Source: Formosa sediminum
GTDB lineage: Bacteria; Bacteroidota; Bacteroidia; Flavobacteriales; Flavobacteriaceae
Reading direction: 5' to 3'
Assembly (NCBI RefSeq): GCF_007197735.1
Contig: NZ_CP041637.1
Span: 3,319,001-3,383,000 of the forward strand
Length of the DNA stretch: 64,000 nt
Shown piece after piece: positions 1 through 64,000 of this stretch. The first letter of the stretch is position 1. Each line of letters begins with the position of its first letter. A program made the translations under genes and the position numbers. The notes below the pieces were generated by a model. It was not told where the DNA came from and made no database searches. It was given only the letters and a program-made list of their open reading frames with translations.

Positions 1-660
1 AGATACAGCTCCGGTTAAATCGCTCTTTTTTACGCTCCCATAACCAACCACAACAACTTCATCTAACCCTGCTGCATCAACATCCAAATTAATAGAGACA
101 TGAGACTGGCCTTCAAGAGGCAGTTCTTGTGTTGCATATCCTAAATAAGACACTACTAAAATAGCATGACTTGTAGAAACAGTTAGGGTAAAATTTCCGT
201 CGTAATCTGTAGTCACTCCATTTGTAGTGCCCTTTTCAACTACATTTGCACCTGGTAGCGGAAAACCCGTTTCGTCATTTACTAAACCTTCTACTTTAAA
301 GTTCTGTGTGACTTTTACTGTTTTTTGAGAGTTATTTAAATGCCCTATTAATACATCTTTACCTTTTATTTTATAGCTAAAATGTGCTTGTTGCCCCAAA
401 TCTGATAGCACAGCATCTATAGGTTGATTAGTGTAAACAGCATTAAAATGATTCTTATTTTTAGCAATAAAATCGCCATAAGTAATATTGAAATCAGTTA
501 TTTTTGATATTTTAGTTAAAATTTGTACAAGTGTAGCGCCTCGTTCATTAAGCGTAACATTTGTATTGGTTATGATTGTAGACATACCATAAGTTTGATA
601 GCTGCTTATAAGACATATAAACAGAGCTAATAGGAATAATTTCCTAAATGAATGTTTCAT
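1..660 (-). CDS. SusC-type TonB-dependent receptor, N-terminal part only
   Basis: I translated the minus strand from the ATG at 658-660 to the window edge: 220 open codons, with the rest lying off the left end. A signal peptide comes first, then an STN (secretin/TonB short N-terminal) domain at about residues 30-105, a CarboxypepD_reg-like domain at about 115-195, and the start of the plug with the typical VVVGYG motif. This is the outer-membrane glycan-import receptor of a utilisation locus that continues to the left. The STN domain marks receptors that signal to an anti-sigma factor, which fits the FecR and sigma genes directly upstream. The substrate cannot be told from this part. Confidence 0.93.
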   Translation of the reverse strand, partial: MKHSFRKLFLLALFICLISSYQTYGMSTIITNTNVTLNERGATLVQILTKISKITDFNITYGDFIAKNKNHFNAVYTNQPIDAVLSDLGQQAHFSYKIKGKDVLIGHLNNSQKTVKVTQNFKVEGLVNDETGFPLPGANVVEKGTTNGVTTDYDGNFTLTVSTSHAILVVSYLGYATQELPLEGQSHVSINLDVDAAGLDEVVVVGYGSVKKSDLTGAVS

Positions 661-711
661 TTAATTTAGTATTGGTTTTTTTATTTTTTTTTTAAATTCA
701 ATGCTTATTCT

Positions 712-737
712 GAGGGGTTTGTGGCCGCAAACCTCTC
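712..737 (-). other. GC-rich hairpin between fecR and susC
   Basis: Ten base pairs (one of them G-T) form between 712-721 and 728-737 around a 6-base loop, in otherwise very AT-rich DNA. The T-run lies on the plus-strand side (after 737), so it would terminate plus-strand transcripts better than the fecR-to-susC transcript. It may act as an RNA structure in the susC leader. Confidence 0.5.
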
Positions 738-745
738 TTTTTATA

Positions 746-1687
746 TTAATCTTTTGTTATTTCAATCATGCTATTATGTTTAATTAGTTTTACTTCATTT
801 ATAAAATTTATTCTAGATATTAAATCATCTAAAGATTCATCTTTACGTATTCTTAAGGAATAGAAATACATCTGCTCTATGTTTTTATTAGTAATCACAA
901 ATGGGATCTTATAAACTTGCTCAAGAGCTTTAGCCAATTCTAGAATCTTAACTTGTTCTAGAACCACTTCTTCTTTCCACCACAATGTATTAAGTTCTGC
1001 ATTTACGGCAGTTTTACTTAAAGTATTCGTGTTATTATTATAGGTAACTTTCTGGTTAGGTTTTACTAATACAGAATTGGTTTGAGACGAAACATTTACC
1101 AATCCTGTATTTACAATAACTTCTACAATAGAATCTAAAGTTGTAACATTAAAAGATGTCCCAAGCACTCTAGTAGAAACGGTTTGAGTTTTAATAACAA
1201 ATGGCTGATCTGGATTTTTAGTAACGTTAAAGAAAGCTTGTCCTTTTAATTTTACAAAACGAATTGAATCGTTAAAAACCTTTGGATATTCCAAAGTACT
1301 ATTAGCATTTAAAATAACCATAGTACCATCGGGTAATTGCACGCTCTCTTGAGTTCCTGAAGGTGTAGTTTTTATAATATTAGCAATTAAGTATTCTGAT
1401 TTATTTGTACTAAACAGATCTGATTTCAACATAAAAAACAGACTAAAGCTAAGTAGAATAATAATTGAAGCTGCAATACCAATTCTCGAGAAACGCTTAG
1501 GCTGTTTCTTTTTCTCTATGTTCTGATGAATTCTATTTTTTAAGGCTAGATTGTATTTGAATTCTTTAGGCGAATCTCCCGTTTTATTCATAGCCTCAAA
1601 GAAGGCGTCAATAAGTTTAATATCTTCTTGAGATGCAATACCTGTTTCGTATTTTTTTAAAATACGTTTAAATTCCTTTTCTGTCAT
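746..1687 (-). CDS. FecR-family anti-sigma factor
   Basis: This 313-residue protein has a short cytoplasmic N-terminus, one membrane segment at about residues 68-88, a periplasmic FecR domain (about 100-200, including the LPDGT and LNANSTLEYP signatures) and the C-terminal DUF4974-type domain usual in Bacteroidota. FecR proteins hold an ECF sigma factor inactive until the STN domain of the partner SusC reports substrate. It lies 85 bases upstream of the cut SusC gene and 114 bases downstream of an ECF sigma gene, all on the minus strand: the classical sigma-FecR-SusC order. Confidence 0.93.
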   Translation of the reverse strand: MTEKEFKRILKKYETGIASQEDIKLIDAFFEAMNKTGDSPKEFKYNLALKNRIHQNIEKKKQPKRFSRIGIAASIIILLSFSLFFMLKSDLFSTNKSEYLIANIIKTTPSGTQESVQLPDGTMVILNANSTLEYPKVFNDSIRFVKLKGQAFFNVTKNPDQPFVIKTQTVSTRVLGTSFNVTTLDSIVEVIVNTGLVNVSSQTNSVLVKPNQKVTYNNNTNTLSKTAVNAELNTLWWKEEVVLEQVKILELAKALEQVYKIPFVITNKNIEQMYFYSLRIRKDESLDDLISRINFINEVKLIKHNSMIEITKD

Positions 1688-1801
1688 AGTATAATAATTA
1701 AGGATAAGCTCCCTTTACTATGAAGTACCAGAAAAATACTGTTCCCCTATTTATTTTCTACTTATTAAAGGTTTATTAACCTAGCTAACACTTAATTAAC
1801 A

Positions 1802-2356
1802 TTACACTAATGTTAAACCGGCTAATAAGATTTGAAACAGTACCATTTCGGAATTATACACCCCAGATTCCCTTAATATTCTTAAAGCTTTATTAATCTG
1901 ATTATCAACTGTGCTTGTAGAGATATCTAATCGGTTAGCAATTTCCTTATAACTTAAATTTTCTTTAAAACGGAGTTTAAATATTAAAAGGCAACGCTCT
2001 GGAAGCACATCGTGAGCAAGTATGTCTATTTTTTGTACAAGTAGTAGTTTATTTTCTTCTATACTTTTAATAGCTTCAGACTCATCATTATTTAATGTCC
2101 CTTCTAATTTTTCGAGCATAATTTCTGTAAAAGGTGTACTACGTAATTTTTTTGCACATTGAAATTTAACAGCCTTATATAAATACGCTCTATAATGATC
2201 TATAGACAAATCGTCTAACCTTTTCCATAAATCCAAAAATACTTCTTGAATAATATCTTCTGCAGCTTCTCGAGATCTCAAGATATTATTTGCATATGCG
2301 AATAATTCATACCAATACATATTATAAGCATTATTATAATCTTGAGTCTTATTCAT
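1802..2356 (-). CDS. ECF sigma factor (FecI/RpoE-like)
   Basis: The start is taken as the ATG at 2354-2356 (MNKTQDYNN); an upstream in-frame ATG at 2389 would add eleven hydrophobic residues that are unlikely to be real. Sigma region 2 shows the EDIIQEVFLDLWKR block and region 4 the helix-turn-helix block LSYKEIANRLDISTSTVDNQ. It would direct RNA polymerase to the susC promoter when the downstream FecR releases it. The C-terminus ends in an unusually hydrophobic tail of about 14 residues (VLFQILLAGLTLV). Confidence 0.92.
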   Translation of the reverse strand: MNKTQDYNNAYNMYWYELFAYANNILRSREAAEDIIQEVFLDLWKRLDDLSIDHYRAYLYKAVKFQCAKKLRSTPFTEIMLEKLEGTLNNDESEAIKSIEENKLLLVQKIDILAHDVLPERCLLIFKLRFKENLSYKEIANRLDISTSTVDNQINKALRILRESGVYNSEMVLFQILLAGLTLV

Positions 2357-2553
2357 AATAAAAAGAATATTTGAGTAAACTAAAAACAAAATAAATGGTT
2401 TTAAGCCTAATTTAATTACTTAAACATATTACTATTGAGTTAAATATTTTTTCAAATGCGTTAAAAAAAGTTTTCAAAAATATCGAGATTACAGAAAATT
2501 TTTCCTACAAAAAAAGTAAGAATACAATTACAAGACAACAAAACCTTAAATTC

Positions 2554-2584
2554 ATGTTAAAATACTTGTAATGATGTTAAAATA
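2554..2584. repeat. 11-bp direct repeat upstream of the aldo/keto reductase-lar operon
   Basis: ATGTTAAAATA occurs at 2554-2564 and again at 2574-2584, twenty bases apart (about two helical turns), ending 49 bases before the reductase start. It could be a regulator site on one DNA face, but the sequence is AT-rich and chance is possible. Confidence 0.3.
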
Positions 2585-2633
2585 ATTAATCTTAAACAAT
2601 AGATTCTTTAACTTCAACAAAAAAAATTACGCT

Positions 2634-4094
2634 ATGAAAAGTAAATATCCTGTTACTAGACGAGATTTTTTAAGACTCACAAGTACGGCAGCAGCTGGAG
2701 CTGTCATTCTTCCATTAGGAATGAGTTTTTCAGACTCAGCACCAGCACCAATGCTCAGACCTTTTGGCCGGATGAAAAATAAGGTCACAACATTAGGATT
2801 AGGAGGGCAAGCCTCTATACAATGGACGCCTGAAGATGTAGATCCTGTTTCTATAATAACGAAAGCTTTCGATTTAGGTATTAACTATTTCGACACCTCT
2901 AATGTTTATGACTTAAGCCAACTACATTATCACTCGGCGTTTGAAAAAATGAACTTAATTCCAGGAAAACCGAATTACGATAAAGAACTTAGAGAATCCA
3001 TTACCATTACAAGTAAAACATTAATGCGATGGGGAAAACCAGGATGGGAAGAAGTTGAAAATGTAAGAAACAAATCTAATGGTGAAGATGTGCAAACTGC
3101 TGCAGATGATATTAGAAGAACCATGACTCAGCTTTTTGGTGATGGCAAAGGGAACTATCCAGAAGGTTCGTACGTAGATATTGTTTTAATTCATGCCTTA
3201 GAAGCTGTTGAAGAAAACGATATATTATATAAAGGTATTGAAACGCCAATTAAACCAGATGAAAACTTTGGAGCTTTAGTTGTTTTAAAAGATTTTAGAG
3301 ATGGTACTAATTTTACAGGTACTAATCCTAAAAATGAAAAGTTATTAAAACATATTGGTTTTTCAGGTCATAAAAACCCTGAAGCCATGATTGATTTTAT
3401 GCAACGTGATGAGTATGATTTACTTGATGCTTTATTAGTATCCATAAACTCTAACGATCATTTATATTTCAATATGCAACATAACGTTATTCCGCTTGCA
3501 AAAGCTAAAGGCATAGGTGTTATTGGTATGAAAGTTTTTGGTGCAGGAACCATGTATAAAGAAGTCCCAGGGTTTTCTAGAAGACCAGATCAAATCTACC
3601 GTAAGGTTGGTTCTCCAGAATTACCAAGTAACGAACTTATTGAATATGTATTAACCACACCTGGAGTAGATACGCTTATTATAGGAATTGGTCAAATAGA
3701 TGATGATCCGTTAAAATGTCAATTAACACAAAATTATTACGGTGCGCAAGTAAAACCAGATGCTATGTCTCAAGAAAAACGACGTAGTATTGAAGCGAAA
3801 ACAGCAAAAGCAGCTGGAGAACGCACAAATTTCTTTCAGTTAGACAATGTAGGTTTAACGCCTCCTAGAGACATAAAACAAGAAACTATAAACGGTAAAA
3901 CAAAAATTACCTGGCAAACGGCTTACGCTGCTGCAGATGCTATTTCTCATTATGAAATTTTATTAGATGATACCGTAGTGGGTAAAGTAGAACATAGACC
4001 TCAAGTATTAAAGTCTAAACCGTTTACTTTTGTTACTCATGAAACAGGAAATTTTAAAGTTATTACTGTAGACAAAGCAGGACACAGAGCCTAA
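2634..4094 (+). CDS. Tat-exported aldo/keto reductase with C-terminal Fn3-like extension
   Basis: The first 32 residues are a twin-arginine signal (RRDFLRLT at 9-16, then a hydrophobic stretch), so the enzyme should be exported already folded. The aldo/keto reductase barrel follows, with a recognisable tetrad D87, Y92, K128, H187 and the late IGFSG and GIGVIGMKVFGAG blocks. NAD(P)H is the family cofactor. About 75 residues after 410 look like a fibronectin-III-type beta domain (ITW near the start, HYEILLDD). The gene is 23 bases upstream of larE on the same strand and is very probably co-transcribed with the cofactor genes. Its substrate is unknown. A periplasmic oxidoreductase of this family usually retains its cofactor during export; that point is inference here. 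Confidence 0.85.
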   Translation: MKSKYPVTRRDFLRLTSTAAAGAVILPLGMSFSDSAPAPMLRPFGRMKNKVTTLGLGGQASIQWTPEDVDPVSIITKAFDLGINYFDTSNVYDLSQLHYHSAFEKMNLIPGKPNYDKELRESITITSKTLMRWGKPGWEEVENVRNKSNGEDVQTAADDIRRTMTQLFGDGKGNYPEGSYVDIVLIHALEAVEENDILYKGIETPIKPDENFGALVVLKDFRDGTNFTGTNPKNEKLLKHIGFSGHKNPEAMIDFMQRDEYDLLDALLVSINSNDHLYFNMQHNVIPLAKAKGIGVIGMKVFGAGTMYKEVPGFSRRPDQIYRKVGSPELPSNELIEYVLTTPGVDTLIIGIGQIDDDPLKCQLTQNYYGAQVKPDAMSQEKRRSIEAKTAKAAGERTNFFQLDNVGLTPPRDIKQETINGKTKITWQTAYAAADAISHYEILLDDTVVGKVEHRPQVLKSKPFTFVTHETGNFKVITVDKAGHRA

Positions 4095-4117
4095 TTTTTA
4101 ACGTTTTAGGTATATTA

Positions 4118-4939
4118 ATGCCTGATAAAAGACTAAAACTTATGTCTAAATTACCATTACTTATAAATTGGTTTAAAGACCATAAAGGTTCTGTTACGGC
4201 ATTTTCTGGAGGTGTAGATTCGTCTTTAGTATTGTATGCTTCAAAGTTAGCATTAGGAGCTCAAGCTATTGGTTTAATTTCTAATTCTGAAAGTCTAAAA
4301 GCAAAAGATTTCGAAATCGCTACAAACTTTTGCCACACGCACGACATTACTCTAAGAGTGATTAAAACAGACGAATTAAACGACCCGAATTACACCGCTA
4401 ATCCGGCAAATCGTTGTTTTTTCTGTAAAACGCACCTTTATGAAGCTATGGTAGATATTTTAAAAGCCGAATATCCAGATTATACCATTTTAAATGGAAC
4501 CAATTTAGATGATTTAGGCGATTATCGTCCAGGTTTAGAAGCTGCAAAAAATCACGACATCCGTTCACCTTTAGCAGAATTAAATATTAATAAAAAAGAA
4601 GTGATAGCTATGGCTAGTGAATTAGGCTTAGAAACAGCTGCAAAACCACCAAGCCCATGCTTAAGTTCTAGAATTCCTTACGGAACGGCAGTAAATAGCA
4701 CAAGACTAAAACAAATAGAGCAAGCTGAATATATTTTAAATCAATTCGGGTTTAACAACGTACGCGTAAGATATCTCGGAGAAGAGGCTTCTATAGAAGT
4801 TCCTGTTTCCGATTTATCTTCATTAGAGAGTCAGTTTGATGTTATTTCTAAAGAGATAAAAGCATTAGGGTTCTCTAAAGTACAAATAGACCAAGAGGGT
4901 TTTGTTTCAGGAAAATTAAATCGTGTATTAAATGGATAA
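4118..4939 (+). CDS. larE: LarE, PP-loop sulfur insertase for the nickel-pincer cofactor
   Basis: LarE adenylates the carboxylates of pyridinium-3,5-biscarboxylic acid mononucleotide and converts them to thiocarboxylates. The ATP PP-loop SGGVDSS is at residues 30-36, and the conserved PSPCLSSR block places the sulfur-handling cysteine at C181. Two more cysteines sit as NRCFFC at C100 and C103. This three-cysteine set is typical of the iron-sulfur-cluster form of LarE (as in Thermotoga) rather than of the single-cysteine sacrificial form. Length (273) is normal. A second in-frame ATG at 4142 is an alternative start. The end overlaps larB by 8 bases, which implies translational coupling. Confidence 0.93.
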   Translation: MPDKRLKLMSKLPLLINWFKDHKGSVTAFSGGVDSSLVLYASKLALGAQAIGLISNSESLKAKDFEIATNFCHTHDITLRVIKTDELNDPNYTANPANRCFFCKTHLYEAMVDILKAEYPDYTILNGTNLDDLGDYRPGLEAAKNHDIRSPLAELNINKKEVIAMASELGLETAAKPPSPCLSSRIPYGTAVNSTRLKQIEQAEYILNQFGFNNVRVRYLGEEASIEVPVSDLSSLESQFDVISKEIKALGFSKVQIDQEGFVSGKLNRVLNG

Positions 4940-5594
4940 AGCCTTTATTATAGATAAAGACAGGAAGCAACGTTTAGGCTTTGAAGAAGTGATTTATGGC
5001 GCTTCAAAAAGTACGGCATTGTTATCAGAATTATTAGAAGACTATTCTGAAAAAAATAAAAATGTATTAATTACTAAATTACAACAGGAGAAAGCAATAG
5101 TACTTTTAAACGTGTATCGTACCGCATTTTACGATGATGAATCAGGTATTTTTATGCTTTATCCAATAAATAAAATTGAAAACCACAACGCTAAAGTTGG
5201 TATTGTGTCTGCCGGAAGTTCGGATATTGGTGTGGCCAATGAAGCTTATTATACCTTAGAGTATATGGGTGTAAAATCGCACGTAATTCACGATGTTGGA
5301 GTCGCTGGTTTACATCGGTTGCTTTCAAAAATTGAACTATTAAAAACATTTGATATTTTAATTATTGTTGCTGGCTTTGAAGGTGCTCTACCAACAGTTG
5401 TTGGCGGACTCTTGCCTCAGCCCATAATTGCAGTACCAACCTCTGTAGGTTATGGCTCTGCTAAACATGGAGAAACGGCTTTACATGCCATGCTAACAAG
5501 TTGTGCAAACGGTATTACAGTAGTAAATATAGATAACGGTTATGGAGCAGCCATGAGTGCTTTTAGAATGTTGAAATTAGTAGAAAATCAATGA
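4932..5594 (+). CDS. larB: LarB, pyridinium-3,5-biscarboxylate mononucleotide synthase
   Basis: LarB carboxylates and hydrolyses nicotinic acid adenine dinucleotide in the first step of nickel-pincer nucleotide synthesis. The C-terminal two thirds is the AIR-carboxylase (PurE-like) fold, with VGIVSAGSSDIGVANEA, HDVGVAGLHR and VAGFEGALPTVVGGL clearly present. The N-terminal 70 residues are the usual LarB extension. The 220-residue length is slightly short but complete. It overlaps larE by 8 bases and its TGA overlaps the larC ATG (ATGA at 5591-5594), so the three proteins are probably made in fixed ratio. Confidence 0.95.
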   Translation: MDKAFIIDKDRKQRLGFEEVIYGASKSTALLSELLEDYSEKNKNVLITKLQQEKAIVLLNVYRTAFYDDESGIFMLYPINKIENHNAKVGIVSAGSSDIGVANEAYYTLEYMGVKSHVIHDVGVAGLHRLLSKIELLKTFDILIIVAGFEGALPTVVGGLLPQPIIAVPTSVGYGSAKHGETALHAMLTSCANGITVVNIDNGYGAAMSAFRMLKLVENQ

Positions 5595-6907
5595 ATACAA
5601 TATATATAGAAGCGTTTTCAGGATTATCAGGAAATATGTTCCTGAGTGCTTTTAGCGCCTTGCTAGGCGATTATGAGGTACTACGCGATTTGCCTCAAAA
5701 GCTACATTTACCAGATGGTAAAATAGAAATTAAACAAGTAGACAAGAATGGTATAAATTGTCAATATGTAGAGGTGATAGATTTAAACCTTGGAAAAGAA
5801 CCTGATCACGACCACTCACACTCCCACAGTCACGAGCACAATCACGATCATGGTCATACCCATAGTCACAACCACGCACATACTCATGCTCATAATCACA
5901 GTCATACACATAGTCATGATGACTCACATACTCACGAGCATAGCCACAGTCATGGTGCTCATAGACATTTAAGCGATATTCAGAAGATTATTGATCATGC
6001 GCACATAAGCGACAATGCTAAAAAAATTGCTCATGACATATTTTTAATGATTGGCCAAGCAGAATCTAAAATTCACGATATGCCTTTAGAAACCATTCAT
6101 TTTCATGAAATTAGCGGTGTAGATTCTATTATAGATATTGTTGGGAATGCAGTTTTAATAGACCAATTAAATATTTCTAAAGTGTATTGTACACCAATTT
6201 GCACCGGATTTGGTATTGTAAAAACTCAGCATGGTATGTTGCCAGTTCCTGCTCCTGCTACTGCAGAATTGTTACAAGGCATGCCTATTTACCCTGGTAC
6301 CGAAGAAGGTGAAAAAATTACACCAACTGGAGCTGCCATTTTAAAATATTTAAATCCCGATTTTAAAAGTACCGCTTATACTACTATTAAAACAGCTTAT
6401 GGCCCTGGAAAAAAGAATTTCCACAATGCCAATGTGGTGCGTATTTCGTTACTTAAAAGTGAAGTTGAACAAGAAAAAGATACCTATTTACAACTAGAGG
6501 CCTCTATAGACGATATGTCTCCAGAATATTTAGGCGTTTCTTTTCAAGACGGCTTATTAGCGGCTGGAGCTGTAGACTTTAGTATTACACAACAACTTAT
6601 GAAAAAGGGACGATTTGCATTTTTACTCAGCGTCATCCTGCCTAAATCTAATTTAACAGAAGTAGCCAACTATATTTTTAATTCAACCAGCACCATTGGT
6701 GTACGCTATTACAATATAGACCGTATTGAATTACCTAGAATACAAAAAACAAAACAAACTCCTTTTGGAGAGGTGTTAGTAAAAGAAAGCACGACACCTA
6801 CACAACAGTTAAAAAGTAAACCTGAATTTGATGATGTAGAACGCCTTGCAAAAGCGAACAATCAGTCACCGTATCAGGTTTTAAATACTATTAATTCTAA
6901 TTTTTAA
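5591..6907 (+). CDS. larC: LarC, nickel chelatase for the nickel-pincer cofactor, with a long His-rich insert
   Basis: LarC inserts nickel into the bis-thiocarboxylated nucleotide in a CTP-dependent step. The N-terminal AFSGLSGNM motif, the central HFHEISGVDSIIDI block and the C-terminal EASIDDMSPEYLG region are all present. In Lactiplantibacillus plantarum the two halves are joined by a programmed frameshift; here they are one open frame of 438 residues. Residues 73-126 are an almost regular His-x-His tract with 26 histidines (5807-5968), the expected nickel reservoir. The tract creates long overlapping spurious frames on both strands. The start is fixed by the ATGA overlap with larB. Confidence 0.95.
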   Translation: MNTIYIEAFSGLSGNMFLSAFSALLGDYEVLRDLPQKLHLPDGKIEIKQVDKNGINCQYVEVIDLNLGKEPDHDHSHSHSHEHNHDHGHTHSHNHAHTHAHNHSHTHSHDDSHTHEHSHSHGAHRHLSDIQKIIDHAHISDNAKKIAHDIFLMIGQAESKIHDMPLETIHFHEISGVDSIIDIVGNAVLIDQLNISKVYCTPICTGFGIVKTQHGMLPVPAPATAELLQGMPIYPGTEEGEKITPTGAAILKYLNPDFKSTAYTTIKTAYGPGKKNFHNANVVRISLLKSEVEQEKDTYLQLEASIDDMSPEYLGVSFQDGLLAAGAVDFSITQQLMKKGRFAFLLSVILPKSNLTEVANYIFNSTSTIGVRYYNIDRIELPRIQKTKQTPFGEVLVKESTTPTQQLKSKPEFDDVERLAKANNQSPYQVLNTINSNF

Positions 6908-6920
6908 AAACATAACAACT

Positions 6921-7106
6921 ATGAAAACATTAGGCGTATTATTATTGACGATATGTAGTTCTCAATTTATATTAGCTCATCCTGGCGGACATCACACTCA
7001 TGAAACATTTATGGGGGAATGGGCTTGGCTCATTATACCTTGTATTGCCATAGCAGCTATTGTTTGGAAATTTTCTAAAACAAAATCTAGTAAAACAGAA
7101 AATTAA
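6921..7106 (+). CDS. Small His-rich exported membrane protein of the lar operon
   Basis: This 61-residue protein starts 13 bases after larC and ends before the operon terminator. It has an N-terminal signal peptide (cleavage probably after ILA at residue 19), a mature N-terminus HPGGHHTHE rich in histidine, one membrane segment at about 33-49, and a Lys-rich tail. I do not recognise a family. Position and histidines suggest a role in nickel binding or delivery at the membrane, but that is inference. Signal, hydrophobic segment and tight spacing argue that it is a real gene. Confidence 0.7.
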   Translation: MKTLGVLLLTICSSQFILAHPGGHHTHETFMGEWAWLIIPCIAIAAIVWKFSKTKSSKTEN

Positions 7107-7155
7107 TACCCTTGCTATTTTTTTTCGCTTAAGTCTCTAAGCTTAAAAAACCATA

Positions 7156-7192
7156 AAACATCCTTGTCAATTTAAAATTGACAAGGATGTTT
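7156..7192 (+). terminator. Terminator of the lar operon
   Basis: A perfect 18-bp inverted repeat (7156-7173 with 7175-7192; arm core ACATCCTTGTCAAT) is followed by TTTGTGTTTTA. It lies 50 bases after the small membrane protein. Confidence 0.85.
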
Positions 7193-7317
7193 GTGTTTTA
7201 ACTCCAACGCATTAATAACAAACAAACTACAATACAGAATGTTAAAATTATTTTAAAAAATCGATTGAGTTAAAAATCTGTAAATGAAAGCTTTATTTTC
7301 AAAAAAAAGCTATAATT

Positions 7318-8613
7318 ATGACCTTACAAAAACCCTTATTACTCCTTTTTATTGTAACATGCTTCTTTGCCTGCAAAACCAAAGAAGAAAAAGAAATGGA
7401 AGTATCCGATACTCAAAAAGAAATTATATCAAACAAACCTGCAGATACTGTACAAACTGCTATTGGGCCACTAATTTTACCTAAGCCTTATGCTACAGAA
7501 TCTGTTAGAAAAGAACATACGTTAGTAGATTGGCCTGAAGGGAAAATGCCACTAGCTCCTGAAGGATTTACTGTAACCAAACTAGCAGATGGATTTAAAA
7601 ACCCAAGATGGACCTATATAGGACCTAACGGCGACATGTTTATTTGCGAAGCTAACACCAAAAACAGCGCTGGTTTAATCACTCTATTAAGAGATAAAAA
7701 TAATGATGGTAAAATAGAATTAAGAGAAACATTTTTAGACGATTTAAAACAACCACTAGGCATGTTAATCATAGACAACTATTTTTATGTTGCCAATACA
7801 GATGGGCTTTATAAATATCCATATAACGTTGGACAAACAAAATTAAATCCAGAAAAAGGTAAAAAAATAGTCGACCTACCTGCTGGCGGTTATAATAATC
7901 ATTGGACAAGAAATATTATTACTAATAAAGCTCAAGATAAAATTTACATTTCTGTAGGTTCTGCAAGTAATGTTGGTGAATATGGCATGGATGAAGAAAA
8001 ACGTAGAGCCAATATTCTAGAAGTAGATTTAGATGGTACTAATGAAAAAATTTATGCTAGCGGATTAAGAAATCCTGTAGGTATGGACTGGAATCCTGTT
8101 AATGGCGAACTTTGGACCGCTGTTAATGAACGTGATGAAATTGGGGACAACCTAGTACCAGATTATGTTACAAGCGTAAAAGAAGGTGGTTTTTACGGTT
8201 GGCCTTATGCTTACTACGGACAAATTGAAGATCCAAGACAGAAAGGAAAAGCACCAGATCTTGTTGCAAAAACTATTATTCCTGACGTCTCGGTAGGATC
8301 GCATACAGCTTCTTTAGGATTAACATTTTATGATAAAGACAGTTTCCCTGACATCTATAAAAATGGCGCATTTGTAGGTCAACACGGGTCTTGGAACAGA
8401 TCTGTACTTTCTGGTTACCGTGTGGTATATATTCCTTTTAAAGACGGTAAACCTAATGGTGAACCTCAAGATTTTCTTACTGGTTTTATTGCAGAGGACG
8501 ACGATACTAAAGTTTACGGCAGACCTGTTTGTGTCACTGTAACACCACAAGGAGACTTATTAGTTAATGACGATGCCGGGAATACGGTTTGGAAAGTGAG
8601 CTATACTAAATAA
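7318..8613 (+). CDS. PQQ-dependent sugar (glucose/sorbosone-type) dehydrogenase lipoprotein
   Basis: A lipoprotein signal ends at FFAC (Cys19). The rest is a six-bladed propeller of the soluble glucose/sorbosone dehydrogenase (GSDH) family. NNHWTRNI carries the likely catalytic His and SGLRNPVGMDW the PQQ-contacting Arg block; GGFYGWPYAYYG and GAFVGQHGSWNR are further family signatures. It should oxidise aldoses or related sugars outside the inner membrane using pyrroloquinoline quinone. The actual sugar is not predictable, and some family members have other functions. A TonB receptor follows after 27 bases. A frame opening 34 bases upstream overlaps the signal peptide in another reading frame and is rejected. 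Confidence 0.85.
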   Translation: MTLQKPLLLLFIVTCFFACKTKEEKEMEVSDTQKEIISNKPADTVQTAIGPLILPKPYATESVRKEHTLVDWPEGKMPLAPEGFTVTKLADGFKNPRWTYIGPNGDMFICEANTKNSAGLITLLRDKNNDGKIELRETFLDDLKQPLGMLIIDNYFYVANTDGLYKYPYNVGQTKLNPEKGKKIVDLPAGGYNNHWTRNIITNKAQDKIYISVGSASNVGEYGMDEEKRRANILEVDLDGTNEKIYASGLRNPVGMDWNPVNGELWTAVNERDEIGDNLVPDYVTSVKEGGFYGWPYAYYGQIEDPRQKGKAPDLVAKTIIPDVSVGSHTASLGLTFYDKDSFPDIYKNGAFVGQHGSWNRSVLSGYRVVYIPFKDGKPNGEPQDFLTGFIAEDDDTKVYGRPVCVTVTPQGDLLVNDDAGNTVWKVSYTK

Positions 8614-8640
8614 AAATTATAAAACATAATTCATATATTT

Positions 8641-10932
8641 ATGAGAAGTATACACTTTAAAACCATAATTGTATTTAGTTTTTTAGCATCCTTCAATTCT
8701 TTGCTAGCACAACAAATTAGTGGTTCAATATTAAATGTATCAGAACACCCCATTGCAAATGCATTTATAATTTATAATAATACAACGATTTCAGAAACAA
8801 ATGCTAATGGTGTTTTTAAACTCCCAGAGAACTTAAAATTACCTATAAAATTAAAAATTAGTCATCCCGATTATTATATAAAATCTGTTACTTTAAAAAC
8901 GAATAAAAGTATATTTAAACTTTTAGCATTAGAACAAACTCAAGATTTAGATGCCGTAATCATTTCATCTAGCTATCAAAAAGAGAGTAAAGTTATTGTA
9001 CCCACAACAAAGATATCGTCTCAAAAAATTGACACTTATAGCCCTATCGATTTGGTTTCTAGTATAAACGAAACGCCTGGCGTATTTATACAAAGTGGTG
9101 CATTAAATACCAATAGAATTGTAATTCGTGGTGTAGGTTCTAGGACGCTTTATGGCACAAATAAAATAAGAGCTTACTTTAACGGTATTCCCATCACTAA
9201 CGGAACCGGAGAAACAGCTATTGATGCTTTTGACCCTGAAGATATAGCAAATTTAGAAATTGTTAAAGGCCCTAAAGCAACGCAATATGGTACTAATTTG
9301 GGAGGCACATTATTACTTAATTCCAAACAAGCTTTAGAAGGCGAAACATTTTTAAAAACAAACCTGACAGTTGGAAGTTTTGGATTGTTAAAAAATAATG
9401 TTTCATTAGCGACAACATCTAATAAACTCGCTATTAATTTCAATTACGATCATCTAAAATCTGATGGATTTCGAGATAATAGTAATTATAAGAGACATAC
9501 TGCATTATTAACAACAAATTATAAATTTAACGAAAAAAATGAACTTGGATTCTTAATAAATTACACCGATTATTTTGCAGAAATTCCAAGTTCTATTGGT
9601 CAAACGGCATTTCATGAAGACCCTTCTCAAGCAGCATATACTTGGGATGCTGCTCAAGGTTACGAAGACAATAAACAAGTTTTAATAGGTTTAAATTATA
9701 CGCATCGTTTTTCCGACAACTTTAGTAATACCACAGCTGTATTTTATAGTTATTTAGACCATTACGAACCTAGACCCTTTAATATTTTAGATGAATTTAC
9801 TAATGGATATGGGGCTAGAACACTTTTTGCTAAAGATTTTAAATTTTTAAACCAAAATGCTAATCTTAGTTTTGGTGGTGAGATATATACAGATGAATAC
9901 AATTGGAAAACTATTGAAAATTTATACGAAAACAATAATGGAAACGGTAGTTTAGAAGGTAATTTACTTAGTGACAATATTGAAAACAGACAAAATCTTA
10001 ATGTTTTTGCTACAACCACATTACCTATTACAAATAAGTTAAAAGCTCAAATCGGGCTTAATATAAATGCTACCAATTACGAGTTTACTGATGCATTTAA
10101 AACGGGAGAAAACAATAAAGATGCAGACAGAAATTTCGATCCTATTGTGGCTCCAAATTTAAATATTGTCTATCAATTTGTTCCTAATATAAGTGCTTAT
10201 GCAAATGTAAGTAAAGGATTTAATTACCCGTCTATAGAAGAGACTCTTACACCCGAAGGAGTAATTAATCCCGAATTAGGACCAGAAACCGGAATTAATT
10301 ATGAAATTGGGAGCGAACTCTTCCTCGTTCAGAGTAAGTTACACATACAACTGTCTGCCTACCTATTAGATATAGACAATTTACTTGTTGCAGATCGTGT
10401 TGGCGAAGATCAATATATTGGAAGAAATGCTGGTAATACAGAGCACAAAGGAATTGAACTTTCTGCTTCTTATACAGAAATGTTTAATTCGGGTTTTGTT
10501 TTAGCACCGTACATAAATGCAGAAATTACTGATCATAAATTTATAGAATTTGTAGATAATGAAACCGATTATTCGGGTAATGAACTTACTGGTGTTCCAG
10601 ACCATAAATTTAATGGAGGATTACAGTTAGGATACAAAAACTTTAATTTAAACACTAATTTTTTATATGTAGGAGACATGCCTTTAAATGATGCTAATAC
10701 GCTTTATTCTGAAGAGTATACAATTTTAAACGCCAAACTAGCCTATAAAAATACTATAACATCACATTTTACTATAGAAGTTAATGCTGGTATAAATAAT
10801 ATTTCAAATAAAGACTACGCATCTTCTGTATTAATAAATGCTGTTGGGTTTGGAGATTCAGAACCAAGATATTATTACCCTGGACAACCACGAAATTGGT
10901 ACAGTGGCTTTAAAATAAGTTATAATATATAA
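8641..10932 (+). CDS. TonB-dependent outer-membrane receptor (siderophore/cofactor type)
   Basis: This 763-residue receptor has a signal peptide, a CarboxypepD_reg-like domain (about 25-100), a plug domain (IDLVSSINETPGV, VIRGVGSR, IEIVKGP-like LEIVKGPKATQYG) and a 22-strand barrel ending in aromatic residues. It has no SusD partner and is shorter than SusC proteins, so it resembles FecA-type transporters of small ligands. It sits 27 bases behind the PQQ-type dehydrogenase. One attractive reading is uptake of PQQ, as done by E. coli PqqU, or of a metal chelate; neither is shown by the sequence. A shared terminator follows. Confidence 0.88.
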   Translation: MRSIHFKTIIVFSFLASFNSLLAQQISGSILNVSEHPIANAFIIYNNTTISETNANGVFKLPENLKLPIKLKISHPDYYIKSVTLKTNKSIFKLLALEQTQDLDAVIISSSYQKESKVIVPTTKISSQKIDTYSPIDLVSSINETPGVFIQSGALNTNRIVIRGVGSRTLYGTNKIRAYFNGIPITNGTGETAIDAFDPEDIANLEIVKGPKATQYGTNLGGTLLLNSKQALEGETFLKTNLTVGSFGLLKNNVSLATTSNKLAINFNYDHLKSDGFRDNSNYKRHTALLTTNYKFNEKNELGFLINYTDYFAEIPSSIGQTAFHEDPSQAAYTWDAAQGYEDNKQVLIGLNYTHRFSDNFSNTTAVFYSYLDHYEPRPFNILDEFTNGYGARTLFAKDFKFLNQNANLSFGGEIYTDEYNWKTIENLYENNNGNGSLEGNLLSDNIENRQNLNVFATTTLPITNKLKAQIGLNINATNYEFTDAFKTGENNKDADRNFDPIVAPNLNIVYQFVPNISAYANVSKGFNYPSIEETLTPEGVINPELGPETGINYEIGSELFLVQSKLHIQLSAYLLDIDNLLVADRVGEDQYIGRNAGNTEHKGIELSASYTEMFNSGFVLAPYINAEITDHKFIEFVDNETDYSGNELTGVPDHKFNGGLQLGYKNFNLNTNFLYVGDMPLNDANTLYSEEYTILNAKLAYKNTITSHFTIEVNAGINNISNKDYASSVLINAVGFGDSEPRYYYPGQPRNWYSGFKISYNI

Positions 10933-10959
10933 AATTTATTGTACTAGATTTTAAATTAA

Positions 10960-10999
10960 AAACCTCAATTACACTTTATATTTAATGTAATTGAGGTTT
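10960..10999. terminator. Bidirectional terminator between convergent genes
   Basis: A 14-bp perfect stem (10960-10973 with 10986-10999; arm AAACCTCAATTACA) with a 12-base loop lies between the receptor (+) and the PLP-fold gene (-), with A/T runs on both sides. Confidence 0.85.
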
Positions 11000-11026
11000 A
11001 TATTTATTTTAATAATATTAATGAGT

Positions 11027-13099
11027 TTAATCTAGTAAATCAGGCTGACTTAAAATTAATTCAATTTTCTTAATGATTACAGTGATTTGACTCATTTGAA
11101 TTTCAATATTTCTGAAATACAAACTAATATCTCGATTCACCCAACTTTCTGAAATCACACGAGCTCCCAAACTAATTCTTAAAATTGCACTCGGTATATT
11201 ATTAGCATATTTTACATTTACAGCTTGACCAATATGGCATTTTTGTGCTGCAAGTCCAATAGTTTCTAAAGGCGAATCTTTAAACTGTTCAGATAAATCT
11301 GAGTTTAATAGTGTATATAATTTTTTAACCTTATCTATAGGTAAAGGCTCATTATCTTTTAATATAAAGAAAGGAAAAATGGTACGGATATTTCTAATTC
11401 CAAACTCTTCGTTATCATAACTTTTAGATTTAGACTCGTTGCCATATATAGGTTGCAAGAAGCTCGCTTCTTTTATAGAATCTTCTACAAAATTACAAAA
11501 CATTTCAATTCCCATATTTCTATACAATACAGGAGTTTTAAAATATCTATCCATTTCTACCATGGCAGCGTTCCAACGCATATAAGATCCGTAATTAAAT
11601 CCGCTAGGTAAATCTGCAGCACAAAACCAAGATGTTGGCCAGTCTGAATGATTGTAATATTGAGTTAAACCAACTGGCAATTTGGTTTTAACAGCATGTA
11701 TTGCATCGCTTACTTCTTTAGGAAAAATTAAAGCTCCTGAATATGGAGGGCCAGTAAAATATTTACTTCCTGTAATGGTTACAATGTATCCTTTGTTTAA
11801 ATAGTTTTTAACGTCTTTAGGGTCTAATCGTAACTGCGAAGCATCTACTATAATTTGCATAGATAGACCTTCTAAAGCATTTAATTTCTGTATTAATTCA
11901 TCACTTGGAGATTGATACCCTAATTTAGACTGATCCATAGTGTGTAGCACTACGTGTCTGCCTAATTTATGATTTTCGGAAACAGCTTTATACACTTCCT
12001 GATCTAAAGCTTCAGTTGATTTTAGTGCACCATTCTCATCTCTAAAAGTTATTTTAATAACATCTACATCTCTAAATCCTTCAATATTATCTCCTTTTTT
12101 AATAGGAATATTTAAAGCCGTAGTATTCTCAAAATGACATCCCTTTAATGCTCCCGGAACGCCACTACCCGTTTCGTCTGATGCGACCAAAACGTGTGTA
12201 ATTTCTTTAGCTGTTGTAATTTGTGTTATACCTGCCAATTGAAGCGAAGAATCTGTCCCAGATGGTGAAAAGATTATTTCACAGCCATCATATAACTTAA
12301 ATATTTTTCTTAAATTATTTTTAAGTAATTCCGCAAAATCTAAGGTCGTTTTTTCAAAACCATATTTTAAACTGTTACCAATTAGTATGTTTCTTACTTT
12401 ATCTGTTTTGTCAAAAGCAAAATTAGACACACTTGTAGCTGTAGACGATGCGAAAGTGAAGGCTTCTGGTCTAGGAAATGGACGACAACCATATTTATTA
12501 AGTAAACCTACTTCATCAATATTTAACCTTAAATCTCCGCCAGACATTAATAAATACTCTGTTGGCATCGCTAAATTTTCTACAATTGGCGTCCAAGAAG
12601 GTTTAAATGTTATACTTGTATTCTCTAACCCGTGAATAGTTTGTAATGGACTATATTTAGACGTAGAAGTTGTATCTATATCTGCTTCACTCTTAATAAA
12701 ATCTAATAATGTAAAACTTAAAGGTTCTAATTTTTCTTTATCATCTTTAGGTAATAGCTTGTAAAATATACTTGTTACTTTAAGTGCAGCAATATCACAT
12801 AAAAGTGTATCTTCTTTATTTTCTCCTAAAGCTTTGTACCACAATTGCCATTCTATACCATATCTTAAATAGACTAATGCTAAAACAGGTTTATTTAAAA
12901 AAGAAGTACCAATTATAATGGCTTTATTTGGTATAATTTTAAATACATCAGACTCTTTATTAGAGGTGATAATATTTATATTATTAATTTTTGGCACTGT
13001 ATTAAATCGTTTTAAAACACGAACTAAGTAGTTCACATTTTCTTTTTCAAATAAGCTTGTTCTTTTATATTGATTTTCTATCAGTATGTTATTAGTCAT
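11027..13099 (-). CDS. Uncharacterised fold-type I PLP-dependent enzyme
   Basis: The start is set at the ATG at 13097-13099 (MTNNILIEN) because an AAAACCT-type Bacteroidota leader precedes it; an ATG at 13126 would add nine basic residues. The second half looks like the aspartate-aminotransferase fold: SPSGTDSS (phosphate/PLP contact), IVDASQLR (Asp for the pyridine nitrogen) and TGSKYFTGPPYSG (probable Schiff-base Lys). The first 200 residues match no domain I recognise. The closest general group is class V aminotransferases or cysteine-desulfurase-like proteins. At 690 residues it is far longer than these. It stands alone between a terminator and a 410-base gap, so context gives no role. 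Confidence 0.6.
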   Translation of the reverse strand: MTNNILIENQYKRTSLFEKENVNYLVRVLKRFNTVPKINNINIITSNKESDVFKIIPNKAIIIGTSFLNKPVLALVYLRYGIEWQLWYKALGENKEDTLLCDIAALKVTSIFYKLLPKDDKEKLEPLSFTLLDFIKSEADIDTTSTSKYSPLQTIHGLENTSITFKPSWTPIVENLAMPTEYLLMSGGDLRLNIDEVGLLNKYGCRPFPRPEAFTFASSTATSVSNFAFDKTDKVRNILIGNSLKYGFEKTTLDFAELLKNNLRKIFKLYDGCEIIFSPSGTDSSLQLAGITQITTAKEITHVLVASDETGSGVPGALKGCHFENTTALNIPIKKGDNIEGFRDVDVIKITFRDENGALKSTEALDQEVYKAVSENHKLGRHVVLHTMDQSKLGYQSPSDELIQKLNALEGLSMQIIVDASQLRLDPKDVKNYLNKGYIVTITGSKYFTGPPYSGALIFPKEVSDAIHAVKTKLPVGLTQYYNHSDWPTSWFCAADLPSGFNYGSYMRWNAAMVEMDRYFKTPVLYRNMGIEMFCNFVEDSIKEASFLQPIYGNESKSKSYDNEEFGIRNIRTIFPFFILKDNEPLPIDKVKKLYTLLNSDLSEQFKDSPLETIGLAAQKCHIGQAVNVKYANNIPSAILRISLGARVISESWVNRDISLYFRNIEIQMSQITVIIKKIELILSQPDLLD

Positions 13100-13509
13100 A
13101 GGTTTTAATTTAGAACGTTTATACAACGTTATGCACTTATAAAATTAGTTTGTAGATGTTATTAATCTGTATATATTCTGGGGTTTTGTTATATTTTATT
13201 TTTCAATACTTAACACTTCTTAAAAAAAGCAACAAAAATAGAAAACGTGTTACAATATGAAGTATAATTTTCATATAAGTCACTGATTTATTTTAATTTT
13301 TTTTCAATTTATGTTGATTTGTATTCTTTTTTAAGTAAAAGACAACTTTTACATTAAGTTTAACACATATTATTATAATCTAACTTACGAAATAACTTTC
13401 ACATTAAAATTTTAATTTATGAATAGATAATTTAAAAGTTTTGTTTAACATATCTTGATTTTAACACGTTTTAGATCTAATCATTTCTTCCTTACAATTC
13501 GTATATTTT
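13100..13509. other. Intergenic gap, 410 bases
   Basis: Very AT-rich DNA holding the promoter of the PLP-fold gene at its left and the end of the NifX-like operon at its right. I see no open frame with protein character, no strong hairpin and no RNA gene. Confidence 0.5.
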
Positions 13510-13827
13510 CTAACACTTATATTCTAAAAATGTTAGTACAACACCTGAAGAATTTCCAGAGCATCCAGAAACAACTTTTATACCAACTTCATCACATTTT
13601 TTAGAGGCTTGATCTCCTATACGGTCGGAAAGTAAATAACGTACTCCCATTTTGGCTAAAACATTGAAAATATCAGATTTACAAGCTCTTTTGTAATTAG
13701 CTTCTAAAAGTTGGATGTCTAAAACCTCATTCTGATTTGAAAACACATAGATTTCGTAAAACTTGCTTCTTCCAAAATGATGCGCTAATTTATTATCTTC
13801 TGTTATAGGTATGGCAATCTTTCTCAT
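13510..13827 (-). CDS. NifX/NifB-C-type dinitrogenase cofactor domain protein
   Basis: This 105-residue single-domain protein starts MRKIAIPITEDNKLAHHFGRS and belongs to the family of small iron-sulfur or Fe-Mo cluster carriers (NifX, NafY, C-terminal NifB, MTH1175). The AHHFGRS motif and GVRYLLSDRIG match the family. Nothing else in the window suggests nitrogen fixation, so a general cluster carrier or chaperone is more likely. It is the last gene of a tight operon behind DUF5320 (3-base gap) and DUF134. Confidence 0.85.
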   Translation of the reverse strand: MRKIAIPITEDNKLAHHFGRSKFYEIYVFSNQNEVLDIQLLEANYKRACKSDIFNVLAKMGVRYLLSDRIGDQASKKCDEVGIKVVSGCSGNSSGVVLTFLEYKC

Positions 13828-13830
13828 ATC

Positions 13831-14004
13831 TTAAGATTTTAATCGTACTATCTTGTCTGTGTTTAACTTTTTTCGTCTGCCTTGACAATACGGTCTGTGC
13901 CCTGAGACAGACTGGCCATCAGAAATACCCTTTTTACATAATCCCAATTGCATTCCTGTTTTAGTTCCTAAACCTTCAGGGCCCGTTCCATCTAAACTTG
14001 GCAT
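13831..14004 (-). CDS. Small DUF5320-like Gly-rich protein
   Basis: Starting at the ATG at 14002-14004, this 57-residue protein begins MPSLDGTGPEGLGTKTGMQLG, closely resembling the DGTGP-x-G-x-G-x-x-TG opening of DUF5320 proteins, and then contains two cysteines (LGLCKKG and HRPYCQG) before a basic tail. A longer frame from 14061 overlaps DUF134 and is not needed. It starts 2 bases after the DUF134 stop. Members are commonly found beside NifX-like and DUF134 genes in anaerobes; the function is unknown. Confidence 0.8.
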   Translation of the reverse strand: MPSLDGTGPEGLGTKTGMQLGLCKKGISDGQSVSGHRPYCQGRRKKLNTDKIVRLKS

Positions 14005-14006
14005 AA

Positions 14007-14414
14007 TTATATGTTTAAATTTATCAACTCTTCTTGATCTAAGGGTGGACAATCCCCACATTTAGATGTGTCTTCATCACTATCTATTAATTTAAAACAA
14101 CGTTTACATTTAAACCAATCTTTATTAAATTCAAACGTTCCACCATCTATAATAATAGATTTGCCTTCAACAAAAGCTTGTCCTACTTTTTGCAATGCAC
14201 TATTATAGATACGCGTTAATGTAGGTCTTGACACTTCCATTTTATCTGCTGCAGTCTCTTGAGGTAAGGCATCGTAAATCACCAGTTTAATGGTTTCAAA
14301 CTCCTCATATTTCATTATAATTTGATCTGAATCACAAAATGAAATACCAAAAGGTTTAAAACCTTGCATTTTTGGAGGATGATTTACTTTCCTTTTTTTT
14401 CTTGGACGTGGCAT
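14007..14414 (-). CDS. DUF134 predicted DNA-binding protein
   Basis: The MPRPRKKRKV opening is the hallmark of DUF134. The central YEEFETIKLVIYDALPQETAADKMEVSRPTLTRIYNSALQKVGQAF is a sigma-region-4-like helix-turn-helix (residues about 48-92). The C-terminal 40 residues add four cysteines in two CxxC pairs (CKRC and CGDC), a likely zinc or iron-sulfur knuckle. It heads the three-gene operon. A 16-bp palindrome lies inside the operon promoter, so autoregulation in response to a metal or redox signal is plausible but inferred. Confidence 0.88.
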   Translation of the reverse strand: MPRPRKKRKVNHPPKMQGFKPFGISFCDSDQIIMKYEEFETIKLVIYDALPQETAADKMEVSRPTLTRIYNSALQKVGQAFVEGKSIIIDGGTFEFNKDWFKCKRCFKLIDSDEDTSKCGDCPPLDQEELINLNI

Positions 14415-14430
14415 AATAATTACTTTAATA

Positions 14431-14461
14431 CAAAAGTAATGAACTTACGTTCATAATACAA
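14431..14461 (-). promoter_or_regulatory. Promoter of the DUF134 operon with an embedded palindrome
   Basis: Read on the minus strand there is TTG (14461-14459), a 20-base spacer and TACTTTTG (14438-14431), an exact match to the Bacteroidota pattern TTG-N19-21-TAnnTTTG, 16 bases before the ATG. The spacer contains the perfect palindrome ATGAACTTACGTTCAT at 14439-14454, placed where a bound repressor would block polymerase. Confidence 0.75.
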
Positions 14462-14515
14462 TGTTTACTACAAAAAATAACTGTCATTTTATTTAAATCT
14501 TTAGATTGATAATTT

Positions 14516-14523
14516 TACATTTG
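14516..14523 (+). promoter_or_regulatory. Probable -7 box of the metallophosphoesterase gene
   Basis: TACATTTG fits TAnnTTTG and lies 40 bases before the start codon. No clear upstream TTG is present at the usual distance. Confidence 0.4.
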
Positions 14524-14563
14524 AATTTCATGAAATAACTTGTATTAACACAAACTTTATAGT

Positions 14564-15289
14564 ATGAAAATTGCTTTCTTTTCAGATATACATGCTAATT
14601 TACCGGCTTTAGAATCTTTTTTTAAAGACGTTGAAACAGAACAAGTTGATGCCATTTATTGCCTAGGAGATTTAGTAGGTTATAATGTTTGGCCAAACGA
14701 AGTGGTTGAAACCATAAGAAAACGACATATTCCTACTATTATGGGAAACCATGATGAAGCTTTGTTAAAACCTGCTGTAAAAGAAGACAAACCATCTAAT
14801 AAAGGCTTAACTAGAACCCTAATAACAGAATCCAACAGAAAGTATTTAATTAATTTACCAAGACACTTAAACCTCTGTTTCCAAACAAATAATAAACCGT
14901 TTAATGTATTAATGACGCATGGAAGTATGAAAGCCATAAACGATTATATGGTTGTAGACTATCCAGAGCAAGACGTTTTAGATATGATGCATGCACAGCA
15001 AGCAGACGTTCTTTTATGCGGACATACGCATAAACCTTTTCATCGTGTTATAAAAAATAACAAAACATTTAAACATGTTATAAATATTGGTTCTGTAGGA
15101 AAACCTAAAGATGGAGATGCAAGACTTTGTTATGCCATTGTTACCCTTAATCAAGATACCGCTTCAAACTCAGAAATTCTAGATGTAACTTTTAAACGTG
15201 TTACATATGATGTAGAGAAAGCGGCTAAAGCTGTTGAAGATAGTGATTTTGATAATGCCTTTGCAGATGCGTTACGTATTGCCAAATAA
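14564..15289 (+). CDS. Calcineurin-like metallophosphoesterase
   Basis: The 241-residue protein shows the full two-metal signature: FFSDIHANLPAL (D-x-H), CLGDLVGYN (GD), MGNHDEAL (GNHD), MTHGS and CGHTHKPF. It has no signal peptide, so it acts in the cytoplasm. It belongs to the YfcE/diadenosine-tetraphosphatase-like group (Metallophos_2), which hydrolyses phosphodiesters or phosphomonoesters; the substrate is not predictable. It is divergent from the DUF134 operon and appears monocistronic. Confidence 0.88.
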   Translation: MKIAFFSDIHANLPALESFFKDVETEQVDAIYCLGDLVGYNVWPNEVVETIRKRHIPTIMGNHDEALLKPAVKEDKPSNKGLTRTLITESNRKYLINLPRHLNLCFQTNNKPFNVLMTHGSMKAINDYMVVDYPEQDVLDMMHAQQADVLLCGHTHKPFHRVIKNNKTFKHVINIGSVGKPKDGDARLCYAIVTLNQDTASNSEILDVTFKRVTYDVEKAAKAVEDSDFDNAFADALRIAK

Positions 15290-15368
15290 CCTTTTTCAAT
15301 AAAAACACTGTCAATAAAACCTAATAATAATTTAAAACTTTTAATGACAAAAATATATTTATAAAATA

Positions 15369-17351
15369 TTAGTCTAAATATTTAGAATCAATCTCCTTTT
15401 GTCTTTTAGTGCTTACCTTAAATTTTAAAGCGTATCTATTAAGAATTTTACGCTCTTTATCAGATATTTTACCATCTTCAACAATATCTTTTAACTCTTC
15501 TATATATAATTTCTCGTTTTCAGAATAGTTAGATAACAATACCTCGTCTTCAATTGCTAATGCATCTGCTTTTGTAATGCCTAATTTTTTTATTTTTCGA
15601 TTTAAAATCTTACGTTCAGATACATCTATTATCCCATCATCCTCAATCATAAACAATACTTCTTCTTTATATTTTTCAAGATTGATTTTATAATCATTAT
15701 CTTTTAAATTAGAATTAATTGGTGTTGGGTTTTCTAACTTTTCTTTCGAACTTGGCAACTTATCAAGCGCTTCAAAATGTATTTTAAATATCCATTCTAT
15801 AGTTTTAAAAGACGTTTTATTAAAAGATGATTTTTTATTAAACTTCTCTCCTGCTTTAGGTAAAACTAATTTTAATTCTTCATTTAGCTTTTTTAAATCG
15901 TCTGAAGACATTTGTGAAGTTGCTATACTAGAAATAAGCTCTGAGTGTGATATAATTCCTGTATACATTCGTAAATCGACCAATTTTTGCCAATTTACAT
16001 CTGAATGATACCAAACCAAACTATTAGGAAGTATTGGCGCTTGTGTTGGATTAAAATCGTATTGTTGGTTTTGTATTTTTATAGTTCCATCGTCGTTAGG
16101 ACCTGTTGTTAATTCTAACTGAGTAGCTCCTAAACCTTGTACTAAATAAATAAATTCTTCTACACGTTCTAAAAATAAAATTTCTGTATAGCTGCGTAAC
16201 GGTAAATATAAATCCTGTTTAAATGGATGGCAAATGTAAACCTCGTTATTACGTGGGTGTCCCTCTAAAAAATTAATTGAAATTGGTAAACTATTTTTCT
16301 TAAGTACTACAATATCATTAGACGTTGTGGCATAAATATCTTCAGATACAAAAACAAGTTTTCTTTCTTGATAAGGAATTTTTAAAAACTTCTTTTTTAG
16401 TTTGGTGTAAACTTCTTCTTTCTTTGTTTTTACTCCTTTTTTATAACCTTGATTTTCATAGTTTTCTTCGCTAATTGCAAAGCAATTTATAGCCGGAATA
16501 TATTTTTTTTGTTTGAATAATAGTTCTCCTTTTAACTCATAAGTATAAGATTCGATTTCTCCGCGTTCTTTATATAAATTAATATAATTATTAATAGTAT
16601 CTAAAGCGTCGTCTAACCTTCCCATACTTCGTAAACCAAAAGTTTTATTGAAATAATAAAAAGAAGAATCGTCTAAATCTAAATCATTTATATTATAATA
16701 CTTACTAAACTCATCTAAAGCATTTACTCCAGACTCATAATCTTCTTCATTAAATAATCTTTCAATAGTAGATTGTAATTCGGCGTGTTTATCGATATAA
16801 GCATTTTTATACACTATAATCTCACTTAACATTTTTAATATACTTTTAGCTGCCTCTATATTACTAGTACCAAATCTATTTATATTTACATCATGGTGAC
16901 CTGAGTTATTTTTAACATGAAACCTAAAAAAATAAAAGGAATCTTCTGTAGTATTTTCTAATAACTCTACTCGATCTATTGTATCCCACGAAAATGATGT
17001 AGCTGAATCTTTAAATACGTTAGAGGCCGTATTCTCTTCACGGCATAATGCCATTAATCCGGAATCTAAAATAATAGTTGATCTGTAATAATTATGCTCT
17101 ACTTTTACTGTTTTTTCATCCTTAATTTCAGATAATTCATGTTTAAAAATCACCAAAAAATCATCGCTAGGCGTAATTATACCTCCAGATAATTTTAATG
17201 CATTGTTAAATTTATCTAATAAAGGTATAAATTCATTTTCATCTAAACCTAAACCATTATCACTCTGAATATAAACTGATCCAGAAAAATTTTGTTTAAT
17301 CACATTTTCAGACCCTAGATTTGTATTAATGATTTGTAATATCTTACGCAT
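15369..17351 (-). CDS. Large uncharacterised protein with TPR-like middle and TerB-like C-terminus
   Basis: I do not recognise a named family for this 660-residue cytoplasmic protein. The first 190 residues are beta-rich and end in a region resembling a PH-like domain (STIILDSGLMALCREE, SWDTIDRVELLE). Residues about 190-310 are helical and TPR-like (FGLRSMGRLDDALDTINNYI, ELLFKQKKYIPAINCF). The last 110 residues contain two related units, MIEDDGIIDVSERKILNRK and IVEDGKISDKERKILNRYA, in the style of TerB tellurite-resistance/EF-hand-like helical repeats. There is no signal or membrane segment. It stands alone, convergent with the phosphoesterase. The mix of adaptor-type domains suggests a scaffold or stress-response protein; this is inference. 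Confidence 0.6.
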   Translation of the reverse strand: MRKILQIINTNLGSENVIKQNFSGSVYIQSDNGLGLDENEFIPLLDKFNNALKLSGGIITPSDDFLVIFKHELSEIKDEKTVKVEHNYYRSTIILDSGLMALCREENTASNVFKDSATSFSWDTIDRVELLENTTEDSFYFFRFHVKNNSGHHDVNINRFGTSNIEAAKSILKMLSEIIVYKNAYIDKHAELQSTIERLFNEEDYESGVNALDEFSKYYNINDLDLDDSSFYYFNKTFGLRSMGRLDDALDTINNYINLYKERGEIESYTYELKGELLFKQKKYIPAINCFAISEENYENQGYKKGVKTKKEEVYTKLKKKFLKIPYQERKLVFVSEDIYATTSNDIVVLKKNSLPISINFLEGHPRNNEVYICHPFKQDLYLPLRSYTEILFLERVEEFIYLVQGLGATQLELTTGPNDDGTIKIQNQQYDFNPTQAPILPNSLVWYHSDVNWQKLVDLRMYTGIISHSELISSIATSQMSSDDLKKLNEELKLVLPKAGEKFNKKSSFNKTSFKTIEWIFKIHFEALDKLPSSKEKLENPTPINSNLKDNDYKINLEKYKEEVLFMIEDDGIIDVSERKILNRKIKKLGITKADALAIEDEVLLSNYSENEKLYIEELKDIVEDGKISDKERKILNRYALKFKVSTKRQKEIDSKYLD

Positions 17352-17656
17352 GACTTTTTTAATTTTTCAGTTTAAAATCTTTTATAAACGCTTAAAAAAC
17401 TTCTAAACTAAACACTTTCTATTCTATATAATTTCTCAGATTTTAAGCCAGAGTTATATTTATAATGTATTTTGAACACATTTAATTTAAAATTGAAACA
17501 ACTCCATTTTCAACAAAATTAATATTGAAATATAGCTTTTTAATTGGTTACGCAAATGTAAATAATAATTAGATTGGAAGATGTTATATTAACTATAATA
17601 TAGAAGATTACTTTAAATTTTACACTAAGTTTATCATGGCTAAAATGCATGTAAAA
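17352..17656. other. Intergenic gap upstream of the TerB-like gene
   Basis: About 300 AT-rich bases. TACATTTG read on the minus strand (17560-17553) fits a Bacteroidota -7 box for the 660-residue protein but is 200 bases from its start. Nothing else is evident. Confidence 0.35.
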
Positions 17657-17690
17657 AATAAAAGCTTACAGAATAATGTAAGCCTTTATT
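17657..17690 (-). terminator. Terminator of the N-acetylglucosamine susC operon
   Basis: A 14-bp stem with one mismatch (17657-17670 with 17677-17690; core GCTTACA/TGTAAGC) around a 6-base loop is followed on the minus strand by a T-rich run. It lies 33 bases after the nagB-LmbE fusion. Confidence 0.8.
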
Positions 17691-17723
17691 GAAAAATTTA
17701 ATATTTTAATTTACGATTTATTT

Positions 17724-19652
17724 TTAAAAATGCCATCTCACAAAGGCTTCCATAGCTGCGTAATGTGCTAAACCTAATTGATGATAAATCTCTGCAGTTT
17801 CTCGGTTTCTATCTTCTGCACGTTGCCAGAATTCTCTGCTGTCTGATCCCTGAAACACCACACCATCCTTTTGCGATTGATGCTTAAATATTCCATGGCG
17901 CTTTTCTAACACTTGATCCGGACTCATTGGTACTGCCATCTCTATCTCATCTACATTCCACTCTTGCCATGCCCCTCGGTATAACCAAACCCAACAGTCT
18001 TTCATATACTTTTTTGGTTTTAGGGCTTTTACGGCTGTAAATATGGCGTCTAAACACACTTTATGGGTCCCATGTGGATCGGCTAAATCGCCCGCTGCAT
18101 AAATTTGATGTGGCTTTATCTTATCGATTAAAGCCATCGTTATCTCTATATCGTCCTCGCCTAAAGGTTTCTTTTCTATGGCTCCTGTTTCATAGAATGG
18201 CATTTCCATAAAATGGATGTGAGCATCTGGTAAGCCTATAAATTTTGCTGCGGCATGCGCTTCTCCTTTTCGTATTAATCCTTTTATATAGCGTACTTCC
18301 GGAATGTCTATCTCACTCCCTTTTTTATTCTCTAAAAACGCTATGGCTTTTTTATAAATGTTTTCTGCTTCTGTACTTTCTATGCCAAATTTAGCATTGT
18401 AATCGCATACAAAACCTGCAAATCGTAAGGCTTCATCGTCCGATACTGCTATGTTTCCTGAGGTTTGATACCCAATATGCACCTCGTGGCCTTGTTCTTG
18501 TAATCGTTTAAAGGTCCCTCCCATACTGATTACATCGTCATCTGGATGTGGACTAAATATTAGTACCCGTTTCTTAGCTGGCTCTGCGCGTTCGGGGCGT
18601 TTAGAATCATCGGCATTAGGTTTTCCTCCAGGCCATCCGGTTATGGTGTTTTGCAACCTGTTAAAAATCTTGATGTTTATATCGTAGGCTGGTCCAGAAT
18701 CGGCTAATAAATCGCTCATTCCGTTTTCTATATAATCGGCATCGGTTAACATTAAAATCGGTTTCTTTAAATGTAATGCTAAACCTAATACAGCCTTTCT
18801 TACTAACTTATCCGTCCATTCTATTTTTTCTACCAACCAAGGTGTGTTTACTCGTGTTAGTTTGGAAGACGATTCTTTGTCTAATACAAAGGTTACATTA
18901 TCGTGCTCTTGTAAAAAAGAAGCTGGTACCAAGTTAGTTACTTGACCTTCTACAGATTGTTTTATAATGTTAGATTTCCCTTCGCCCCAAGCCATTAATA
19001 TGACGCGTTGGGCTTCCATAATCTTTTTAACACCTAATGTAATGGCTGTTCTTGGGGTGTTGTTTAATCCTAAAAAATCGCTGCTGGCTGCAACTCTGGT
19101 AATGTGGTCTAAGGCGACTAATCGCGTTTTTGAGTTTTGTAGTGATCCCGATTCGTTAAAACCAATATGGCCGTTTCCTCCAATTCCCAATATTTGTAAA
19201 TCTATTCCGCCTAAAGCTTCTATTTTTGACTCGTAAGCATCGCAATAATCTGCAATCTCTTCTTTGTCTAATGTTCCATCTGGAATGTGACAGTTTTCTG
19301 GTAAAATATCGACATGATTAAACAGTAACTCGTTCATAAATCGTACATAACTGTTTACAGAGTCTGGCTCCATAGGATAGTATTCATCCAAGTTAAAAGA
19401 AATTACATTCTTAAAACTTAAGCCTTCTTCTTTGTGTAAACGTACCAATTCTGCATATAAGCCTTTGGGTGAAGAGCCTGTGGCTAATCCTAATATACAA
19501 GGCTGTTTCTGTGAGGCTTTTACTTGGATTAATTCGGCGATTTCCTTAGCTACAGCTTTAGACCCTGAATTTGAATCTTCATAAACAACTGTCCCGATGT
19601 TCTCGAAGCGCTTTTCAAATCCTGTCGCTTTGTCTATACTACTTTTTAGCAT
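17724..19652 (-). CDS. nagB: Glucosamine-6-phosphate deaminase fused to a PIG-L/LmbE domain
   Basis: Residues 1 to about 270 are NagB, converting glucosamine 6-phosphate to fructose 6-phosphate and ammonia: NLDEYYPM holds the catalytic Asp and GNGHIGFNESGS the catalytic His-loop. After a linker, residues about 360-620 are a PIG-L/LmbE zinc deacetylase-like domain with the SPHPDDD motif and DPHGTH. This 640-residue fusion is the usual long NagB of Bacteroidota. Whether the second domain is active is not known to me. There is no signal peptide. It is the last gene of the operon, behind the MFS permease (39-base gap). Confidence 0.93.
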   Translation of the reverse strand: MLKSSIDKATGFEKRFENIGTVVYEDSNSGSKAVAKEIAELIQVKASQKQPCILGLATGSSPKGLYAELVRLHKEEGLSFKNVISFNLDEYYPMEPDSVNSYVRFMNELLFNHVDILPENCHIPDGTLDKEEIADYCDAYESKIEALGGIDLQILGIGGNGHIGFNESGSLQNSKTRLVALDHITRVAASSDFLGLNNTPRTAITLGVKKIMEAQRVILMAWGEGKSNIIKQSVEGQVTNLVPASFLQEHDNVTFVLDKESSSKLTRVNTPWLVEKIEWTDKLVRKAVLGLALHLKKPILMLTDADYIENGMSDLLADSGPAYDINIKIFNRLQNTITGWPGGKPNADDSKRPERAEPAKKRVLIFSPHPDDDVISMGGTFKRLQEQGHEVHIGYQTSGNIAVSDDEALRFAGFVCDYNAKFGIESTEAENIYKKAIAFLENKKGSEIDIPEVRYIKGLIRKGEAHAAAKFIGLPDAHIHFMEMPFYETGAIEKKPLGEDDIEITMALIDKIKPHQIYAAGDLADPHGTHKVCLDAIFTAVKALKPKKYMKDCWVWLYRGAWQEWNVDEIEMAVPMSPDQVLEKRHGIFKHQSQKDGVVFQGSDSREFWQRAEDRNRETAEIYHQLGLAHYAAMEAFVRWHF

Positions 19653-19691
19653 AATCTTTTATTTTTTGTGTTTGTATTTTTATTAAACAGT

Positions 19692-21029
19692 CTATGATTT
19701 TCTCCAACTTTTAAACTTATGTCCCCATATTGCAAAAAATAAGATGAATGCATAACAGGGGATTAAAATCCAATAACTACTGGTGGCGGCTTGTGCGATT
19801 GCCTCTGACTCTGATAAGCCTTCTGATAGTAATGATACGTTATTCAGATCAACCAGTTTTCCATATAATGGCGGAATCACTGCGCCTCCTGAAATAGCCA
19901 TAACCAATAAGGCTGATGCCGTTTTTGTAAACTTCCCTAAGCCATCTAAGGTTAGAGGCCAAACGGCGGGCCAAACCAAGGCATTTGAAATACCTAAGGC
20001 TGCCACAAATAGTACTGAGGTTAGTCCTGAGGTTAATATAATGCAACAGCTAAATACGATTCCTAAAATGGCACTTATAACTAATGCCTTATGCTGCTTT
20101 AAATATTTTGGAATTAAAACAACGCCTAAACCATAGGTTAATACCATAGCCAAGAGTGTGAAGGTAGTGAAGAATTTCGCTTCCTCTGAAGAAAACCCTA
20201 GTGAAATCCCATAAGATATTATTGTATCTCCTGCAATAACTTCTGCGCCTACATAAAAAAACAAGGTTAGTACTCCTAACCATAGATGTGGATACTGAAA
20301 TACACTCGTTTTTGCTGCCGTTGTTGCAGAAGTTTCTTCTGGTGTTTCTGGCTCTTCTAAATTTGGAAGCGGTGCTTTTCGTATTAAAAACCCTAAAACC
20401 AATAACACAATAGCCATGACTATATATGGAGTAACAACACTATCGGCCATAGTATTTAATAATGTTTCTTTTTCTGCTTCCGAGACGAATGCCAGTTTAT
20501 CTTTTACGCCATCTATACCAGATAATAACAAGGCACCAAAAATTAAAGAGCCTAATGCGCCTGCCACTTTATTGGCGATTCCCATTATGGCTATACGCTT
20601 GGCTGCACTTTCTATAGGTCCTAAAATAGTAATGTAAGGATTAGAAGCCGTTTGTAAGAGTGTCATCCCTAAACCTTGTATAAAAATACCTGTTAAAAAC
20701 ACCCAATAGGTACGGGCTTCGGCTGCGGGTATAAAGATTAAAGCTCCAAAAGCCATAACAAATAACCCTAATGACATCCCCTTTTTATACCCTACTTTAT
20801 TTATTATATAGGAAGCTGGAAGTGCCATAACTACAAATGAAATATATGAGGCTGATGCCACTAAATAAGATTGCGCATCGGTGAGCTCGTTTATCGTTTT
20901 CATAAATGGAATTAAGGCGCCATTAATCCAGGTTACAAAACCAAAAATGAAAAATAAGCCCGCAATTATAGCTATGGCGATATGATTGGTTTGGGGTTTT
21001 GGTGCAATTGCTTCTGTTTTGTTTTGCAT
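19692..21029 (-). CDS. Sugar MFS permease of the FucP/GluP/NagP group
   Basis: The 445-residue protein has about twelve membrane segments and the opening FFIFGFVTWINGALIPF typical of the fucose/glucose permease group. LLQTASNPYITILGP is the conserved loop of that group. In this operon, between GH20 and nagB, N-acetylglucosamine or a chito-oligosaccharide product is the likely cargo, by proton symport across the inner membrane. NagP is the likely functional equivalent, but the exact sugar is inferred. Confidence 0.85.
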   Translation of the reverse strand: MQNKTEAIAPKPQTNHIAIAIIAGLFFIFGFVTWINGALIPFMKTINELTDAQSYLVASASYISFVVMALPASYIINKVGYKKGMSLGLFVMAFGALIFIPAAEARTYWVFLTGIFIQGLGMTLLQTASNPYITILGPIESAAKRIAIMGIANKVAGALGSLIFGALLLSGIDGVKDKLAFVSEAEKETLLNTMADSVVTPYIVMAIVLLVLGFLIRKAPLPNLEEPETPEETSATTAAKTSVFQYPHLWLGVLTLFFYVGAEVIAGDTIISYGISLGFSSEEAKFFTTFTLLAMVLTYGLGVVLIPKYLKQHKALVISAILGIVFSCCIILTSGLTSVLFVAALGISNALVWPAVWPLTLDGLGKFTKTASALLVMAISGGAVIPPLYGKLVDLNNVSLLSEGLSESEAIAQAATSSYWILIPCYAFILFFAIWGHKFKSWRKS

Positions 21030-21084
21030 AGGTTTATTATAAGATTAAGATAGATGGTACGAGTACGAACTGGTTATTATTTTT

Positions 21085-23058
21085 TTAAATATCTAAGCAT
21101 TTTTCAGCTTTAAAAGCAACCTGCATATCTTTAGAATGCACATCTATTTTATAATTTTTTTCTGGTGTTAGATACTTACAAGATTGAGTAGATAAAATTT
21201 TAATATGATTATCCCAACTGCCATCTGGAGACTTTAATAATATAAAAGATAGCGTGCTGTTTTTAGGAACTAATTTTGTTCCTGTATAAATTCCATTATA
21301 ATCAGAATCTGTTAAACTTACACTATCTGCGTGCCAATATTCTTCTGCTCCTGTATTAACATTTTTAAAAGTTCCTGAAAGGGTTAACATTTCGCGTCCG
21401 CCTTCTAGTTCTTTTAAAAACGGAGAGTCATTCATATCCACACTAAATGTTATAGTTACGTAATCATCATTTTTAATGTTTTTAGTATAATAAGGCGTAT
21501 TTTCCCAGTTTTGTTTTACAGTTTGAAGATTGGTTTGAAATCTTCTAAAATCTTTCTGTTCTGTCTGTGTCCATCCTACTTCTGCATAGGCAGCAAGTCT
21601 TGGAAATACTTGTCTATACATATCTTCTTGAGTTGGCACCCACTCACTCCACATTTGGCAACCTAACCCTAGAACTTGAGATTCCAAATTTTTGTCAATT
21701 CCTTCTGGAATTGGAGAAAAACTATATGCTTTTTCAAGTGAAATGGAATTATAATCATAATCTAGATACGTATAATTGTGCTGAGAATTAACAACCTCAT
21801 GACCTTTTGTAAGCGCAGAAACCATTAACTCTTGACTCCCTTTCCAAAAATGAATTATAGCACTTTGAGCTAATTTTTCGTTATTTTCTTTTTTAGTTTC
21901 CTCTACATTATAATGATGCAGATTTTCACCTAAGATATCATTCCAACCCATCATTCTATAACCTTTACTTTCAATAAATTTAGACATACTATTAGTGAAA
22001 GCTATTTGAATATCCGGATAAGATTTAATGTTATTATCTTTCATCCATTCAGTAACTTGTTCACTTTCTTTCCATTGATCAAACTTAACCTCATCACCAC
22101 CAATATGTACAATTTTACTAGGGAACAAATCAATTACCTCTTGCAATACATCTTCTAGAAATGTTTTTACTTTAGGATCTGTAACATTAAATATATTTGG
22201 TAATATTCCAAAAGTGACTGAGACATCTATTGGTTTATCTACTGTTCCTAACCAAGGATATGCAGCAATCGCAGCCGTGGCATGACCTGGCATTTCTATT
22301 TCAGGAATAATGGTAATGTGTTTTTTTGCGGCATAAGCAATAACTTCTTTTATATCTTCTTGTGTATAAAATCCTGAATGTGGTTTTCCTGTTCGTTTAT
22401 CACTTTTAACTCCATTAATTTGAGTATCATTCCTGTAACTCCCAATTTGAGTTAATAGAGGGTATTTTTTTATTTCTATTCTCCAGCCTTGATCGTCTGT
22501 TAAATGCCAATGAAAAACATTCATCTTTAAAAGAGCCATTTGATCTAACATATCGAAAACAACTTCTTTGCCTTTAAAATGTCTAGATTCGTCTAACATA
22601 AATGCACGCCATTTAAATTTCGGATTATCTTGAATAGAAACCTGAGGGAAAGACATACCTGATGCTGAACGGTCTAATTGTAGTTGTTTTAAAGTTTGTA
22701 TTCCGAAAAATATTCCTGCTGGATTTGCGGCAGTTATAGTTATTTTTTTATCGGTTATATCTAATTTATATCCTTCTTTTCCGTTTTCTTTTAAAGTGTG
22801 TTCTGCTAAAACTAACTCTATATTAAAATCTTTAGACTGAGTTGTAGTTGGTTTTAACCCTTTAGTTTTAATAAATTTACTCAACTCATTAAACTCACTA
22901 TTTAAAGCGTTATCGTACTTAACTTTTATGGTATTAAATGTTACTTCTCCGCTATGAAGAGTAACAGTATTGGGATAAGGAATTAAGTTTAATTGCGCAA
23001 TCATTTTTGAACTCGTTACAAAAAACACAATTGCTATTGCTATTACTTTTATATTCAT
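21085..23058 (-). CDS. GH20 beta-N-acetylhexosaminidase with an extra C-terminal beta domain
   Basis: A signal peptide (cut near IAQ, residue 22) is followed by the GH20 N-terminal domain (about 25-150) and the TIM barrel. HWHLTDDQGWRIEIKKYP and HIGGDEVKF are the family signatures; Asp and Glu of the latter (near residue 318) are the catalytic pair for substrate-assisted hydrolysis. Tryptophans that line the -1 pocket appear in MWSEWVP. After about residue 535 comes a 120-residue beta-rich domain (VTITFSVDMND, LSGTFKN, LSFILLKSPDGSWDNH) resembling starch-binding-type or uncharacterised carbohydrate-binding modules. It should release terminal GlcNAc/GalNAc in the periplasm or at the surface. 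Confidence 0.93.
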   Translation of the reverse strand: MNIKVIAIAIVFFVTSSKMIAQLNLIPYPNTVTLHSGEVTFNTIKVKYDNALNSEFNELSKFIKTKGLKPTTTQSKDFNIELVLAEHTLKENGKEGYKLDITDKKITITAANPAGIFFGIQTLKQLQLDRSASGMSFPQVSIQDNPKFKWRAFMLDESRHFKGKEVVFDMLDQMALLKMNVFHWHLTDDQGWRIEIKKYPLLTQIGSYRNDTQINGVKSDKRTGKPHSGFYTQEDIKEVIAYAAKKHITIIPEIEMPGHATAAIAAYPWLGTVDKPIDVSVTFGILPNIFNVTDPKVKTFLEDVLQEVIDLFPSKIVHIGGDEVKFDQWKESEQVTEWMKDNNIKSYPDIQIAFTNSMSKFIESKGYRMMGWNDILGENLHHYNVEETKKENNEKLAQSAIIHFWKGSQELMVSALTKGHEVVNSQHNYTYLDYDYNSISLEKAYSFSPIPEGIDKNLESQVLGLGCQMWSEWVPTQEDMYRQVFPRLAAYAEVGWTQTEQKDFRRFQTNLQTVKQNWENTPYYTKNIKNDDYVTITFSVDMNDSPFLKELEGGREMLTLSGTFKNVNTGAEEYWHADSVSLTDSDYNGIYTGTKLVPKNSTLSFILLKSPDGSWDNHIKILSTQSCKYLTPEKNYKIDVHSKDMQVAFKAEKCLDI

Positions 23059-23079
23059 TTTTTAATATGCTTATATGAT

Positions 23080-24105
23080 TTATATGTTTGCTACCTGAAG
23101 CGTACCTCTATTTTGTATCTCTTTTAATAATTGTAATTGTGGTTGCTTTCTAGAGATATCTCTAGTATTGGCCATAGACAATACAGTTTGTTTTAAAATT
23201 TCGTTTTCTTGATGAAATGCTTCAATATCATCTTCTGTAATGAGTTTATAAAAACCATCTGTGTATAAAGAATAATTTAACTGTGATAAAGTTGTTCCTG
23301 CAATACTTTCAAAAAGTAAAATATCAGGAGACTTCATCTCTGTTAAAAATTTATTGCAATTATGTGTTAAAATAGGTTGGGATACATTTTTCCACATTTT
23401 ACCAGAAGCAGCTGTTTTTAAAGACTCTTCTGACTGGTAATAATTAAGCATTGCGGTATTAAACGGTATATTTAAAAATGTGCAAAGTTCTTGTAATACG
23501 ACTTTAGGTTTTGTGATAAGGTCTTCATAACACAATGAAAAAAACCGGTTAGGTGCAACACTATGTTTTAATTTTAAACACAATTCTTGCTCTGTTTTCC
23601 ATTTTTTTGCTAAGTGGTAAGTATGTTTAGGGCCAACAATTGCGTTTTTAAAAGAAAGTGCTACATCTCTCCCATCTCTATACAAGTGTATATATATAGG
23701 TTTAATATTTGAAGCTTCTAAAACATCTATATAATTAATATTTGCCATGCTCTTACAGCACCAATAATTTGCCTTAGCGTGTGTGGCTTTTAAATTATAT
23801 ATAACTTTAAAAACCTCTAACAACGTATTTGTTTCACACTGTTTTCTAATCGCTTTTCTATCTAAAGTGAAACCTTGCCAAGGCACGGGATTAAATTCAA
23901 TTAATTTACATACATCGTCTATTAATTTTAAAAAATTTAATTCGATGTTTAAATTACCGTATGTTGCTAATAATGGATAAAATCGCTGAAGTATATGCGG
24001 CGGATGTGGTGCATCAATAGCTTCAATCTGATTTAGCATGACACGTAATAAATTAGACCCTGACCTTTGAGTTCCTATAATTTGTATGGCTTTATTTTTT
24101 ATCAT
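23080..24105 (-). CDS. PAPS-dependent sulfotransferase family protein
   Basis: The 341-residue protein opens with the 5'-phosphosulfate loop IIGTQRSGSNLL (residues 9-20) and later carries LYRDGRDVALSF, the 3'-phosphate-binding block. YEDLITKP and LCTFLNIPF are further family marks. No signal peptide is present, so it acts in the cytoplasm and would transfer sulfate from PAPS to a hydroxyl or amine acceptor. The acceptor is unknown. Its ATG overlaps the stop of the CHR-transporter gene (ATGA, 24102-24105), so the two are translationally coupled. A sulfate-adding enzyme in a glycan-degradation operon is unusual. Confidence 0.87.
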   Translation of the reverse strand: MIKNKAIQIIGTQRSGSNLLRVMLNQIEAIDAPHPPHILQRFYPLLATYGNLNIELNFLKLIDDVCKLIEFNPVPWQGFTLDRKAIRKQCETNTLLEVFKVIYNLKATHAKANYWCCKSMANINYIDVLEASNIKPIYIHLYRDGRDVALSFKNAIVGPKHTYHLAKKWKTEQELCLKLKHSVAPNRFFSLCYEDLITKPKVVLQELCTFLNIPFNTAMLNYYQSEESLKTAASGKMWKNVSQPILTHNCNKFLTEMKSPDILLFESIAGTTLSQLNYSLYTDGFYKLITEDDIEAFHQENEILKQTVLSMANTRDISRKQPQLQLLKEIQNRGTLQVANI

Positions 24106-25349
24106 ATTTCTAAAAAAAAGTTATAAAATAGTATGCCTGAAATTCCAGAAATAGGAATTAAATAAATGACATCTATTTTGTAATTAATGGATGCTACTAA
24201 TACAATTAAAAAGATAATTACTGAAAAATAATTCACTGGATAGCTTTTACTAATCGTATAAGCCGCTGCTAGAATCATGCCTATAACTGCAGGCCTTAAA
24301 CCTTTAAAAGCAGCTTTAACAATAGGCGTGTTTTTTATTTTATTTATAAATTCTGAAAAGAGAATCATAATACATGCGGGAGGGATAAACACTGCTAAAG
24401 TTGCAGTGATTGCACCTATAAATCCCCCTACTTTATAGCCTATAAATGTGGCACTAATAAAAATAGGACCTGGCGTTAACTGCCCTAGTGCTATTGCGTC
24501 TACAAATTCTTTATTGGATAGCCATTGCAAACCATCAACAATAATTTCTTGCATAGCTGGGATAATAACATAACCGCCACCAAATAACGTAACACTAATA
24601 CTAGAAAAAGTAATCATTAACTCTTTGGTGATAATAACACTGTCGTAAACATCTCCTGTTGTAACTGATGGTAGCACAACACCAATACATAGCGATATAA
24701 TAATAAGTACTAGAATAAAGTACTTAAAGGCGTGTTTATACTCTACCTTAAGGGGTATTATAATGGGTTCTGGTTTAAGTGTATGTTTATAAATTAAGAC
24801 GCCTACTACACCACTACTTGCAATAATTATTACAGGGATAAAAACAGATTTTACAGATAAAATAGCAGCAATTGCTAAAAGACTAATTAAAACCTGTTTA
24901 TAATCTTTAATATGCTTTTTAGACATATTAAATGCCACGGCTACAATTATTGCAGAAACTGCAGGTAATACACCTTTAAAAAAATTATTAAGTAGTGTAA
25001 GTTGTCCGTATTCAAGGTATAAATATGATAGTATTATCATGAATATAAATGATGGTAATAAAATAGCAAGCATACTAATTAATGCGCCTTTTAAACCTCT
25101 TAATGTATACCCTATATATGCAATAACATTAAAAGCCATAGGTCCCGGTAACACTGAAGCAATTGATATTGCATCTAAAAGTAAATGGTCTTCAATAACA
25201 GGTTTCTTTTTTACAAGTTCTTTTTGAACTACAGATACTAAAGCCATAAACCCTCCAAAAGATGTTGCACCAATTTTAACAAACGACCAAAACAAAAAAG
25301 ACAAAGTCACATCGTTGAAGGGTATGTTTTTATGATCTGATTTTACCAT
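24102..25349 (-). CDS. CHR-family (chromate/sulfate) transporter, two-domain form
   Basis: The 415 residues hold two homologous halves, each with the CHR family signature: KIGATSFGGFMALV with LPGPMAFN in the first and LFGGGYVIIPAM with LTPGPIFISA in the second. About ten membrane segments are visible. Characterised members export chromate, a sulfate analogue. Because it is coupled to a sulfotransferase and adjacent to an arylsulfotransferase, the natural ion here may be sulfate or another oxyanion; this is inference. The gene follows the arylsulfotransferase by 14 bases. Confidence 0.88.
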   Translation of the reverse strand: MVKSDHKNIPFNDVTLSFLFWSFVKIGATSFGGFMALVSVVQKELVKKKPVIEDHLLLDAISIASVLPGPMAFNVIAYIGYTLRGLKGALISMLAILLPSFIFMIILSYLYLEYGQLTLLNNFFKGVLPAVSAIIVAVAFNMSKKHIKDYKQVLISLLAIAAILSVKSVFIPVIIIASSGVVGVLIYKHTLKPEPIIIPLKVEYKHAFKYFILVLIIISLCIGVVLPSVTTGDVYDSVIITKELMITFSSISVTLFGGGYVIIPAMQEIIVDGLQWLSNKEFVDAIALGQLTPGPIFISATFIGYKVGGFIGAITATLAVFIPPACIMILFSEFINKIKNTPIVKAAFKGLRPAVIGMILAAAYTISKSYPVNYFSVIIFLIVLVASINYKIDVIYLIPISGISGILFYNFFLEI

Positions 25350-25363
25350 TATTTTTAAGATAA

Positions 25364-26821
25364 TTAATTAGCATAACTCGTATCGTACAACTCTTTTATG
25401 TATTGCACTCTATACGTAGAATATTCTAAAGGCATATTTCCTAGCTCTTTACCGCTCTTATTAGTAAACACAATTCGGTTTGTATTGGTGCTACAGAATA
25501 CCACAAGACTGTCATTAATATACTCTGCACTTCCTTGAGAATGTGTAAAATATTTTTTTGGAAATAACACGATGTCTTTAGTTTTAACTTCCATATTTAG
25601 AGTATCTAACGAAAGTGTTAATAATCGGGATTGCGACTTAGCATTTATATCTAACATTTTAATTCTGTTAGACGCTTGTTTATAGCCAGGTTTAAACCTT
25701 AGATTACCATTATCGAGCAACACAAGTTCATTATCATTATTAATTCTTATGTTATGTTGTCCTGAAAACACAGCCTCTTCAGGCATTTTAAAATCGCTAT
25801 CTATACCTCCGAGTTTCCAAATTAAATCGCCTGTTTTTCCGTTAATTTTCCAAACCTGACTAATGTTTCTAAAAGACACATAGTAATCGCCATGTTTATC
25901 TTTAAATAATGCATTAGCATGTAACCAATCTTTTTTACTATTAAGAATTGTTTCATCATCTAGAGGATTCATTACATCAAAAACAGACCATTCCCAAACC
26001 ACTTCTTTTTTATGGTTTAATACAAGTATACCATCCCCCTTTATAGTATCAGTTTTAGTACCTCCTACAGAAGACAAATCCATTATTTTTTTATTATAGA
26101 CCAAAGTCATAATGTCTCCATTTTCATCTAAATCTACTTCATGATGAAAGGACTGTTGAATGTTGTCTTTACCCGTTTCTATTTCTAGTATTGTGTTGCC
26201 AAACTTATCGTACTCAATAATTTTTTTTCCATTTGTAAAATGCAACGTATCGTTACTTAAAATGCCCAATAAAGTTTCTTTGTTAGTCCATTTAGACACC
26301 TTAAAATTATCTTCATTTTTATAGTACGATGCTAACTTTCCTTCGCCATTGGTTAAGAATAAATACCCTGGAATTTGTCTAGAATGAAAATGAAGGTAAC
26401 CATCAAATTTAACATGAGATAGACTATCTTTATTTCTGTAATATGGTACCCATTGAATGTTTCTTGTAGTAGTAAAATTGTAAGTTTTACTTCGTCTTTC
26501 TAGAGATTTTTTCTGAACAACAACATTATACTTATAATCTGTATTCAGATTTACATCTACTAACATGAGGTGATGTAAATTAGAATTTCTGGATATAGGC
26601 GAATATGATATTACGGAGTCTGTTTGCGTTACATTTGTATAATTCCAATACTGTATGTAAGCATCTGCTCCCTCTGTAGTTTCAACATCAATTTTAATTT
26701 TAAGCGCATTATCTTTAACAGAATTAATTTCAATTACACCTATTTGTGGAGCAAATTTATTTGAAATTTGACTGCAGGAAGACATAATACTAAGAAGGCA
26801 AACACATAGAATTTTTCGCAT
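25364..26821 (-). CDS. Arylsulfate sulfotransferase (AssT-type) lipoprotein
   Basis: The N-terminus is a lipoprotein signal ending SSC at about residue 16. A bladed propeller follows an N-terminal Fn3-like beta domain. Residues matching those of E. coli AssT are present in order: His in SFHHEVDLDENGD (near 225), His in DWLHANALF (near 301), Arg in VSFRNIS (near 317), and His in FSGQHNIRI (near 355). AssT enzymes move sulfate from one phenolic sulfate ester to another acceptor without PAPS, through a sulfohistidine. The protein should be periplasmic or surface-exposed. It lies 59 bases behind susD, after a hairpin, so it is expressed with the glycan import system. Confidence 0.85.
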   Translation of the reverse strand: MRKILCVCLLSIMSSCSQISNKFAPQIGVIEINSVKDNALKIKIDVETTEGADAYIQYWNYTNVTQTDSVISYSPISRNSNLHHLMLVDVNLNTDYKYNVVVQKKSLERRSKTYNFTTTRNIQWVPYYRNKDSLSHVKFDGYLHFHSRQIPGYLFLTNGEGKLASYYKNEDNFKVSKWTNKETLLGILSNDTLHFTNGKKIIEYDKFGNTILEIETGKDNIQQSFHHEVDLDENGDIMTLVYNKKIMDLSSVGGTKTDTIKGDGILVLNHKKEVVWEWSVFDVMNPLDDETILNSKKDWLHANALFKDKHGDYYVSFRNISQVWKINGKTGDLIWKLGGIDSDFKMPEEAVFSGQHNIRINNDNELVLLDNGNLRFKPGYKQASNRIKMLDINAKSQSRLLTLSLDTLNMEVKTKDIVLFPKKYFTHSQGSAEYINDSLVVFCSTNTNRIVFTNKSGKELGNMPLEYSTYRVQYIKELYDTSYAN

Positions 26822-26838
26822 ATAAACTGATTGAAAAA

Positions 26839-26873
26839 ATCTGGTCTAGTACACTTATAAAACTAGACCAAAT
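26839..26873 (-). terminator. Intra-operon hairpin with T-run after susD (attenuator)
   Basis: On the minus strand a 9-bp stem (26862-26870 with 26842-26850, arm TGGTCTAGT) with an 11-base loop is followed by GATTTTTTC. It lies between susD and the arylsulfotransferase gene, and could lower expression of downstream genes relative to susCD. Confidence 0.7.
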
Positions 26874-26879
26874 CTTATT

Positions 26880-28379
26880 TTAGAAACTATTAGATGGATT
26901 TGGTTCCATATTTGGATTTAAATCCAATTCTGTACGTGGGATAGGCATTAATTTGTGGTCTTCAGTAACCGTAAGCGGATATCCTTGACTTTGAGCATAT
27001 TGATTTAAAGTTGAAACAAAAACACCTTGTCTAATTAAATCGTCTTTTCGTTGCCCTTCGCCTGCTAACTCAATAGCTCGTTCTGCTAACACAGCCGTTC
27101 TAAAATCTTCTTGTGTTAATCCTTCGGATAAATTTGCCAATCCAGACCTATTTCTAACCTGATTAATAGCCTCATAAGCAGCGGTGGTTGGACCGTTTAA
27201 TTCGTTCTCAATTTCTGCTTTTAATAAAAGTACATCTGCATAGCGTAAAACAGGTACACTCATTTTTGATATCCCATAATTTTGGTAAGCCACGTATCCC
27301 GTTCCTGGAGCTGTAACATCTCGATTATAACTTCCAAATTTTCTATTTATTGCAAATCCAAAATCGTCCATTGCACTTTTAATTGCTCCACCATATAGAT
27401 ATGGATACTCGTCAAAATACACCTCATTACGCTCATCTTCTGGCTCTATAGTATTGTATATATTTTCTGGTAACCCTACAGTTGCCCATCCCGTATCGTA
27501 GCCCCAAGGCGTAAAGAATTTTAAATGGTGATTAGAGGCCGTACTATAAGATTCGCCTAAAGACATAATTGAAAAAATAAATTCATCATCTAACACATTA
27601 GACTCATAAAATAGTTTTAAAAAATTGTCTTCTGTAAATAGGTTATATTCTCCTAAAGCAATTAACTTATCTATATTTTCTCCAGCTTCAGTCCATTTAA
27701 GTTGTCTTAGTTGTGTTTTAGCTAATAAGCCATACGCTGCACCTTTAGAAGCTTTACCTGGTGTATTTGATCTGCCTGGTAAATAGGTTGTAGCATATTC
27801 AAAATCTGATTCAATTTGTGCATATACAATTTCTAAATCTGTTCGTGCTAGTCCCACCTCATCAGACCTTGTGGGTTCTAATTTTAATGGTACTGCTCCA
27901 AATAACCCTGTAAGATCATAGTATGCTAATCCTCTTAAAAATTTAGCTTCGGCTATAAGCTCTTCTTTAGAAGTATCACTAAAAACACTGTCATCTATAC
28001 CCTCTATCAAGTACACTGCCCAATTTGCTCTATCAATAACCGTATAAATACTTGCCCATAAATCTGCCACGATATCTTCATCTGTCCAATCGTAGGTTTC
28101 TAAATTTCTGTAGTTAGAATCATTTAGAACAAACACATCTGTAATACCATCTGTAGCTCTTGCTAATACTCCAGAGGCGTAATAATCCCAACCTCCGGCT
28201 AAAAATCCGTTATATATACCATCAATTAAAGCTACAGCATCACTTTCTGTACTAATACTGGTTTCAGACAATTGCCCTTTAAGTTCTTCTTCTAAATCAT
28301 CACTACATGAAATTAATGCAACTATACATATAAAAAACATGTAATATATTTTAACCTTTAAAAATTTCTTTCCTATCAT
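26880..28379 (-). CDS. SusD/RagB-family glycan-binding lipoprotein
   Basis: The lipoprotein signal ends LISC near residue 25, followed by the usual acidic stretch. The SusD helical core (FLRGLAYYDLTGLFGAVPL, ATKGAAYGLL-like SKGAAYGLLAKTQL) and the C-terminal VLRYADVLLLKAE and INQVRNRSGL blocks are all present. It binds oligosaccharide on the cell surface and forms the lid of the SusC barrel. It follows susC by 11 bases. Length (499) is normal. Confidence 0.95.
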   Translation of the reverse strand: MIGKKFLKVKIYYMFFICIVALISCSDDLEEELKGQLSETSISTESDAVALIDGIYNGFLAGGWDYYASGVLARATDGITDVFVLNDSNYRNLETYDWTDEDIVADLWASIYTVIDRANWAVYLIEGIDDSVFSDTSKEELIAEAKFLRGLAYYDLTGLFGAVPLKLEPTRSDEVGLARTDLEIVYAQIESDFEYATTYLPGRSNTPGKASKGAAYGLLAKTQLRQLKWTEAGENIDKLIALGEYNLFTEDNFLKLFYESNVLDDEFIFSIMSLGESYSTASNHHLKFFTPWGYDTGWATVGLPENIYNTIEPEDERNEVYFDEYPYLYGGAIKSAMDDFGFAINRKFGSYNRDVTAPGTGYVAYQNYGISKMSVPVLRYADVLLLKAEIENELNGPTTAAYEAINQVRNRSGLANLSEGLTQEDFRTAVLAERAIELAGEGQRKDDLIRQGVFVSTLNQYAQSQGYPLTVTEDHKLMPIPRTELDLNPNMEPNPSNSF

Positions 28380-28390
28380 AATTTTTTGCT

Positions 28391-31300
28391 TTAAATTCCT
28401 ACTTTAACTCCAAGTGTAAATGATTTTTGATACGGATACGAATACGCATCTAATCCAGCTTCTGTATTTAAATTTGTACTACTTGATCTAGTTGAGTTCA
28501 CTTCCGGATCGAAGCCTGAGTAAGTATCCCAAGTAGCTAAGTTTGTACCTATTAAACTTAATTGAAGTGAAGCTAATCCTATCTTATCTAAAACTTCTCT
28601 ACTAAAATCATACGATAAACTTACATTCTTAAGTCTAACATACGAGGCATCTTCAACAAAATAATCGTTTACCCATTGATCGCCTTGCCATAAATCTTGA
28701 GGCAATGTACCAGCTGTATTTTCTGGAGTCCAACGCTCTTTAGCAATATCTAATGTATTGTATTGGTATCCTATAACATTATTTCCGTTAAGCTTATCTA
28801 TATCGAACACCCCGGTTAAAAAGACAGAAAGCGTAATGTTTTTATAACTAAATGTGTTACTAAAACCTAAGTTATATTTAGCATATCCATTACCTATTAA
28901 TTCCTTGTCTTCCCCTGTTATTTGTCCGTCACCATTTAGGTCTGCAAATAAAGGATCTCCAGCCACTGCTGTAGGTTGTGTTTCAGAAGTTTCACCTTGT
29001 TGTAAAACACCTAAATATCTATATCCATAAATTGTACCTACAGGTAAACCTTCTTTTAATACAGAATACGAACCGCTTACATTACCATCTATTCTCGCTT
29101 CTTCTCCTGGTAAAAAATCTGTACCTTCAATTAAATCAAGATCTATAACTGTATTCTCGTTTTGAGAGAAATTTAAAGTTGAACTCCAACTAAATCCACT
29201 ATTAAAAGTCTTATTGTAATTTAAACTAAGTTCATACCCTTTATTTTCTACTTCCCCTGAGTTGGTTAAAATAGATTCGATACCATTAGAAGGCGCTATA
29301 GTTTTATCTAACAATAAATTAGTTGTATTATTCTTATAATATCCTAATTCCATGGTTAAACTGTTATCAAAAAAACCAACCTCTAAAGCTAAATCGAATT
29401 TTTTAGTTTCTTCCCATTGTAAATCTTCATTACCTACTCTAGATGAAATTGTTCCTATAGATAAAGTAGATCCATCTGTAGTTACTGATGCAGATGGAGA
29501 AAATGTACTTTGTCCAAGTCCAACTCCAAATCTGTCATTACCCGTTATACCAATACTTGTTCTTAATTTTAATTGTGAAATAAAATTACTGTTAAAAAAA
29601 TCTTCGTTATGTACATTCCAAGCTACAGCTCCTGCTGGAAAATTCCCCCATTTATTCCCTTCTCCAAATTTTGAAGATCCATCTCTTCTATAAGTTAAGG
29701 TAAGTAAGTATCTATCGTCGTATATATAATTAACCCGCGCTAAATAAGAAGCTAATTCACTTTCTGCAATGTAAGATGATGGTGTTAAAATTGTAGCTCC
29801 ACTTTGTAAGCTATAATAGCCTAAAGCATCTGTAGTAAAATCACTTGATCCTGCCGAGAAATATTCTTCACTACTCCATTCATGCGAATATCCTGCAACT
29901 GCATTTATACTATGCTTACCTATTAATTTATCATAAGACAGTAAATTTGAATATGTATAATATTTATATAATAAATGACTTTGTGTTGCAGAACCCGGTT
30001 CTAAAGAAGACGCAACTAGACTTGAATAAGAAGGTAAAAACTGACTTATTTTTTGATTTACGATTCTCGCACCACCTTGAGTTTTAAAGGTAAAATCTTT
30101 TAAAATTGTAGCTTCTAAAAAGGCATTCGCTAACATAAAATAATTGGTTCCGCTATTATCCATAATTTCTAAAGTTTCTAAAGGATCTGTAGGAGAAGAA
30201 TTACCAAATATTAATGCTTTATCTTCAACAGACAATTCATCATATACGTCGTAAGTAGGAGTTAAAGGACTTGTTTGAAAAATCCCTCTTAATATATTGT
30301 CTTGTAACGAACTTGCAGAAAACCCTAAAAAATCACTTTCTGTTGCAGAAAATGATGTATTAACACCAACTTTAATTCTATCGTCTAATAAATCTTGATC
30401 TGCATTTAAACGTAAGTTATAACGATCAAACGAAGTGTTTTTAACTACACCATCCCAAGAGTACGCTCCCAAACTAAAAAACATTTTAGTATCATCGTTT
30501 CCTCCACTTACGGCTAGTTGATGATCTGATGTATACCCTGTTCTGAATGCTTCATCTAACCAATTTGTTTGTAAACCTAGCTCTTCAATTCTTGCAATGG
30601 CTTCATCTGTATATGATGGTGAAATTCCATTAGAAATATCAATCTGATTTTGAAGTAATGCATAGTCTGCGGAATCTATAAAATCATAAGCATCAATATC
30701 TGCATTCTGAATTGAAAAACTTCCTGTATAGATAATAGAAGATTTACCTTGTTTACCACGTTTTGTAGTTATAATTACAACACCATTTGCACCTCGCGTT
30801 CCATAAATAGCAGTTGCAGATGCATCTTTTAAAATACTTACGCTTTCTATGTCTGCTGGATTTATACTGTTAGATAATGATTCCATCGGAAAGCCATCTA
30901 CCACATATAACGGATTGTTATTACTGTTTACAGAATTATTACCTCTAATTCTAACCAACATATCTGCTCCAGGTTCTGCACTTGTTGTAGATATCTGGAC
31001 TCCCGAAGCACGACCTTGTATTAAATTCTCGACTCCCACAGCAGGTCCTTGATTAAAATCATCTTCATTAATTACGGAAACAGACCCTGTTAAGTCTTCT
31101 TTTCTTACACTACCATATCCAATAATAACGGTTTCTTCTAATTCACTAATATTAGATTCTAGAACAACTTTTAGAGTTGTTTGTGTACTAATTTTAACTT
31201 CCTTAGTAGTATACCCTAAAAAAGAAAACACTAAAACATTTCCTGGCGATGCGTTTATAGAAAAATTACCATCAAAATCTGAAGCAACTCCTTTTGCTGT

Positions 31301-31450
31301 TCCTTTTATTGTAATTGTGGCTCCAGCTAACGGAGTTCCTTCTGTGTCGACTAATGTGCCTTCTATATTTTTTTCTTGAGCCTGAACAGGAATAACTAGC
31401 CCAAATAACAGCAGACATATCATTTTAAATAATGTTTTTTTCATATACAA
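28391..31450 (-). CDS. SusC-family TonB-dependent oligosaccharide transporter
   Basis: The 1019 residues comprise a signal peptide, a CarboxypepD_reg-like domain (about 25-105), a plug (VIIGYGSVRKEDLTGSVS, DASATAIYGTRGANGV) and the C-terminal barrel. There is no STN domain, which fits control by the hybrid two-component regulator rather than by a sigma/FecR pair. MKKTLFK at 31444 is as good a start as the ATG at 31450. With SusD it imports glycans; the downstream GH20, MFS and nagB genes point to an N-acetylhexosamine-containing substrate. Confidence 0.95.
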   Translation of the reverse strand: MYMKKTLFKMICLLLFGLVIPVQAQEKNIEGTLVDTEGTPLAGATITIKGTAKGVASDFDGNFSINASPGNVLVFSFLGYTTKEVKISTQTTLKVVLESNISELEETVIIGYGSVRKEDLTGSVSVINEDDFNQGPAVGVENLIQGRASGVQISTTSAEPGADMLVRIRGNNSVNSNNNPLYVVDGFPMESLSNSINPADIESVSILKDASATAIYGTRGANGVVIITTKRGKQGKSSIIYTGSFSIQNADIDAYDFIDSADYALLQNQIDISNGISPSYTDEAIARIEELGLQTNWLDEAFRTGYTSDHQLAVSGGNDDTKMFFSLGAYSWDGVVKNTSFDRYNLRLNADQDLLDDRIKVGVNTSFSATESDFLGFSASSLQDNILRGIFQTSPLTPTYDVYDELSVEDKALIFGNSSPTDPLETLEIMDNSGTNYFMLANAFLEATILKDFTFKTQGGARIVNQKISQFLPSYSSLVASSLEPGSATQSHLLYKYYTYSNLLSYDKLIGKHSINAVAGYSHEWSSEEYFSAGSSDFTTDALGYYSLQSGATILTPSSYIAESELASYLARVNYIYDDRYLLTLTYRRDGSSKFGEGNKWGNFPAGAVAWNVHNEDFFNSNFISQLKLRTSIGITGNDRFGVGLGQSTFSPSASVTTDGSTLSIGTISSRVGNEDLQWEETKKFDLALEVGFFDNSLTMELGYYKNNTTNLLLDKTIAPSNGIESILTNSGEVENKGYELSLNYNKTFNSGFSWSSTLNFSQNENTVIDLDLIEGTDFLPGEEARIDGNVSGSYSVLKEGLPVGTIYGYRYLGVLQQGETSETQPTAVAGDPLFADLNGDGQITGEDKELIGNGYAKYNLGFSNTFSYKNITLSVFLTGVFDIDKLNGNNVIGYQYNTLDIAKERWTPENTAGTLPQDLWQGDQWVNDYFVEDASYVRLKNVSLSYDFSREVLDKIGLASLQLSLIGTNLATWDTYSGFDPEVNSTRSSSTNLNTEAGLDAYSYPYQKSFTLGVKVGI

Positions 31451-31555
31451 GTTTTACGATTAAAGATTAATAATTCACAATACACTATTAAGCACTCAAT
31501 AAGTGATTGTGGTCTTACAATATTATGATATTACCATATAAAAAGGGGGTAATTA

Positions 31556-31578
31556 TTCGGCAAAATACAACGACATAT
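31556..31578 (-). promoter_or_regulatory. Candidate regulator site upstream of susC
   Basis: TTCGGCAAAATAC, four free bases, then ACATAT (plus-strand reading), about 105 bases upstream of the susC start. The same layout recurs at 35214-35236, with 19 of 23 bases identical. It is the best candidate for binding by the AraC-type domain of the hybrid regulator encoded at 37992. Confidence 0.55.
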
Positions 31579-31744
31579 CAATAACAACCCGCATAACACC
31601 TACAAAAATTCAATATTTTAAGAATTACCCTGTGTTTTTATTATTTTATGATCTATTTGCTATAATTAAAAAATTATATTTGAGTAAAGACATAGTAAAC
31701 ACTGCGTTTTAAGTCAATATTTAGAAAGAAAAATCCAAGATGTA

Positions 31745-32890
31745 TTATTTAGAATACACAACTGTTCCGGATTTAACAGTTTGAACAATCTCGATGACAT
31801 CATTATTAAATTTAAACAGTACTAAATCTGCTTGATGCCCAACTTTTAAACCATTTGAATTCGTTGTATTTATTAATTCTGAAGGTTTAACAGATCCCAT
31901 ATCCCAAGATTCTTGTAAGGAAACTATATTCTTTTTAACCAATTGGTTAACACCCCACAATAAAGATTGTGCAGAACCGGCTAGCAAATTAGGTTTATCT
32001 TTTAAGTGTAACTTTCCATTTTTATTTAAAAAGACTTCTCCTCCGATATGTGCTGTATAACTTCCGCTAGGAAGACCAGCGAAAGATGTAGCATCGCTAA
32101 TTAAAATCGTTTTAAAAGGTTTTGTTTTGATAAAAATTTTTAAAAGTGCATCTGGAATATGAAAGCCATCTGCAATTACTGTGGTCCATAATACCTCTGA
32201 AGCGAGTTGCTCAAAAATATAATTTTGATGCCTTGGTAACATGGCATGAGAACCATTACCCAAATGCGTAGACATGGTCGCTCCTGCTTGAATTGCATTA
32301 TTAATTTGCTCGGGAGTTGCCGATGTATGCCCAATAGAAACGATAACACCCGAGGCCACACATTGTTTAATAAAATGGATAGCTTCTGGCCATTCTGGAG
32401 AAATAGTAATAATTTTAATCTTACCATTAGCTGTGTTTTGCCATTGAGAAAACAACTCCCAATTTGGTGCTTGAATATACTGTATATCATGTGCTCCCCT
32501 TGGTCCATCTGCTTTAGATAAAAAAGGACCTTCAAGATGTATACCACCTATACTTGCATTTACTTCTGGATATATTTTACAAGCATGGACAATACGTTTT
32601 AATAAAGTATGTATAGCTTCATTAGAATTTGTTATTACTGTAGGTAAAAAAGTTGTCACCCCTTTTTCAAATAAAAAGTGAGTTAATCTTTTAATATCTA
32701 AACTAGTAAAACCTTCTGTATTTAAATCAATACCGTTAAAACCATTTAATTGAAGGTCTATTAATCCTGGAGCGATAAAACAGTCATAATCAAAACACGC
32801 TTCATCAGCAATTATACTACTTATAATATTGTTTTTTACTTCAACTTTTATTGGCTTATGCGTGTTATAATCTAAACCTTTGAATATCAT
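31745..32890 (-). CDS. nagA: N-acetylglucosamine-6-phosphate deacetylase
   Basis: NagA removes the acetyl group from N-acetylglucosamine 6-phosphate and feeds NagB. Signatures are present in order: APGLIDLQLNGFNG, GGIHLEGPFL (metal-binding Glu), SIGHTSATPEQ and STHLGNGSHAM (metal-binding His residues), and ILISDATSFAGLPSG (catalytic Asp). The length of 381 is typical. It is cytoplasmic. It is the last of three genes after the lipoprotein and the sodium symporter (14-base gap). Confidence 0.95.
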   Translation of the reverse strand: MIFKGLDYNTHKPIKVEVKNNIISSIIADEACFDYDCFIAPGLIDLQLNGFNGIDLNTEGFTSLDIKRLTHFLFEKGVTTFLPTVITNSNEAIHTLLKRIVHACKIYPEVNASIGGIHLEGPFLSKADGPRGAHDIQYIQAPNWELFSQWQNTANGKIKIITISPEWPEAIHFIKQCVASGVIVSIGHTSATPEQINNAIQAGATMSTHLGNGSHAMLPRHQNYIFEQLASEVLWTTVIADGFHIPDALLKIFIKTKPFKTILISDATSFAGLPSGSYTAHIGGEVFLNKNGKLHLKDKPNLLAGSAQSLLWGVNQLVKKNIVSLQESWDMGSVKPSELINTTNSNGLKVGHQADLVLFKFNNDVIEIVQTVKSGTVVYSK

Positions 32891-32904
32891 ATGTGAGTAT
32901 AGTT

Positions 32905-34374
32905 TTACTTTAAGTTAGTAAATAATAATTTTGCTTTTTTAGACATACGTTCTTTATGTATTATACCTAATCCTATAAAAAGCAATAAAGAAGCCAAAAT
33001 AGAACCTCCCATTTCTAGAGCTAAGGAGTCATGATTAATAATTTTTAACAGTATAAAGACACTTAACCCACCTATTATAGAAACAATAGCTGCAATACTA
33101 CCACTGTGTTTAAAAACAGGAAGCAACCCAAGTATAACGGGTATAGAAATCGGACCAAGAAGTGCGGCAAACCAGGTTACAATTAAACCAAATATACCTC
33201 CAAACTTACTTGCATTTAAAGCAACAACAATAGTTAATAATGTAAAACAAAATGTAGTTGCTCTTGCTAGTTTTAGTTCGTTTTTACGTGATAAATTTTT
33301 AAATTTTTTAGACACATTAGGTAAAATATCTCTACAAATTACTGAGGATACTGTATTAGAATCTGAAGCTGTCATAGACAATGTATTGGCAAACATAGAT
33401 GCCAGCACTAAACCTAATAAACCTGTTGGTAAAAATCTTTTAGCCATTATTCCATAAGATAAAGTGGGATCTGAAAGATTTTCTAAAAACAACGGCGCAG
33501 CGAACATAGGATAAAGTAAAATTAATGGCCAAATTAGATATAATATAGCAGATAACACACCTGCTTTTTTAGCAACAGTAGCCGATGAAGAAGAAATAAA
33601 ACGTGTTGCCAAATTCCATGTTCCACCGCTATAACTAAAGAAATTAATTAATAGCATTGCAAAAGCAAAACTTATAGTATAAGGGTCATTAAAAAAATGA
33701 GAATGTTCTTCTGGTAGTTTATCCCACATTGTAATAATACTTTTTAAACCATCATTAGTATTAGAAATAATTATTACAAACATGGTTATACCTGCTATAA
33801 TTTGTACAATAAACTGAGAAAAGTCGTTCCAAACATCTGCCCATAATCCACCAATGGTAATATATATAAGAGACACAACCCCCACTAATAAAACTCCCAA
33901 CGTTATAGATGTACCGCTAAACACGTTTAATAATACAGCTATTGCTGCCAACTTTCCTCCAGTGTCAAACACTTTAATAATAGTCCCTACCCATGCAATA
34001 ATTTGTTGTGTTGTTAAATTGTAACGAATTAATAAGTACTCTGTTGGAGATTGTATGTTTGCTATTTGTCTTAATTCTGCCCATTTTGGCGCGATAAAAA
34101 ACGCAGCTACTAAAGTGGCTATAGAAACTGTAAATGCCCACCAGACATATAATGTAAATCCATGTGTGTAAGCAATACCTGCATAAGCCACAAAAACAGC
34201 TCCGCTATAGCCAGAGACATGGTGAGAAACACCAGATAACCACCAAGGTAATTTACCTCCAGCGGTATAAAAATCAGCTGAATTTTTGACTTTGGTATAA
34301 GCCCAAACTCCTACCGCTAATAGTATTAAAAAATATATTGAAAGTACAATCCAATCTAGAATTTGCATAGTCAT
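32905..34374 (-). CDS. Sodium/solute symporter (SSS family)
   Basis: This 489-residue protein has about thirteen membrane segments and SSS-family blocks such as WWLSGVSHHVSGYSG near the N-terminus and ISIVIL-like loops (GGLWADVWNDFSQFIVQ, ASMFANTLSMTASDSNTV). It imports a solute with sodium, which suits a marine bacterium. Being next to nagA, the solute is probably N-acetylglucosamine or a related amino sugar, making it a second inner-membrane route beside the MFS permease. The start at 34374 gives MTMQILDW; an internal Met two residues later is equally possible. Confidence 0.88.
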   Translation of the reverse strand: MTMQILDWIVLSIYFLILLAVGVWAYTKVKNSADFYTAGGKLPWWLSGVSHHVSGYSGAVFVAYAGIAYTHGFTLYVWWAFTVSIATLVAAFFIAPKWAELRQIANIQSPTEYLLIRYNLTTQQIIAWVGTIIKVFDTGGKLAAIAVLLNVFSGTSITLGVLLVGVVSLIYITIGGLWADVWNDFSQFIVQIIAGITMFVIIISNTNDGLKSIITMWDKLPEEHSHFFNDPYTISFAFAMLLINFFSYSGGTWNLATRFISSSSATVAKKAGVLSAILYLIWPLILLYPMFAAPLFLENLSDPTLSYGIMAKRFLPTGLLGLVLASMFANTLSMTASDSNTVSSVICRDILPNVSKKFKNLSRKNELKLARATTFCFTLLTIVVALNASKFGGIFGLIVTWFAALLGPISIPVILGLLPVFKHSGSIAAIVSIIGGLSVFILLKIINHDSLALEMGGSILASLLLFIGLGIIHKERMSKKAKLLFTNLK

Positions 34375-34421
34375 TAGTTATTTTAGTTATACTTCTTATC
34401 CTTTAAATTAAAACCTGATTT

Positions 34422-35150
34422 TTAATATGCTTTAAAGGTTACATAATCAAAAAGTCCGTAATTATCCTGCTTTGGAATATGGTCGCCTATAAATTCTAAA
34501 TTTTCTACACTACAAAAAATATAAAAATCTATGCCTTGACCATAGTTAAGTTGAAGTTGAGCTAGTTGAATTCCATCTACTCTCCAAAAAGCCTGATACT
34601 TACTATCTATTAATTTTAATTCTAAAGTCACAGTATACCAAGCTTGTTTTTTAATAGGTTTTATAATAGACTGAAAAGGGTGTGCTTGAGATGTCATATA
34701 TACTAAAACCTCATCTGCATTGGCGTTTGCTTTAGTTCTAGCACTTTCAGAACCGTATCCAATTTCAAAATCTAATTCATGAGCATCATCAGCATATATA
34801 AAAGCCCCTATACTTGCTTGGTCTCCAACGCCTAATTCGGGCACATATAATCGCCAAATATATTCCCCCTGATTATATATTTTTGCTTCAGTTTTAATTT
34901 TTGGTCTATCCCTTGTATTAGCTCTTGTATACATTTTCAAAACCCCATCTTTAACACTATAGTTTTTTTTACCATTAAGGTTTTGCGAACCATCTTCCCA
35001 ACCTTCCAAAGTATCAAATGTCCATGTTTTAAGGTTTAATTTTGGTTCTGAAATCACTTCTTCTAGATTAGCACATCCTAGAAAATTAAAAACACAACAC
35101 AGCAATACTATTGTTTTTGTAGGTGAGTAAGAGCTAAAAGGTATTTTCAT
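34422..35150 (-). CDS. Lipoprotein with a predicted jelly-roll (concanavalin-type) domain
   Basis: The signal ends FLGC at about residue 26, so this is a lipoprotein. The remaining 215 residues are beta-rich with regularly spaced aromatic strands (WTFDTLEGWEDG, EYIWRLYVPELG, ELDFEIGYGS, YTVTLELKL, FDYVTFKAY), resembling laminarinase-like or lectin sandwich folds. I see no convincing catalytic ExDxxE motif, so a surface glycan-binding protein is more likely than an enzyme. It is the first gene of the symporter-nagA operon, 47 bases ahead of the symporter. The specific family was not recognised. Confidence 0.6.
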   Translation of the reverse strand: MKIPFSSYSPTKTIVLLCCVFNFLGCANLEEVISEPKLNLKTWTFDTLEGWEDGSQNLNGKKNYSVKDGVLKMYTRANTRDRPKIKTEAKIYNQGEYIWRLYVPELGVGDQASIGAFIYADDAHELDFEIGYGSESARTKANANADEVLVYMTSQAHPFQSIIKPIKKQAWYTVTLELKLIDSKYQAFWRVDGIQLAQLQLNYGQGIDFYIFCSVENLEFIGDHIPKQDNYGLFDYVTFKAY

Positions 35151-35205
35151 TTATATTATAATTTAGGTATTGAATAAAGTAATAAAGAATAGAAAATCCA
35201 TACCC

Positions 35206-35236
35206 GTAACTTTTTCGGCAAAATACCGTTACATAT
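35206..35236. promoter_or_regulatory. Candidate regulator site in the divergent lipoprotein/nagB2 region
   Basis: Second copy of the TTCGGCAAAATAC-N4-ACATAT motif (35214-35236), 64 bases upstream of the lipoprotein gene and 117 bases before nagB2. It is flanked by inverted GTAAC (35206-35210) and GTTAC (35228-35232). One site could serve both divergent promoters. Confidence 0.55.
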
Positions 35237-35301
35237 TCGTATGACACTCATTATATGCAAAATATAGAATTTAAACACTCATATTCTTTGAGAAATTTAT
35301 C

Positions 35302-35309
35302 TATTTTTG
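35302..35309 (+). promoter_or_regulatory. Probable -7 box of the nagB2-GH20 pair
   Basis: TATTTTTG fits TAnnTTTG and lies 43 bases upstream of the nagB2 start. A TTG is present only 11 bases upstream, closer than usual. Confidence 0.4.
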
Positions 35310-35352
35310 AGAGAGACACCTATAATAAACATGTTTCATTAATATTCTGAAT

Positions 35353-36105
35353 ATGCCAAATAACACACAAAATATTAATATTTATAAGGATAAAGAGGCC
35401 ACAGGAATTGCTGCCGGTCAAGCTATCGAAGACCGTATTGTTAAACTTCAAAAAACTCAAGATATAGTAAGAATTATTTTTGCTGCGGCACCATCTCAAG
35501 ATAGCATGTTAAACTATTTAACAGCATCTACATTAATTGACTGGAATAGAATTACTGCATTTAATATGGACGAATATATAGGTTTGCCTCCAAAGTCTAA
35601 TCAGTTATTTGCATCTTACCTTGAGCGAAATTTATTTTCGAAAGTGGAGATTCAAGAAAAAAATCTTATACAGGCTAACACTAACATTTCAGAAGAATTA
35701 ATAAGATATTCTAAATTGGTACAAAAAGAAACTATAGACATTGTATGCCTAGGCATAGGTGAAAATGGCCATATTGCTTTTAACGACCCACCAGTTGCCG
35801 ATTTTAATGATTCTGAAATTATAAAAGTTGTAATATTAGACGATAAATGTCGTAACCAACAAGTTAACGATGGGTGTTTTGAAACTATTGATGACGTACC
35901 CCAAAAAGCCATTACGCTAACCATACCTACACTTTTAAATGCAAAATATTTATACTGTGTTGTCCTTGGCATAAACAAAAGTGATGCCGTTAAAAACACC
36001 ATAACAGGACCTATTACAACTTCTTGTCCTGCCTCAATACTTCGCACACATGCCTATTGTAATTTCTATTTTGACCAAGAAGCATATAGTAAGATAGACA
36101 ATTAA
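35353..36105 (+). CDS. Second glucosamine-6-phosphate deaminase/isomerase-like protein
   Basis: This 250-residue stand-alone NagB-superfamily protein has FNMDEYIGLP (catalytic Asp region) and LGIGENGHIAFNDPP (catalytic His loop). In E. coli NagB the loop reads DGHIAFNE; here Asp-141 is Asn, common in the family, and Glu-148 is Asp, as in a distinct subgroup with FNDPP-ADF. It may deaminate glucosamine or galactosamine 6-phosphate. It differs in type from the NagB-LmbE fusion of the neighbouring operon. It has no signal peptide and is followed by a GH20 gene after 19 bases. Confidence 0.85.
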   Translation: MPNNTQNINIYKDKEATGIAAGQAIEDRIVKLQKTQDIVRIIFAAAPSQDSMLNYLTASTLIDWNRITAFNMDEYIGLPPKSNQLFASYLERNLFSKVEIQEKNLIQANTNISEELIRYSKLVQKETIDIVCLGIGENGHIAFNDPPVADFNDSEIIKVVILDDKCRNQQVNDGCFETIDDVPQKAITLTIPTLLNAKYLYCVVLGINKSDAVKNTITGPITTSCPASILRTHAYCNFYFDQEAYSKIDN

Positions 36106-36124
36106 TTAAAACAGAAAACCTTAT

Positions 36125-37687
36125 ATGAAACCTAAACACATCTTCCGTATTTTACTTTTTACAGTCCTTTTTTGTTTTCAATTTAATCTATCCGCACAAA
36201 ATAATACTCAGATTACTACTTTTAATGAGTTTAACATTAAAGGGTTTCATTTAGATTTAAGGATTCAGGTCATGACACCTAAAGCGCTTCAGGAATTTGC
36301 AGACACTCTATCTTCGTTTGGTATTAATACACTAGTTTTAGAATGGGAAGGCACTTTCCCTTTCGAAAAACACGCCACTATATCTAATGAATTCTCTTAT
36401 ACTAAAGACGAAATAACATCTTTTATTGCACACTGTAAAAGCATTGGCATACAAGTTATTCCGCTACAACAAACTTTAGGTCATGTAGAGTATATTCTAC
36501 GCCATCCTAGATATACTAATTTAAAAGAAGATAAAAAAGACATCTCTCAGTTGTGCCCAATGGAGGTACTAGATAACAGAGCCCTATTTACAAGTCTATT
36601 TACAGAATTGGCTTCTATGCACGATTCTGATTACATACATATTGGTGGAGATGAAACTAATTTATTAGGACATTGTGAAAAGTGTAAAGCAAAAGTCTCT
36701 GAAGAAAGTACATCTAAACTTTTTGTAGACCACATGAAAATGATAACCAATATCGTTATTAGTTTGGGTAAAAAGCCTGTTATGTGGGCAGACATTATTT
36801 TAAAACATCCAGAAGCTGCACATGAGCTACCTAAAGAAACCATTTTTATAGACTGGAATTATGGATGGAAAATCAATTATTTTGGAGATATTCCTAATTT
36901 ACAGCACATGGGATTCACCTTTTGGGGGGCTCCTGCCATACGTTCTCATCCAGATAATTGGTATGTAACAGACTGGACTACTCATTTTAACAATCAGAGA
37001 GATTTTATACCTTATGCAAGACAATCAGATTATAAAGGCATTATAATGACTTCTTGGTCTACCACTGGACTTTATGGTTTTACATGGGATGTAGGTTATG
37101 ATGTTATGGATATGGTACAAATTAGAAACACATATCCCTTATCTGGATTTAGAATTTTAATAGCCAGTTATGCAGAGGCTTTATCCACAAAAACCCCTAT
37201 AAATCCCGAAACTTTTGTATTAAAATATGGTAAAGATAGGTTTGGATTAAGCACAGAGGAGGCTCATACTTTATGGCAATTTTTATCTCAAAAACCAGAA
37301 CTAGTTGCTAACGGAAAACTGCTTGATGCAGCTTACATCGCTAAAACCAAAGCAGCATATAATATTGCTAAATCTAAACTACTTAAAATTGAACCGTTAA
37401 AAAATGAGTCTGAATTCAATCATTTAAAATTAATGGCAGAATTTAGAATACAGTACTTAAACTTTAAAGAGGTAGAAGCTGCGTATAATGCAGAAACATA
37501 TAGACCTTCTCAAAACCCAGAACTAGTAAAGCAATTAGATAAAATTCTTGAAAAAGCTAAAACACTAGATAAAAAGTTTATAGCTTTAAATAAAGATTTT
37601 CTTTACGATGCAGAGTTAAACGAACAAAATGCAATTCGAGTACAAGCAGTAAAAGGATTACGAGATAGACTTACAAAATTAAAATAA
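36125..37687 (+). CDS. GH20-type exo-hexosaminidase, second paralogue
   Basis: After a signal peptide (cut near LSAQ, residue 25) comes a compact GH20 TIM barrel lacking the large N-terminal domain of the other paralogue. Family marks are INTLVLEWEGTFPFE, VIPLQQTLGHVEYILRH, and HIGGDETNLLG, whose Asp-Glu (near residue 176) is the catalytic pair. CPM and CEKC add two cysteine sites near the active face. The C-terminal 150 residues are helical. It should cleave terminal N-acetylhexosamine (or a related sugar) in the periplasm. It is probably co-transcribed with nagB2. Confidence 0.87.
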   Translation: MKPKHIFRILLFTVLFCFQFNLSAQNNTQITTFNEFNIKGFHLDLRIQVMTPKALQEFADTLSSFGINTLVLEWEGTFPFEKHATISNEFSYTKDEITSFIAHCKSIGIQVIPLQQTLGHVEYILRHPRYTNLKEDKKDISQLCPMEVLDNRALFTSLFTELASMHDSDYIHIGGDETNLLGHCEKCKAKVSEESTSKLFVDHMKMITNIVISLGKKPVMWADIILKHPEAAHELPKETIFIDWNYGWKINYFGDIPNLQHMGFTFWGAPAIRSHPDNWYVTDWTTHFNNQRDFIPYARQSDYKGIIMTSWSTTGLYGFTWDVGYDVMDMVQIRNTYPLSGFRILIASYAEALSTKTPINPETFVLKYGKDRFGLSTEEAHTLWQFLSQKPELVANGKLLDAAYIAKTKAAYNIAKSKLLKIEPLKNESEFNHLKLMAEFRIQYLNFKEVEAAYNAETYRPSQNPELVKQLDKILEKAKTLDKKFIALNKDFLYDAELNEQNAIRVQAVKGLRDRLTKLK

Positions 37688-37877
37688 GCCTAGTTACATT
37701 TTAAACTTTGGCATTATAACCTTAAAACATAGGTTCAGTTTTTATGACATAAAATAGATATAATTTGTAATCTTATTTGTGTTTAGCTCCAATAAATCGT
37801 AAACATGAATTAACATACTAAAAAACATACACTTAAAACATTTAAAATTATTTTTATAATTTAAAGATTTCATGCGC

Positions 37878-37905
37878 AGTTCCAGTTGAATGAATAAATG
37901 GAACT
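37878..37905 (+). terminator. Possible terminator hairpin upstream of the hybrid regulator gene
   Basis: Seven-base arms with a 14-base loop, extended by CATG on each side with a 3-base bulge, followed by TTTT at 37909. It lies 190 bases after the GH20 stop, far for a simple terminator. Confidence 0.4.
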
Positions 37906-37926
37906 CATGTTTTAAAAAAAGTTAGT

Positions 37927-37934
37927 TAAGTTTG
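37927..37934 (+). promoter_or_regulatory. Probable -7 box of the hybrid regulator gene
   Basis: TAAGTTTG is an exact TAnnTTTG match 57 bases before the start codon; no TTG at the expected spacing. Confidence 0.4.
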
Positions 37935-37991
37935 TATATTACAGGCATACTAAGTACTATTTTAACACTATAAAATGTTTTTTCACATAAC

Positions 37992-40900
37992 ATGAAGCAA
38001 AAAGTCCTTTTATTAATAGTTTTTAGTGTGTTTTTTAATGTTTTAATTGGACAGAATGATATTTCATTTTTACACATTTCTCCTAAAACAGAAAATGGAT
38101 ATCGTACCATAAAAAACACCATTCAAGATTCTTTGGGTTATGTATGGATGTCTCAATCTAACGGCCTCATGAAGTATGATGGCTACGATTACGTTTTTCA
38201 CTCTATAGATTCCATTTTTAATACCACAGATATAGACGATGAAATTAAGACCATTAATCTAGACCCTAAAAGCAATTTACTTGTACTATCAAAAAAGGGG
38301 TTACTCGCTAAACGCGAAAAAAACGGAAGCTACACACAATTAAACACCCGGTTATCAGACAAAAAAGCAACGTTATTAATAAATAATTTCTTTGTAATAA
38401 ATTCAAAAATCTGGGTTATCGATTTTTCAAATACAATTCACATTCTTAACTCAGATACTTTTAAAATTGAACACACACAGTTAATACCGCAGCAAAATTT
38501 AAATGGAAGTGCGATTATTGATTTAATAACATTATCTGAAAACGATTTTTTTATTACAACCAATAAAGGACAACTGTTTAGGTGTACACAACAAAATATT
38601 ACTGAAATTAAAGGCGATTACAATCACCATCCTGGAATAATGTATTTAACATTATCTGGGACTAATAATTTATGGATTGGTACCAAATACATGGGGTTAT
38701 TTAAATATAACCTTACCAATAATGAAATTAAAAAATATTCATATTATAAAGATTGTATAGATATTTTAGAAAAAGATATGATTTTATCTTTATTTAAAGA
38801 TAGCGACGGTATAATTTGGGCTGGTTCAGACGGAGAAGGATTATACAGAATTAATCCTGTTACTGAAGATATTAAACTCTACAGGCATACCTCTTTAAAC
38901 AAATCGTCTTTAAGTGCTAATTCTATTATCCATATAAATGAAGATTCAGACAAAAACTTATGGATTATTTCAAATTATGGAGACATTAATATTCTAGTAA
39001 AAAGTAATAATAAAATTTTTCATCACAACGGTTTAAAAGGTAATATCTCTGCCCGTGTACTTTCTATACTAAAAGATTCTAATAACAACATTTGGATAGG
39101 AACCGATGGTAAAGGCCTAACTAAAAAGAATTTAACAACAGGAAAAGAAAAACAATTTTTAACCATAAACAACTCTCTAGAAGGCTTTTACATACAAACC
39201 ATTACCGAAGACAACAATAATAATATATGGATTGGAACATACAAAAATGGTCTTTGGTTTTATGATTCTAAAACAGATGAAGCAAAAAAAATATCTTTAT
39301 CTAGTACTTATGGCAAGGAACCAACAGATGTACTAACAACATTTAAAGATAGTAAAGGACGTATTTGGGTTGCATCAGATGTTTGTGTGTTTATTTTTAA
39401 TGCAAATAAAGAACAAATTGCAACTTTTAAATTTGGCGAACATCATTTAAAAGGTGAATTAATAAGATGTATAGTAGAAGATGCCGAAGGTAAAATTTGG
39501 CTAGGAGTTGATAATGGTGGACTATTTATTTTTAATGAAGCTGAAAATTTAAAATCTTCTGAATTTGAAAATATCCAATACGGTAATAAAAAGAAATATA
39601 ACTCTATTGTATCTATGGCTTACGATGGAGATAAAAAAATATGGCTTATCGATTTAGAAGGTCAAATTTACTTTATTAACGTTCATGATAAAACATTCGA
39701 AAAATTTATTGATTATAAATCTTTAGATGGCACAGATTTTCACACCGTTTTATTAGAAGACAAAGATAATTTGTGGTTAGGCTCTAATAATGGCTTATGG
39801 AATATAGATTTAAATCAAGATAGTAGTATAAGGTATACTAAAGCCGATGGATTTTTTAGTGATTATTACACACAAAGAAGTGCTTTTAAAGATGCGTCAG
39901 GCATGCTTTTCTTTGGTGGTTTAAATGGCTTAGATGGATTTTACCCAAGTGAAATAACTAAAACCAAAATACACACTAAACTTAATATAAATGCTATAGA
40001 AATCCTTAATAAACCTGCATCTCTAATTATTCCTGAACAAATTAATAATGGTGTAGAACATATTACCCAATTAAAATTAAAAGACAATCAATCTTCTTTT
40101 CTTTTTAAATTTTCTGCAATTGGAAACATTTTAAACAATAATTATCTGTATGCTTATAGATTAAAAGGATTTAATGATGAATGGAAAATCACTAAAGATC
40201 CGCGTATAGCCAGCTATACAAACATCCCTTATGGAAATTATACTTTTGAAGTTAAAGCCACTTCAACCAATGGAAACTGGGATATTCCTTTAAAATCTAT
40301 TGCTATTGCTATTGCGCCACCAATTTGGATGCACCCAATAGCTTTTATAATTTACCTACTCCTTCTCTTTCTGCTTCTTTACGGTATTTATAAATGGTAT
40401 TATTTAAAGAAAAACCTACTTCTTCAAAAAGTTAAAAATGAAGAAGAAGCAAATAGTTATTACGAAAAAATGAACTTCTTTTCTAAAATGTCTCATGAAA
40501 TTCAGACGCCTTTAACTTTAATAATGGGACCTGCAGAAGAAATCATTAAACAAACCCAAACAGAAAACGACCCAATCTTAAATCAACGCTTAAAAGTTAT
40601 ATATAATAACGCAAAGAGACTTTCCAGAATAACCAATACGCTTACTACTATAAGAAATAAAGAAATAGGACAATTAAAATTAAAGGTTACAGAACACGAT
40701 ATTATTAAAAAAATAAAAAAGATTTCGGATTCGTTTAGAGAAGAAGCACGATTTAAAAAGATAGATTTTGAGTTAGATAATTTTCAGAACACATACCAAT
40801 TGTGGTTTGATAACGAATTAGTTGAACACATTATTTACAATTTATTATCTAATGCGTTTAAATACACTCCAGTAGAAGGGCGTATCTGTATTAAAACAAC

Positions 40901-42047
40901 TTTAGATACCAAAGCAGAATACATAAACATTTCAATTATAGATTCTGGATATGGCATATCTAAAAAAGAATATAACGACATTTTTAAACTCTTCTACCGG
41001 TCTAAACATACGGTATTTAGTAAAGGTATGGGAATTGGGTTAGCCTTTGTAAAAGAATTAGTAAGTCTACATAAAGGAGAAATACATGTAAAATCTAAAC
41101 TTAATAAAGGCACAACTTTTACAGTATCCTTACCTATAAATAAAGATATATATTCTGAAACAGAACGGGCAGAACTAATAAATACCAACCCCGAACACAC
41201 CATAGTTGATGTTTCTGCATTGCATAAAATAACATATAAAACTAGCGAGAATAAAGCTTCCATTCTTATCGTTGAAGATAATTTTGAAATGCTTCATTTC
41301 TTATTAGAAGTCTTCAATGCAAATTATAATGTATATGGAGCATATAATGGTGAAGAAGGATTAAAAATGATTAAAGATTTCTTACCAGATATTATAATTT
41401 CAGATATATCTATGCCTAATATGGATGGTTTAGAAATGTGCAAAATTTTACAACAAGACAGAGATGTTTCTCATATCCCACTAATATTTTTAACCGCTAA
41501 AAATCCAACAGGTTACAAACTTAAAGGGCTAAAATACGGAGCAATAGAGTTTATGAGAAAACCTTTTGATATTAAAGAATTGCAGCTAAAGGTTCACAAC
41601 ATCTTGGTTCAAAACAAAAAAATATATACTAAAGCAAACCTTAAACATTTAAGTGCTCCAGAGGCTACAGTAGAAAAAACTAAAGACGATGAATTTATTG
41701 AAAAATTAATAGCCTTATTAAATGCTAATTTAGATAATCCTGAGTTTAAACTTGAAAGCCTGTCTGATTCTATGAATATGAGCTATTCAAACATTTACAG
41801 AAAATGCCAAAAATTAACAGACAAAACTATAGTAGATTTATTACGATTATTACGTTTAAAACGTGCTGCTGTTTTAATTGTAAAAAATAAACTCAATATT
41901 TCTGAAGCTTGTTTTGCTGTTGGTTTTAACGACCCTAGATATTTTTCAAAATGTTTTAAGGCACAATTTAAACTAACCCCATCAGAATTTAAAAAACAAG
42001 CTAAGAAAAGTAATACAGATACATTTTTAGAGCAATACGGACTATAA
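37992..42047 (+). CDS. Hybrid two-component system regulator (HTCS)
   Basis: One 1351-residue chain holds a whole signalling system: signal peptide, a two-propeller periplasmic sensor built of Reg_prop repeats (IWIGTDGKGL, IWIGTYKNGL, IWLGVDNGGL and others), a Y_Y_Y domain (about 690-765), one membrane segment (about 778-800), a HisKA domain with KMSHEIQTPL (His near 835), an ATPase domain (NAFKYTP, GMGIGLAFVKELV), a receiver domain (ILIVEDN, phospho-Asp in IIISDISMPNMDG near 1137, Lys in FLTAKNP) and a C-terminal AraC helix-turn-helix. HTCS proteins usually sense a breakdown oligosaccharide in the periplasm and switch on the adjacent locus. No other regulator lies in the amino-sugar locus, so it probably controls it. 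Confidence 0.95.
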   Translation: MKQKVLLLIVFSVFFNVLIGQNDISFLHISPKTENGYRTIKNTIQDSLGYVWMSQSNGLMKYDGYDYVFHSIDSIFNTTDIDDEIKTINLDPKSNLLVLSKKGLLAKREKNGSYTQLNTRLSDKKATLLINNFFVINSKIWVIDFSNTIHILNSDTFKIEHTQLIPQQNLNGSAIIDLITLSENDFFITTNKGQLFRCTQQNITEIKGDYNHHPGIMYLTLSGTNNLWIGTKYMGLFKYNLTNNEIKKYSYYKDCIDILEKDMILSLFKDSDGIIWAGSDGEGLYRINPVTEDIKLYRHTSLNKSSLSANSIIHINEDSDKNLWIISNYGDINILVKSNNKIFHHNGLKGNISARVLSILKDSNNNIWIGTDGKGLTKKNLTTGKEKQFLTINNSLEGFYIQTITEDNNNNIWIGTYKNGLWFYDSKTDEAKKISLSSTYGKEPTDVLTTFKDSKGRIWVASDVCVFIFNANKEQIATFKFGEHHLKGELIRCIVEDAEGKIWLGVDNGGLFIFNEAENLKSSEFENIQYGNKKKYNSIVSMAYDGDKKIWLIDLEGQIYFINVHDKTFEKFIDYKSLDGTDFHTVLLEDKDNLWLGSNNGLWNIDLNQDSSIRYTKADGFFSDYYTQRSAFKDASGMLFFGGLNGLDGFYPSEITKTKIHTKLNINAIEILNKPASLIIPEQINNGVEHITQLKLKDNQSSFLFKFSAIGNILNNNYLYAYRLKGFNDEWKITKDPRIASYTNIPYGNYTFEVKATSTNGNWDIPLKSIAIAIAPPIWMHPIAFIIYLLLLFLLLYGIYKWYYLKKNLLLQKVKNEEEANSYYEKMNFFSKMSHEIQTPLTLIMGPAEEIIKQTQTENDPILNQRLKVIYNNAKRLSRITNTLTTIRNKEIGQLKLKVTEHDIIKKIKKISDSFREEARFKKIDFELDNFQNTYQLWFDNELVEHIIYNLLSNAFKYTPVEGRICIKTTLDTKAEYINISIIDSGYGISKKEYNDIFKLFYRSKHTVFSKGMGIGLAFVKELVSLHKGEIHVKSKLNKGTTFTVSLPINKDIYSETERAELINTNPEHTIVDVSALHKITYKTSENKASILIVEDNFEMLHFLLEVFNANYNVYGAYNGEEGLKMIKDFLPDIIISDISMPNMDGLEMCKILQQDRDVSHIPLIFLTAKNPTGYKLKGLKYGAIEFMRKPFDIKELQLKVHNILVQNKKIYTKANLKHLSAPEATVEKTKDDEFIEKLIALLNANLDNPEFKLESLSDSMNMSYSNIYRKCQKLTDKTIVDLLRLLRLKRAAVLIVKNKLNISEACFAVGFNDPRYFSKCFKAQFKLTPSEFKKQAKKSNTDTFLEQYGL

Positions 42048-42177
42048 ATTAAAAATAAACACTAACAAAAATCTATCTTAAAGTAATTTAACATTAAAAA
42101 TAGTTCTTTATATATTTTCAAACTAAATAAAATCAACAAAGACCTACAATATTTTGCAAGCCTTTATCTAACTAAAG

Positions 42178-42218
42178 TAAGATTTGAGAGTTATAAAGTC
42201 TTAACTCTTCTAATCTTA
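42178..42218. terminator. Probable shared terminator between convergent genes
   Basis: Two stacked stems, TAAGATT with AATCTTA and AGAGTTA with TAACTCT, form one 41-base hairpin between the regulator (+) and the PL26-like gene (-), separated by a small internal loop. Confidence 0.55.
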
Positions 42219-42263
42219 AACAACTAACACAAACCAAATGTGTCTAAATATGAAATTATAAAT

Positions 42264-44882
42264 TTATTTTGATTTTTCTGGTTCTAAATTGTCTAACCAA
42301 TATAACAGATACGGAATATTGTTTGCATGTGTCCATCCAAAAACTCTTAAACCTTGGTTTAAATCCCAAATTGCAATTCGTCCTTTATCATCTTCTGGTA
42401 ATCTAGATACTTCTAATAATGCTTCACTATACGCTTTTTGGGTTGTGTTTTTATCGATCTTAATTGGAAGATCAGACACTTTTATAATTTCTGCTCTTTT
42501 CTTTGCTTCTGCTAAGAAAGATGGATTTCCGCTTAAATCGTAACCTATTAACAACGGATAAATTGTAGCTAGGTAGGATTCCATTTGATGGTTTAAAGGC
42601 GGTATATTTTTCACCCATCTGGCATGATCTATTAAGGCTTTTTTAACTTCCTCACTACCTGTTAATTGGTAATATTTATATAACCCTTGAGCTACATATG
42701 TTTGAGAATATCCATAACGGTCTAATAACAAATTACCTCCTTGTACTTTTTGTAATTCTAACATTAATTTTACTCGTTCATCAATCTCTATTTTATATTT
42801 TTCAAGCTTCGTAGCATCATATAATTCTACTAAATTAAGCACAGATAAATATAATCTTCGTCCTCTTAAATCATGATCTCCCCAAATTCTATTTAAATAG
42901 GTATCTCCGGTCATCTTAGCAACTTCTAGAGCTCTCTGATCTCCTGTAATATAATATGAAGCAATCCAACCTTGAATCCAAACATGTGCACTTAATAGAG
43001 CCGACCAATGTTCGTCCCCATGCCTACGTCCAATTCCTAAATACGGTGTAGATTCTGGTTCATTCTCGTAATTCCAAAAATCAATAGCATCATTAATTTC
43101 TCCTACATACGTTCGCTTTTTGGGCCAATGAATATTATCAACATCCATAGTGTGTTTACTCATAGCTTGCGCCATTTTGTAATACTTCGGATCTCCTGTT
43201 CTCATAAAATTAGTCCATAGACTAAAATCAACTGTAGGCTCGTTATTGGTCCACATATGCCAATCGTCTTTAAAATAGTATGTTTTTATGTCTCCATAAT
43301 CAAAAATACTATACCAAGATTCCCATTCTTGATTAAAAGCGATCCAATCGTACTTATACTGTAATGCATTTTCAAATTCTGGATGCTCGACACTAAAAGG
43401 AGCCATTTTTCCATATACTAAAGACGATGTATACCACTCTGGACTTGCATGAGCTACAGGTGGATCTAGAGCGTAATCCATAGTTAACTCTATGTTTTCA
43501 ATACTTTCTGAAGTATGGAAATAATAAATAAACTCTGTTGTTTTAGTAATTCCTGCCGCAAAATTATCTAACATACCTCCATCTAAATCTGTGTTTTTTC
43601 TTTCAAAACTCATAGCTCCCACACTAGATGGCCATATATACGCATTTATAGTTCCTGTTTTGGGATCTATTTCTAACTCTTTAGGATATTCTTCAAGCAC
43701 GTTTTTTATACCTACACTTATCCCTTTAGATTTATCTGAAACATCTACCCAACCTTTAGCACGTTGCGCTTTAGCAAGATTATCTTTCCCTTTAAATACC
43801 ATAGCATTAAAACCAACTTCTCTTTGTGTTGCGGTAGATTGTTTACTGCTTTTATTAAATTTAGGTCCTGTTTGTAACACACCCGTTTTTTTGTTTGATA
43901 ATGGTTCTTTATAAATATCGTAAGCAATACTCGTATCTGAACGCATGTCTTGATTTGTAGAAGTTGCAAATTGCACTTCCTTGTCTAGATGGTATTTAAA
44001 AGTTAATCCGCATCCCGAAATCTGATCATTTGGTTGCATCCATCCTTTATCATCTGTTGTATCTTCAGAAACAATAAATTCACTTTGAGTGGCAATATTA
44101 CTATGCTCTCCTTTTTGTATTTTATGTTTATCAGGAACACCGGTATAAGTTAAGGTATGCAATACTTTAATGTACTTTTTTCCTGCATAAGCATGAATTC
44201 TCATAGAGAACGGAGAATCATTATTATCATCTTCATTGTATTTATAAGTACCTTCTACTCTAAATACAGTATGTAATGGTCCAGAACCAATTTCTCTAAA
44301 CACTTCGTTTACGGTAGCTTTAGATAAATCTATTCCTGAGTCGTCTAAAATATCTAGAAAAGTACCTCTAGAATCTTCAGGAGCAGATGCAATTAATTCA
44401 TCACTAGAATATTTCTTATCGTTGTTTTTATCAATAAAAACCTCATCTAAAAACCCGTGACCTTGTTTATTAATATTAAATTGTAATGCACCTGTGTTAA
44501 CAGTTATACCTCCTTGAGGCCTCATATTATTTACAGATACAATTTTACGCTCTGCTTCCATAGGATAAATATCATCTCCATATTCCAATGTATAATCTGT
44601 ATTTTCATCAGAGAAAAAGAATACCCAAACCCACTTAATACTACCGTCTGCAGGTTCCCAAGTTGTAACTTCTGTTGTCTGACATACTATTTCTTTACCT
44701 TTACTATTTAATAATCTTACATGGTCTATAGAAAAGAGTTCGCCTTTAGGAAATGGAATTCCTAATGTTATTGGTGCTCCCGTTTTATTATTTTCAATTT
44801 TAATCGGGATTTGTTTATTTATTTCAGCCGTACAACTCACTGCAATAAACATTACTAATAAAAAGAGTATTTTATTTCTCAT
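42264..44882 (-). CDS. PcRGLX/YetA-like (PL26-related) polysaccharide-degrading lipoprotein
   Basis: A lipoprotein signal ends AVSC at about residue 17. The N-terminal domain (GAPITLGIPFPKGELF, DGSIKWVWVFF) looks like the RIFT-barrel domain of exo-rhamnogalacturonan lyases of family PL26 and of Bacillus YetA. A central beta-sandwich and a C-terminal helical toroid (about 500-860; GIGRRHGDEHWSALL, YLSVLNLVELYDA, YGYSQTYVAQGLYKYY) follow. The 872-residue length also fits. The exact substrate is uncertain because the neighbours are amino-sugar genes, not pectin genes. It is the last gene of the sigma/FecR-controlled operon. Assigned from remembered family pattern, not from a search. Confidence 0.6.
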   Translation of the reverse strand: MRNKILFLLVMFIAVSCTAEINKQIPIKIENNKTGAPITLGIPFPKGELFSIDHVRLLNSKGKEIVCQTTEVTTWEPADGSIKWVWVFFFSDENTDYTLEYGDDIYPMEAERKIVSVNNMRPQGGITVNTGALQFNINKQGHGFLDEVFIDKNNDKKYSSDELIASAPEDSRGTFLDILDDSGIDLSKATVNEVFREIGSGPLHTVFRVEGTYKYNEDDNNDSPFSMRIHAYAGKKYIKVLHTLTYTGVPDKHKIQKGEHSNIATQSEFIVSEDTTDDKGWMQPNDQISGCGLTFKYHLDKEVQFATSTNQDMRSDTSIAYDIYKEPLSNKKTGVLQTGPKFNKSSKQSTATQREVGFNAMVFKGKDNLAKAQRAKGWVDVSDKSKGISVGIKNVLEEYPKELEIDPKTGTINAYIWPSSVGAMSFERKNTDLDGGMLDNFAAGITKTTEFIYYFHTSESIENIELTMDYALDPPVAHASPEWYTSSLVYGKMAPFSVEHPEFENALQYKYDWIAFNQEWESWYSIFDYGDIKTYYFKDDWHMWTNNEPTVDFSLWTNFMRTGDPKYYKMAQAMSKHTMDVDNIHWPKKRTYVGEINDAIDFWNYENEPESTPYLGIGRRHGDEHWSALLSAHVWIQGWIASYYITGDQRALEVAKMTGDTYLNRIWGDHDLRGRRLYLSVLNLVELYDATKLEKYKIEIDERVKLMLELQKVQGGNLLLDRYGYSQTYVAQGLYKYYQLTGSEEVKKALIDHARWVKNIPPLNHQMESYLATIYPLLIGYDLSGNPSFLAEAKKRAEIIKVSDLPIKIDKNTTQKAYSEALLEVSRLPEDDKGRIAIWDLNQGLRVFGWTHANNIPYLLYWLDNLEPEKSK

Positions 44883-44898
44883 GATTTTATTTATGTTT

Positions 44899-45744
44899 TT
44901 ATTTATTTTGAAGACACAAAGAGGCTGCTCCTAACAAAGCAGAACCTTTAGTTTTTGAAACGTCTATAATTAAATTTTCTATTTGTTTTTGATAAGCATA
45001 ACCAGTTAAAATATTAAACATGCTTTCTTTAAAAAACGGAAAAGCTTTACTTATTGAACCTCCTAAAATTATTTTATCTGGGGCATACATATACAAAATG
45101 CTTTTTATAGCTTCTCCTAAATGCTTACCATATTCGTTAAAAACATTTAAAGCTTTCTCGTCTCCTTTTTCTGCTTTTTCAGCAAGACTTTTGGCAGTTT
45201 CATTATAATAATCTGTAAAGAAAAAACTACCTGTATAATGTTCTACAATTCCATCTTTATAAGATAACATACCTATCTCTCCAGCGCCACATAATACACC
45301 ATTATAAAGTGTATTATTAATAACAATTCCCATTCCTAAACCCGTACCTAAAGACAAGCCTATAAAAGAATTAGAACTCTTATTTTTTCCGTACATAAAC
45401 TCTCCTAGAGCAAAACAATTGGCATCATTATTTATAAATACTGGAAGATTAAATTCTAGCTCTAAAAGCAGTTTTAAGTTTACTTCTTTCCATCCTTTTA
45501 TATTTTGAACATCATAAACAATCCCTTTTACAGGATCTACAACTGCAGGCACTCCTACACCAATACCAACAACTCGAGTCGTTAAATTTTCATGTATTAA
45601 TTGATATAAGCTCTGCAATGTTTCTTCTTTAGAAGCATCTTTATTAATAAGAATAGTATCTTCTTTTTTTATTAAATTATTCTGAATTACTCCCAGGTTT
45701 ATTGTAGTCCCTCCAATATCAACTCCCAAATATTCTTCTTCCAT
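44899..45744 (-). CDS. ROK-family sugar kinase
   Basis: The 281-residue protein has the phosphate-binding LGVDIGGTTINLGV at its N-terminus and GIGVGVPAVVDP, FINNDANCFALGE and GLSLGTGLGMGIV in order, the standard ROK blocks. The Cys-rich zinc motif common in ROK proteins is absent. It should phosphorylate a hexose or amino sugar such as glucosamine or N-acetylglucosamine; this would supply the phosphorylation step missing from the neighbouring nagA/nagB genes, but that is inference. It lies between an MFS permease (4-base gap) and the PL26-like lipoprotein. Confidence 0.9.
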   Translation of the reverse strand: MEEEYLGVDIGGTTINLGVIQNNLIKKEDTILINKDASKEETLQSLYQLIHENLTTRVVGIGVGVPAVVDPVKGIVYDVQNIKGWKEVNLKLLLELEFNLPVFINNDANCFALGEFMYGKNKSSNSFIGLSLGTGLGMGIVINNTLYNGVLCGAGEIGMLSYKDGIVEHYTGSFFFTDYYNETAKSLAEKAEKGDEKALNVFNEYGKHLGEAIKSILYMYAPDKIILGGSISKAFPFFKESMFNILTGYAYQKQIENLIIDVSKTKGSALLGAASLCLQNK

Positions 45745-45748
45745 AATT

Positions 45749-47011
45749 CTAACTTTCTTTTTTTAGACTAATGGTTTTATTTGTTACTAATGGGTTTGCC
45801 CAAAATCCAATAGACAGAATAAATAATAACGGAATCATTAAGAAAAACATACCAGCTTTAAGGCTAACAAGTTCACCAATCCAACCTACAATAAAGGGCA
45901 CAATAGCACCACCAGCAATACCTGTACATAAAATTCCTGATAGAGATCCATGGTGATTTTTTACTGAATTAAGTGCTAATGAGAATATAATAGACCACAT
46001 AACTGAAATAAAAAAGCCTACTAAAGGAAAGGCTATTAAAGCCACTTGAGAAGTCCCTGTTACTGCAACTATAATTGTCATTATAGTTATAAAAGTGGCG
46101 TAGATTAATAATTTTCTACTATCCATAACTTTAAGTAAAAGTAGACCTAAAAGGCAACCTATAGTAAGCATAGCCCAAAAATAGGCTACAGTATCTGCTC
46201 CAAGAACTTGCGGATCTATACCGTGGTATTCATATAAAAATTGAGAAATCCAATTTCCTATTCCTTGTTCTGTACCTACATAACAGAAAATACCCAAAAA
46301 GTACAATAGTGTCCATTTATTTTTTAAAAGACTTAGGTAAGAACTGCGATCTCCAGCTTTTTCATCTTCATTTTTATGAATTTTAGGATACTTCACAAAA
46401 AAGACAATAAACAACATGATTAAAGCTATTAATGCAAACACAAAATAAAGAGACACCCACGGTAAATTATCAGGAACAAATCCTCTTAATACACTTGCAA
46501 TAGTATCTGAATCGGTACCATTTGCACTAACCAAATACTTATATAAATATGGACTTGCAAAAGAAGCCAATCCAAAAACCAGTTGTGCTAACACCGAATT
46601 AAATGCAAAATGTTCTTCACCACCAGCTACGCGTAACATGGGATTAATAACAACCTGCAAAACGGCCATACAACTTCCTAAGCTAAAAAGTGTAATTGTA
46701 AATGTGATGTAGCTTGGATTAAATGTAAAACCCCAAGAAGCCAACATCATAACAAAAAAGGAAATAATTAATAGTGTTTTGTCCCCGTATTTTTCAGCTA
46801 AAAATCCGGCAGGAATAGACATAACTCCATAGGCTATAAAAAATGAAAAAGGTAACAATCCTGTTAAGGTTAAACTTAAATCAAAACTCTGTTTTACATC
46901 AACTATAATCGAGTTTAAAATATTGGTTATAAATGAAATCACAAAGAAAACCAGCATTACCAATATAATTATATGATAATATTTCTTTGCTGTAGTATTT
47001 TGGTTACTCAT
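45749..47011 (-). CDS. MFS sugar permease
   Basis: The 420 residues show twelve predicted membrane segments and major-facilitator loops (PAGFLAEKYGDKTLL between segments 2 and 3). It is a more distant relative of the FucP-type permease at 19692. Its place between the PIG-L deacetylases and the ROK kinase suggests that it imports the monosaccharide made by the operon's enzymes. The sugar is not predictable from sequence. Confidence 0.87.
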   Translation of the reverse strand: MSNQNTTAKKYYHIIILVMLVFFVISFITNILNSIIVDVKQSFDLSLTLTGLLPFSFFIAYGVMSIPAGFLAEKYGDKTLLIISFFVMMLASWGFTFNPSYITFTITLFSLGSCMAVLQVVINPMLRVAGGEEHFAFNSVLAQLVFGLASFASPYLYKYLVSANGTDSDTIASVLRGFVPDNLPWVSLYFVFALIALIMLFIVFFVKYPKIHKNEDEKAGDRSSYLSLLKNKWTLLYFLGIFCYVGTEQGIGNWISQFLYEYHGIDPQVLGADTVAYFWAMLTIGCLLGLLLLKVMDSRKLLIYATFITIMTIIVAVTGTSQVALIAFPLVGFFISVMWSIIFSLALNSVKNHHGSLSGILCTGIAGGAIVPFIVGWIGELVSLKAGMFFLMIPLLFILSIGFWANPLVTNKTISLKKES

Positions 47012-47054
47012 ATTAGGTCTTTAATTAGGTTAGGTATTAACTCATGATTTCCTA

Positions 47055-47933
47055 TTATTTTAACATAGGGAAATAGTATTTTATTTCTTCGTCTGTTGGT
47101 TGTTTTCCATACTCACAAATCTCAAAAAACTCAACATATTTCACTTTTGATGTATCTGTTTTTGGATACCATTTTTTCAAAGATTCCTTACCAGCTTCAT
47201 CCAACTTCGTTTCTTTTAAGTAGGTTTTATTTACCCAATCTAATCGTTCTTTTTTTCCTGTAGGGATATCACTTTCTGTCATTCCCATTAACCATGGCAT
47301 CCACTCAAAAACTTGAGACTCATGAGACGCAAAGGCTTTTTCCTTCTTATCCATAACTCCATCTATAATTACGGCAATGTCTTTTGAAAACGGATATGGT
47401 TTTTGAAATCCATCTTGCATGTATAAGAAAATAGGATTCTTCTCTAAAGCGGGTGTATCTGGAGTAACATTTGGCACAATCACTAAATAAGCTGCATCTT
47501 GTACCACAACACCTGCATTTCTATGATCTGGATGATAATCATTAGGACGTAATCCTAAAACAATATCTGCATCCCATTCTCTAATTTTTCTAATCACTTG
47601 GTGTCTTACATTTAAGGTTGGAATAAGTTCTGCATCATGATTATCAAGTACATCGTATTCTATACCTAAAGCCTCACCTGCTTTTTTAGCTTCAGCTCTT
47701 CTTCTTTTTCCTAAGACTCCCCCACCCATACTTTGGTGTCCTGCGTCTCCATTTGTAAGTGCCAAAAACTTTACTTTATGACCTAATTGCGCATACATTG
47801 CTGCGGTGCCACCAAATTTCATATCGCAATCGTCTGGATGTGCACCAATCGCAATAATTTTTAACGGTTTCTCTTGTGCAATAGCATTGAAGCCAATCAC
47901 TGCCATAACTATTATAAATGTTAATTTTTTCAT
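47055..47933 (-). CDS. Exported PIG-L/LmbE zinc deacetylase, copy 2
   Basis: A signal peptide (cut near AIAQ, residue 20) precedes a full PIG-L domain. The zinc motif is GAHPDDCDMKFGG and a later ligand His sits in NDYHPDHRNAG; NGDAGH is a further family mark. PIG-L enzymes remove acetyl groups from N-acetylglucosamine-containing substrates. It is clearly paralogous to the gene directly upstream (10-base gap) and both share the C-terminal FEICEYGKQPTDEEIK block. It should work in the periplasm on glycan or released sugar. Confidence 0.9.
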   Translation of the reverse strand: MKKLTFIIVMAVIGFNAIAQEKPLKIIAIGAHPDDCDMKFGGTAAMYAQLGHKVKFLALTNGDAGHQSMGGGVLGKRRRAEAKKAGEALGIEYDVLDNHDAELIPTLNVRHQVIRKIREWDADIVLGLRPNDYHPDHRNAGVVVQDAAYLVIVPNVTPDTPALEKNPIFLYMQDGFQKPYPFSKDIAVIIDGVMDKKEKAFASHESQVFEWMPWLMGMTESDIPTGKKERLDWVNKTYLKETKLDEAGKESLKKWYPKTDTSKVKYVEFFEICEYGKQPTDEEIKYYFPMLK

Positions 47934-47943
47934 ACCTATATTT

Positions 47944-48831
47944 TTAGTTGTTTAACATTGGAAAAAGTTGTTTTATTTCTTCATCTGTTGGTTGTTTACC
48001 GTATTCACAGATCTCAAAAGCCTCTGCATATTTTGCTGCATTTGCTTGAGTTGGGCCATACCATTTGGTTAACGACTCTCTTACTTTTGGAGAAATAGAT
48101 CTGCCCCATATTTTAGTAAGAAATGCTCTTCTTTCTTTTTCTCCTTTTGGCACTATATCAAGTTTACCTTCTGTCCAAGGCAGCCATTCGTAGAATTGAG
48201 ATTTATGCGCATCTAAACCATCCATTTTTGTTTCGAAGACACTTGAAATATCTACTGCGATATCTGCTTTGAATTCGTTTGGCTTTTGAAAGTGATCCTC
48301 TAGATATAAGAATACTGGATTCTTCTTTAAAGCAGATGTATCTGGTGTAACATTTGGAACGATAACTAAATATGCAGCATCTTGCACTAACACACCTGTA
48401 TATCTATGATCTGGGTGATAATCTACAGGCCTATGAGTTAGTACAACATCTGCATTCCAATTTCTAATTTCTCTAATTATCTGATGTCTAACATCAATTG
48501 TAGGAAAAAGTTCGCCATCATGATTGTCTAAAACGGTGTATTCTATTCCTAATCGTTTTCCTGATTCTTGAGCTTCACTTCGTCTTATTTTTGCAAGATG
48601 ACCACCACCTTTTGCATAATGACCGGCATCTCCATTGGTTACAGAAACAAACTTAACGTGATGTCCCATTTTTGCGAACAAAGCTGCTGTTCCTCCCATT
48701 TTGTTATCACAATCGTCGGGATGAGCACCAAAAACAATAATATTTAGTGGTGTAGTTGCTTCTTGTGCAGTGACATTTAAACTAAAAATTAGGCACAAGG
48801 AAATCATACTTTGAATAAACATGTTTTTCAA
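47944..48831 (-). CDS. Exported PIG-L/LmbE zinc deacetylase, copy 1
   Basis: A 295-residue paralogue of the next gene, with signal peptide (near VTAQ, residue 23), GAHPDDCDNKMGG, NGDAGHYAKGGG and VDYHPDHRYTG. All predicted zinc and catalytic residues are retained, so neither copy looks degenerate. Compared with the second copy it carries a longer segment around residues 220-245. Two intact tandem copies suggest different acetylated positions or oligomers as substrates. It lies 78 bases behind susD, across a hairpin. Confidence 0.9.
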   Translation of the reverse strand: MKNMFIQSMISLCLIFSLNVTAQEATTPLNIIVFGAHPDDCDNKMGGTAALFAKMGHHVKFVSVTNGDAGHYAKGGGHLAKIRRSEAQESGKRLGIEYTVLDNHDGELFPTIDVRHQIIREIRNWNADVVLTHRPVDYHPDHRYTGVLVQDAAYLVIVPNVTPDTSALKKNPVFLYLEDHFQKPNEFKADIAVDISSVFETKMDGLDAHKSQFYEWLPWTEGKLDIVPKGEKERRAFLTKIWGRSISPKVRESLTKWYGPTQANAAKYAEAFEICEYGKQPTDEEIKQLFPMLNN

Positions 48832-48867
48832 AATCTTATATTTTTAAATTCGTAAACTATTATTTGA

Positions 48868-48898
48868 TTTAACCACCATTGTTATTATGGTGGTTAAA
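48868..48898 (-). terminator. Intra-operon hairpin after susD
   Basis: A perfect 12-bp stem (48868-48879 with 48887-48898; arm TTTAACCACCAT) with a 7-base loop in the 78-base gap between susD and the first PIG-L gene. There is no strong T-run on the minus strand, so it is more likely a processing or stability hairpin than a full terminator. Confidence 0.6.
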
Positions 48899-48909
48899 TA
48901 GAGCTCTAT

Positions 48910-50304
48910 TTAATTGGAATTTTGCACAAAGTTTGTGTTAATATCCATTTCTCTTTGAGGTATAAAGAACAAATCTCTTACGCTTGAAGCAGAAATAAAT
49001 GATTCTGCTGCACTCACTTTTTCTGCAGCCACTCCAAAACGTTTTAAATCTGGCCATCTATGATTTTCAAAAGCAAGTTCTAGTTGTCTTTCTTCTAAAA
49101 GTTTCTCTTCAAAAGTCCCCGGAGTTGTAGTACTAATTGGTCCTAAACCTGCACGATCTCTAACTTGATTAATTAAACTATAAGCTTCATCAGATTCTCC
49201 TAATGCTTCAGCAAGCATTAATAAAACATCTGCATATCTAAAAACCATAAAGTTTATATCTGAATCGTATTCTGTTGGGGGATCACTTTCATATTTTCTA
49301 ACATAATTTGCATCTATAGTTTCTCCTGTAGCATTTATATAGGTAGTTCCCATAGAGGACAAAAATCTTTTATCTCCTTCTAAATACGATGTTTCCATTT
49401 CTGATGTAGGTCTGTTTCTTCCATATCCTGATCCCGTTTGTAAAAATGCACTTGGAGAAAAATCGTTTGTAAAGGCACTTCCCTGTCCTATTCCACCTCC
49501 CATATATTCAACTTCAAAAATAGATTCTTCATTATGCTCGTTAGTTGCTCCCCATAAATCGGAATAATCTTCTACTAAACTATAACCATAGCTGGTTTGT
49601 ATTCTTCTTAATACTGTTGTTGCTTCAGATTTCTGATTTGTAGTTAATAACACTTTAGCTAATAATGTTGCCGCTGCACCTTTAGTAGCCCGACCTAAAT
49701 CGCTGGCTCCATAAGAAATGCTTAAGTTTGCTTCAGCTGTTGTTAAATCTAAAATCAATTGGCTATATACTGTTGAGGCATCAACTTGTGTTAACTCATC
49801 TCCTGTTGTAAAAGGTTCTAATTGCAACGGTATGTTACCATAAGCAACTGCTAAATGATAATACATTAAAGATCTTAGAAATAAAGCTTCCCCTATAATT
49901 CTTGTTTTAATAGACTCAGTCATTTCTATTCCTTCAATTCTAGATAAAATAACATTGCAGTTAGCTATTACCGAGTAAGATCCTGTCCATGCTGCGGTAA
50001 CTTGCTCGTTTAAGGCATCTTCTGTAAAAGCATTTATTTCGGTAAATTGTCTTGCTAAACCTGTACCATCTGCACCTTGATCTGTATTATCTCCTCTCAT
50101 TTCGAACATGGTCCAATAGGCACGTCCGTAAACTCCATCGTCTTGCAGACCTGCATAACTCGCATTTATTGCTGAAACAAAATCATTTTCTGTAGTATAG
50201 AAATCAGCTTCATTTCTATTAGAAATTGGTGCTAAATCTGTAAAATCGTCACTACAAGCGTTTAGTGTAATTAGGGCTATAAGGCATATATATTTTTTTT
50301 TCAT
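48910..50304 (-). CDS. SusD/RagB-family glycan-binding lipoprotein
   Basis: The lipoprotein signal ends LNAC at about residue 17. SusD signatures are FLRSLMYYHLAVAYGNIPL, RATKGAAATLLAKV, FRYADVLLMLAEA and INQVRDRAGL. The 464 residues are complete. It pairs with the susC gene 18 bases upstream. Confidence 0.95.
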   Translation of the reverse strand: MKKKYICLIALITLNACSDDFTDLAPISNRNEADFYTTENDFVSAINASYAGLQDDGVYGRAYWTMFEMRGDNTDQGADGTGLARQFTEINAFTEDALNEQVTAAWTGSYSVIANCNVILSRIEGIEMTESIKTRIIGEALFLRSLMYYHLAVAYGNIPLQLEPFTTGDELTQVDASTVYSQLILDLTTAEANLSISYGASDLGRATKGAAATLLAKVLLTTNQKSEATTVLRRIQTSYGYSLVEDYSDLWGATNEHNEESIFEVEYMGGGIGQGSAFTNDFSPSAFLQTGSGYGRNRPTSEMETSYLEGDKRFLSSMGTTYINATGETIDANYVRKYESDPPTEYDSDINFMVFRYADVLLMLAEALGESDEAYSLINQVRDRAGLGPISTTTPGTFEEKLLEERQLELAFENHRWPDLKRFGVAAEKVSAAESFISASSVRDLFFIPQREMDINTNFVQNSN

Positions 50305-50321
50305 ATTGCGTTGTTTTTAAA

Positions 50322-53300
50322 TTAGAAAGAAAGATTTAATCCCACAGTAAATGACTTAGTTAATGGATAAGCTCCATAATCCTCTCCTGGTGTTAAACTA
50401 CTTGTAGGGCTATTACTTACCTCTGGATTGTAGCCTAAATAATCTGTTATAGTGAACAAATTAGTTCCCGTTACAAAGAATCTTAATCTTTCAATAGACT
50501 CTCCAAACACTTCTTTACTAGGTAATGTATATCCTAATGTCATATTTCTTAATCTTATAAAAGATCCATCCTCTACTTGAAAAGATGAAATTCTGTTATT
50601 ATTACCATGATTTCCTGATAATCTATCTGCTCTAGGAATATTTCCGTTTCCAGGATCTGCCTCGGATTTCCATCTATTATTAAAGACTGCATACGAGTTA
50701 AAATTTGCTTCTCCATTTTTTAAGTGTCTAGAAGTTAAGTTTAAAACCTCGTTACCTTCTACACCTTGAATTAAGAATGTAAAATCTACACCTTTATAAG
50801 TGAATTTATTGGACATACCCCAAGTAAAATCTGGAAAATAGCTTCCTGTTACCGTTCTATCATCTGGTGTTATTTCTCCATCACCATTTACATCTTTAAA
50901 TTTAAAATCTCCTGGTCCTGCATTTGGTGCTTGAGTATCTACAGGAGCATTTTGTATATCTGCTTCATTTTGATAAATACCTTCTACAACATACCCATAA
51001 TAACTTCCAATTGCCTCACCAACCTTTGTTATATGCCTAATTCCTGCACTACCTTCTGAATAAATAGGCTCTCCATCTCCGTTAAGAGATAACACTTCGT
51101 TTTTATTTGTTGAAAAATTAAGACCTGTCTCCCAAGTAAATTCCCCTACTAAATTTCTACTTTTTAAGGCAATTTCAAAACCTTCATTTTTAACTTCTCC
51201 AATGTTTTGTAAAGTTGTTTCAAAACCTGAAACCGAGGTTATACCTACATTTAAAAGTAAGTCTGATGTGATTGTTCTATAATAATCTGCTAATAAGAAT
51301 ATTCGGTTGTTAATTACCCCTAACTCAATACCAACATTTGTTTGTGCCGATTTTTCCCAAGTTAATTCTGGATTAGGGATAGTAGATTGCATTAATCCAT
51401 TAGCCTCGTTTCCGCTATAATTATAGTTATTAGGAGATAGTAATCCGATAGCACCATAATTAGGAATTTCGAAGTTCCCTGTTTCTCCCCAACTAAATCT
51501 TAGTTTTAATTCTGATACAACATCTAGATTATCCATAAAATCTTCTTCGCTAACACGCCATCCTAAAGAGAAAGACGGAAAGTATCCTGTCTGATTATCT
51601 TTTCCAAATCTTGAAGATGTATCTGATCTAAATGTACCTGTAAACAAATATTTATCGTTATAACTATAGTTCATTCTAAATAATGCAGAAGCTAAAGACC
51701 ACTCTTCTCTAGCAGAACTCCCCGCGAAAACTTGTCCACCACTAATAGTATGCACTAAATCGTCTGGAAAATTATCTGCTTGAACTTGCTTAATTGTAAT
51801 GATGTCTTTTTGAGCAGAGTATCCTGCAACAGCATTAAAATAATGAACACCTATTTCTTTTTCCCAATTTATAGTGTTTTCCCAAAGCCAATTTAACTCT
51901 GTTGAAGAAGATGCTTGTGCATAAGATTCGCCTTCTGTGGCTTCTCTATAAAGTAATGTATTTGCTCTATAAAAATCTCGATTATAAAGATTTACATAAG
52001 AGCCTCCAAATGTTTTAAAAGTTAAACCTGGTTGAATCTCGTAAGATAACCCTAAAGACGCTCGGGTTTGAAATTGAAATAACTTATCATCGACAGCATC
52101 AATAATAGCTAACGGATTACTTGCTGTTGTTGTTCCTCCTCCTAAATGAGATTGATTATTTGTTTGGTTAGGAGAACCGTCTTCATTATAAGGAGCTACA
52201 GTTGGTGATTGTACCAAAGCAGAATATACAATTCCTGGAGGCCTAGCAAAATATGGTGCAGAGGCAGGTTGTCTTTGATTTTCGGTAATAGTTGGTGTAA
52301 TTCTTAAATCTAAAGTAAACTTATCGTTTAACTTAGAATTTAAGTTTAACATCAAGTTATAACGTTCAAAACTAGAGTTAGGAATAATTCCTTCTTGCTT
52401 GAAGTAGCCTCCTGAAGCATGGTAACTTGTCTTATTAGATATTGGTGTGTCGTAAGACAGGTTATAACTTTGTATAGATCCCGTTTTAAAAATTAAATCT
52501 TGCCAATCTGTATCTGTACCGTCCCAATTTAAAAAAGATTCTGGCATTTCGTAGTTTTCATTACCTCTTTCTCCAGGTCCCATAGGATCATTTGCAGAAG
52601 CATCTGGAAAGTCCGATAAATAAGCGTTGTTTCTAGAATCTCTAGTATAATCTATTAACTCTTCAGAATTCATTAAATCTACTTTATTAGCGACACTTTG
52701 TACAGTATAAAACGTATCGAAAGACAGCACACCTTTATCTGATGATGTACCATTTTTAGTTGTAATTAATACTACACCATTACCACCTCGAGATCCATAA
52801 ATTGCCGCCGCAGATGCATCTTTTAAAATCTCGATGGAAGCTATATCATTCGGGTTAATAGTGGCTAAAGGATTTACAGGAGGCGCTTGAAAAGATCCAC
52901 CTCTACGCTCCAAATCTCCCTGAATACCTAATGTTGTTAAATTTTTAGAGATTGGCACACCGTCTACAACAAATAAAGGGTCGTTACCCGCAGAGATAGA
53001 CCCTGAACCACGCACTCTAATATTAGGACTTGATCCGGGTTCTCCAGAGACTTCCTGTACCTGAACACCTGCTACCTGACCAACAATAGCATTTTCTACA
53101 CTTACTACAGGGATATCTGCAATTGCAGCAGGAGAAACTGACGCAACGGCACCTGTAACTCTCTTTTTAGATAAAGAACCATAACCTACAACAACAACTT
53201 CGTCTAATGCTGCGGCATCTCCAGATAAAGTTACAGTTATAGATGTTTTTCCTGAAACATCTACATGCTGCGTCTGGTAACCAACAAAAGACACGATAAT

Positions 53301-53849
53301 AATGACTTCGCCACTCGGAATTTCAATTTCAAAATTCCCATCTATATCTGAAATTACACCTATACTTGTTCCTTTAATTTGCGCAGTTGCTCCTGCTAAT
53401 GGGAAGCCTGTATCATCTACAATTGTTCCTTTTAGAATGGCCTGAACAGCCTCATCCTCCTTTAAATCATTTTTTTCTATCGAAGATAAATCGTGAAGTT
53501 TTTTAGTAACAACAATCTGATTAGAATTGATTTTGTAATTTAAATCTGAACTATTAGATAATTCATTTAATAATTCAGTTATAAGAACCTTATTAGATTC
53601 TAAATTTATTTTTTTATGAACATCTATTTCTGACGTTTCGTAGAAAAAACGATAACCTGAAGATTTTGTTATAGTTTCAAATACTTTATCGAGTGGTTTG
53701 TTTTTTAAATTAACAGATACAACCATCTCGTTTTGAACTTTTAGAACTGTTGCATTCACATTAGTAACAAAAAGGAGAGACATTAAAAAGATAGCTTTTG
53801 TTACATTTGTAACATTTGGTCTTTTTATATTGTGTATTTTTCTTTTCAT
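50322..53849 (-). CDS. SusC-family receptor with N-terminal STN signalling domain
   Basis: The 1175 residues contain a long signal region (about 1-34), an STN domain (about 45-115; NKPLDKVFETITKSSGYRF), a CarboxypepD_reg-like domain (about 135-215), a plug (VVVGYGSLSKKRVTGAVA, DASAAAIYGSRGGNGV) and the barrel. STN-bearing SusC proteins both import glycan and signal to FecR, and the sigma/FecR pair sits directly upstream. The downstream enzymes suggest an N-acetylated, possibly uronic-acid-containing glycan. Confidence 0.95.
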   Translation of the reverse strand: MKRKIHNIKRPNVTNVTKAIFLMSLLFVTNVNATVLKVQNEMVVSVNLKNKPLDKVFETITKSSGYRFFYETSEIDVHKKINLESNKVLITELLNELSNSSDLNYKINSNQIVVTKKLHDLSSIEKNDLKEDEAVQAILKGTIVDDTGFPLAGATAQIKGTSIGVISDIDGNFEIEIPSGEVIIIVSFVGYQTQHVDVSGKTSITVTLSGDAAALDEVVVVGYGSLSKKRVTGAVASVSPAAIADIPVVSVENAIVGQVAGVQVQEVSGEPGSSPNIRVRGSGSISAGNDPLFVVDGVPISKNLTTLGIQGDLERRGGSFQAPPVNPLATINPNDIASIEILKDASAAAIYGSRGGNGVVLITTKNGTSSDKGVLSFDTFYTVQSVANKVDLMNSEELIDYTRDSRNNAYLSDFPDASANDPMGPGERGNENYEMPESFLNWDGTDTDWQDLIFKTGSIQSYNLSYDTPISNKTSYHASGGYFKQEGIIPNSSFERYNLMLNLNSKLNDKFTLDLRITPTITENQRQPASAPYFARPPGIVYSALVQSPTVAPYNEDGSPNQTNNQSHLGGGTTTASNPLAIIDAVDDKLFQFQTRASLGLSYEIQPGLTFKTFGGSYVNLYNRDFYRANTLLYREATEGESYAQASSSTELNWLWENTINWEKEIGVHYFNAVAGYSAQKDIITIKQVQADNFPDDLVHTISGGQVFAGSSAREEWSLASALFRMNYSYNDKYLFTGTFRSDTSSRFGKDNQTGYFPSFSLGWRVSEEDFMDNLDVVSELKLRFSWGETGNFEIPNYGAIGLLSPNNYNYSGNEANGLMQSTIPNPELTWEKSAQTNVGIELGVINNRIFLLADYYRTITSDLLLNVGITSVSGFETTLQNIGEVKNEGFEIALKSRNLVGEFTWETGLNFSTNKNEVLSLNGDGEPIYSEGSAGIRHITKVGEAIGSYYGYVVEGIYQNEADIQNAPVDTQAPNAGPGDFKFKDVNGDGEITPDDRTVTGSYFPDFTWGMSNKFTYKGVDFTFLIQGVEGNEVLNLTSRHLKNGEANFNSYAVFNNRWKSEADPGNGNIPRADRLSGNHGNNNRISSFQVEDGSFIRLRNMTLGYTLPSKEVFGESIERLRFFVTGTNLFTITDYLGYNPEVSNSPTSSLTPGEDYGAYPLTKSFTVGLNLSF

Positions 53850-53993
53850 AAAGTTATTAATTGTTTAAGGGTTGGTAATAAGCGTTTTTCTTATTTAAGA
53901 AAGTTTAGTATCCGTTTTAAAAGTGGCTATTTAACTTAAATTGATTTGAGTTACTTAAAACGTTACTTTTTTCATTTTTATAAAATCATATAA

Positions 53994-55160
53994 TCAATTT
54001 TTAGGGTTAGTTATTATTATAGTTTTCCCTTTTCTTGTATAAGAAAAGTTTGTGTGCATTTTAATAGTATTTAATATTTGCTCAATACTATCTTTCTGAA
54101 AACTTCCGTTAAATCGTAATGAATTTATTTCATTATAATTATTTATAATTGAGACATTATAACGGCGTTCAAGTGTTTTAATCATTCCTTTAAGACTCTC
54201 ATTATCAAAAACAATTAACCCTTTAGTCCATCCTATATATTTCTGAACATCTACATCTGTAATTTCAAACGTATTAGAGTTTTGTAATAGACTTGCTTTT
54301 TGAGAAGGCGTTATTAATTGAAATGAATCTTTAGCTTTAGGACCTGATTTCTGCTTTACACCTACAGAACCTTCTACCAATACTATTTCTGTGTTACAAT
54401 TTTCTGGGTATGAAGACACATTAAATTGTGTTCCAAAAACTTTTACAATACTAGTTTCTGAAGCCACTAAAAATGAGTGAGATTTATCCTTAGAAACATT
54501 AAAATAACCTTCGCCTTCCAGATATACTTCTCTAGGTTTACTTTGAGTGAATACATTTGGGTATTTAAAAACAGATCCAGAATTTAATTGTACTAATGAC
54601 CCGTCTGCCAACATTACTTTAAATGTTTTACCATATGGTACCTTTAAAATGTTTAAGTTGGTTTTGGCTTTTTTATTGCTAGAAGATACTTTATTATACT
54701 TTAAAATTCCGTTTTCTACAATAGCAATGGCTTCGCCTTTAGTATTCGTTATAACTTTATCTTCAAATAGGTTTATGGTTTCGTTTGCTAATTGTAAAGT
54801 AACCTCGTTAGGATTTAAAGCTGAATTAGAATTTATTATATTCTTAGAGAAATAAAATGTAGCAAAACATACACCTATAAATATAGCAGCATATTTAAGA
54901 TAAGGTACAAACGCGTTTAAGTTACTTTGTTTTTTATCAGTACTAATTTGGTTTAAAAAATCAATAAAAGCAGATTCGGAGTCTACAGACTTATATTTTA
55001 TATCTATTAATTGTTGTGCTTTTACGAACTCTTTAAAAATCTTTCGATTCTTTCTCGTTTCAACCCAAGTATAAAGTTGCTCTTTTTCTGTTGCTGTAGC
55101 TTCAGAAGACAAATACTTTACGATAATTTTATTAGCACTAAATTCTTTCATTTTTAACAA
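53994..55160 (-). CDS. FecR-family anti-sigma factor
   Basis: The 388 residues have an N-terminal cytoplasmic part, a membrane segment at about residues 88-106, a FecR domain (LADGSLVQLNSGSVFKYP, GEGYFNVSKDKSHSFLV) and a C-terminal DUF4974-type domain. MKEFSANKII at 55151 is an alternative start. It should restrain the sigma factor encoded 84 bases upstream and be relieved by the STN domain of the downstream SusC. Confidence 0.93.
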   Translation of the reverse strand: MLKMKEFSANKIIVKYLSSEATATEKEQLYTWVETRKNRKIFKEFVKAQQLIDIKYKSVDSESAFIDFLNQISTDKKQSNLNAFVPYLKYAAIFIGVCFATFYFSKNIINSNSALNPNEVTLQLANETINLFEDKVITNTKGEAIAIVENGILKYNKVSSSNKKAKTNLNILKVPYGKTFKVMLADGSLVQLNSGSVFKYPNVFTQSKPREVYLEGEGYFNVSKDKSHSFLVASETSIVKVFGTQFNVSSYPENCNTEIVLVEGSVGVKQKSGPKAKDSFQLITPSQKASLLQNSNTFEITDVDVQKYIGWTKGLIVFDNESLKGMIKTLERRYNVSIINNYNEINSLRFNGSFQKDSIEQILNTIKMHTNFSYTRKGKTIIITNPKN

Positions 55161-55244
55161 AAATATTAAACATATATAGCTAAGACGTGCGTTTTATTAA
55201 ATACCCCCACTCTATATTGATAATATTTTTAAATAAAATGAAAT

Positions 55245-55850
55245 TTACCTTTTCAAAAAGAAGCTTCTGTTTAGATAAGTAATAATAAGAAAAACAGAAT
55301 CAGAATTATCTTTTAGGTTTTCTCTTAACCGTTTTAAAGCCTTAGTCATATGTCTTTCAACAGTTTTAATAGATATATTTAACTCTTCAGCTATTTCTCT
55401 ATATTTTAAGCCATCTTTCTTTCCTAGAAGAAATACTTTTTTACACTGTTCGGGTAATTTATCTACTTCAGTAATTAAAAGATTAAGCATTTTATCGAAA
55501 TCTACAGTAGGACTTTCTACCATATCATTAACAACCTGATACTTTAATTGTTCTATTAATAAATTCTTTTTTGAATGTTCTCGAGTTAAATCTATAAACA
55601 GATTATAGGCAATTCTGAAGATGTATTTTTTTAATGAATGCTCTATAGTAAATGATTCTCTTTTGTGCCACACTTTAATAAAGGCTTGCTGAACCAAGTC
55701 TTGGGAAACATCCATGCTTCCAGAAAGCGTATTTATATAATTACACAGCTCTGAATAATATAACGTATATAAATGTTTATAAGCCGTTTCATCCCCTGCT
55801 CTTAATCGATTTATAAGTATATCTTCATTATCGTAATTATGTAAAACCAT
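55245..55850 (-). CDS. ECF sigma factor
   Basis: The start is set at MVLHNYDNED (ATG at 55848-55850); an ATG five codons upstream is possible. Region 2 (DLVQQAFIKVWHKRE) and region 4 (LKYREIAEELNISIKTVERHM) are clear. It is the Bacteroidota FecI-type sigma for the following FecR-SusC locus. Like the sigma factor at 1802 it has a hydrophobic C-terminal tail (VFLIITYLNRSFF). Confidence 0.93.
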   Translation of the reverse strand: MVLHNYDNEDILINRLRAGDETAYKHLYTLYYSELCNYINTLSGSMDVSQDLVQQAFIKVWHKRESFTIEHSLKKYIFRIAYNLFIDLTREHSKKNLLIEQLKYQVVNDMVESPTVDFDKMLNLLITEVDKLPEQCKKVFLLGKKDGLKYREIAEELNISIKTVERHMTKALKRLRENLKDNSDSVFLIITYLNRSFFLKR

Positions 55851-56410
55851 TGAAATTATCAACAAATTAATTCTAAAACTACCTATTCTTTTCTTAATAG
55901 CTATATGATTCTTAATTTAATTACAGAATCATGAACAAAAATCATTTTTTAACATTAATTGCACTTCTAACAAGACATTATTAGATTTTTACTCTAAAAT
56001 TTCATCATTTTATTACATAATTAATATAATCTCCATACTATTTAATTCTCCCAAATACTATTATATTCCTGTAGATTTCTATCAATCATTAGAAATTATT
56101 CGTAATTTATAGAAATAATTAGTTAGAACTACAGATTTTGTTAAGTCTTAAAAAGGAATACTTATAATTACTTGTAAGAGAATATTACAAAATGATTTTT
56201 AATACTGAATTAGACTACAAATAAAAGTTAAATACATGAATTTCAGCATACATATAAAATTTTATAGGTAAATTTAAGTAAATAAAAAACCATGAATTAC
56301 ATTAACTATTGATGATTTTGAAATTCTAATACTAATTTATAGTAGGAAACATTTTTTGGATGTTGTAATGAATTTCAATAATCGCTATTAATTCTTAATC
56401 TCTTTGTATT
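55851..56410. other. Intergenic gap, 560 bases
   Basis: Strongly AT-rich DNA between divergent genes. I found no protein-like frame, RNA gene or good hairpin. It must carry the promoters of the sigma gene and of the orphan at 56411, but no clear TTG/TAnnTTTG pair stands out. Confidence 0.5.
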
Positions 56411-57172
56411 ATGATAGCTATTGATAACATATTCCGCGACATCCCATTATTACCTTCAAAAGATGCTATAAAGCAACAAGCCTTAAAAAAACGAACAGAG
56501 GTTAATAAAATCTATGACAACTTAAAAAAAGGGACTCTAGATTTACTAATTCCTGAACATTTTGAAACGCATACTGCAGGACCACAACTCGCTCCTTCAA
56601 AATCCAACAGAAGACATCTTAGAATGTCTTTTGAATATCAAAAAGCAGTTACTAATCACAATAGTGTTGCAAGTTTTACACCAGACATCCTTACAGTTCA
56701 TAAAATAAAAATACCAAAAGGATATACTCCTATTAAAGCAGTTTTACATTATAAATTATATACAAATGACGAAACTTATTTATATGTAAATTTAAAGATT
56801 GCAGGAAAATCTCTAAACATTAACCCGCTTGAAGAAGGCCAAAAAACAATTTTAAATCAAGCGCTTGATTCCGAACATTGTTACTCGTGTTTAAATGGCG
56901 AATTAGAAATTAATTTAAAAGACATTAGTTCTAGTTGTCTAAATTGCACAAATGAATTGCCTTTTTCTTTATTTTTAAGAGCTACTAAACATTATACATT
57001 TAATCTTTTAATTGCATGTGAACTAGAAGACAAACCTACAACAGTGACTAATTGGTCTTTAAATACTTATAACAGACTAAAAACACAATACAACAGACAA
57101 CAAGAAGAATACGAATTAAAATTTAGAGAACAACAGCAATTTAACGAACACTCCCTTTTTGATATGATTTAG
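56411..57172 (+). CDS. Uncharacterised 253-residue protein with two CxxC motifs
   Basis: No family recognised. There is no signal peptide or membrane segment. Residues 1-50 and the last 40 are helical and charged; the middle is beta-rich, and two cysteine pairs (HCYSC and SSCLNC, plus a nearby single Cys) lie about 20 residues apart near residues 157-181, in the manner of a small zinc-binding site. The C-terminus is Gln/Glu-rich. It is monocistronic, flanked by a long gap and a terminator, and not obviously linked to either neighbouring operon. Codon use resembles its neighbours. Confidence 0.65.
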   Translation: MIAIDNIFRDIPLLPSKDAIKQQALKKRTEVNKIYDNLKKGTLDLLIPEHFETHTAGPQLAPSKSNRRHLRMSFEYQKAVTNHNSVASFTPDILTVHKIKIPKGYTPIKAVLHYKLYTNDETYLYVNLKIAGKSLNINPLEEGQKTILNQALDSEHCYSCLNGELEINLKDISSSCLNCTNELPFSLFLRATKHYTFNLLIACELEDKPTTVTNWSLNTYNRLKTQYNRQQEEYELKFREQQQFNEHSLFDMI

Positions 57173-57238
57173 AACACTAAAATAAAGACATACACTTATT
57201 AATACTGTTTAATTAATTTACATACATTACTTAAACTA

Positions 57239-57287
57239 AAACAGAACTATTAAATTCACTTTACAAGCGGTTTACATAGTTCTGTTT
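57239..57287. terminator. Shared terminator between the orphan gene and uxaC
   Basis: A 12-bp perfect stem (57239-57250 with 57276-57287; arm AAACAGAACTAT) with a 25-base loop lies between convergent genes, with A/T runs outside. Confidence 0.7.
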
Positions 57288-57306
57288 GTATTATTAAAAA
57301 TGAATT

Positions 57307-58707
57307 TTAAAAATCAAAATAGTTTTTAGCATTATTATAACTTATATCAGACACCAATTTACCTATCCACTCCATATCATTAGGCAACTCACCACGTTTA
57401 ATTTCGTCGCCTAAAAGATTACATAGTATCCTTCTAAAATATTCATGTCGTGGAAATGAGAGAAAACTTCTAGAGTCTGTTAACATTCCAACAAAACAAC
57501 TAATTAATCCCATATTAGAAAGTGTATTTAATTGCTTTGTCATTCCGTCTTTTTGATCTAAAAACCACCATCCGGATCCCCATTGTATTTTACCTTTAAT
57601 GCTACCATCATTAAAGTTACCAATCATGGTAGCCATCACTTCATTATCGGCTGGGTTAAGATTGTAAATAATGGTTTTAGTTAATTTATTTTTACTATCC
57701 AAGGCATTTAAAAAAGCTGAAAGTTTTTGCGCCTGTGGATAGTCTCCAATAGAATCCCAACCTGTATCGGGACCTAAAAGACTGTGCATACGTGAATTAT
57801 TATTACGTAAAGCACCTAAATGAAATTGTTGTACCCAACCAAATTCATGATACGTCTCGCATAAAAATATTAAAACAGCACTTTGAAATTTAGCAGCTTC
57901 GGTTGTTGTAATTGGCTGTCCTTCTAATTGCTTTAATAAAATTGAATTTACTTCATTTTCTGTATAGTTTTCGAAGTAAATTTTATCTAAACCATGATCA
58001 CAAAGTCTACAACCACTATCATGAAAAAACTGTATACGTTTAATTAAGGCATCACATAAACTCGTGAAAGAATTAATATGTACGCCTGCAACATTACCTA
58101 ATGCAATTAAATACTCGTTATAGCCTTTATGAGATATAAATATGGCTTTATCTGGTCTAAAAGCTGTACTTACTTTTACATTATAATCAGCTTTAGCCAA
58201 TGTATGATGATGCTCTAGTGTATCTATAGGATCTTCTGTAGTACATACCAATTCTGCATTTACTTTTTTTAGTAAACGTCTACAACTATATGCTTCAGAT
58301 TGTAGTTTGATTCGTGTTTCTTCCCAAATTTTTTCTGCATTTGTTTCATTTAGTAACTCATCAATATCAAAATATCTTTTTAGTTCCAGATGCGTCCAGT
58401 GGTATAACGGATTTCGCATAGTATAAGGCACCGTTTTTGCCCAATTTAAAAACTTATCTTTATCTGAACTTTTACCTGTTATATATTGTTCATTAACACC
58501 TAAAGTTCTCATTGCACGCCATTTGTAGTGATCGCCATTAATCCAAACTTTAGTGATACTATCAAAAATAACATCGTCTGCAATTTGTTGTGGAGCAAGA
58601 TGATTATGATAATCTATAATAGGTTGATTTTTTGAATAATTATGATAAAGTTCTTCTGCATACTTATTTTCTAAAAGAAAATTATCATGAATAAATGTCG
58701 TACTCAT
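57307..58707 (-). CDS. uxaC: Glucuronate isomerase
   Basis: UxaC converts D-glucuronate to D-fructuronate (and galacturonate to tagaturonate). The 466-residue sequence has the opening PIIDYHNHLAPQQIADD, the WRAMRTLGV block, LVCTTEDPIDTLEHH and FHLGALRNNNSRM, and a C-terminal SFLSFPRHEYFRRILC. It is cytoplasmic. It is the last gene behind uxuA (45-base gap). Confidence 0.96.
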   Translation of the reverse strand: MSTTFIHDNFLLENKYAEELYHNYSKNQPIIDYHNHLAPQQIADDVIFDSITKVWINGDHYKWRAMRTLGVNEQYITGKSSDKDKFLNWAKTVPYTMRNPLYHWTHLELKRYFDIDELLNETNAEKIWEETRIKLQSEAYSCRRLLKKVNAELVCTTEDPIDTLEHHHTLAKADYNVKVSTAFRPDKAIFISHKGYNEYLIALGNVAGVHINSFTSLCDALIKRIQFFHDSGCRLCDHGLDKIYFENYTENEVNSILLKQLEGQPITTTEAAKFQSAVLIFLCETYHEFGWVQQFHLGALRNNNSRMHSLLGPDTGWDSIGDYPQAQKLSAFLNALDSKNKLTKTIIYNLNPADNEVMATMIGNFNDGSIKGKIQWGSGWWFLDQKDGMTKQLNTLSNMGLISCFVGMLTDSRSFLSFPRHEYFRRILCNLLGDEIKRGELPNDMEWIGKLVSDISYNNAKNYFDF

Positions 58708-58752
58708 AGGTTTAGTTTTATATAATTAGTTAGTTTGTTTATATTTAACTAT

Positions 58753-59928
58753 TTACAATGAATTTTTAATTCCCAGTTCTAAACCACGTAATTCTGCCAA
58801 ACCTCTTAATCTCCCTATTCCGGAATATCCTGGATTTGTTTTTTTATGTAAATCATCTAACATTTGATGGCCATGATCTGGGCGCATTGGAATCCTTGCA
58901 TCTTTCATTCCTAATGCTGCTCTTCTGCGTTCTTCTAAAACAACTGCTTTAACAACACTAAACATATCCACATCGCCTTCTAAATGATTCGCTTCATAAA
59001 AATTTCCTTTAGCATCGCGTTGTGTACTTCTAAAGTGTAAAAAATGTACACGATTTGCAAAGCGGTTAAAAATCTTTAATAAATCATTATCTGCCCGCAC
59101 TCCTAAAGACCCTGTACAAAATGTAATTCCATTAGCTCTGTCGGGTACTTGCTCGAATAAATATGCATAATCTGCTTCTGTGCTTACCACTCTTGGTAAA
59201 CCTAAAATAGGATAAGGAGGATCGTCTGGATGGATACACATTAACACATTATTTTGTGCTGCAACGGGAATAATTTCCTTTAAAAAAGCAACCAAATTCG
59301 CTCTTAATTGTTTTGCGTCTATAGCTGCATACGTGTCTAAAATTGTCTGAAATTGCTCTAAAGTATAGCCTTCTTCTGCACCTGGTAAACCTGCTATAAT
59401 ATTATTTATAAGTTGTTGTTTTTCGTTTTCAGTAAGATTTTCTACATAGGTTTTAGCTTCGGCTTTTAAATTCTCAGAATAGGCCTCTTCTGCACCTGGA
59501 CGTTGCAATAAATACAGCTCGAATGCTGCAAACGCCACTACATCAAAACGTAAAGCTTTAGAACCATCTTCTACTTCAAAAGCCAGATCTGTACGTGTCC
59601 AGTCTAATACTGGCATAAAATTGTAGCATACAATTTGCACACCACATTGTGCTAAATTTCTAATACTTTGTTTATAGTTTTCAATATATTCTTGAAAATT
59701 ACCAGAACGTGTTTTAATGTTTTCATGAACCGGAATACTTTCTACTACGCTCCATGTTAATCCCATTTCTTCAATGGCTTCTCTTCGTTTTGTAATCTCT
59801 TCAACACTCCAAACCGTTCCATTTGGAATATGATGTAATGCATTTACAATTCCTGTTGCACCTGCTTGTTTTATATCTGATAAAGATACGGGATCGTTTG
59901 GCCCGTACCAACGCCATGTTTGTTCCAT
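58753..59928 (-). CDS. uxuA: Mannonate dehydratase
   Basis: UxuA dehydrates D-mannonate to 2-keto-3-deoxygluconate. [55 protein letters not shown] and [10 protein letters not shown] are diagnostic; the His and Asp in the last three bind the metal. The 391-residue length is standard. It starts 17 bases after uxuB. Confidence 0.96.
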
Positions 59929-59945
59929 CTTATTTTTTATTTAAA

Positions 59946-60773
59946 TTAAACACCACTATATGCACTAAATCCACCATCAATTGGTATTACCACTCCTGTA
60001 ACAAAAGCTGAAGCATCATCGCATAAGTATAAAGTTGTACTTACCAAATCTTCTGGCACACCATATCTTCCCATTGGAGTTTGATCTATGATTTGTTGAC
60101 CGCGTTGTGTTAAACTTCCATCTTCATTAGTTAACAAAGTTCTATTTTGTTCTGTAAGAAAAAATCCTGGAGCTAAAGCATTTACACGAATACCAACTTT
60201 AGAAAAATGGACTGCTAACCATTGTGTAAAATTTGACACAGCAGCTTTTGCCCCACTGTAAGCTGGAATTTTAGTAAGTGGTGTAAAAGCATTCATAGAT
60301 GAAATATTTAAAATACTACAGCCTTTTTTACCAACCATATCTTTAGCAAAAATTTGGGTTGGTAATAATGTCCCTATAAAGTTTAAGTTGAATACAAACT
60401 CAATTCCTTTAGGATCTAAATCGAAAAAAGTTTTAAAACCTTCTGTTGTGTTTTCTAAATCTGTTTCTAATAAATGTGGATTAGATGTTGTTCCTAATGG
60501 GTGATTACCACCTGCGCCATTAACCAAAATATCACATGCTCCTAATTTCTCATTTACTTCTGCTTTAGCTGCTTCTAAAGAAGCTTTTTCTAGCACATTT
60601 GCAACAACTCCAATAGCGTGACCTCCTTCGGCACTAATCTCTTCAGCAACTTTAGCTGCTGCTTCTTTTTTTAAATCTAAAACTGCTATTTTGTGACCTT
60701 GTTTAGCCAAAGCCTTAGCTAATGTGCTACATAACACACCTCCTGCTCCAGTTACTACTACTACTTTACTCAT
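59946..60773 (-). CDS. uxuB: SDR-family fructuronate reductase (mannonate oxidoreductase)
   Basis: A short-chain dehydrogenase of 275 residues: TGAGGVLC nucleotide loop, NGAGG, catalytic Ser in NISSMNAF and YSGAK. Between uxaC/uxuA and the LacI gene its job is almost surely to reduce D-fructuronate to D-mannonate. Bacteroidota commonly use this SDR type instead of the long-chain UxuB of E. coli, so the symbol marks function rather than homology. First gene of the operon. Confidence 0.88.
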   Translation of the reverse strand: MSKVVVVTGAGGVLCSTLAKALAKQGHKIAVLDLKKEAAAKVAEEISAEGGHAIGVVANVLEKASLEAAKAEVNEKLGACDILVNGAGGNHPLGTTSNPHLLETDLENTTEGFKTFFDLDPKGIEFVFNLNFIGTLLPTQIFAKDMVGKKGCSILNISSMNAFTPLTKIPAYSGAKAAVSNFTQWLAVHFSKVGIRVNALAPGFFLTEQNRTLLTNEDGSLTQRGQQIIDQTPMGRYGVPEDLVSTTLYLCDDASAFVTGVVIPIDGGFSAYSGV

Positions 60774-60824
60774 ATTTTTAGATATTACTATTTTTATATT
60801 AAATTATTGCGAAACACATATTTC

Positions 60825-60836
60825 GTGTGCGCACAC
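60825..60836. promoter_or_regulatory. Operator 1, LacI-type palindrome
   Basis: The perfect palindrome GTGTGCGCACAC with central CG, typical of LacI-family sites, lies just downstream of the uxuB -7 box, where a bound repressor would cover the transcription start. Confidence 0.85.
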
Positions 60837-60837
60837 A

Positions 60838-60869
60838 CAAAAATAACAAAAAAACGTGTGCGCACACAA
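60838..60869 (-). promoter_or_regulatory. Promoter of uxuB-uxuA-uxaC
   Basis: On the minus strand TTG (60869-60867), a 21-base spacer and TATTTTTG (60845-60838) match the Bacteroidota pattern. Operator 2 fills the upstream half of the spacer and operator 1 follows the -7 box, so repression by the divergent regulator is likely. Confidence 0.7.
60856..60867. promoter_or_regulatory. Operator 2, LacI-type palindrome
   Basis: A second GTGTGCGCACAC, 31 bases centre to centre from operator 1 (about three helical turns, same face), sharing the flanking CG start (CGTGTGCGCACACA). Confidence 0.85.
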
Positions 60870-60931
60870 AAATGTTGTATATATTTATCACATATTTTAA
60901 TAAAATATAGACTTTATAATATGATTAGTTT

Positions 60932-61984
60932 ATGAAAACCATCAAAGAAATTGCTCAAGAAGCAAATGTATCTGAAGGAACCGTTGATCGTGTTTTACAT
61001 AACCGTGGTGGCGTATCAAAAAAAACAGAGACCAAAATTAAAGCCATAATAAAAGCTCATAATTTTAGTGTTAATCCTGTAGCAAGTGCCCTAGCTTTAA
61101 AAAACAAATTCTCTATTGCAGCTTTAATTCCAGTACATAATACATCTGATTTGTTTTGGAAATCTCCGAACATAGGAATCACTAAAGCAGCCGAAGACAT
61201 TAAAACTTTTGGCACACAAGTACTAACATTAACTTATAACCAGCAAAAACCAGAATCTTATATTAACGCCTTTAACGAGCTATTAAAATCTAATCCTTCT
61301 GCTTTTATTATTGCACCTAGTTTTTCTGAAGAAACAAAAGAAATTGTTGCTGTTTTAGAAGCAAAAAACATCCCTTACATATTTTTAAATATTGAAATTG
61401 AAGGCTTTAATAACCTATCTTTTGTGGGACAAGATGCTTTTACAGCAGGCTATATTGCTGCTAAGTTAATGCAATCTAAAACGCTTGAATCTTCTTCATT
61501 TTTAATCATTCAATCCAGAAAAAATATTACGAATAATAATGCTGTTTTTAAACGCATAGAAGGTTTTACTAAATATTTTATAGAACATAATATTCCACAT
61601 AAAATTCTTACCCTTGAAATTGAAAATCAAGAGTCTAAATCAATACGTAAAACAAGAATTAATACGTATTTAAAAAATCATCCAGATATTAAAGGTGTGT
61701 TTGTGCCTTCTAGCCGAATACATATGATTGTTGATTCTATGAAAGATGAATATCTTAATAATATTGAATTGATTGGGTTTGACAATACTCCCCAAAATGT
61801 TGAATGTTTAATGACAGATTCTGTATCGTATTTAATTTCTCAAAAACCATTTGACCAAGGTTATAATGCCATTAAATTAATGAATGACTATTTGGTTAAA
61901 AACACTATTCCTGATCGTAAAATATACCTTCCTATAGATATTCTTATTAAAGAAAACGTAATTTATAACGAAAATAGCTATTAA
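60932..61984 (+). CDS. LacI-family transcriptional regulator of uronate genes
   Basis: The N-terminal helix-turn-helix KTIKEIAQEANVSEGTVDRVLHNRGGVSKKT (given in parts: KTIKEIAQEANVSEG and TVDRVLHNRGG) is at residues 2-30, and a periplasmic-binding-protein-like effector domain follows (residues 60-345; ALIPVHNTSDLFW, FVGQDAFTAGYIAAKLM, IELIGFDNTP). It is divergent from uxuB with two palindromes between them, so it probably represses uxuB-uxuA-uxaC until a uronate-derived signal binds. Its own expression may share the sites. Confidence 0.93.
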   Translation: MKTIKEIAQEANVSEGTVDRVLHNRGGVSKKTETKIKAIIKAHNFSVNPVASALALKNKFSIAALIPVHNTSDLFWKSPNIGITKAAEDIKTFGTQVLTLTYNQQKPESYINAFNELLKSNPSAFIIAPSFSEETKEIVAVLEAKNIPYIFLNIEIEGFNNLSFVGQDAFTAGYIAAKLMQSKTLESSSFLIIQSRKNITNNNAVFKRIEGFTKYFIEHNIPHKILTLEIENQESKSIRKTRINTYLKNHPDIKGVFVPSSRIHMIVDSMKDEYLNNIELIGFDNTPQNVECLMTDSVSYLISQKPFDQGYNAIKLMNDYLVKNTIPDRKIYLPIDILIKENVIYNENSY

Positions 61985-62040
61985 TATAAAAGCATCACAA
62001 TTTCAAATACGTAGATTGTTACAAATACGAATATAAAAAA

Positions 62041-62076
62041 TAAGGTTCTCACCTATAAAAATAGATGAGAACCTTA
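62041..62076. terminator. Terminator between the LacI gene and the DUF4920 gene
   Basis: An 11-bp stem (62041-62051 with 62066-62076; arm TAAGGTTCTCA), extended by a shorter inner stem, lies 57 bases after the LacI stop. Confidence 0.75.
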
Positions 62077-62141
62077 ATATCTAAAATAATATAATGTTGC
62101 TTTAACTCTATTCAGTATAAAAACAGCTTGAACTTACATAT

Positions 62142-62651
62142 TTAATTGATTCGTTCTAACAATACGCCATCTGCTTCGAAATGATATTCTAATTTAGGTG
62201 TTGTTATCATAGCAATATCTTCTGAAGATTTACCAGCATCTTCTGCGTAGTGTCTTAATTCGTCTACAGAAGTTTCTGTTATATATGCTTTACCATTAAC
62301 TATAACATCTCCTTCTGCATCTAAAGGCATAAAAAAACCATAATCTTTAAATTTCACCATAACTTGATTATCTCCTCCAATATCTAAAGTCATCCAACAT
62401 CCTTTTTTTGAGCATACATCACGTATGGTTCCTTTCATTTTTGTATCTATAGTATCTCCTATTTTTAGGTTTTTATATTGCGCTATCATATGCTCTGGTG
62501 TTAAAGCATTGTCTTGATGAATATTTTTACCAAAACCAGCATATATTACTTCGGGTACAGTTTCTTCAATAACTACAGCTGCCTGTTTGGATTCATTTTT
62601 ACAAGAATTTAGCACTACACTTATGGCAAAAAATAAAATGACTTTTTTCAT
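62142..62651 (-). CDS. DUF4920 lipoprotein
   Basis: Start taken as MKKVILFF (62651). The lipobox ends LNSC near residue 17. The core is the DUF4920 domain, an OB-like beta fold: GTIRDVCSKKGCWMTLDI with a conserved pair of cysteines, VMVKFKDYGFFMP, and VNGKAYITETSVDELRHYAED. Function is unknown; the two cysteines could bind metal or a redox partner. It stands alone between a terminator and kbl (128-base gap). Confidence 0.85.
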   Translation of the reverse strand: MKKVILFFAISVVLNSCKNESKQAAVVIEETVPEVIYAGFGKNIHQDNALTPEHMIAQYKNLKIGDTIDTKMKGTIRDVCSKKGCWMTLDIGGDNQVMVKFKDYGFFMPLDAEGDVIVNGKAYITETSVDELRHYAEDAGKSSEDIAMITTPKLEYHFEADGVLLERIN

Positions 62652-62785
62652 ATACAATAGATTTTAAATGATACTAAGTTTCAAATTTAAACATTTTAAC
62701 GGAATTTAAATTAAAATTAAATTTGAGTAAAACATATAAGTATTTGAACTATCGTTTTTTAAAAGCATTTTTTATTAAAGTTAAC

Positions 62786-63976
62786 TTAAGAAATAACATT
62801 TAAAGATTTACCTACTTTTATAAAAGCATTAATCGCTTTATCTAAATGCTTACGCTCATGACCTGCAGATAATTGTACTCTAATTCTGGCTTTGCCCTTA
62901 GGTACTACGGGATAAAAGAAACCAATTACGTAAATACCCTCATCTAAAAGTTTAGCTGCAAATTCTTGAGCTAGAGGCGCTTCTTCTAACATTACAGGTA
63001 CTATAGGATGATCTCCTGGAATAATATTAAATCCTGCAGTTGTCATTTGAGTTCTAAAATACTTAGTATTTTCTTCTAACTTATCTCGCAAGTGTGTAGA
63101 AGAACTCAAAATATCTAACACTTTAATAGAAGCACCAACTATAGAAGGCGCTACGGTATTAGAGAATAAATAAGGTCTAGACTTTTGTCTTAGGATATCT
63201 ACAATTTCTTTTCGGGCTGCTGTAAAACCACCAGAAGCACCTCCTAAAGCCTTACCATAAGTTCCTGTAATAATATCTATTCGATCTATAACATTATGAT
63301 ATTCATGAGTTCCACGACCCGTTTTACCTAAAAACCCAGTAGAGTGACATTCGTCTATCATAACTAAAGCATCATACTTCTCTGCCAGATCACAAATTTT
63401 GTCTAATTGTGCAATAGTTCCATCCATAGAAAACGAACCATCTGTTACAATTAATTTTCGTCTAGAGCCCTCTGCATCTTGCAATTGCTTTTCTAAATCA
63501 GCCATATTATTATGTGCATATCTAAAACGTTTAGCTTTACATAAACGAATACCATCAATAATTGAAGCGTGATTTAAAGCATCTGAAATTATAGCATCTT
63601 CTGCTGTTAGAAGCGGCTCAAAAATTCCACCATTAGCATCAAAAGCAGCGGCATATAATATACAATCTTCCATGCCTAAAAATGCAGCTGTTTTTTGCTC
63701 TAGTGTTTTATGAATATCTTGCGTACCACAAATAAAACGTACAGAAGACATACCAAAACCGTGAGTATCGATTGTGTTTTTACTTGCCTCTAAAACCTCT
63801 GGATGTGAGGATAAACCTAAATAATTATTTGCACAAAAATTAATAACATCATTTACTTTTGTAGTTGAAATTTCTGCACGTTGTGGCGTTGTAATTACAC
63901 GTTCGTTTTTATACAAACCCTCTTCTTTTAAGGTTTGAATTTCTGCCTGTAAAGCTAATTTTAAATTTGAATACAT
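62786..63976 (-). CDS. kbl: Glycine C-acetyltransferase (2-amino-3-ketobutyrate CoA ligase)
   Basis: Kbl cleaves 2-amino-3-ketobutyrate with CoA to glycine and acetyl-CoA in threonine breakdown. The 396 residues have [42 protein letters not shown], and [13 protein letters not shown] with the PLP-binding Lys. All motifs are intact. Paralogous alpha-oxoamine synthases (KBL/BioF type) are the only alternative, but the ITTPQRAEI opening and FICGTQ favour Kbl. A partner Tdh is not in view. Confidence 0.94.
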
Positions 63977-64000
63977 ATGTTTTTACTTTTTAGATATTTT

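Follow-up and report, generated by a model that had tools for sequence, protein, structure and literature searches.

A Conserved Arylsulfotransferase, CHR Transporter and Sulfotransferase Cassette Tied to susCD in Bacteroidota, with a Possible Sulfuryl Relay across the Inner Membrane

In Formosa sediminum and in relatives across the Bacteroidota, the genes for an arylsulfotransferase-type lipoprotein (AssT), a chromate-transporter-family protein (CHR) and a PAPS-dependent sulfotransferase (ST) make up a genuine cassette linked to susCD, and their grouping is not due to chance. The best reading of this cassette, which we judge to be evenly balanced between true and false, is a sulfuryl relay of two steps that crosses the inner membrane and is attached to the SusCD system. 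The reading builds on the observed gene content, synteny, co-occurrence, catalytic residues and folds, and from these it proposes a carrier, a cargo and direction for CHR, a location for AssT and an acceptor.

Organization of the Locus

The features of the locus are listed below by their positions within the window, that is, the whole 64,000-nt stretch of Formosa sediminum NZ_CP041637.1 that was analysed (3,319,001 to 3,383,000).

28391..31450, minus strand: SusC-like TonB-dependent transporter (open reading frame; syntenic, with 53-86% identity, in three relatives, L018-L020)
26880..28379, minus strand: SusD-like lipoprotein with CSDDLEEE after the lipobox (PF07980, 7e-32)
26836..26876, minus strand: hairpin followed by a U-run in the susD-assT gap, a possible attenuator or terminator (from fold energy)
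25364..26821, minus strand: AssT, a PAPS-independent arylsulfate sulfotransferase-type lipoprotein, probably periplasmic (PF05935, 1.5e-27; PF14269, 3e-25)
24102..25349, minus strand: CHR, a two-domain inner-membrane anion transporter of the chromate transporter family (PF02417 Chromate_transp, 9.1e-87, two stretches)
23080..24105, minus strand: ST, a cytoplasmic PAPS-dependent sulfotransferase (PF13469 Sulfotransfer_3, 1.6e-22)
21085..23058, minus strand: GH20 beta-N-acetylhexosaminidase (PF00728, 1.5e-105)
19692..21029, minus strand: NagP-like MFS permease (NF046060, 4.7e-123, below its cut-off)
17724..19652, minus strand: glucosamine-6-phosphate deaminase fused to a PIG-L deacetylase domain, NagB/PIG-L (PRK02122 and TIGR00502, over cut-off)

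Profile matches to all three cassette proteins at 23080-26821 (minus strand) bore out the preliminary description, which had placed an arylsulfotransferase, a CHR protein and a PAPS-type ST side by side. The genes follow one another on the same strand, at distances of 11 bases between SusC and SusD, 58 before AssT, 14 before CHR, -4 before ST (an ATGA overlap of 4 bases), 21 before GH20, 55 before the NagP-like permease and 39 before NagB/PIG-L. This short spacing agrees with the earlier assignment of the cassette to one operon with susCD, GH20, the permease and nagB, but the cassette may not be fully co-transcribed with susCD, because the hairpin and its U-run separate susD from assT. The hairpin folds at -17.8 kcal/mol (z -5.17), a stability equalled by 0 of 200 shuffles, and the susD-assT gaps of relatives, for which there was no shuffle control, fold at -14 kcal/mol or lower in 35 of 45 cases; the structure may uncouple expression on its two sides. 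A simple terminator scan limited to loops of 3-8 did not list this hairpin and counted 12 sites in the region against 8.6 (sd 3.1), which is no clear excess, and a promoter scan of the region was uninformative (72 sites versus 90.1 in shuffles, sd 9.8).

Conservation of the Cassette

Strong homologues of AssT, ST and CHR were found in the same 6 of 248 genomes of the family, always on one contig; the genes directly adjoin one another in 4 of these genomes and fall within about 12 kb in the other 2. The chance of drawing two identical sets of 6 among 248 is 1 in 3e11, a figure that ignores relatedness. A scan seeded with ST yielded 50 loci, 49 of them from Bacteroidota by title together with one weak outlier; CHR was present in 44 and adjacent to ST in 40, AssT in 35 and SusC in 33, and SusD adjoined AssT in 30. 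The cassette turns up repeatedly in Flavobacteriaceae, Pedobacter, Mucilaginibacter, Draconibacterium and others, and the possibility, raised in the preliminary description, that the three genes are not co-conserved in relatives clearly fails against both the genome comparison and the scan.

Among the 30 loci whose titles carry no MAG tag (two of these titles say uncultured), a local AssT was present in 22; seven of the remaining 8 could be searched genome-wide, and AssT was encoded elsewhere in 7 of 7. Among the MAG-tagged loci, 7 had no local AssT, and 1 of these 7 genomes has an AssT. Of 11 AssT genomes tested, picked since none was then known to have ST, 10 lacked this ST, and AssT can therefore have another donor. 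In several Pedobacter draft genomes, AssT and CHR-ST lie on different contigs.

Gene distances were closely correlated for CHR and ST (r 0.91) and for AssT and SusC or SusD (0.90-0.91), and more loosely for AssT with ST (0.76) and with CHR (0.73). The comparison left out L084, whose ST lies in two frames, and L086, where a contig end truncates ST; it covered 35 loci (31-32 for SusC and SusD) and was evaluated by name permutation, which does not correct for the species tree. As judged from these correlations, the cassette consists of two partly independent blocks, AssT-SusCD and CHR-ST. Literature searches, with most subscription papers outside their coverage, found no paper on arylsulfotransferase in Bacteroidetes polysaccharide utilization, and no title on SusD or TonB with sulfotransferase that describes this cassette.

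Glycan Context and Sulfatases

With its susC-susD pair, glycoside hydrolase and sugar catabolism genes, the locus is a polysaccharide utilization locus (PUL). It does not belong among sulfated-glycan PULs, which carry sulfatases in the locus; a PF00884 search of the window gave no match, as expected from the initial report of no sulfatase here. The genome as a whole has 13 PF00884 matches, 11 of at least 134 bits, the nearest lying some 10 kb outside the window, ahead of its first position, and 2 of the 50 related loci gave a match above 90 bits with a two-sequence profile that could miss distant sulfatases.

The N-acetylglucosamine-catabolic setting first described holds for the window, which has GH20, NagP-like and NagB genes, but the cassette is more widely distributed, GH20 or GH123 being recognised in the fetched flanks of just 13 of 50 loci. 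The glycoside hydrolase families near cassette genes vary (GH20, GH123, GH16, GH31, GH2, GH97 and GH18). Those loci of the family that are nearest the window (L018-L020 and L038-L042) have a GH20 and/or NagB gene, and in others of the same family (L067, L072, L074, L078 and L079) no GH20 was seen. Many loci, for example in Pedobacter, show no glycosidase among the profiles used, and for this reason the case for an imported glycan as the acceptor is a weak one; Pedobacter loci such as L055-L058 read CHR-ST-CysQ-CysC-SusCD-AssT, with no glycosidase recognised by these profiles.

AssT

The N-terminus of AssT reads as a lipobox, LSIMSSC, and the protein is probably periplasmic, as judged from its sequence. 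A lipobox script was positive for 28 of 63 AssTs and 20 of 49 SusDs, counts that are weak as sorting evidence because start codons were taken mechanically. Alignment to E. coli CFT073 AssT (3elq), which stops before Thr501, placed the catalytic residues at H227, H301, N303, R318 and H356, the last being the equivalent of E. coli His436. The equivalents of His252, His356, Asn358 and His436 (E. coli numbering) are kept in 63 of 63 AssT sequences, a set that includes close relatives, so that residue counts are not counts of events. The Arg374 equivalent, R318 in the window, is present in 29 of the 63; all 34 sequences that lack it have an arginine in the 424-432 segment (mostly RMG), as against just 2 of the other 29. 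Four invariant residues together with this arginine pattern suggest that catalysis is under selection.

The predicted structure of AssT (pLDDT 88.8) has an N-terminal beta-sandwich and a six-bladed beta-propeller, and its top Foldseek matches are E. coli AssT and Cpz4 (TM about 0.56-0.66, with 12-13% identity over the fold alignment). The closest PDB sequence match is also Cpz4 (9kf4). By its residues and modelled fold, AssT appears to be an arylsulfate sulfotransferase, for which PAPS-independent transfer is predicted.

ST and PAPS Supply

ST contains IIGTQRSGSN and YIHLYRDGRDV, within which GTQRSGSN and RDGRDV are invariant in 32 of 32 aligned STs; we take these to be the 5'-PSB and 3'-PB PAPS-binding motifs. 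No signal peptide was evident on reading the sequence. In predicted structure comparison, the fold is closest to tyrosylprotein sulfotransferases, the nearest of all and enzymes that act on a phenol, and to CurM/OLS ST domains.

Genes for APS kinase (CysC) and for CysQ were each found in 24 of the 50 ST-seeded loci, and in 23 of the 24 loci with both they lie at most 3 genes from ST; in the one locus checked, L019, both proteins scored over NCBIfam cut-offs. This proximity to ST indicates that sulfate activation flows outward from PAPS. In the window's own genome, APS kinase and CysQ are encoded elsewhere, outside the cassette. All 11 module genomes tested encode a strong APS kinase (at least 185 bits). 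We rejected APS kinase as a clean marker of a relay, since six AssT-only genomes have one at 135-143 bits and G014, of the same genus and with no module, has one as well.

CHR

Two Chromate_transp domains and a TIGR00937 score of 238.6 bits (cut-off 171.7) place CHR in the chromate transporter family. Within the family, CHRs of the module are 37-69% identical to the window protein, versus 28-32% for other matches covering most of the protein and up to 43% over short partial stretches. We know of no CHR-family member that carries aryl sulfates, and both the cargo and the direction assigned to CHR below are putative.

Comparison with Known Systems

In over 40 years no natural substrate has been identified for bacterial arylsulfate sulfotransferases (ASTs), and what they do physiologically is poorly understood; the exception named is Cpz4, which acts in antibiotic synthesis, according to the available text of a 2026 review (PMC13426309). 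The present locus sets beside one AssT candidates for the making of a donor, for its export and for the import of an acceptor, and could reveal such a role. In the caprazamycin system of Streptomyces, Cpz8 makes a phenolic sulfate that is then used by Cpz4 (PMC4257720, in the portion available), which prefers a sugar hydroxyl (PMC13426309, likewise). As here, a PAPS-dependent ST and a PAPS-independent AssT are encoded together, and Cpz4 is the best PDB sequence match; unlike there, our cassette is from Bacteroidota rather than actinobacteria and has a CHR, a SusCD pair and a likely periplasmic AssT, so that its relay would cross a membrane. Since no type III PKS in this genome scores over the cut-off, we do not class the cassette as Cpz8/Cpz4-type, though it may work alike.

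E. coli CFT073 AssT, periplasmic according to the review excerpt (PMC13426309), shares with the window protein its fold and equivalents of His252, His356, Asn358, Arg374 and His436, but the candidate donor-maker next door sets this locus apart from it and from other bacterial ASTs. The adp cluster, termed a "sulfation cassette" (PMC12135136), likewise has an ST co-clustered with PAPS-supply genes, whereas the accessible text of that paper mentions no AssT, CHR or SusCD for it. Bacteroidota PULs with a hexosaminidase (GH20/GH123) resemble the locus in having SusC, SusD, GH20, a NagP-like permease and NagB in one run; here, however, sulfotransferases take the place of sulfatases.

Proposed Relay and Alternative Explanations

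In the relay that we favor, PAPS would feed ST in the cytoplasm and a small, probably phenolic, carrier would be sulfated. CHR would export the aryl sulfate across the inner membrane, and AssT would take the sulfuryl group onto catalytic H356 in the periplasm before handing it on; the most plausible acceptor is a hydroxyl on a carbohydrate imported by the linked SusCD. At this locus the acceptor would be a GlcNAc-containing oligosaccharide, because GH20, NagP and NagB are present. Against a sugar acceptor, known arylsulfate sulfotransferases have a "clear predilection" for aromatic acceptors, as quoted from the part of PMC11576661 available. We put forward more tentatively, at somewhat less than even confidence, that Bacteroidota have an inner-membrane sulfate-export relay in which a diffusible aryl-sulfate carrier is charged by ST and exported by CHR, and AssT sulfates periplasmic carbohydrates. 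If so, the periplasm would gain a "portable PAPS" and AssT a natural donor and acceptor, a CHR-family subgroup would have a function other than chromate efflux, and glycan loci might add sulfate as well as remove it.

It is in our view unlikely that a real relay has another target, for example a lipid or glycan of the envelope, or a bioactive small compound that SusCD imports for tailoring or detoxification. The Pedobacter loci without a recognised glycosidase, the varied GH families and the action of Cpz4, the nearest solved relative by sequence, on an antibiotic would all suit such a target; yet the adjacency of SusD and AssT and the co-divergence of AssT with SusCD tie AssT to an imported ligand, and the loci nearest the window carry GH20 and/or NagB, the family members without GH20 notwithstanding.

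It is improbable that the cassette serves desulfation or scavenging. In that scheme AssT would move sulfate from an imported sulfated glycan or an aryl sulfate to a phenol, CHR would import the aryl sulfate, and the reverse ST reaction would regenerate PAPS to be used in sulfur assimilation. Against it, the PAP needed for ST to run backwards is destroyed by CysQ, PAPS is made by APS kinase, and passing sulfate from a sugar ester to a phenol is energetically unfavorable. Such a route would explain a catabolic operon whose window has no sulfatase, and AssT does occur with SusCD and GH123 without ST; a title on PAPS regeneration with an aryl sulfotransferase, in the reference list of PMC11576661 as available, suggests that the reverse reaction is possible. 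The preliminary description had offered stripping of the glycan by AssT, and re-sulfation of a product by ST, as possible readings. Both lose ground to the outward flow from PAPS indicated by APS kinase and CysQ near ST, and stripping is made less likely by the inactivity of alkyl sulfates as AST donors in a single donor study, as reported in the review excerpt (PMC13426309).

The absence of any relay is decidedly improbable; here CHR would import or balance inorganic sulfate for PAPS, ST would make an unrelated cytoplasmic sulfate ester and AssT would use environmental aryl sulfates, the three being neighbors because they share regulation by sulfate. The two partly independent blocks and their occurrence on different contigs are what this would predict, but a separated AssT is still in the genome in every untagged case searched, CHR adjoins ST in most loci, and module CHRs stand apart in identity from other near-full-length matches. 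A role for AssT as a partner of SusCD whose beta-propeller binds glycan but is not catalytic is very improbable: the position after SusD is often that of accessory SusE/F-like lipoproteins, and ligand-binding Bacteroides surface lipoproteins (BtuG2, BT1954) appear lower in the fold list, but the active site is invariant with an apparent relocation of its arginine, and the lipoprotein start has none of the acidic residues, a signal for export when they follow the cysteine, that are found in the window SusD.

Neighboring Genes

A type III PKS as maker of the carrier, as in caprazamycin, was rejected for this genome, where the sole match falls under the PF00195 cut-off (23.5 bits). Matches over this cut-off were found in 3 of 8 module genomes, on non-module contigs in G212 and G629 and, in G630, apparently on the module's contig about 1.3 Mb away. 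No recurrent phenol-making neighbor was found among clusters of unknown neighbors or, in a Pfam tally, among the 25 commonest of 117 families; the tally covered 74 of 86 cluster representatives, the other 12, among them one from the outlier L087, having been removed manually. What does recur is an M1-peptidase-like protein, seen in 13 loci; MFS transporters and methyltransferases are found in a few.

Organization of the locus

The genes for the arylsulfate sulfotransferase-type lipoprotein (AssT), the chromate-transporter-family protein (CHR), and the PAPS-type sulfotransferase (ST) are arranged as follows:

28391–31450, minus strand, SusC
26880–28379, minus strand, SusD
25364–26821, minus strand, AssT (PF05935/PF14269)
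24102–25349, minus strand, CHR (PF02417; TIGR00937 passed)
23080–24105, minus strand, ST (PF13469)
21085–23058, minus strand, GH20
19692–21029, minus strand, NagP-like MFS permease
17724–19652, minus strand, NagB/PIG-L fusion

The intergenic distances, from SusC through NagB/PIG-L, are 11, 58, 14, −4, 21, 55, and 39 bases. A strong hairpin with a U-run (26836–26876) separates susD from assT. Of 45 susD-assT gaps in related loci, 35, differing in sequence, have a folding energy no higher than −14 kcal/mol. The AssT, CHR, and ST assignments of the preliminary description proved correct, with Pfam matches far above cut-offs, and its remark that no sulfatase is seen was upheld for the window by a PF00884 search. 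Elsewhere in the genome, 13 PF00884 matches were found, 11 of them scoring at least 134 bits. A sulfatase match with one in-frame TGA, either a broken gene or a sequence error, lies ~10 kb before the window start (G000:C1:3308308–3309432). A second SusC/SusD pair is found at 48910–55865, with genes for a FecR-type anti-sigma and an ECF sigma factor preceding it on the same strand.

Conservation of the AssT, CHR, and ST genes

The three proteins were each used as a query against 248 genomes of the same family, and matches at E ≤ 1e-10 were obtained in 9 (AssT), 18 (ST), and 48 (CHR) genomes. The same six genomes (G000, the window's own, with G121, G143, G238, G212, and G006) stood out in all three lists, with scores of at least 195 (AssT), 284 (ST), and 242 bits (CHR), against best scores outside them of 146, 102, and 155 bits, respectively. 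Were the genomes independent, which they are not, the odds of two six-genome sets agreeing by chance would be 1 in 3e11. The search for conserved neighborhoods advocated in the preliminary description was positive: these 6 of 248 genomes carry strong AssT, CHR, and ST matches on one contig, contiguous in four and within ~12 kb in the other two. G014, the sole other genome of the same genus among those listed, lacked all three genes.

A scan of the wider genome collection seeded with ST gave 50 loci, annotated using profiles built in this analysis; 49 belonged to Bacteroidota, as judged by title, the exception being a weak outlier (L087, 23% identity). CHR was present in 44 of the 50 loci, adjoining ST in 40 of them. 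AssT (>90 bits) was present in 35 loci, SusC in 33, CysC and CysQ in 24 each, GH20 or GH123 in 13, and a sulfatase in 2; SusD and AssT were direct neighbors in 30. Among the 30 loci without a MAG tag in the record title, CHR was found in 29 and a local AssT in 22, and a genome-wide search, possible for seven of the remaining eight, detected AssT elsewhere in all seven. Seven MAG-tagged loci lacked a local AssT; AssT was found in one of their genomes and was absent from the other six, among them that of the outlier. In the genome-wide search as a whole, which took in 19 genomes for a set of 20 loci, AssT was found in 13. We regard it as almost certain that the AssT, CHR, and ST genes form a functional module.

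In a Niabella locus (L084:9986–10992), ST is spread across two reading frames and no CHR was seen, with SusCD-AssT, CysQ, and CysC retained, perhaps representing a decaying cassette. Thirteen of the 50 loci (L044, L046, L048–L050, L054–L057, L068, L080, L083, and L085) encode a recurrent protein of 650–750 aa, which resembles an M1 peptidase in each of four members examined.

Association with PAPS supply genes and modular structure

PF01583 (APS kinase) and PF00459 (CysQ-type) proteins are encoded near ST in loci L019, L020, and L021, and the L019 copies exceed the NCBIfam cut-offs TIGR00455 (APS kinase) and TIGR01331 (CysQ-type). Of the 24 ST loci with both CysC and CysQ, 23 have them no more than three genes away from ST, and the remaining one no more than five. 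The window's genome carries them apart from the cassette, at C1:955 kb, in the order CysQ, DUF2061, CysC, a CysD-size PAPS_reduct-family protein, and a CysN-like GTPase; genes for polysaccharide biosynthesis come next. An APS kinase of at least 185 bits was present in all 11 module genomes tested.

AssT with SusCD but without this ST was found in 10 of the 11 AssT genomes searched for ST. Eight of the 11 were the strongest in the wider AssT scan once the window's genome is set aside, ahead of 32 further AssT genomes, and the other three came from the family search as AssT-only genomes. The ten comprise six of one genus (g127), G497, G225, G094, and G023, the genome with ST being G294, and six of them have an APS kinase of 135–143 bits. 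Across 35 loci with AssT, CHR, and ST, the distance correlations were high for CHR-ST (0.91), AssT-SusC (0.90), and AssT-SusD (0.91), and weaker across these pairs (AssT-ST, 0.76; AssT-CHR, 0.73). Because AssT-SusCD occurs without ST and the distance correlations split in this manner, the unit looks like two blocks that are usually combined, CHR-ST(-CysQ-CysC) and SusCD-AssT.

GH123 lies near AssT in nine of the ten ST-less loci and GH20 in the tenth. Seven (L118–L124) encode a SoxA/TsdA-like diheme cytochrome between AssT and GH123 (e.g., L118:6559–7548; recognized by sequence only in L121), possibly a different sulfur link of SusCD-AssT-GH123 loci. In genomes of the same phylum but outside the family (e.g., G379, G337, and G310), AssT homologues also occur in several copies each, mostly in frames of ~500–1340 aa, and no SusCD, ST, or CHR was recognized beside those in four loci examined (L134–L137).

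AssT and ST as enzymes

The AlphaFold model of AssT (pLDDT 88.8) had E. coli AssT and Streptomyces Cpz4 as its nearest folds. Aligned to E. coli AssT, the active-site residues given in excerpts of PMC13426309 (H252, H356, N358, R374, and H436) correspond to H227, H301, N303, R318, and H356 of the window's protein. The equivalents of H252, H356, N358, and H436 were identical in 63 of 63 homologues, and that of R374 was kept in 29. All 34 sequences without R374 have an arginine at window residues 424–432, 33 of them in one alignment column within an RMG motif, and only 2 of the 29 with R374 have one in this region. This unexpected swap, an apparent relocation of the arginine from 318 to 424–432 in the alignment, suggests that a guanidinium is needed.

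The ST model (pLDDT 92.9) was nearest to tyrosylprotein sulfotransferases and CurM/OLS domains, and its PAPS motifs were unchanged across 32 aligned sequences. The AssT lipobox comes without acidic residues such as follow the cysteine of SusD, and no signal peptide is evident in ST; from these sequence features, AssT is predicted to be periplasmic and ST cytoplasmic.

A proposed sulfate relay

In the caprazamycin pathway of Streptomyces, the PAPS-dependent Cpz8 produces a phenolic sulfate that serves as donor for Cpz4 (excerpts of PMC4257720), and a two-step sulfation of this kind is proposed here by analogy. The donors of AssT enzymes are aryl sulfates rather than PAPS, and alkyl sulfates were inactive in one study; at least one such enzyme sulfates GlcNAc efficiently, and Cpz4 favors a sugar hydroxyl (parts of PMC13426309). 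Most likely, the Cpz8/Cpz4 logic, split across the membrane, accounts for the conserved genes: CysC and CysQ would supply PAPS and remove PAP, ST would form an aryl sulfate, CHR would export it, and AssT would hand the sulfate to a periplasmic acceptor, where SusCD brings its ligand. The carrier, the CHR cargo, and the acceptor are all inferred, and we rate the chances that such a relay operates as about even. Counting against the simple story are the genomes with AssT but no ST, the split into two blocks, the hairpin between susD and assT, and the preference of known ASSTs for aromatic acceptors, according to a portion of PMC11576661. The imported glycan is a rather doubtful candidate for the acceptor.

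The cassette was not classed as a Cpz-type system, because a search found no type III PKS above cut-off in the window's genome. No paper whose title describes the AssT-CHR-ST-SusCD combination was found in a literature search covering mostly non-subscription papers.
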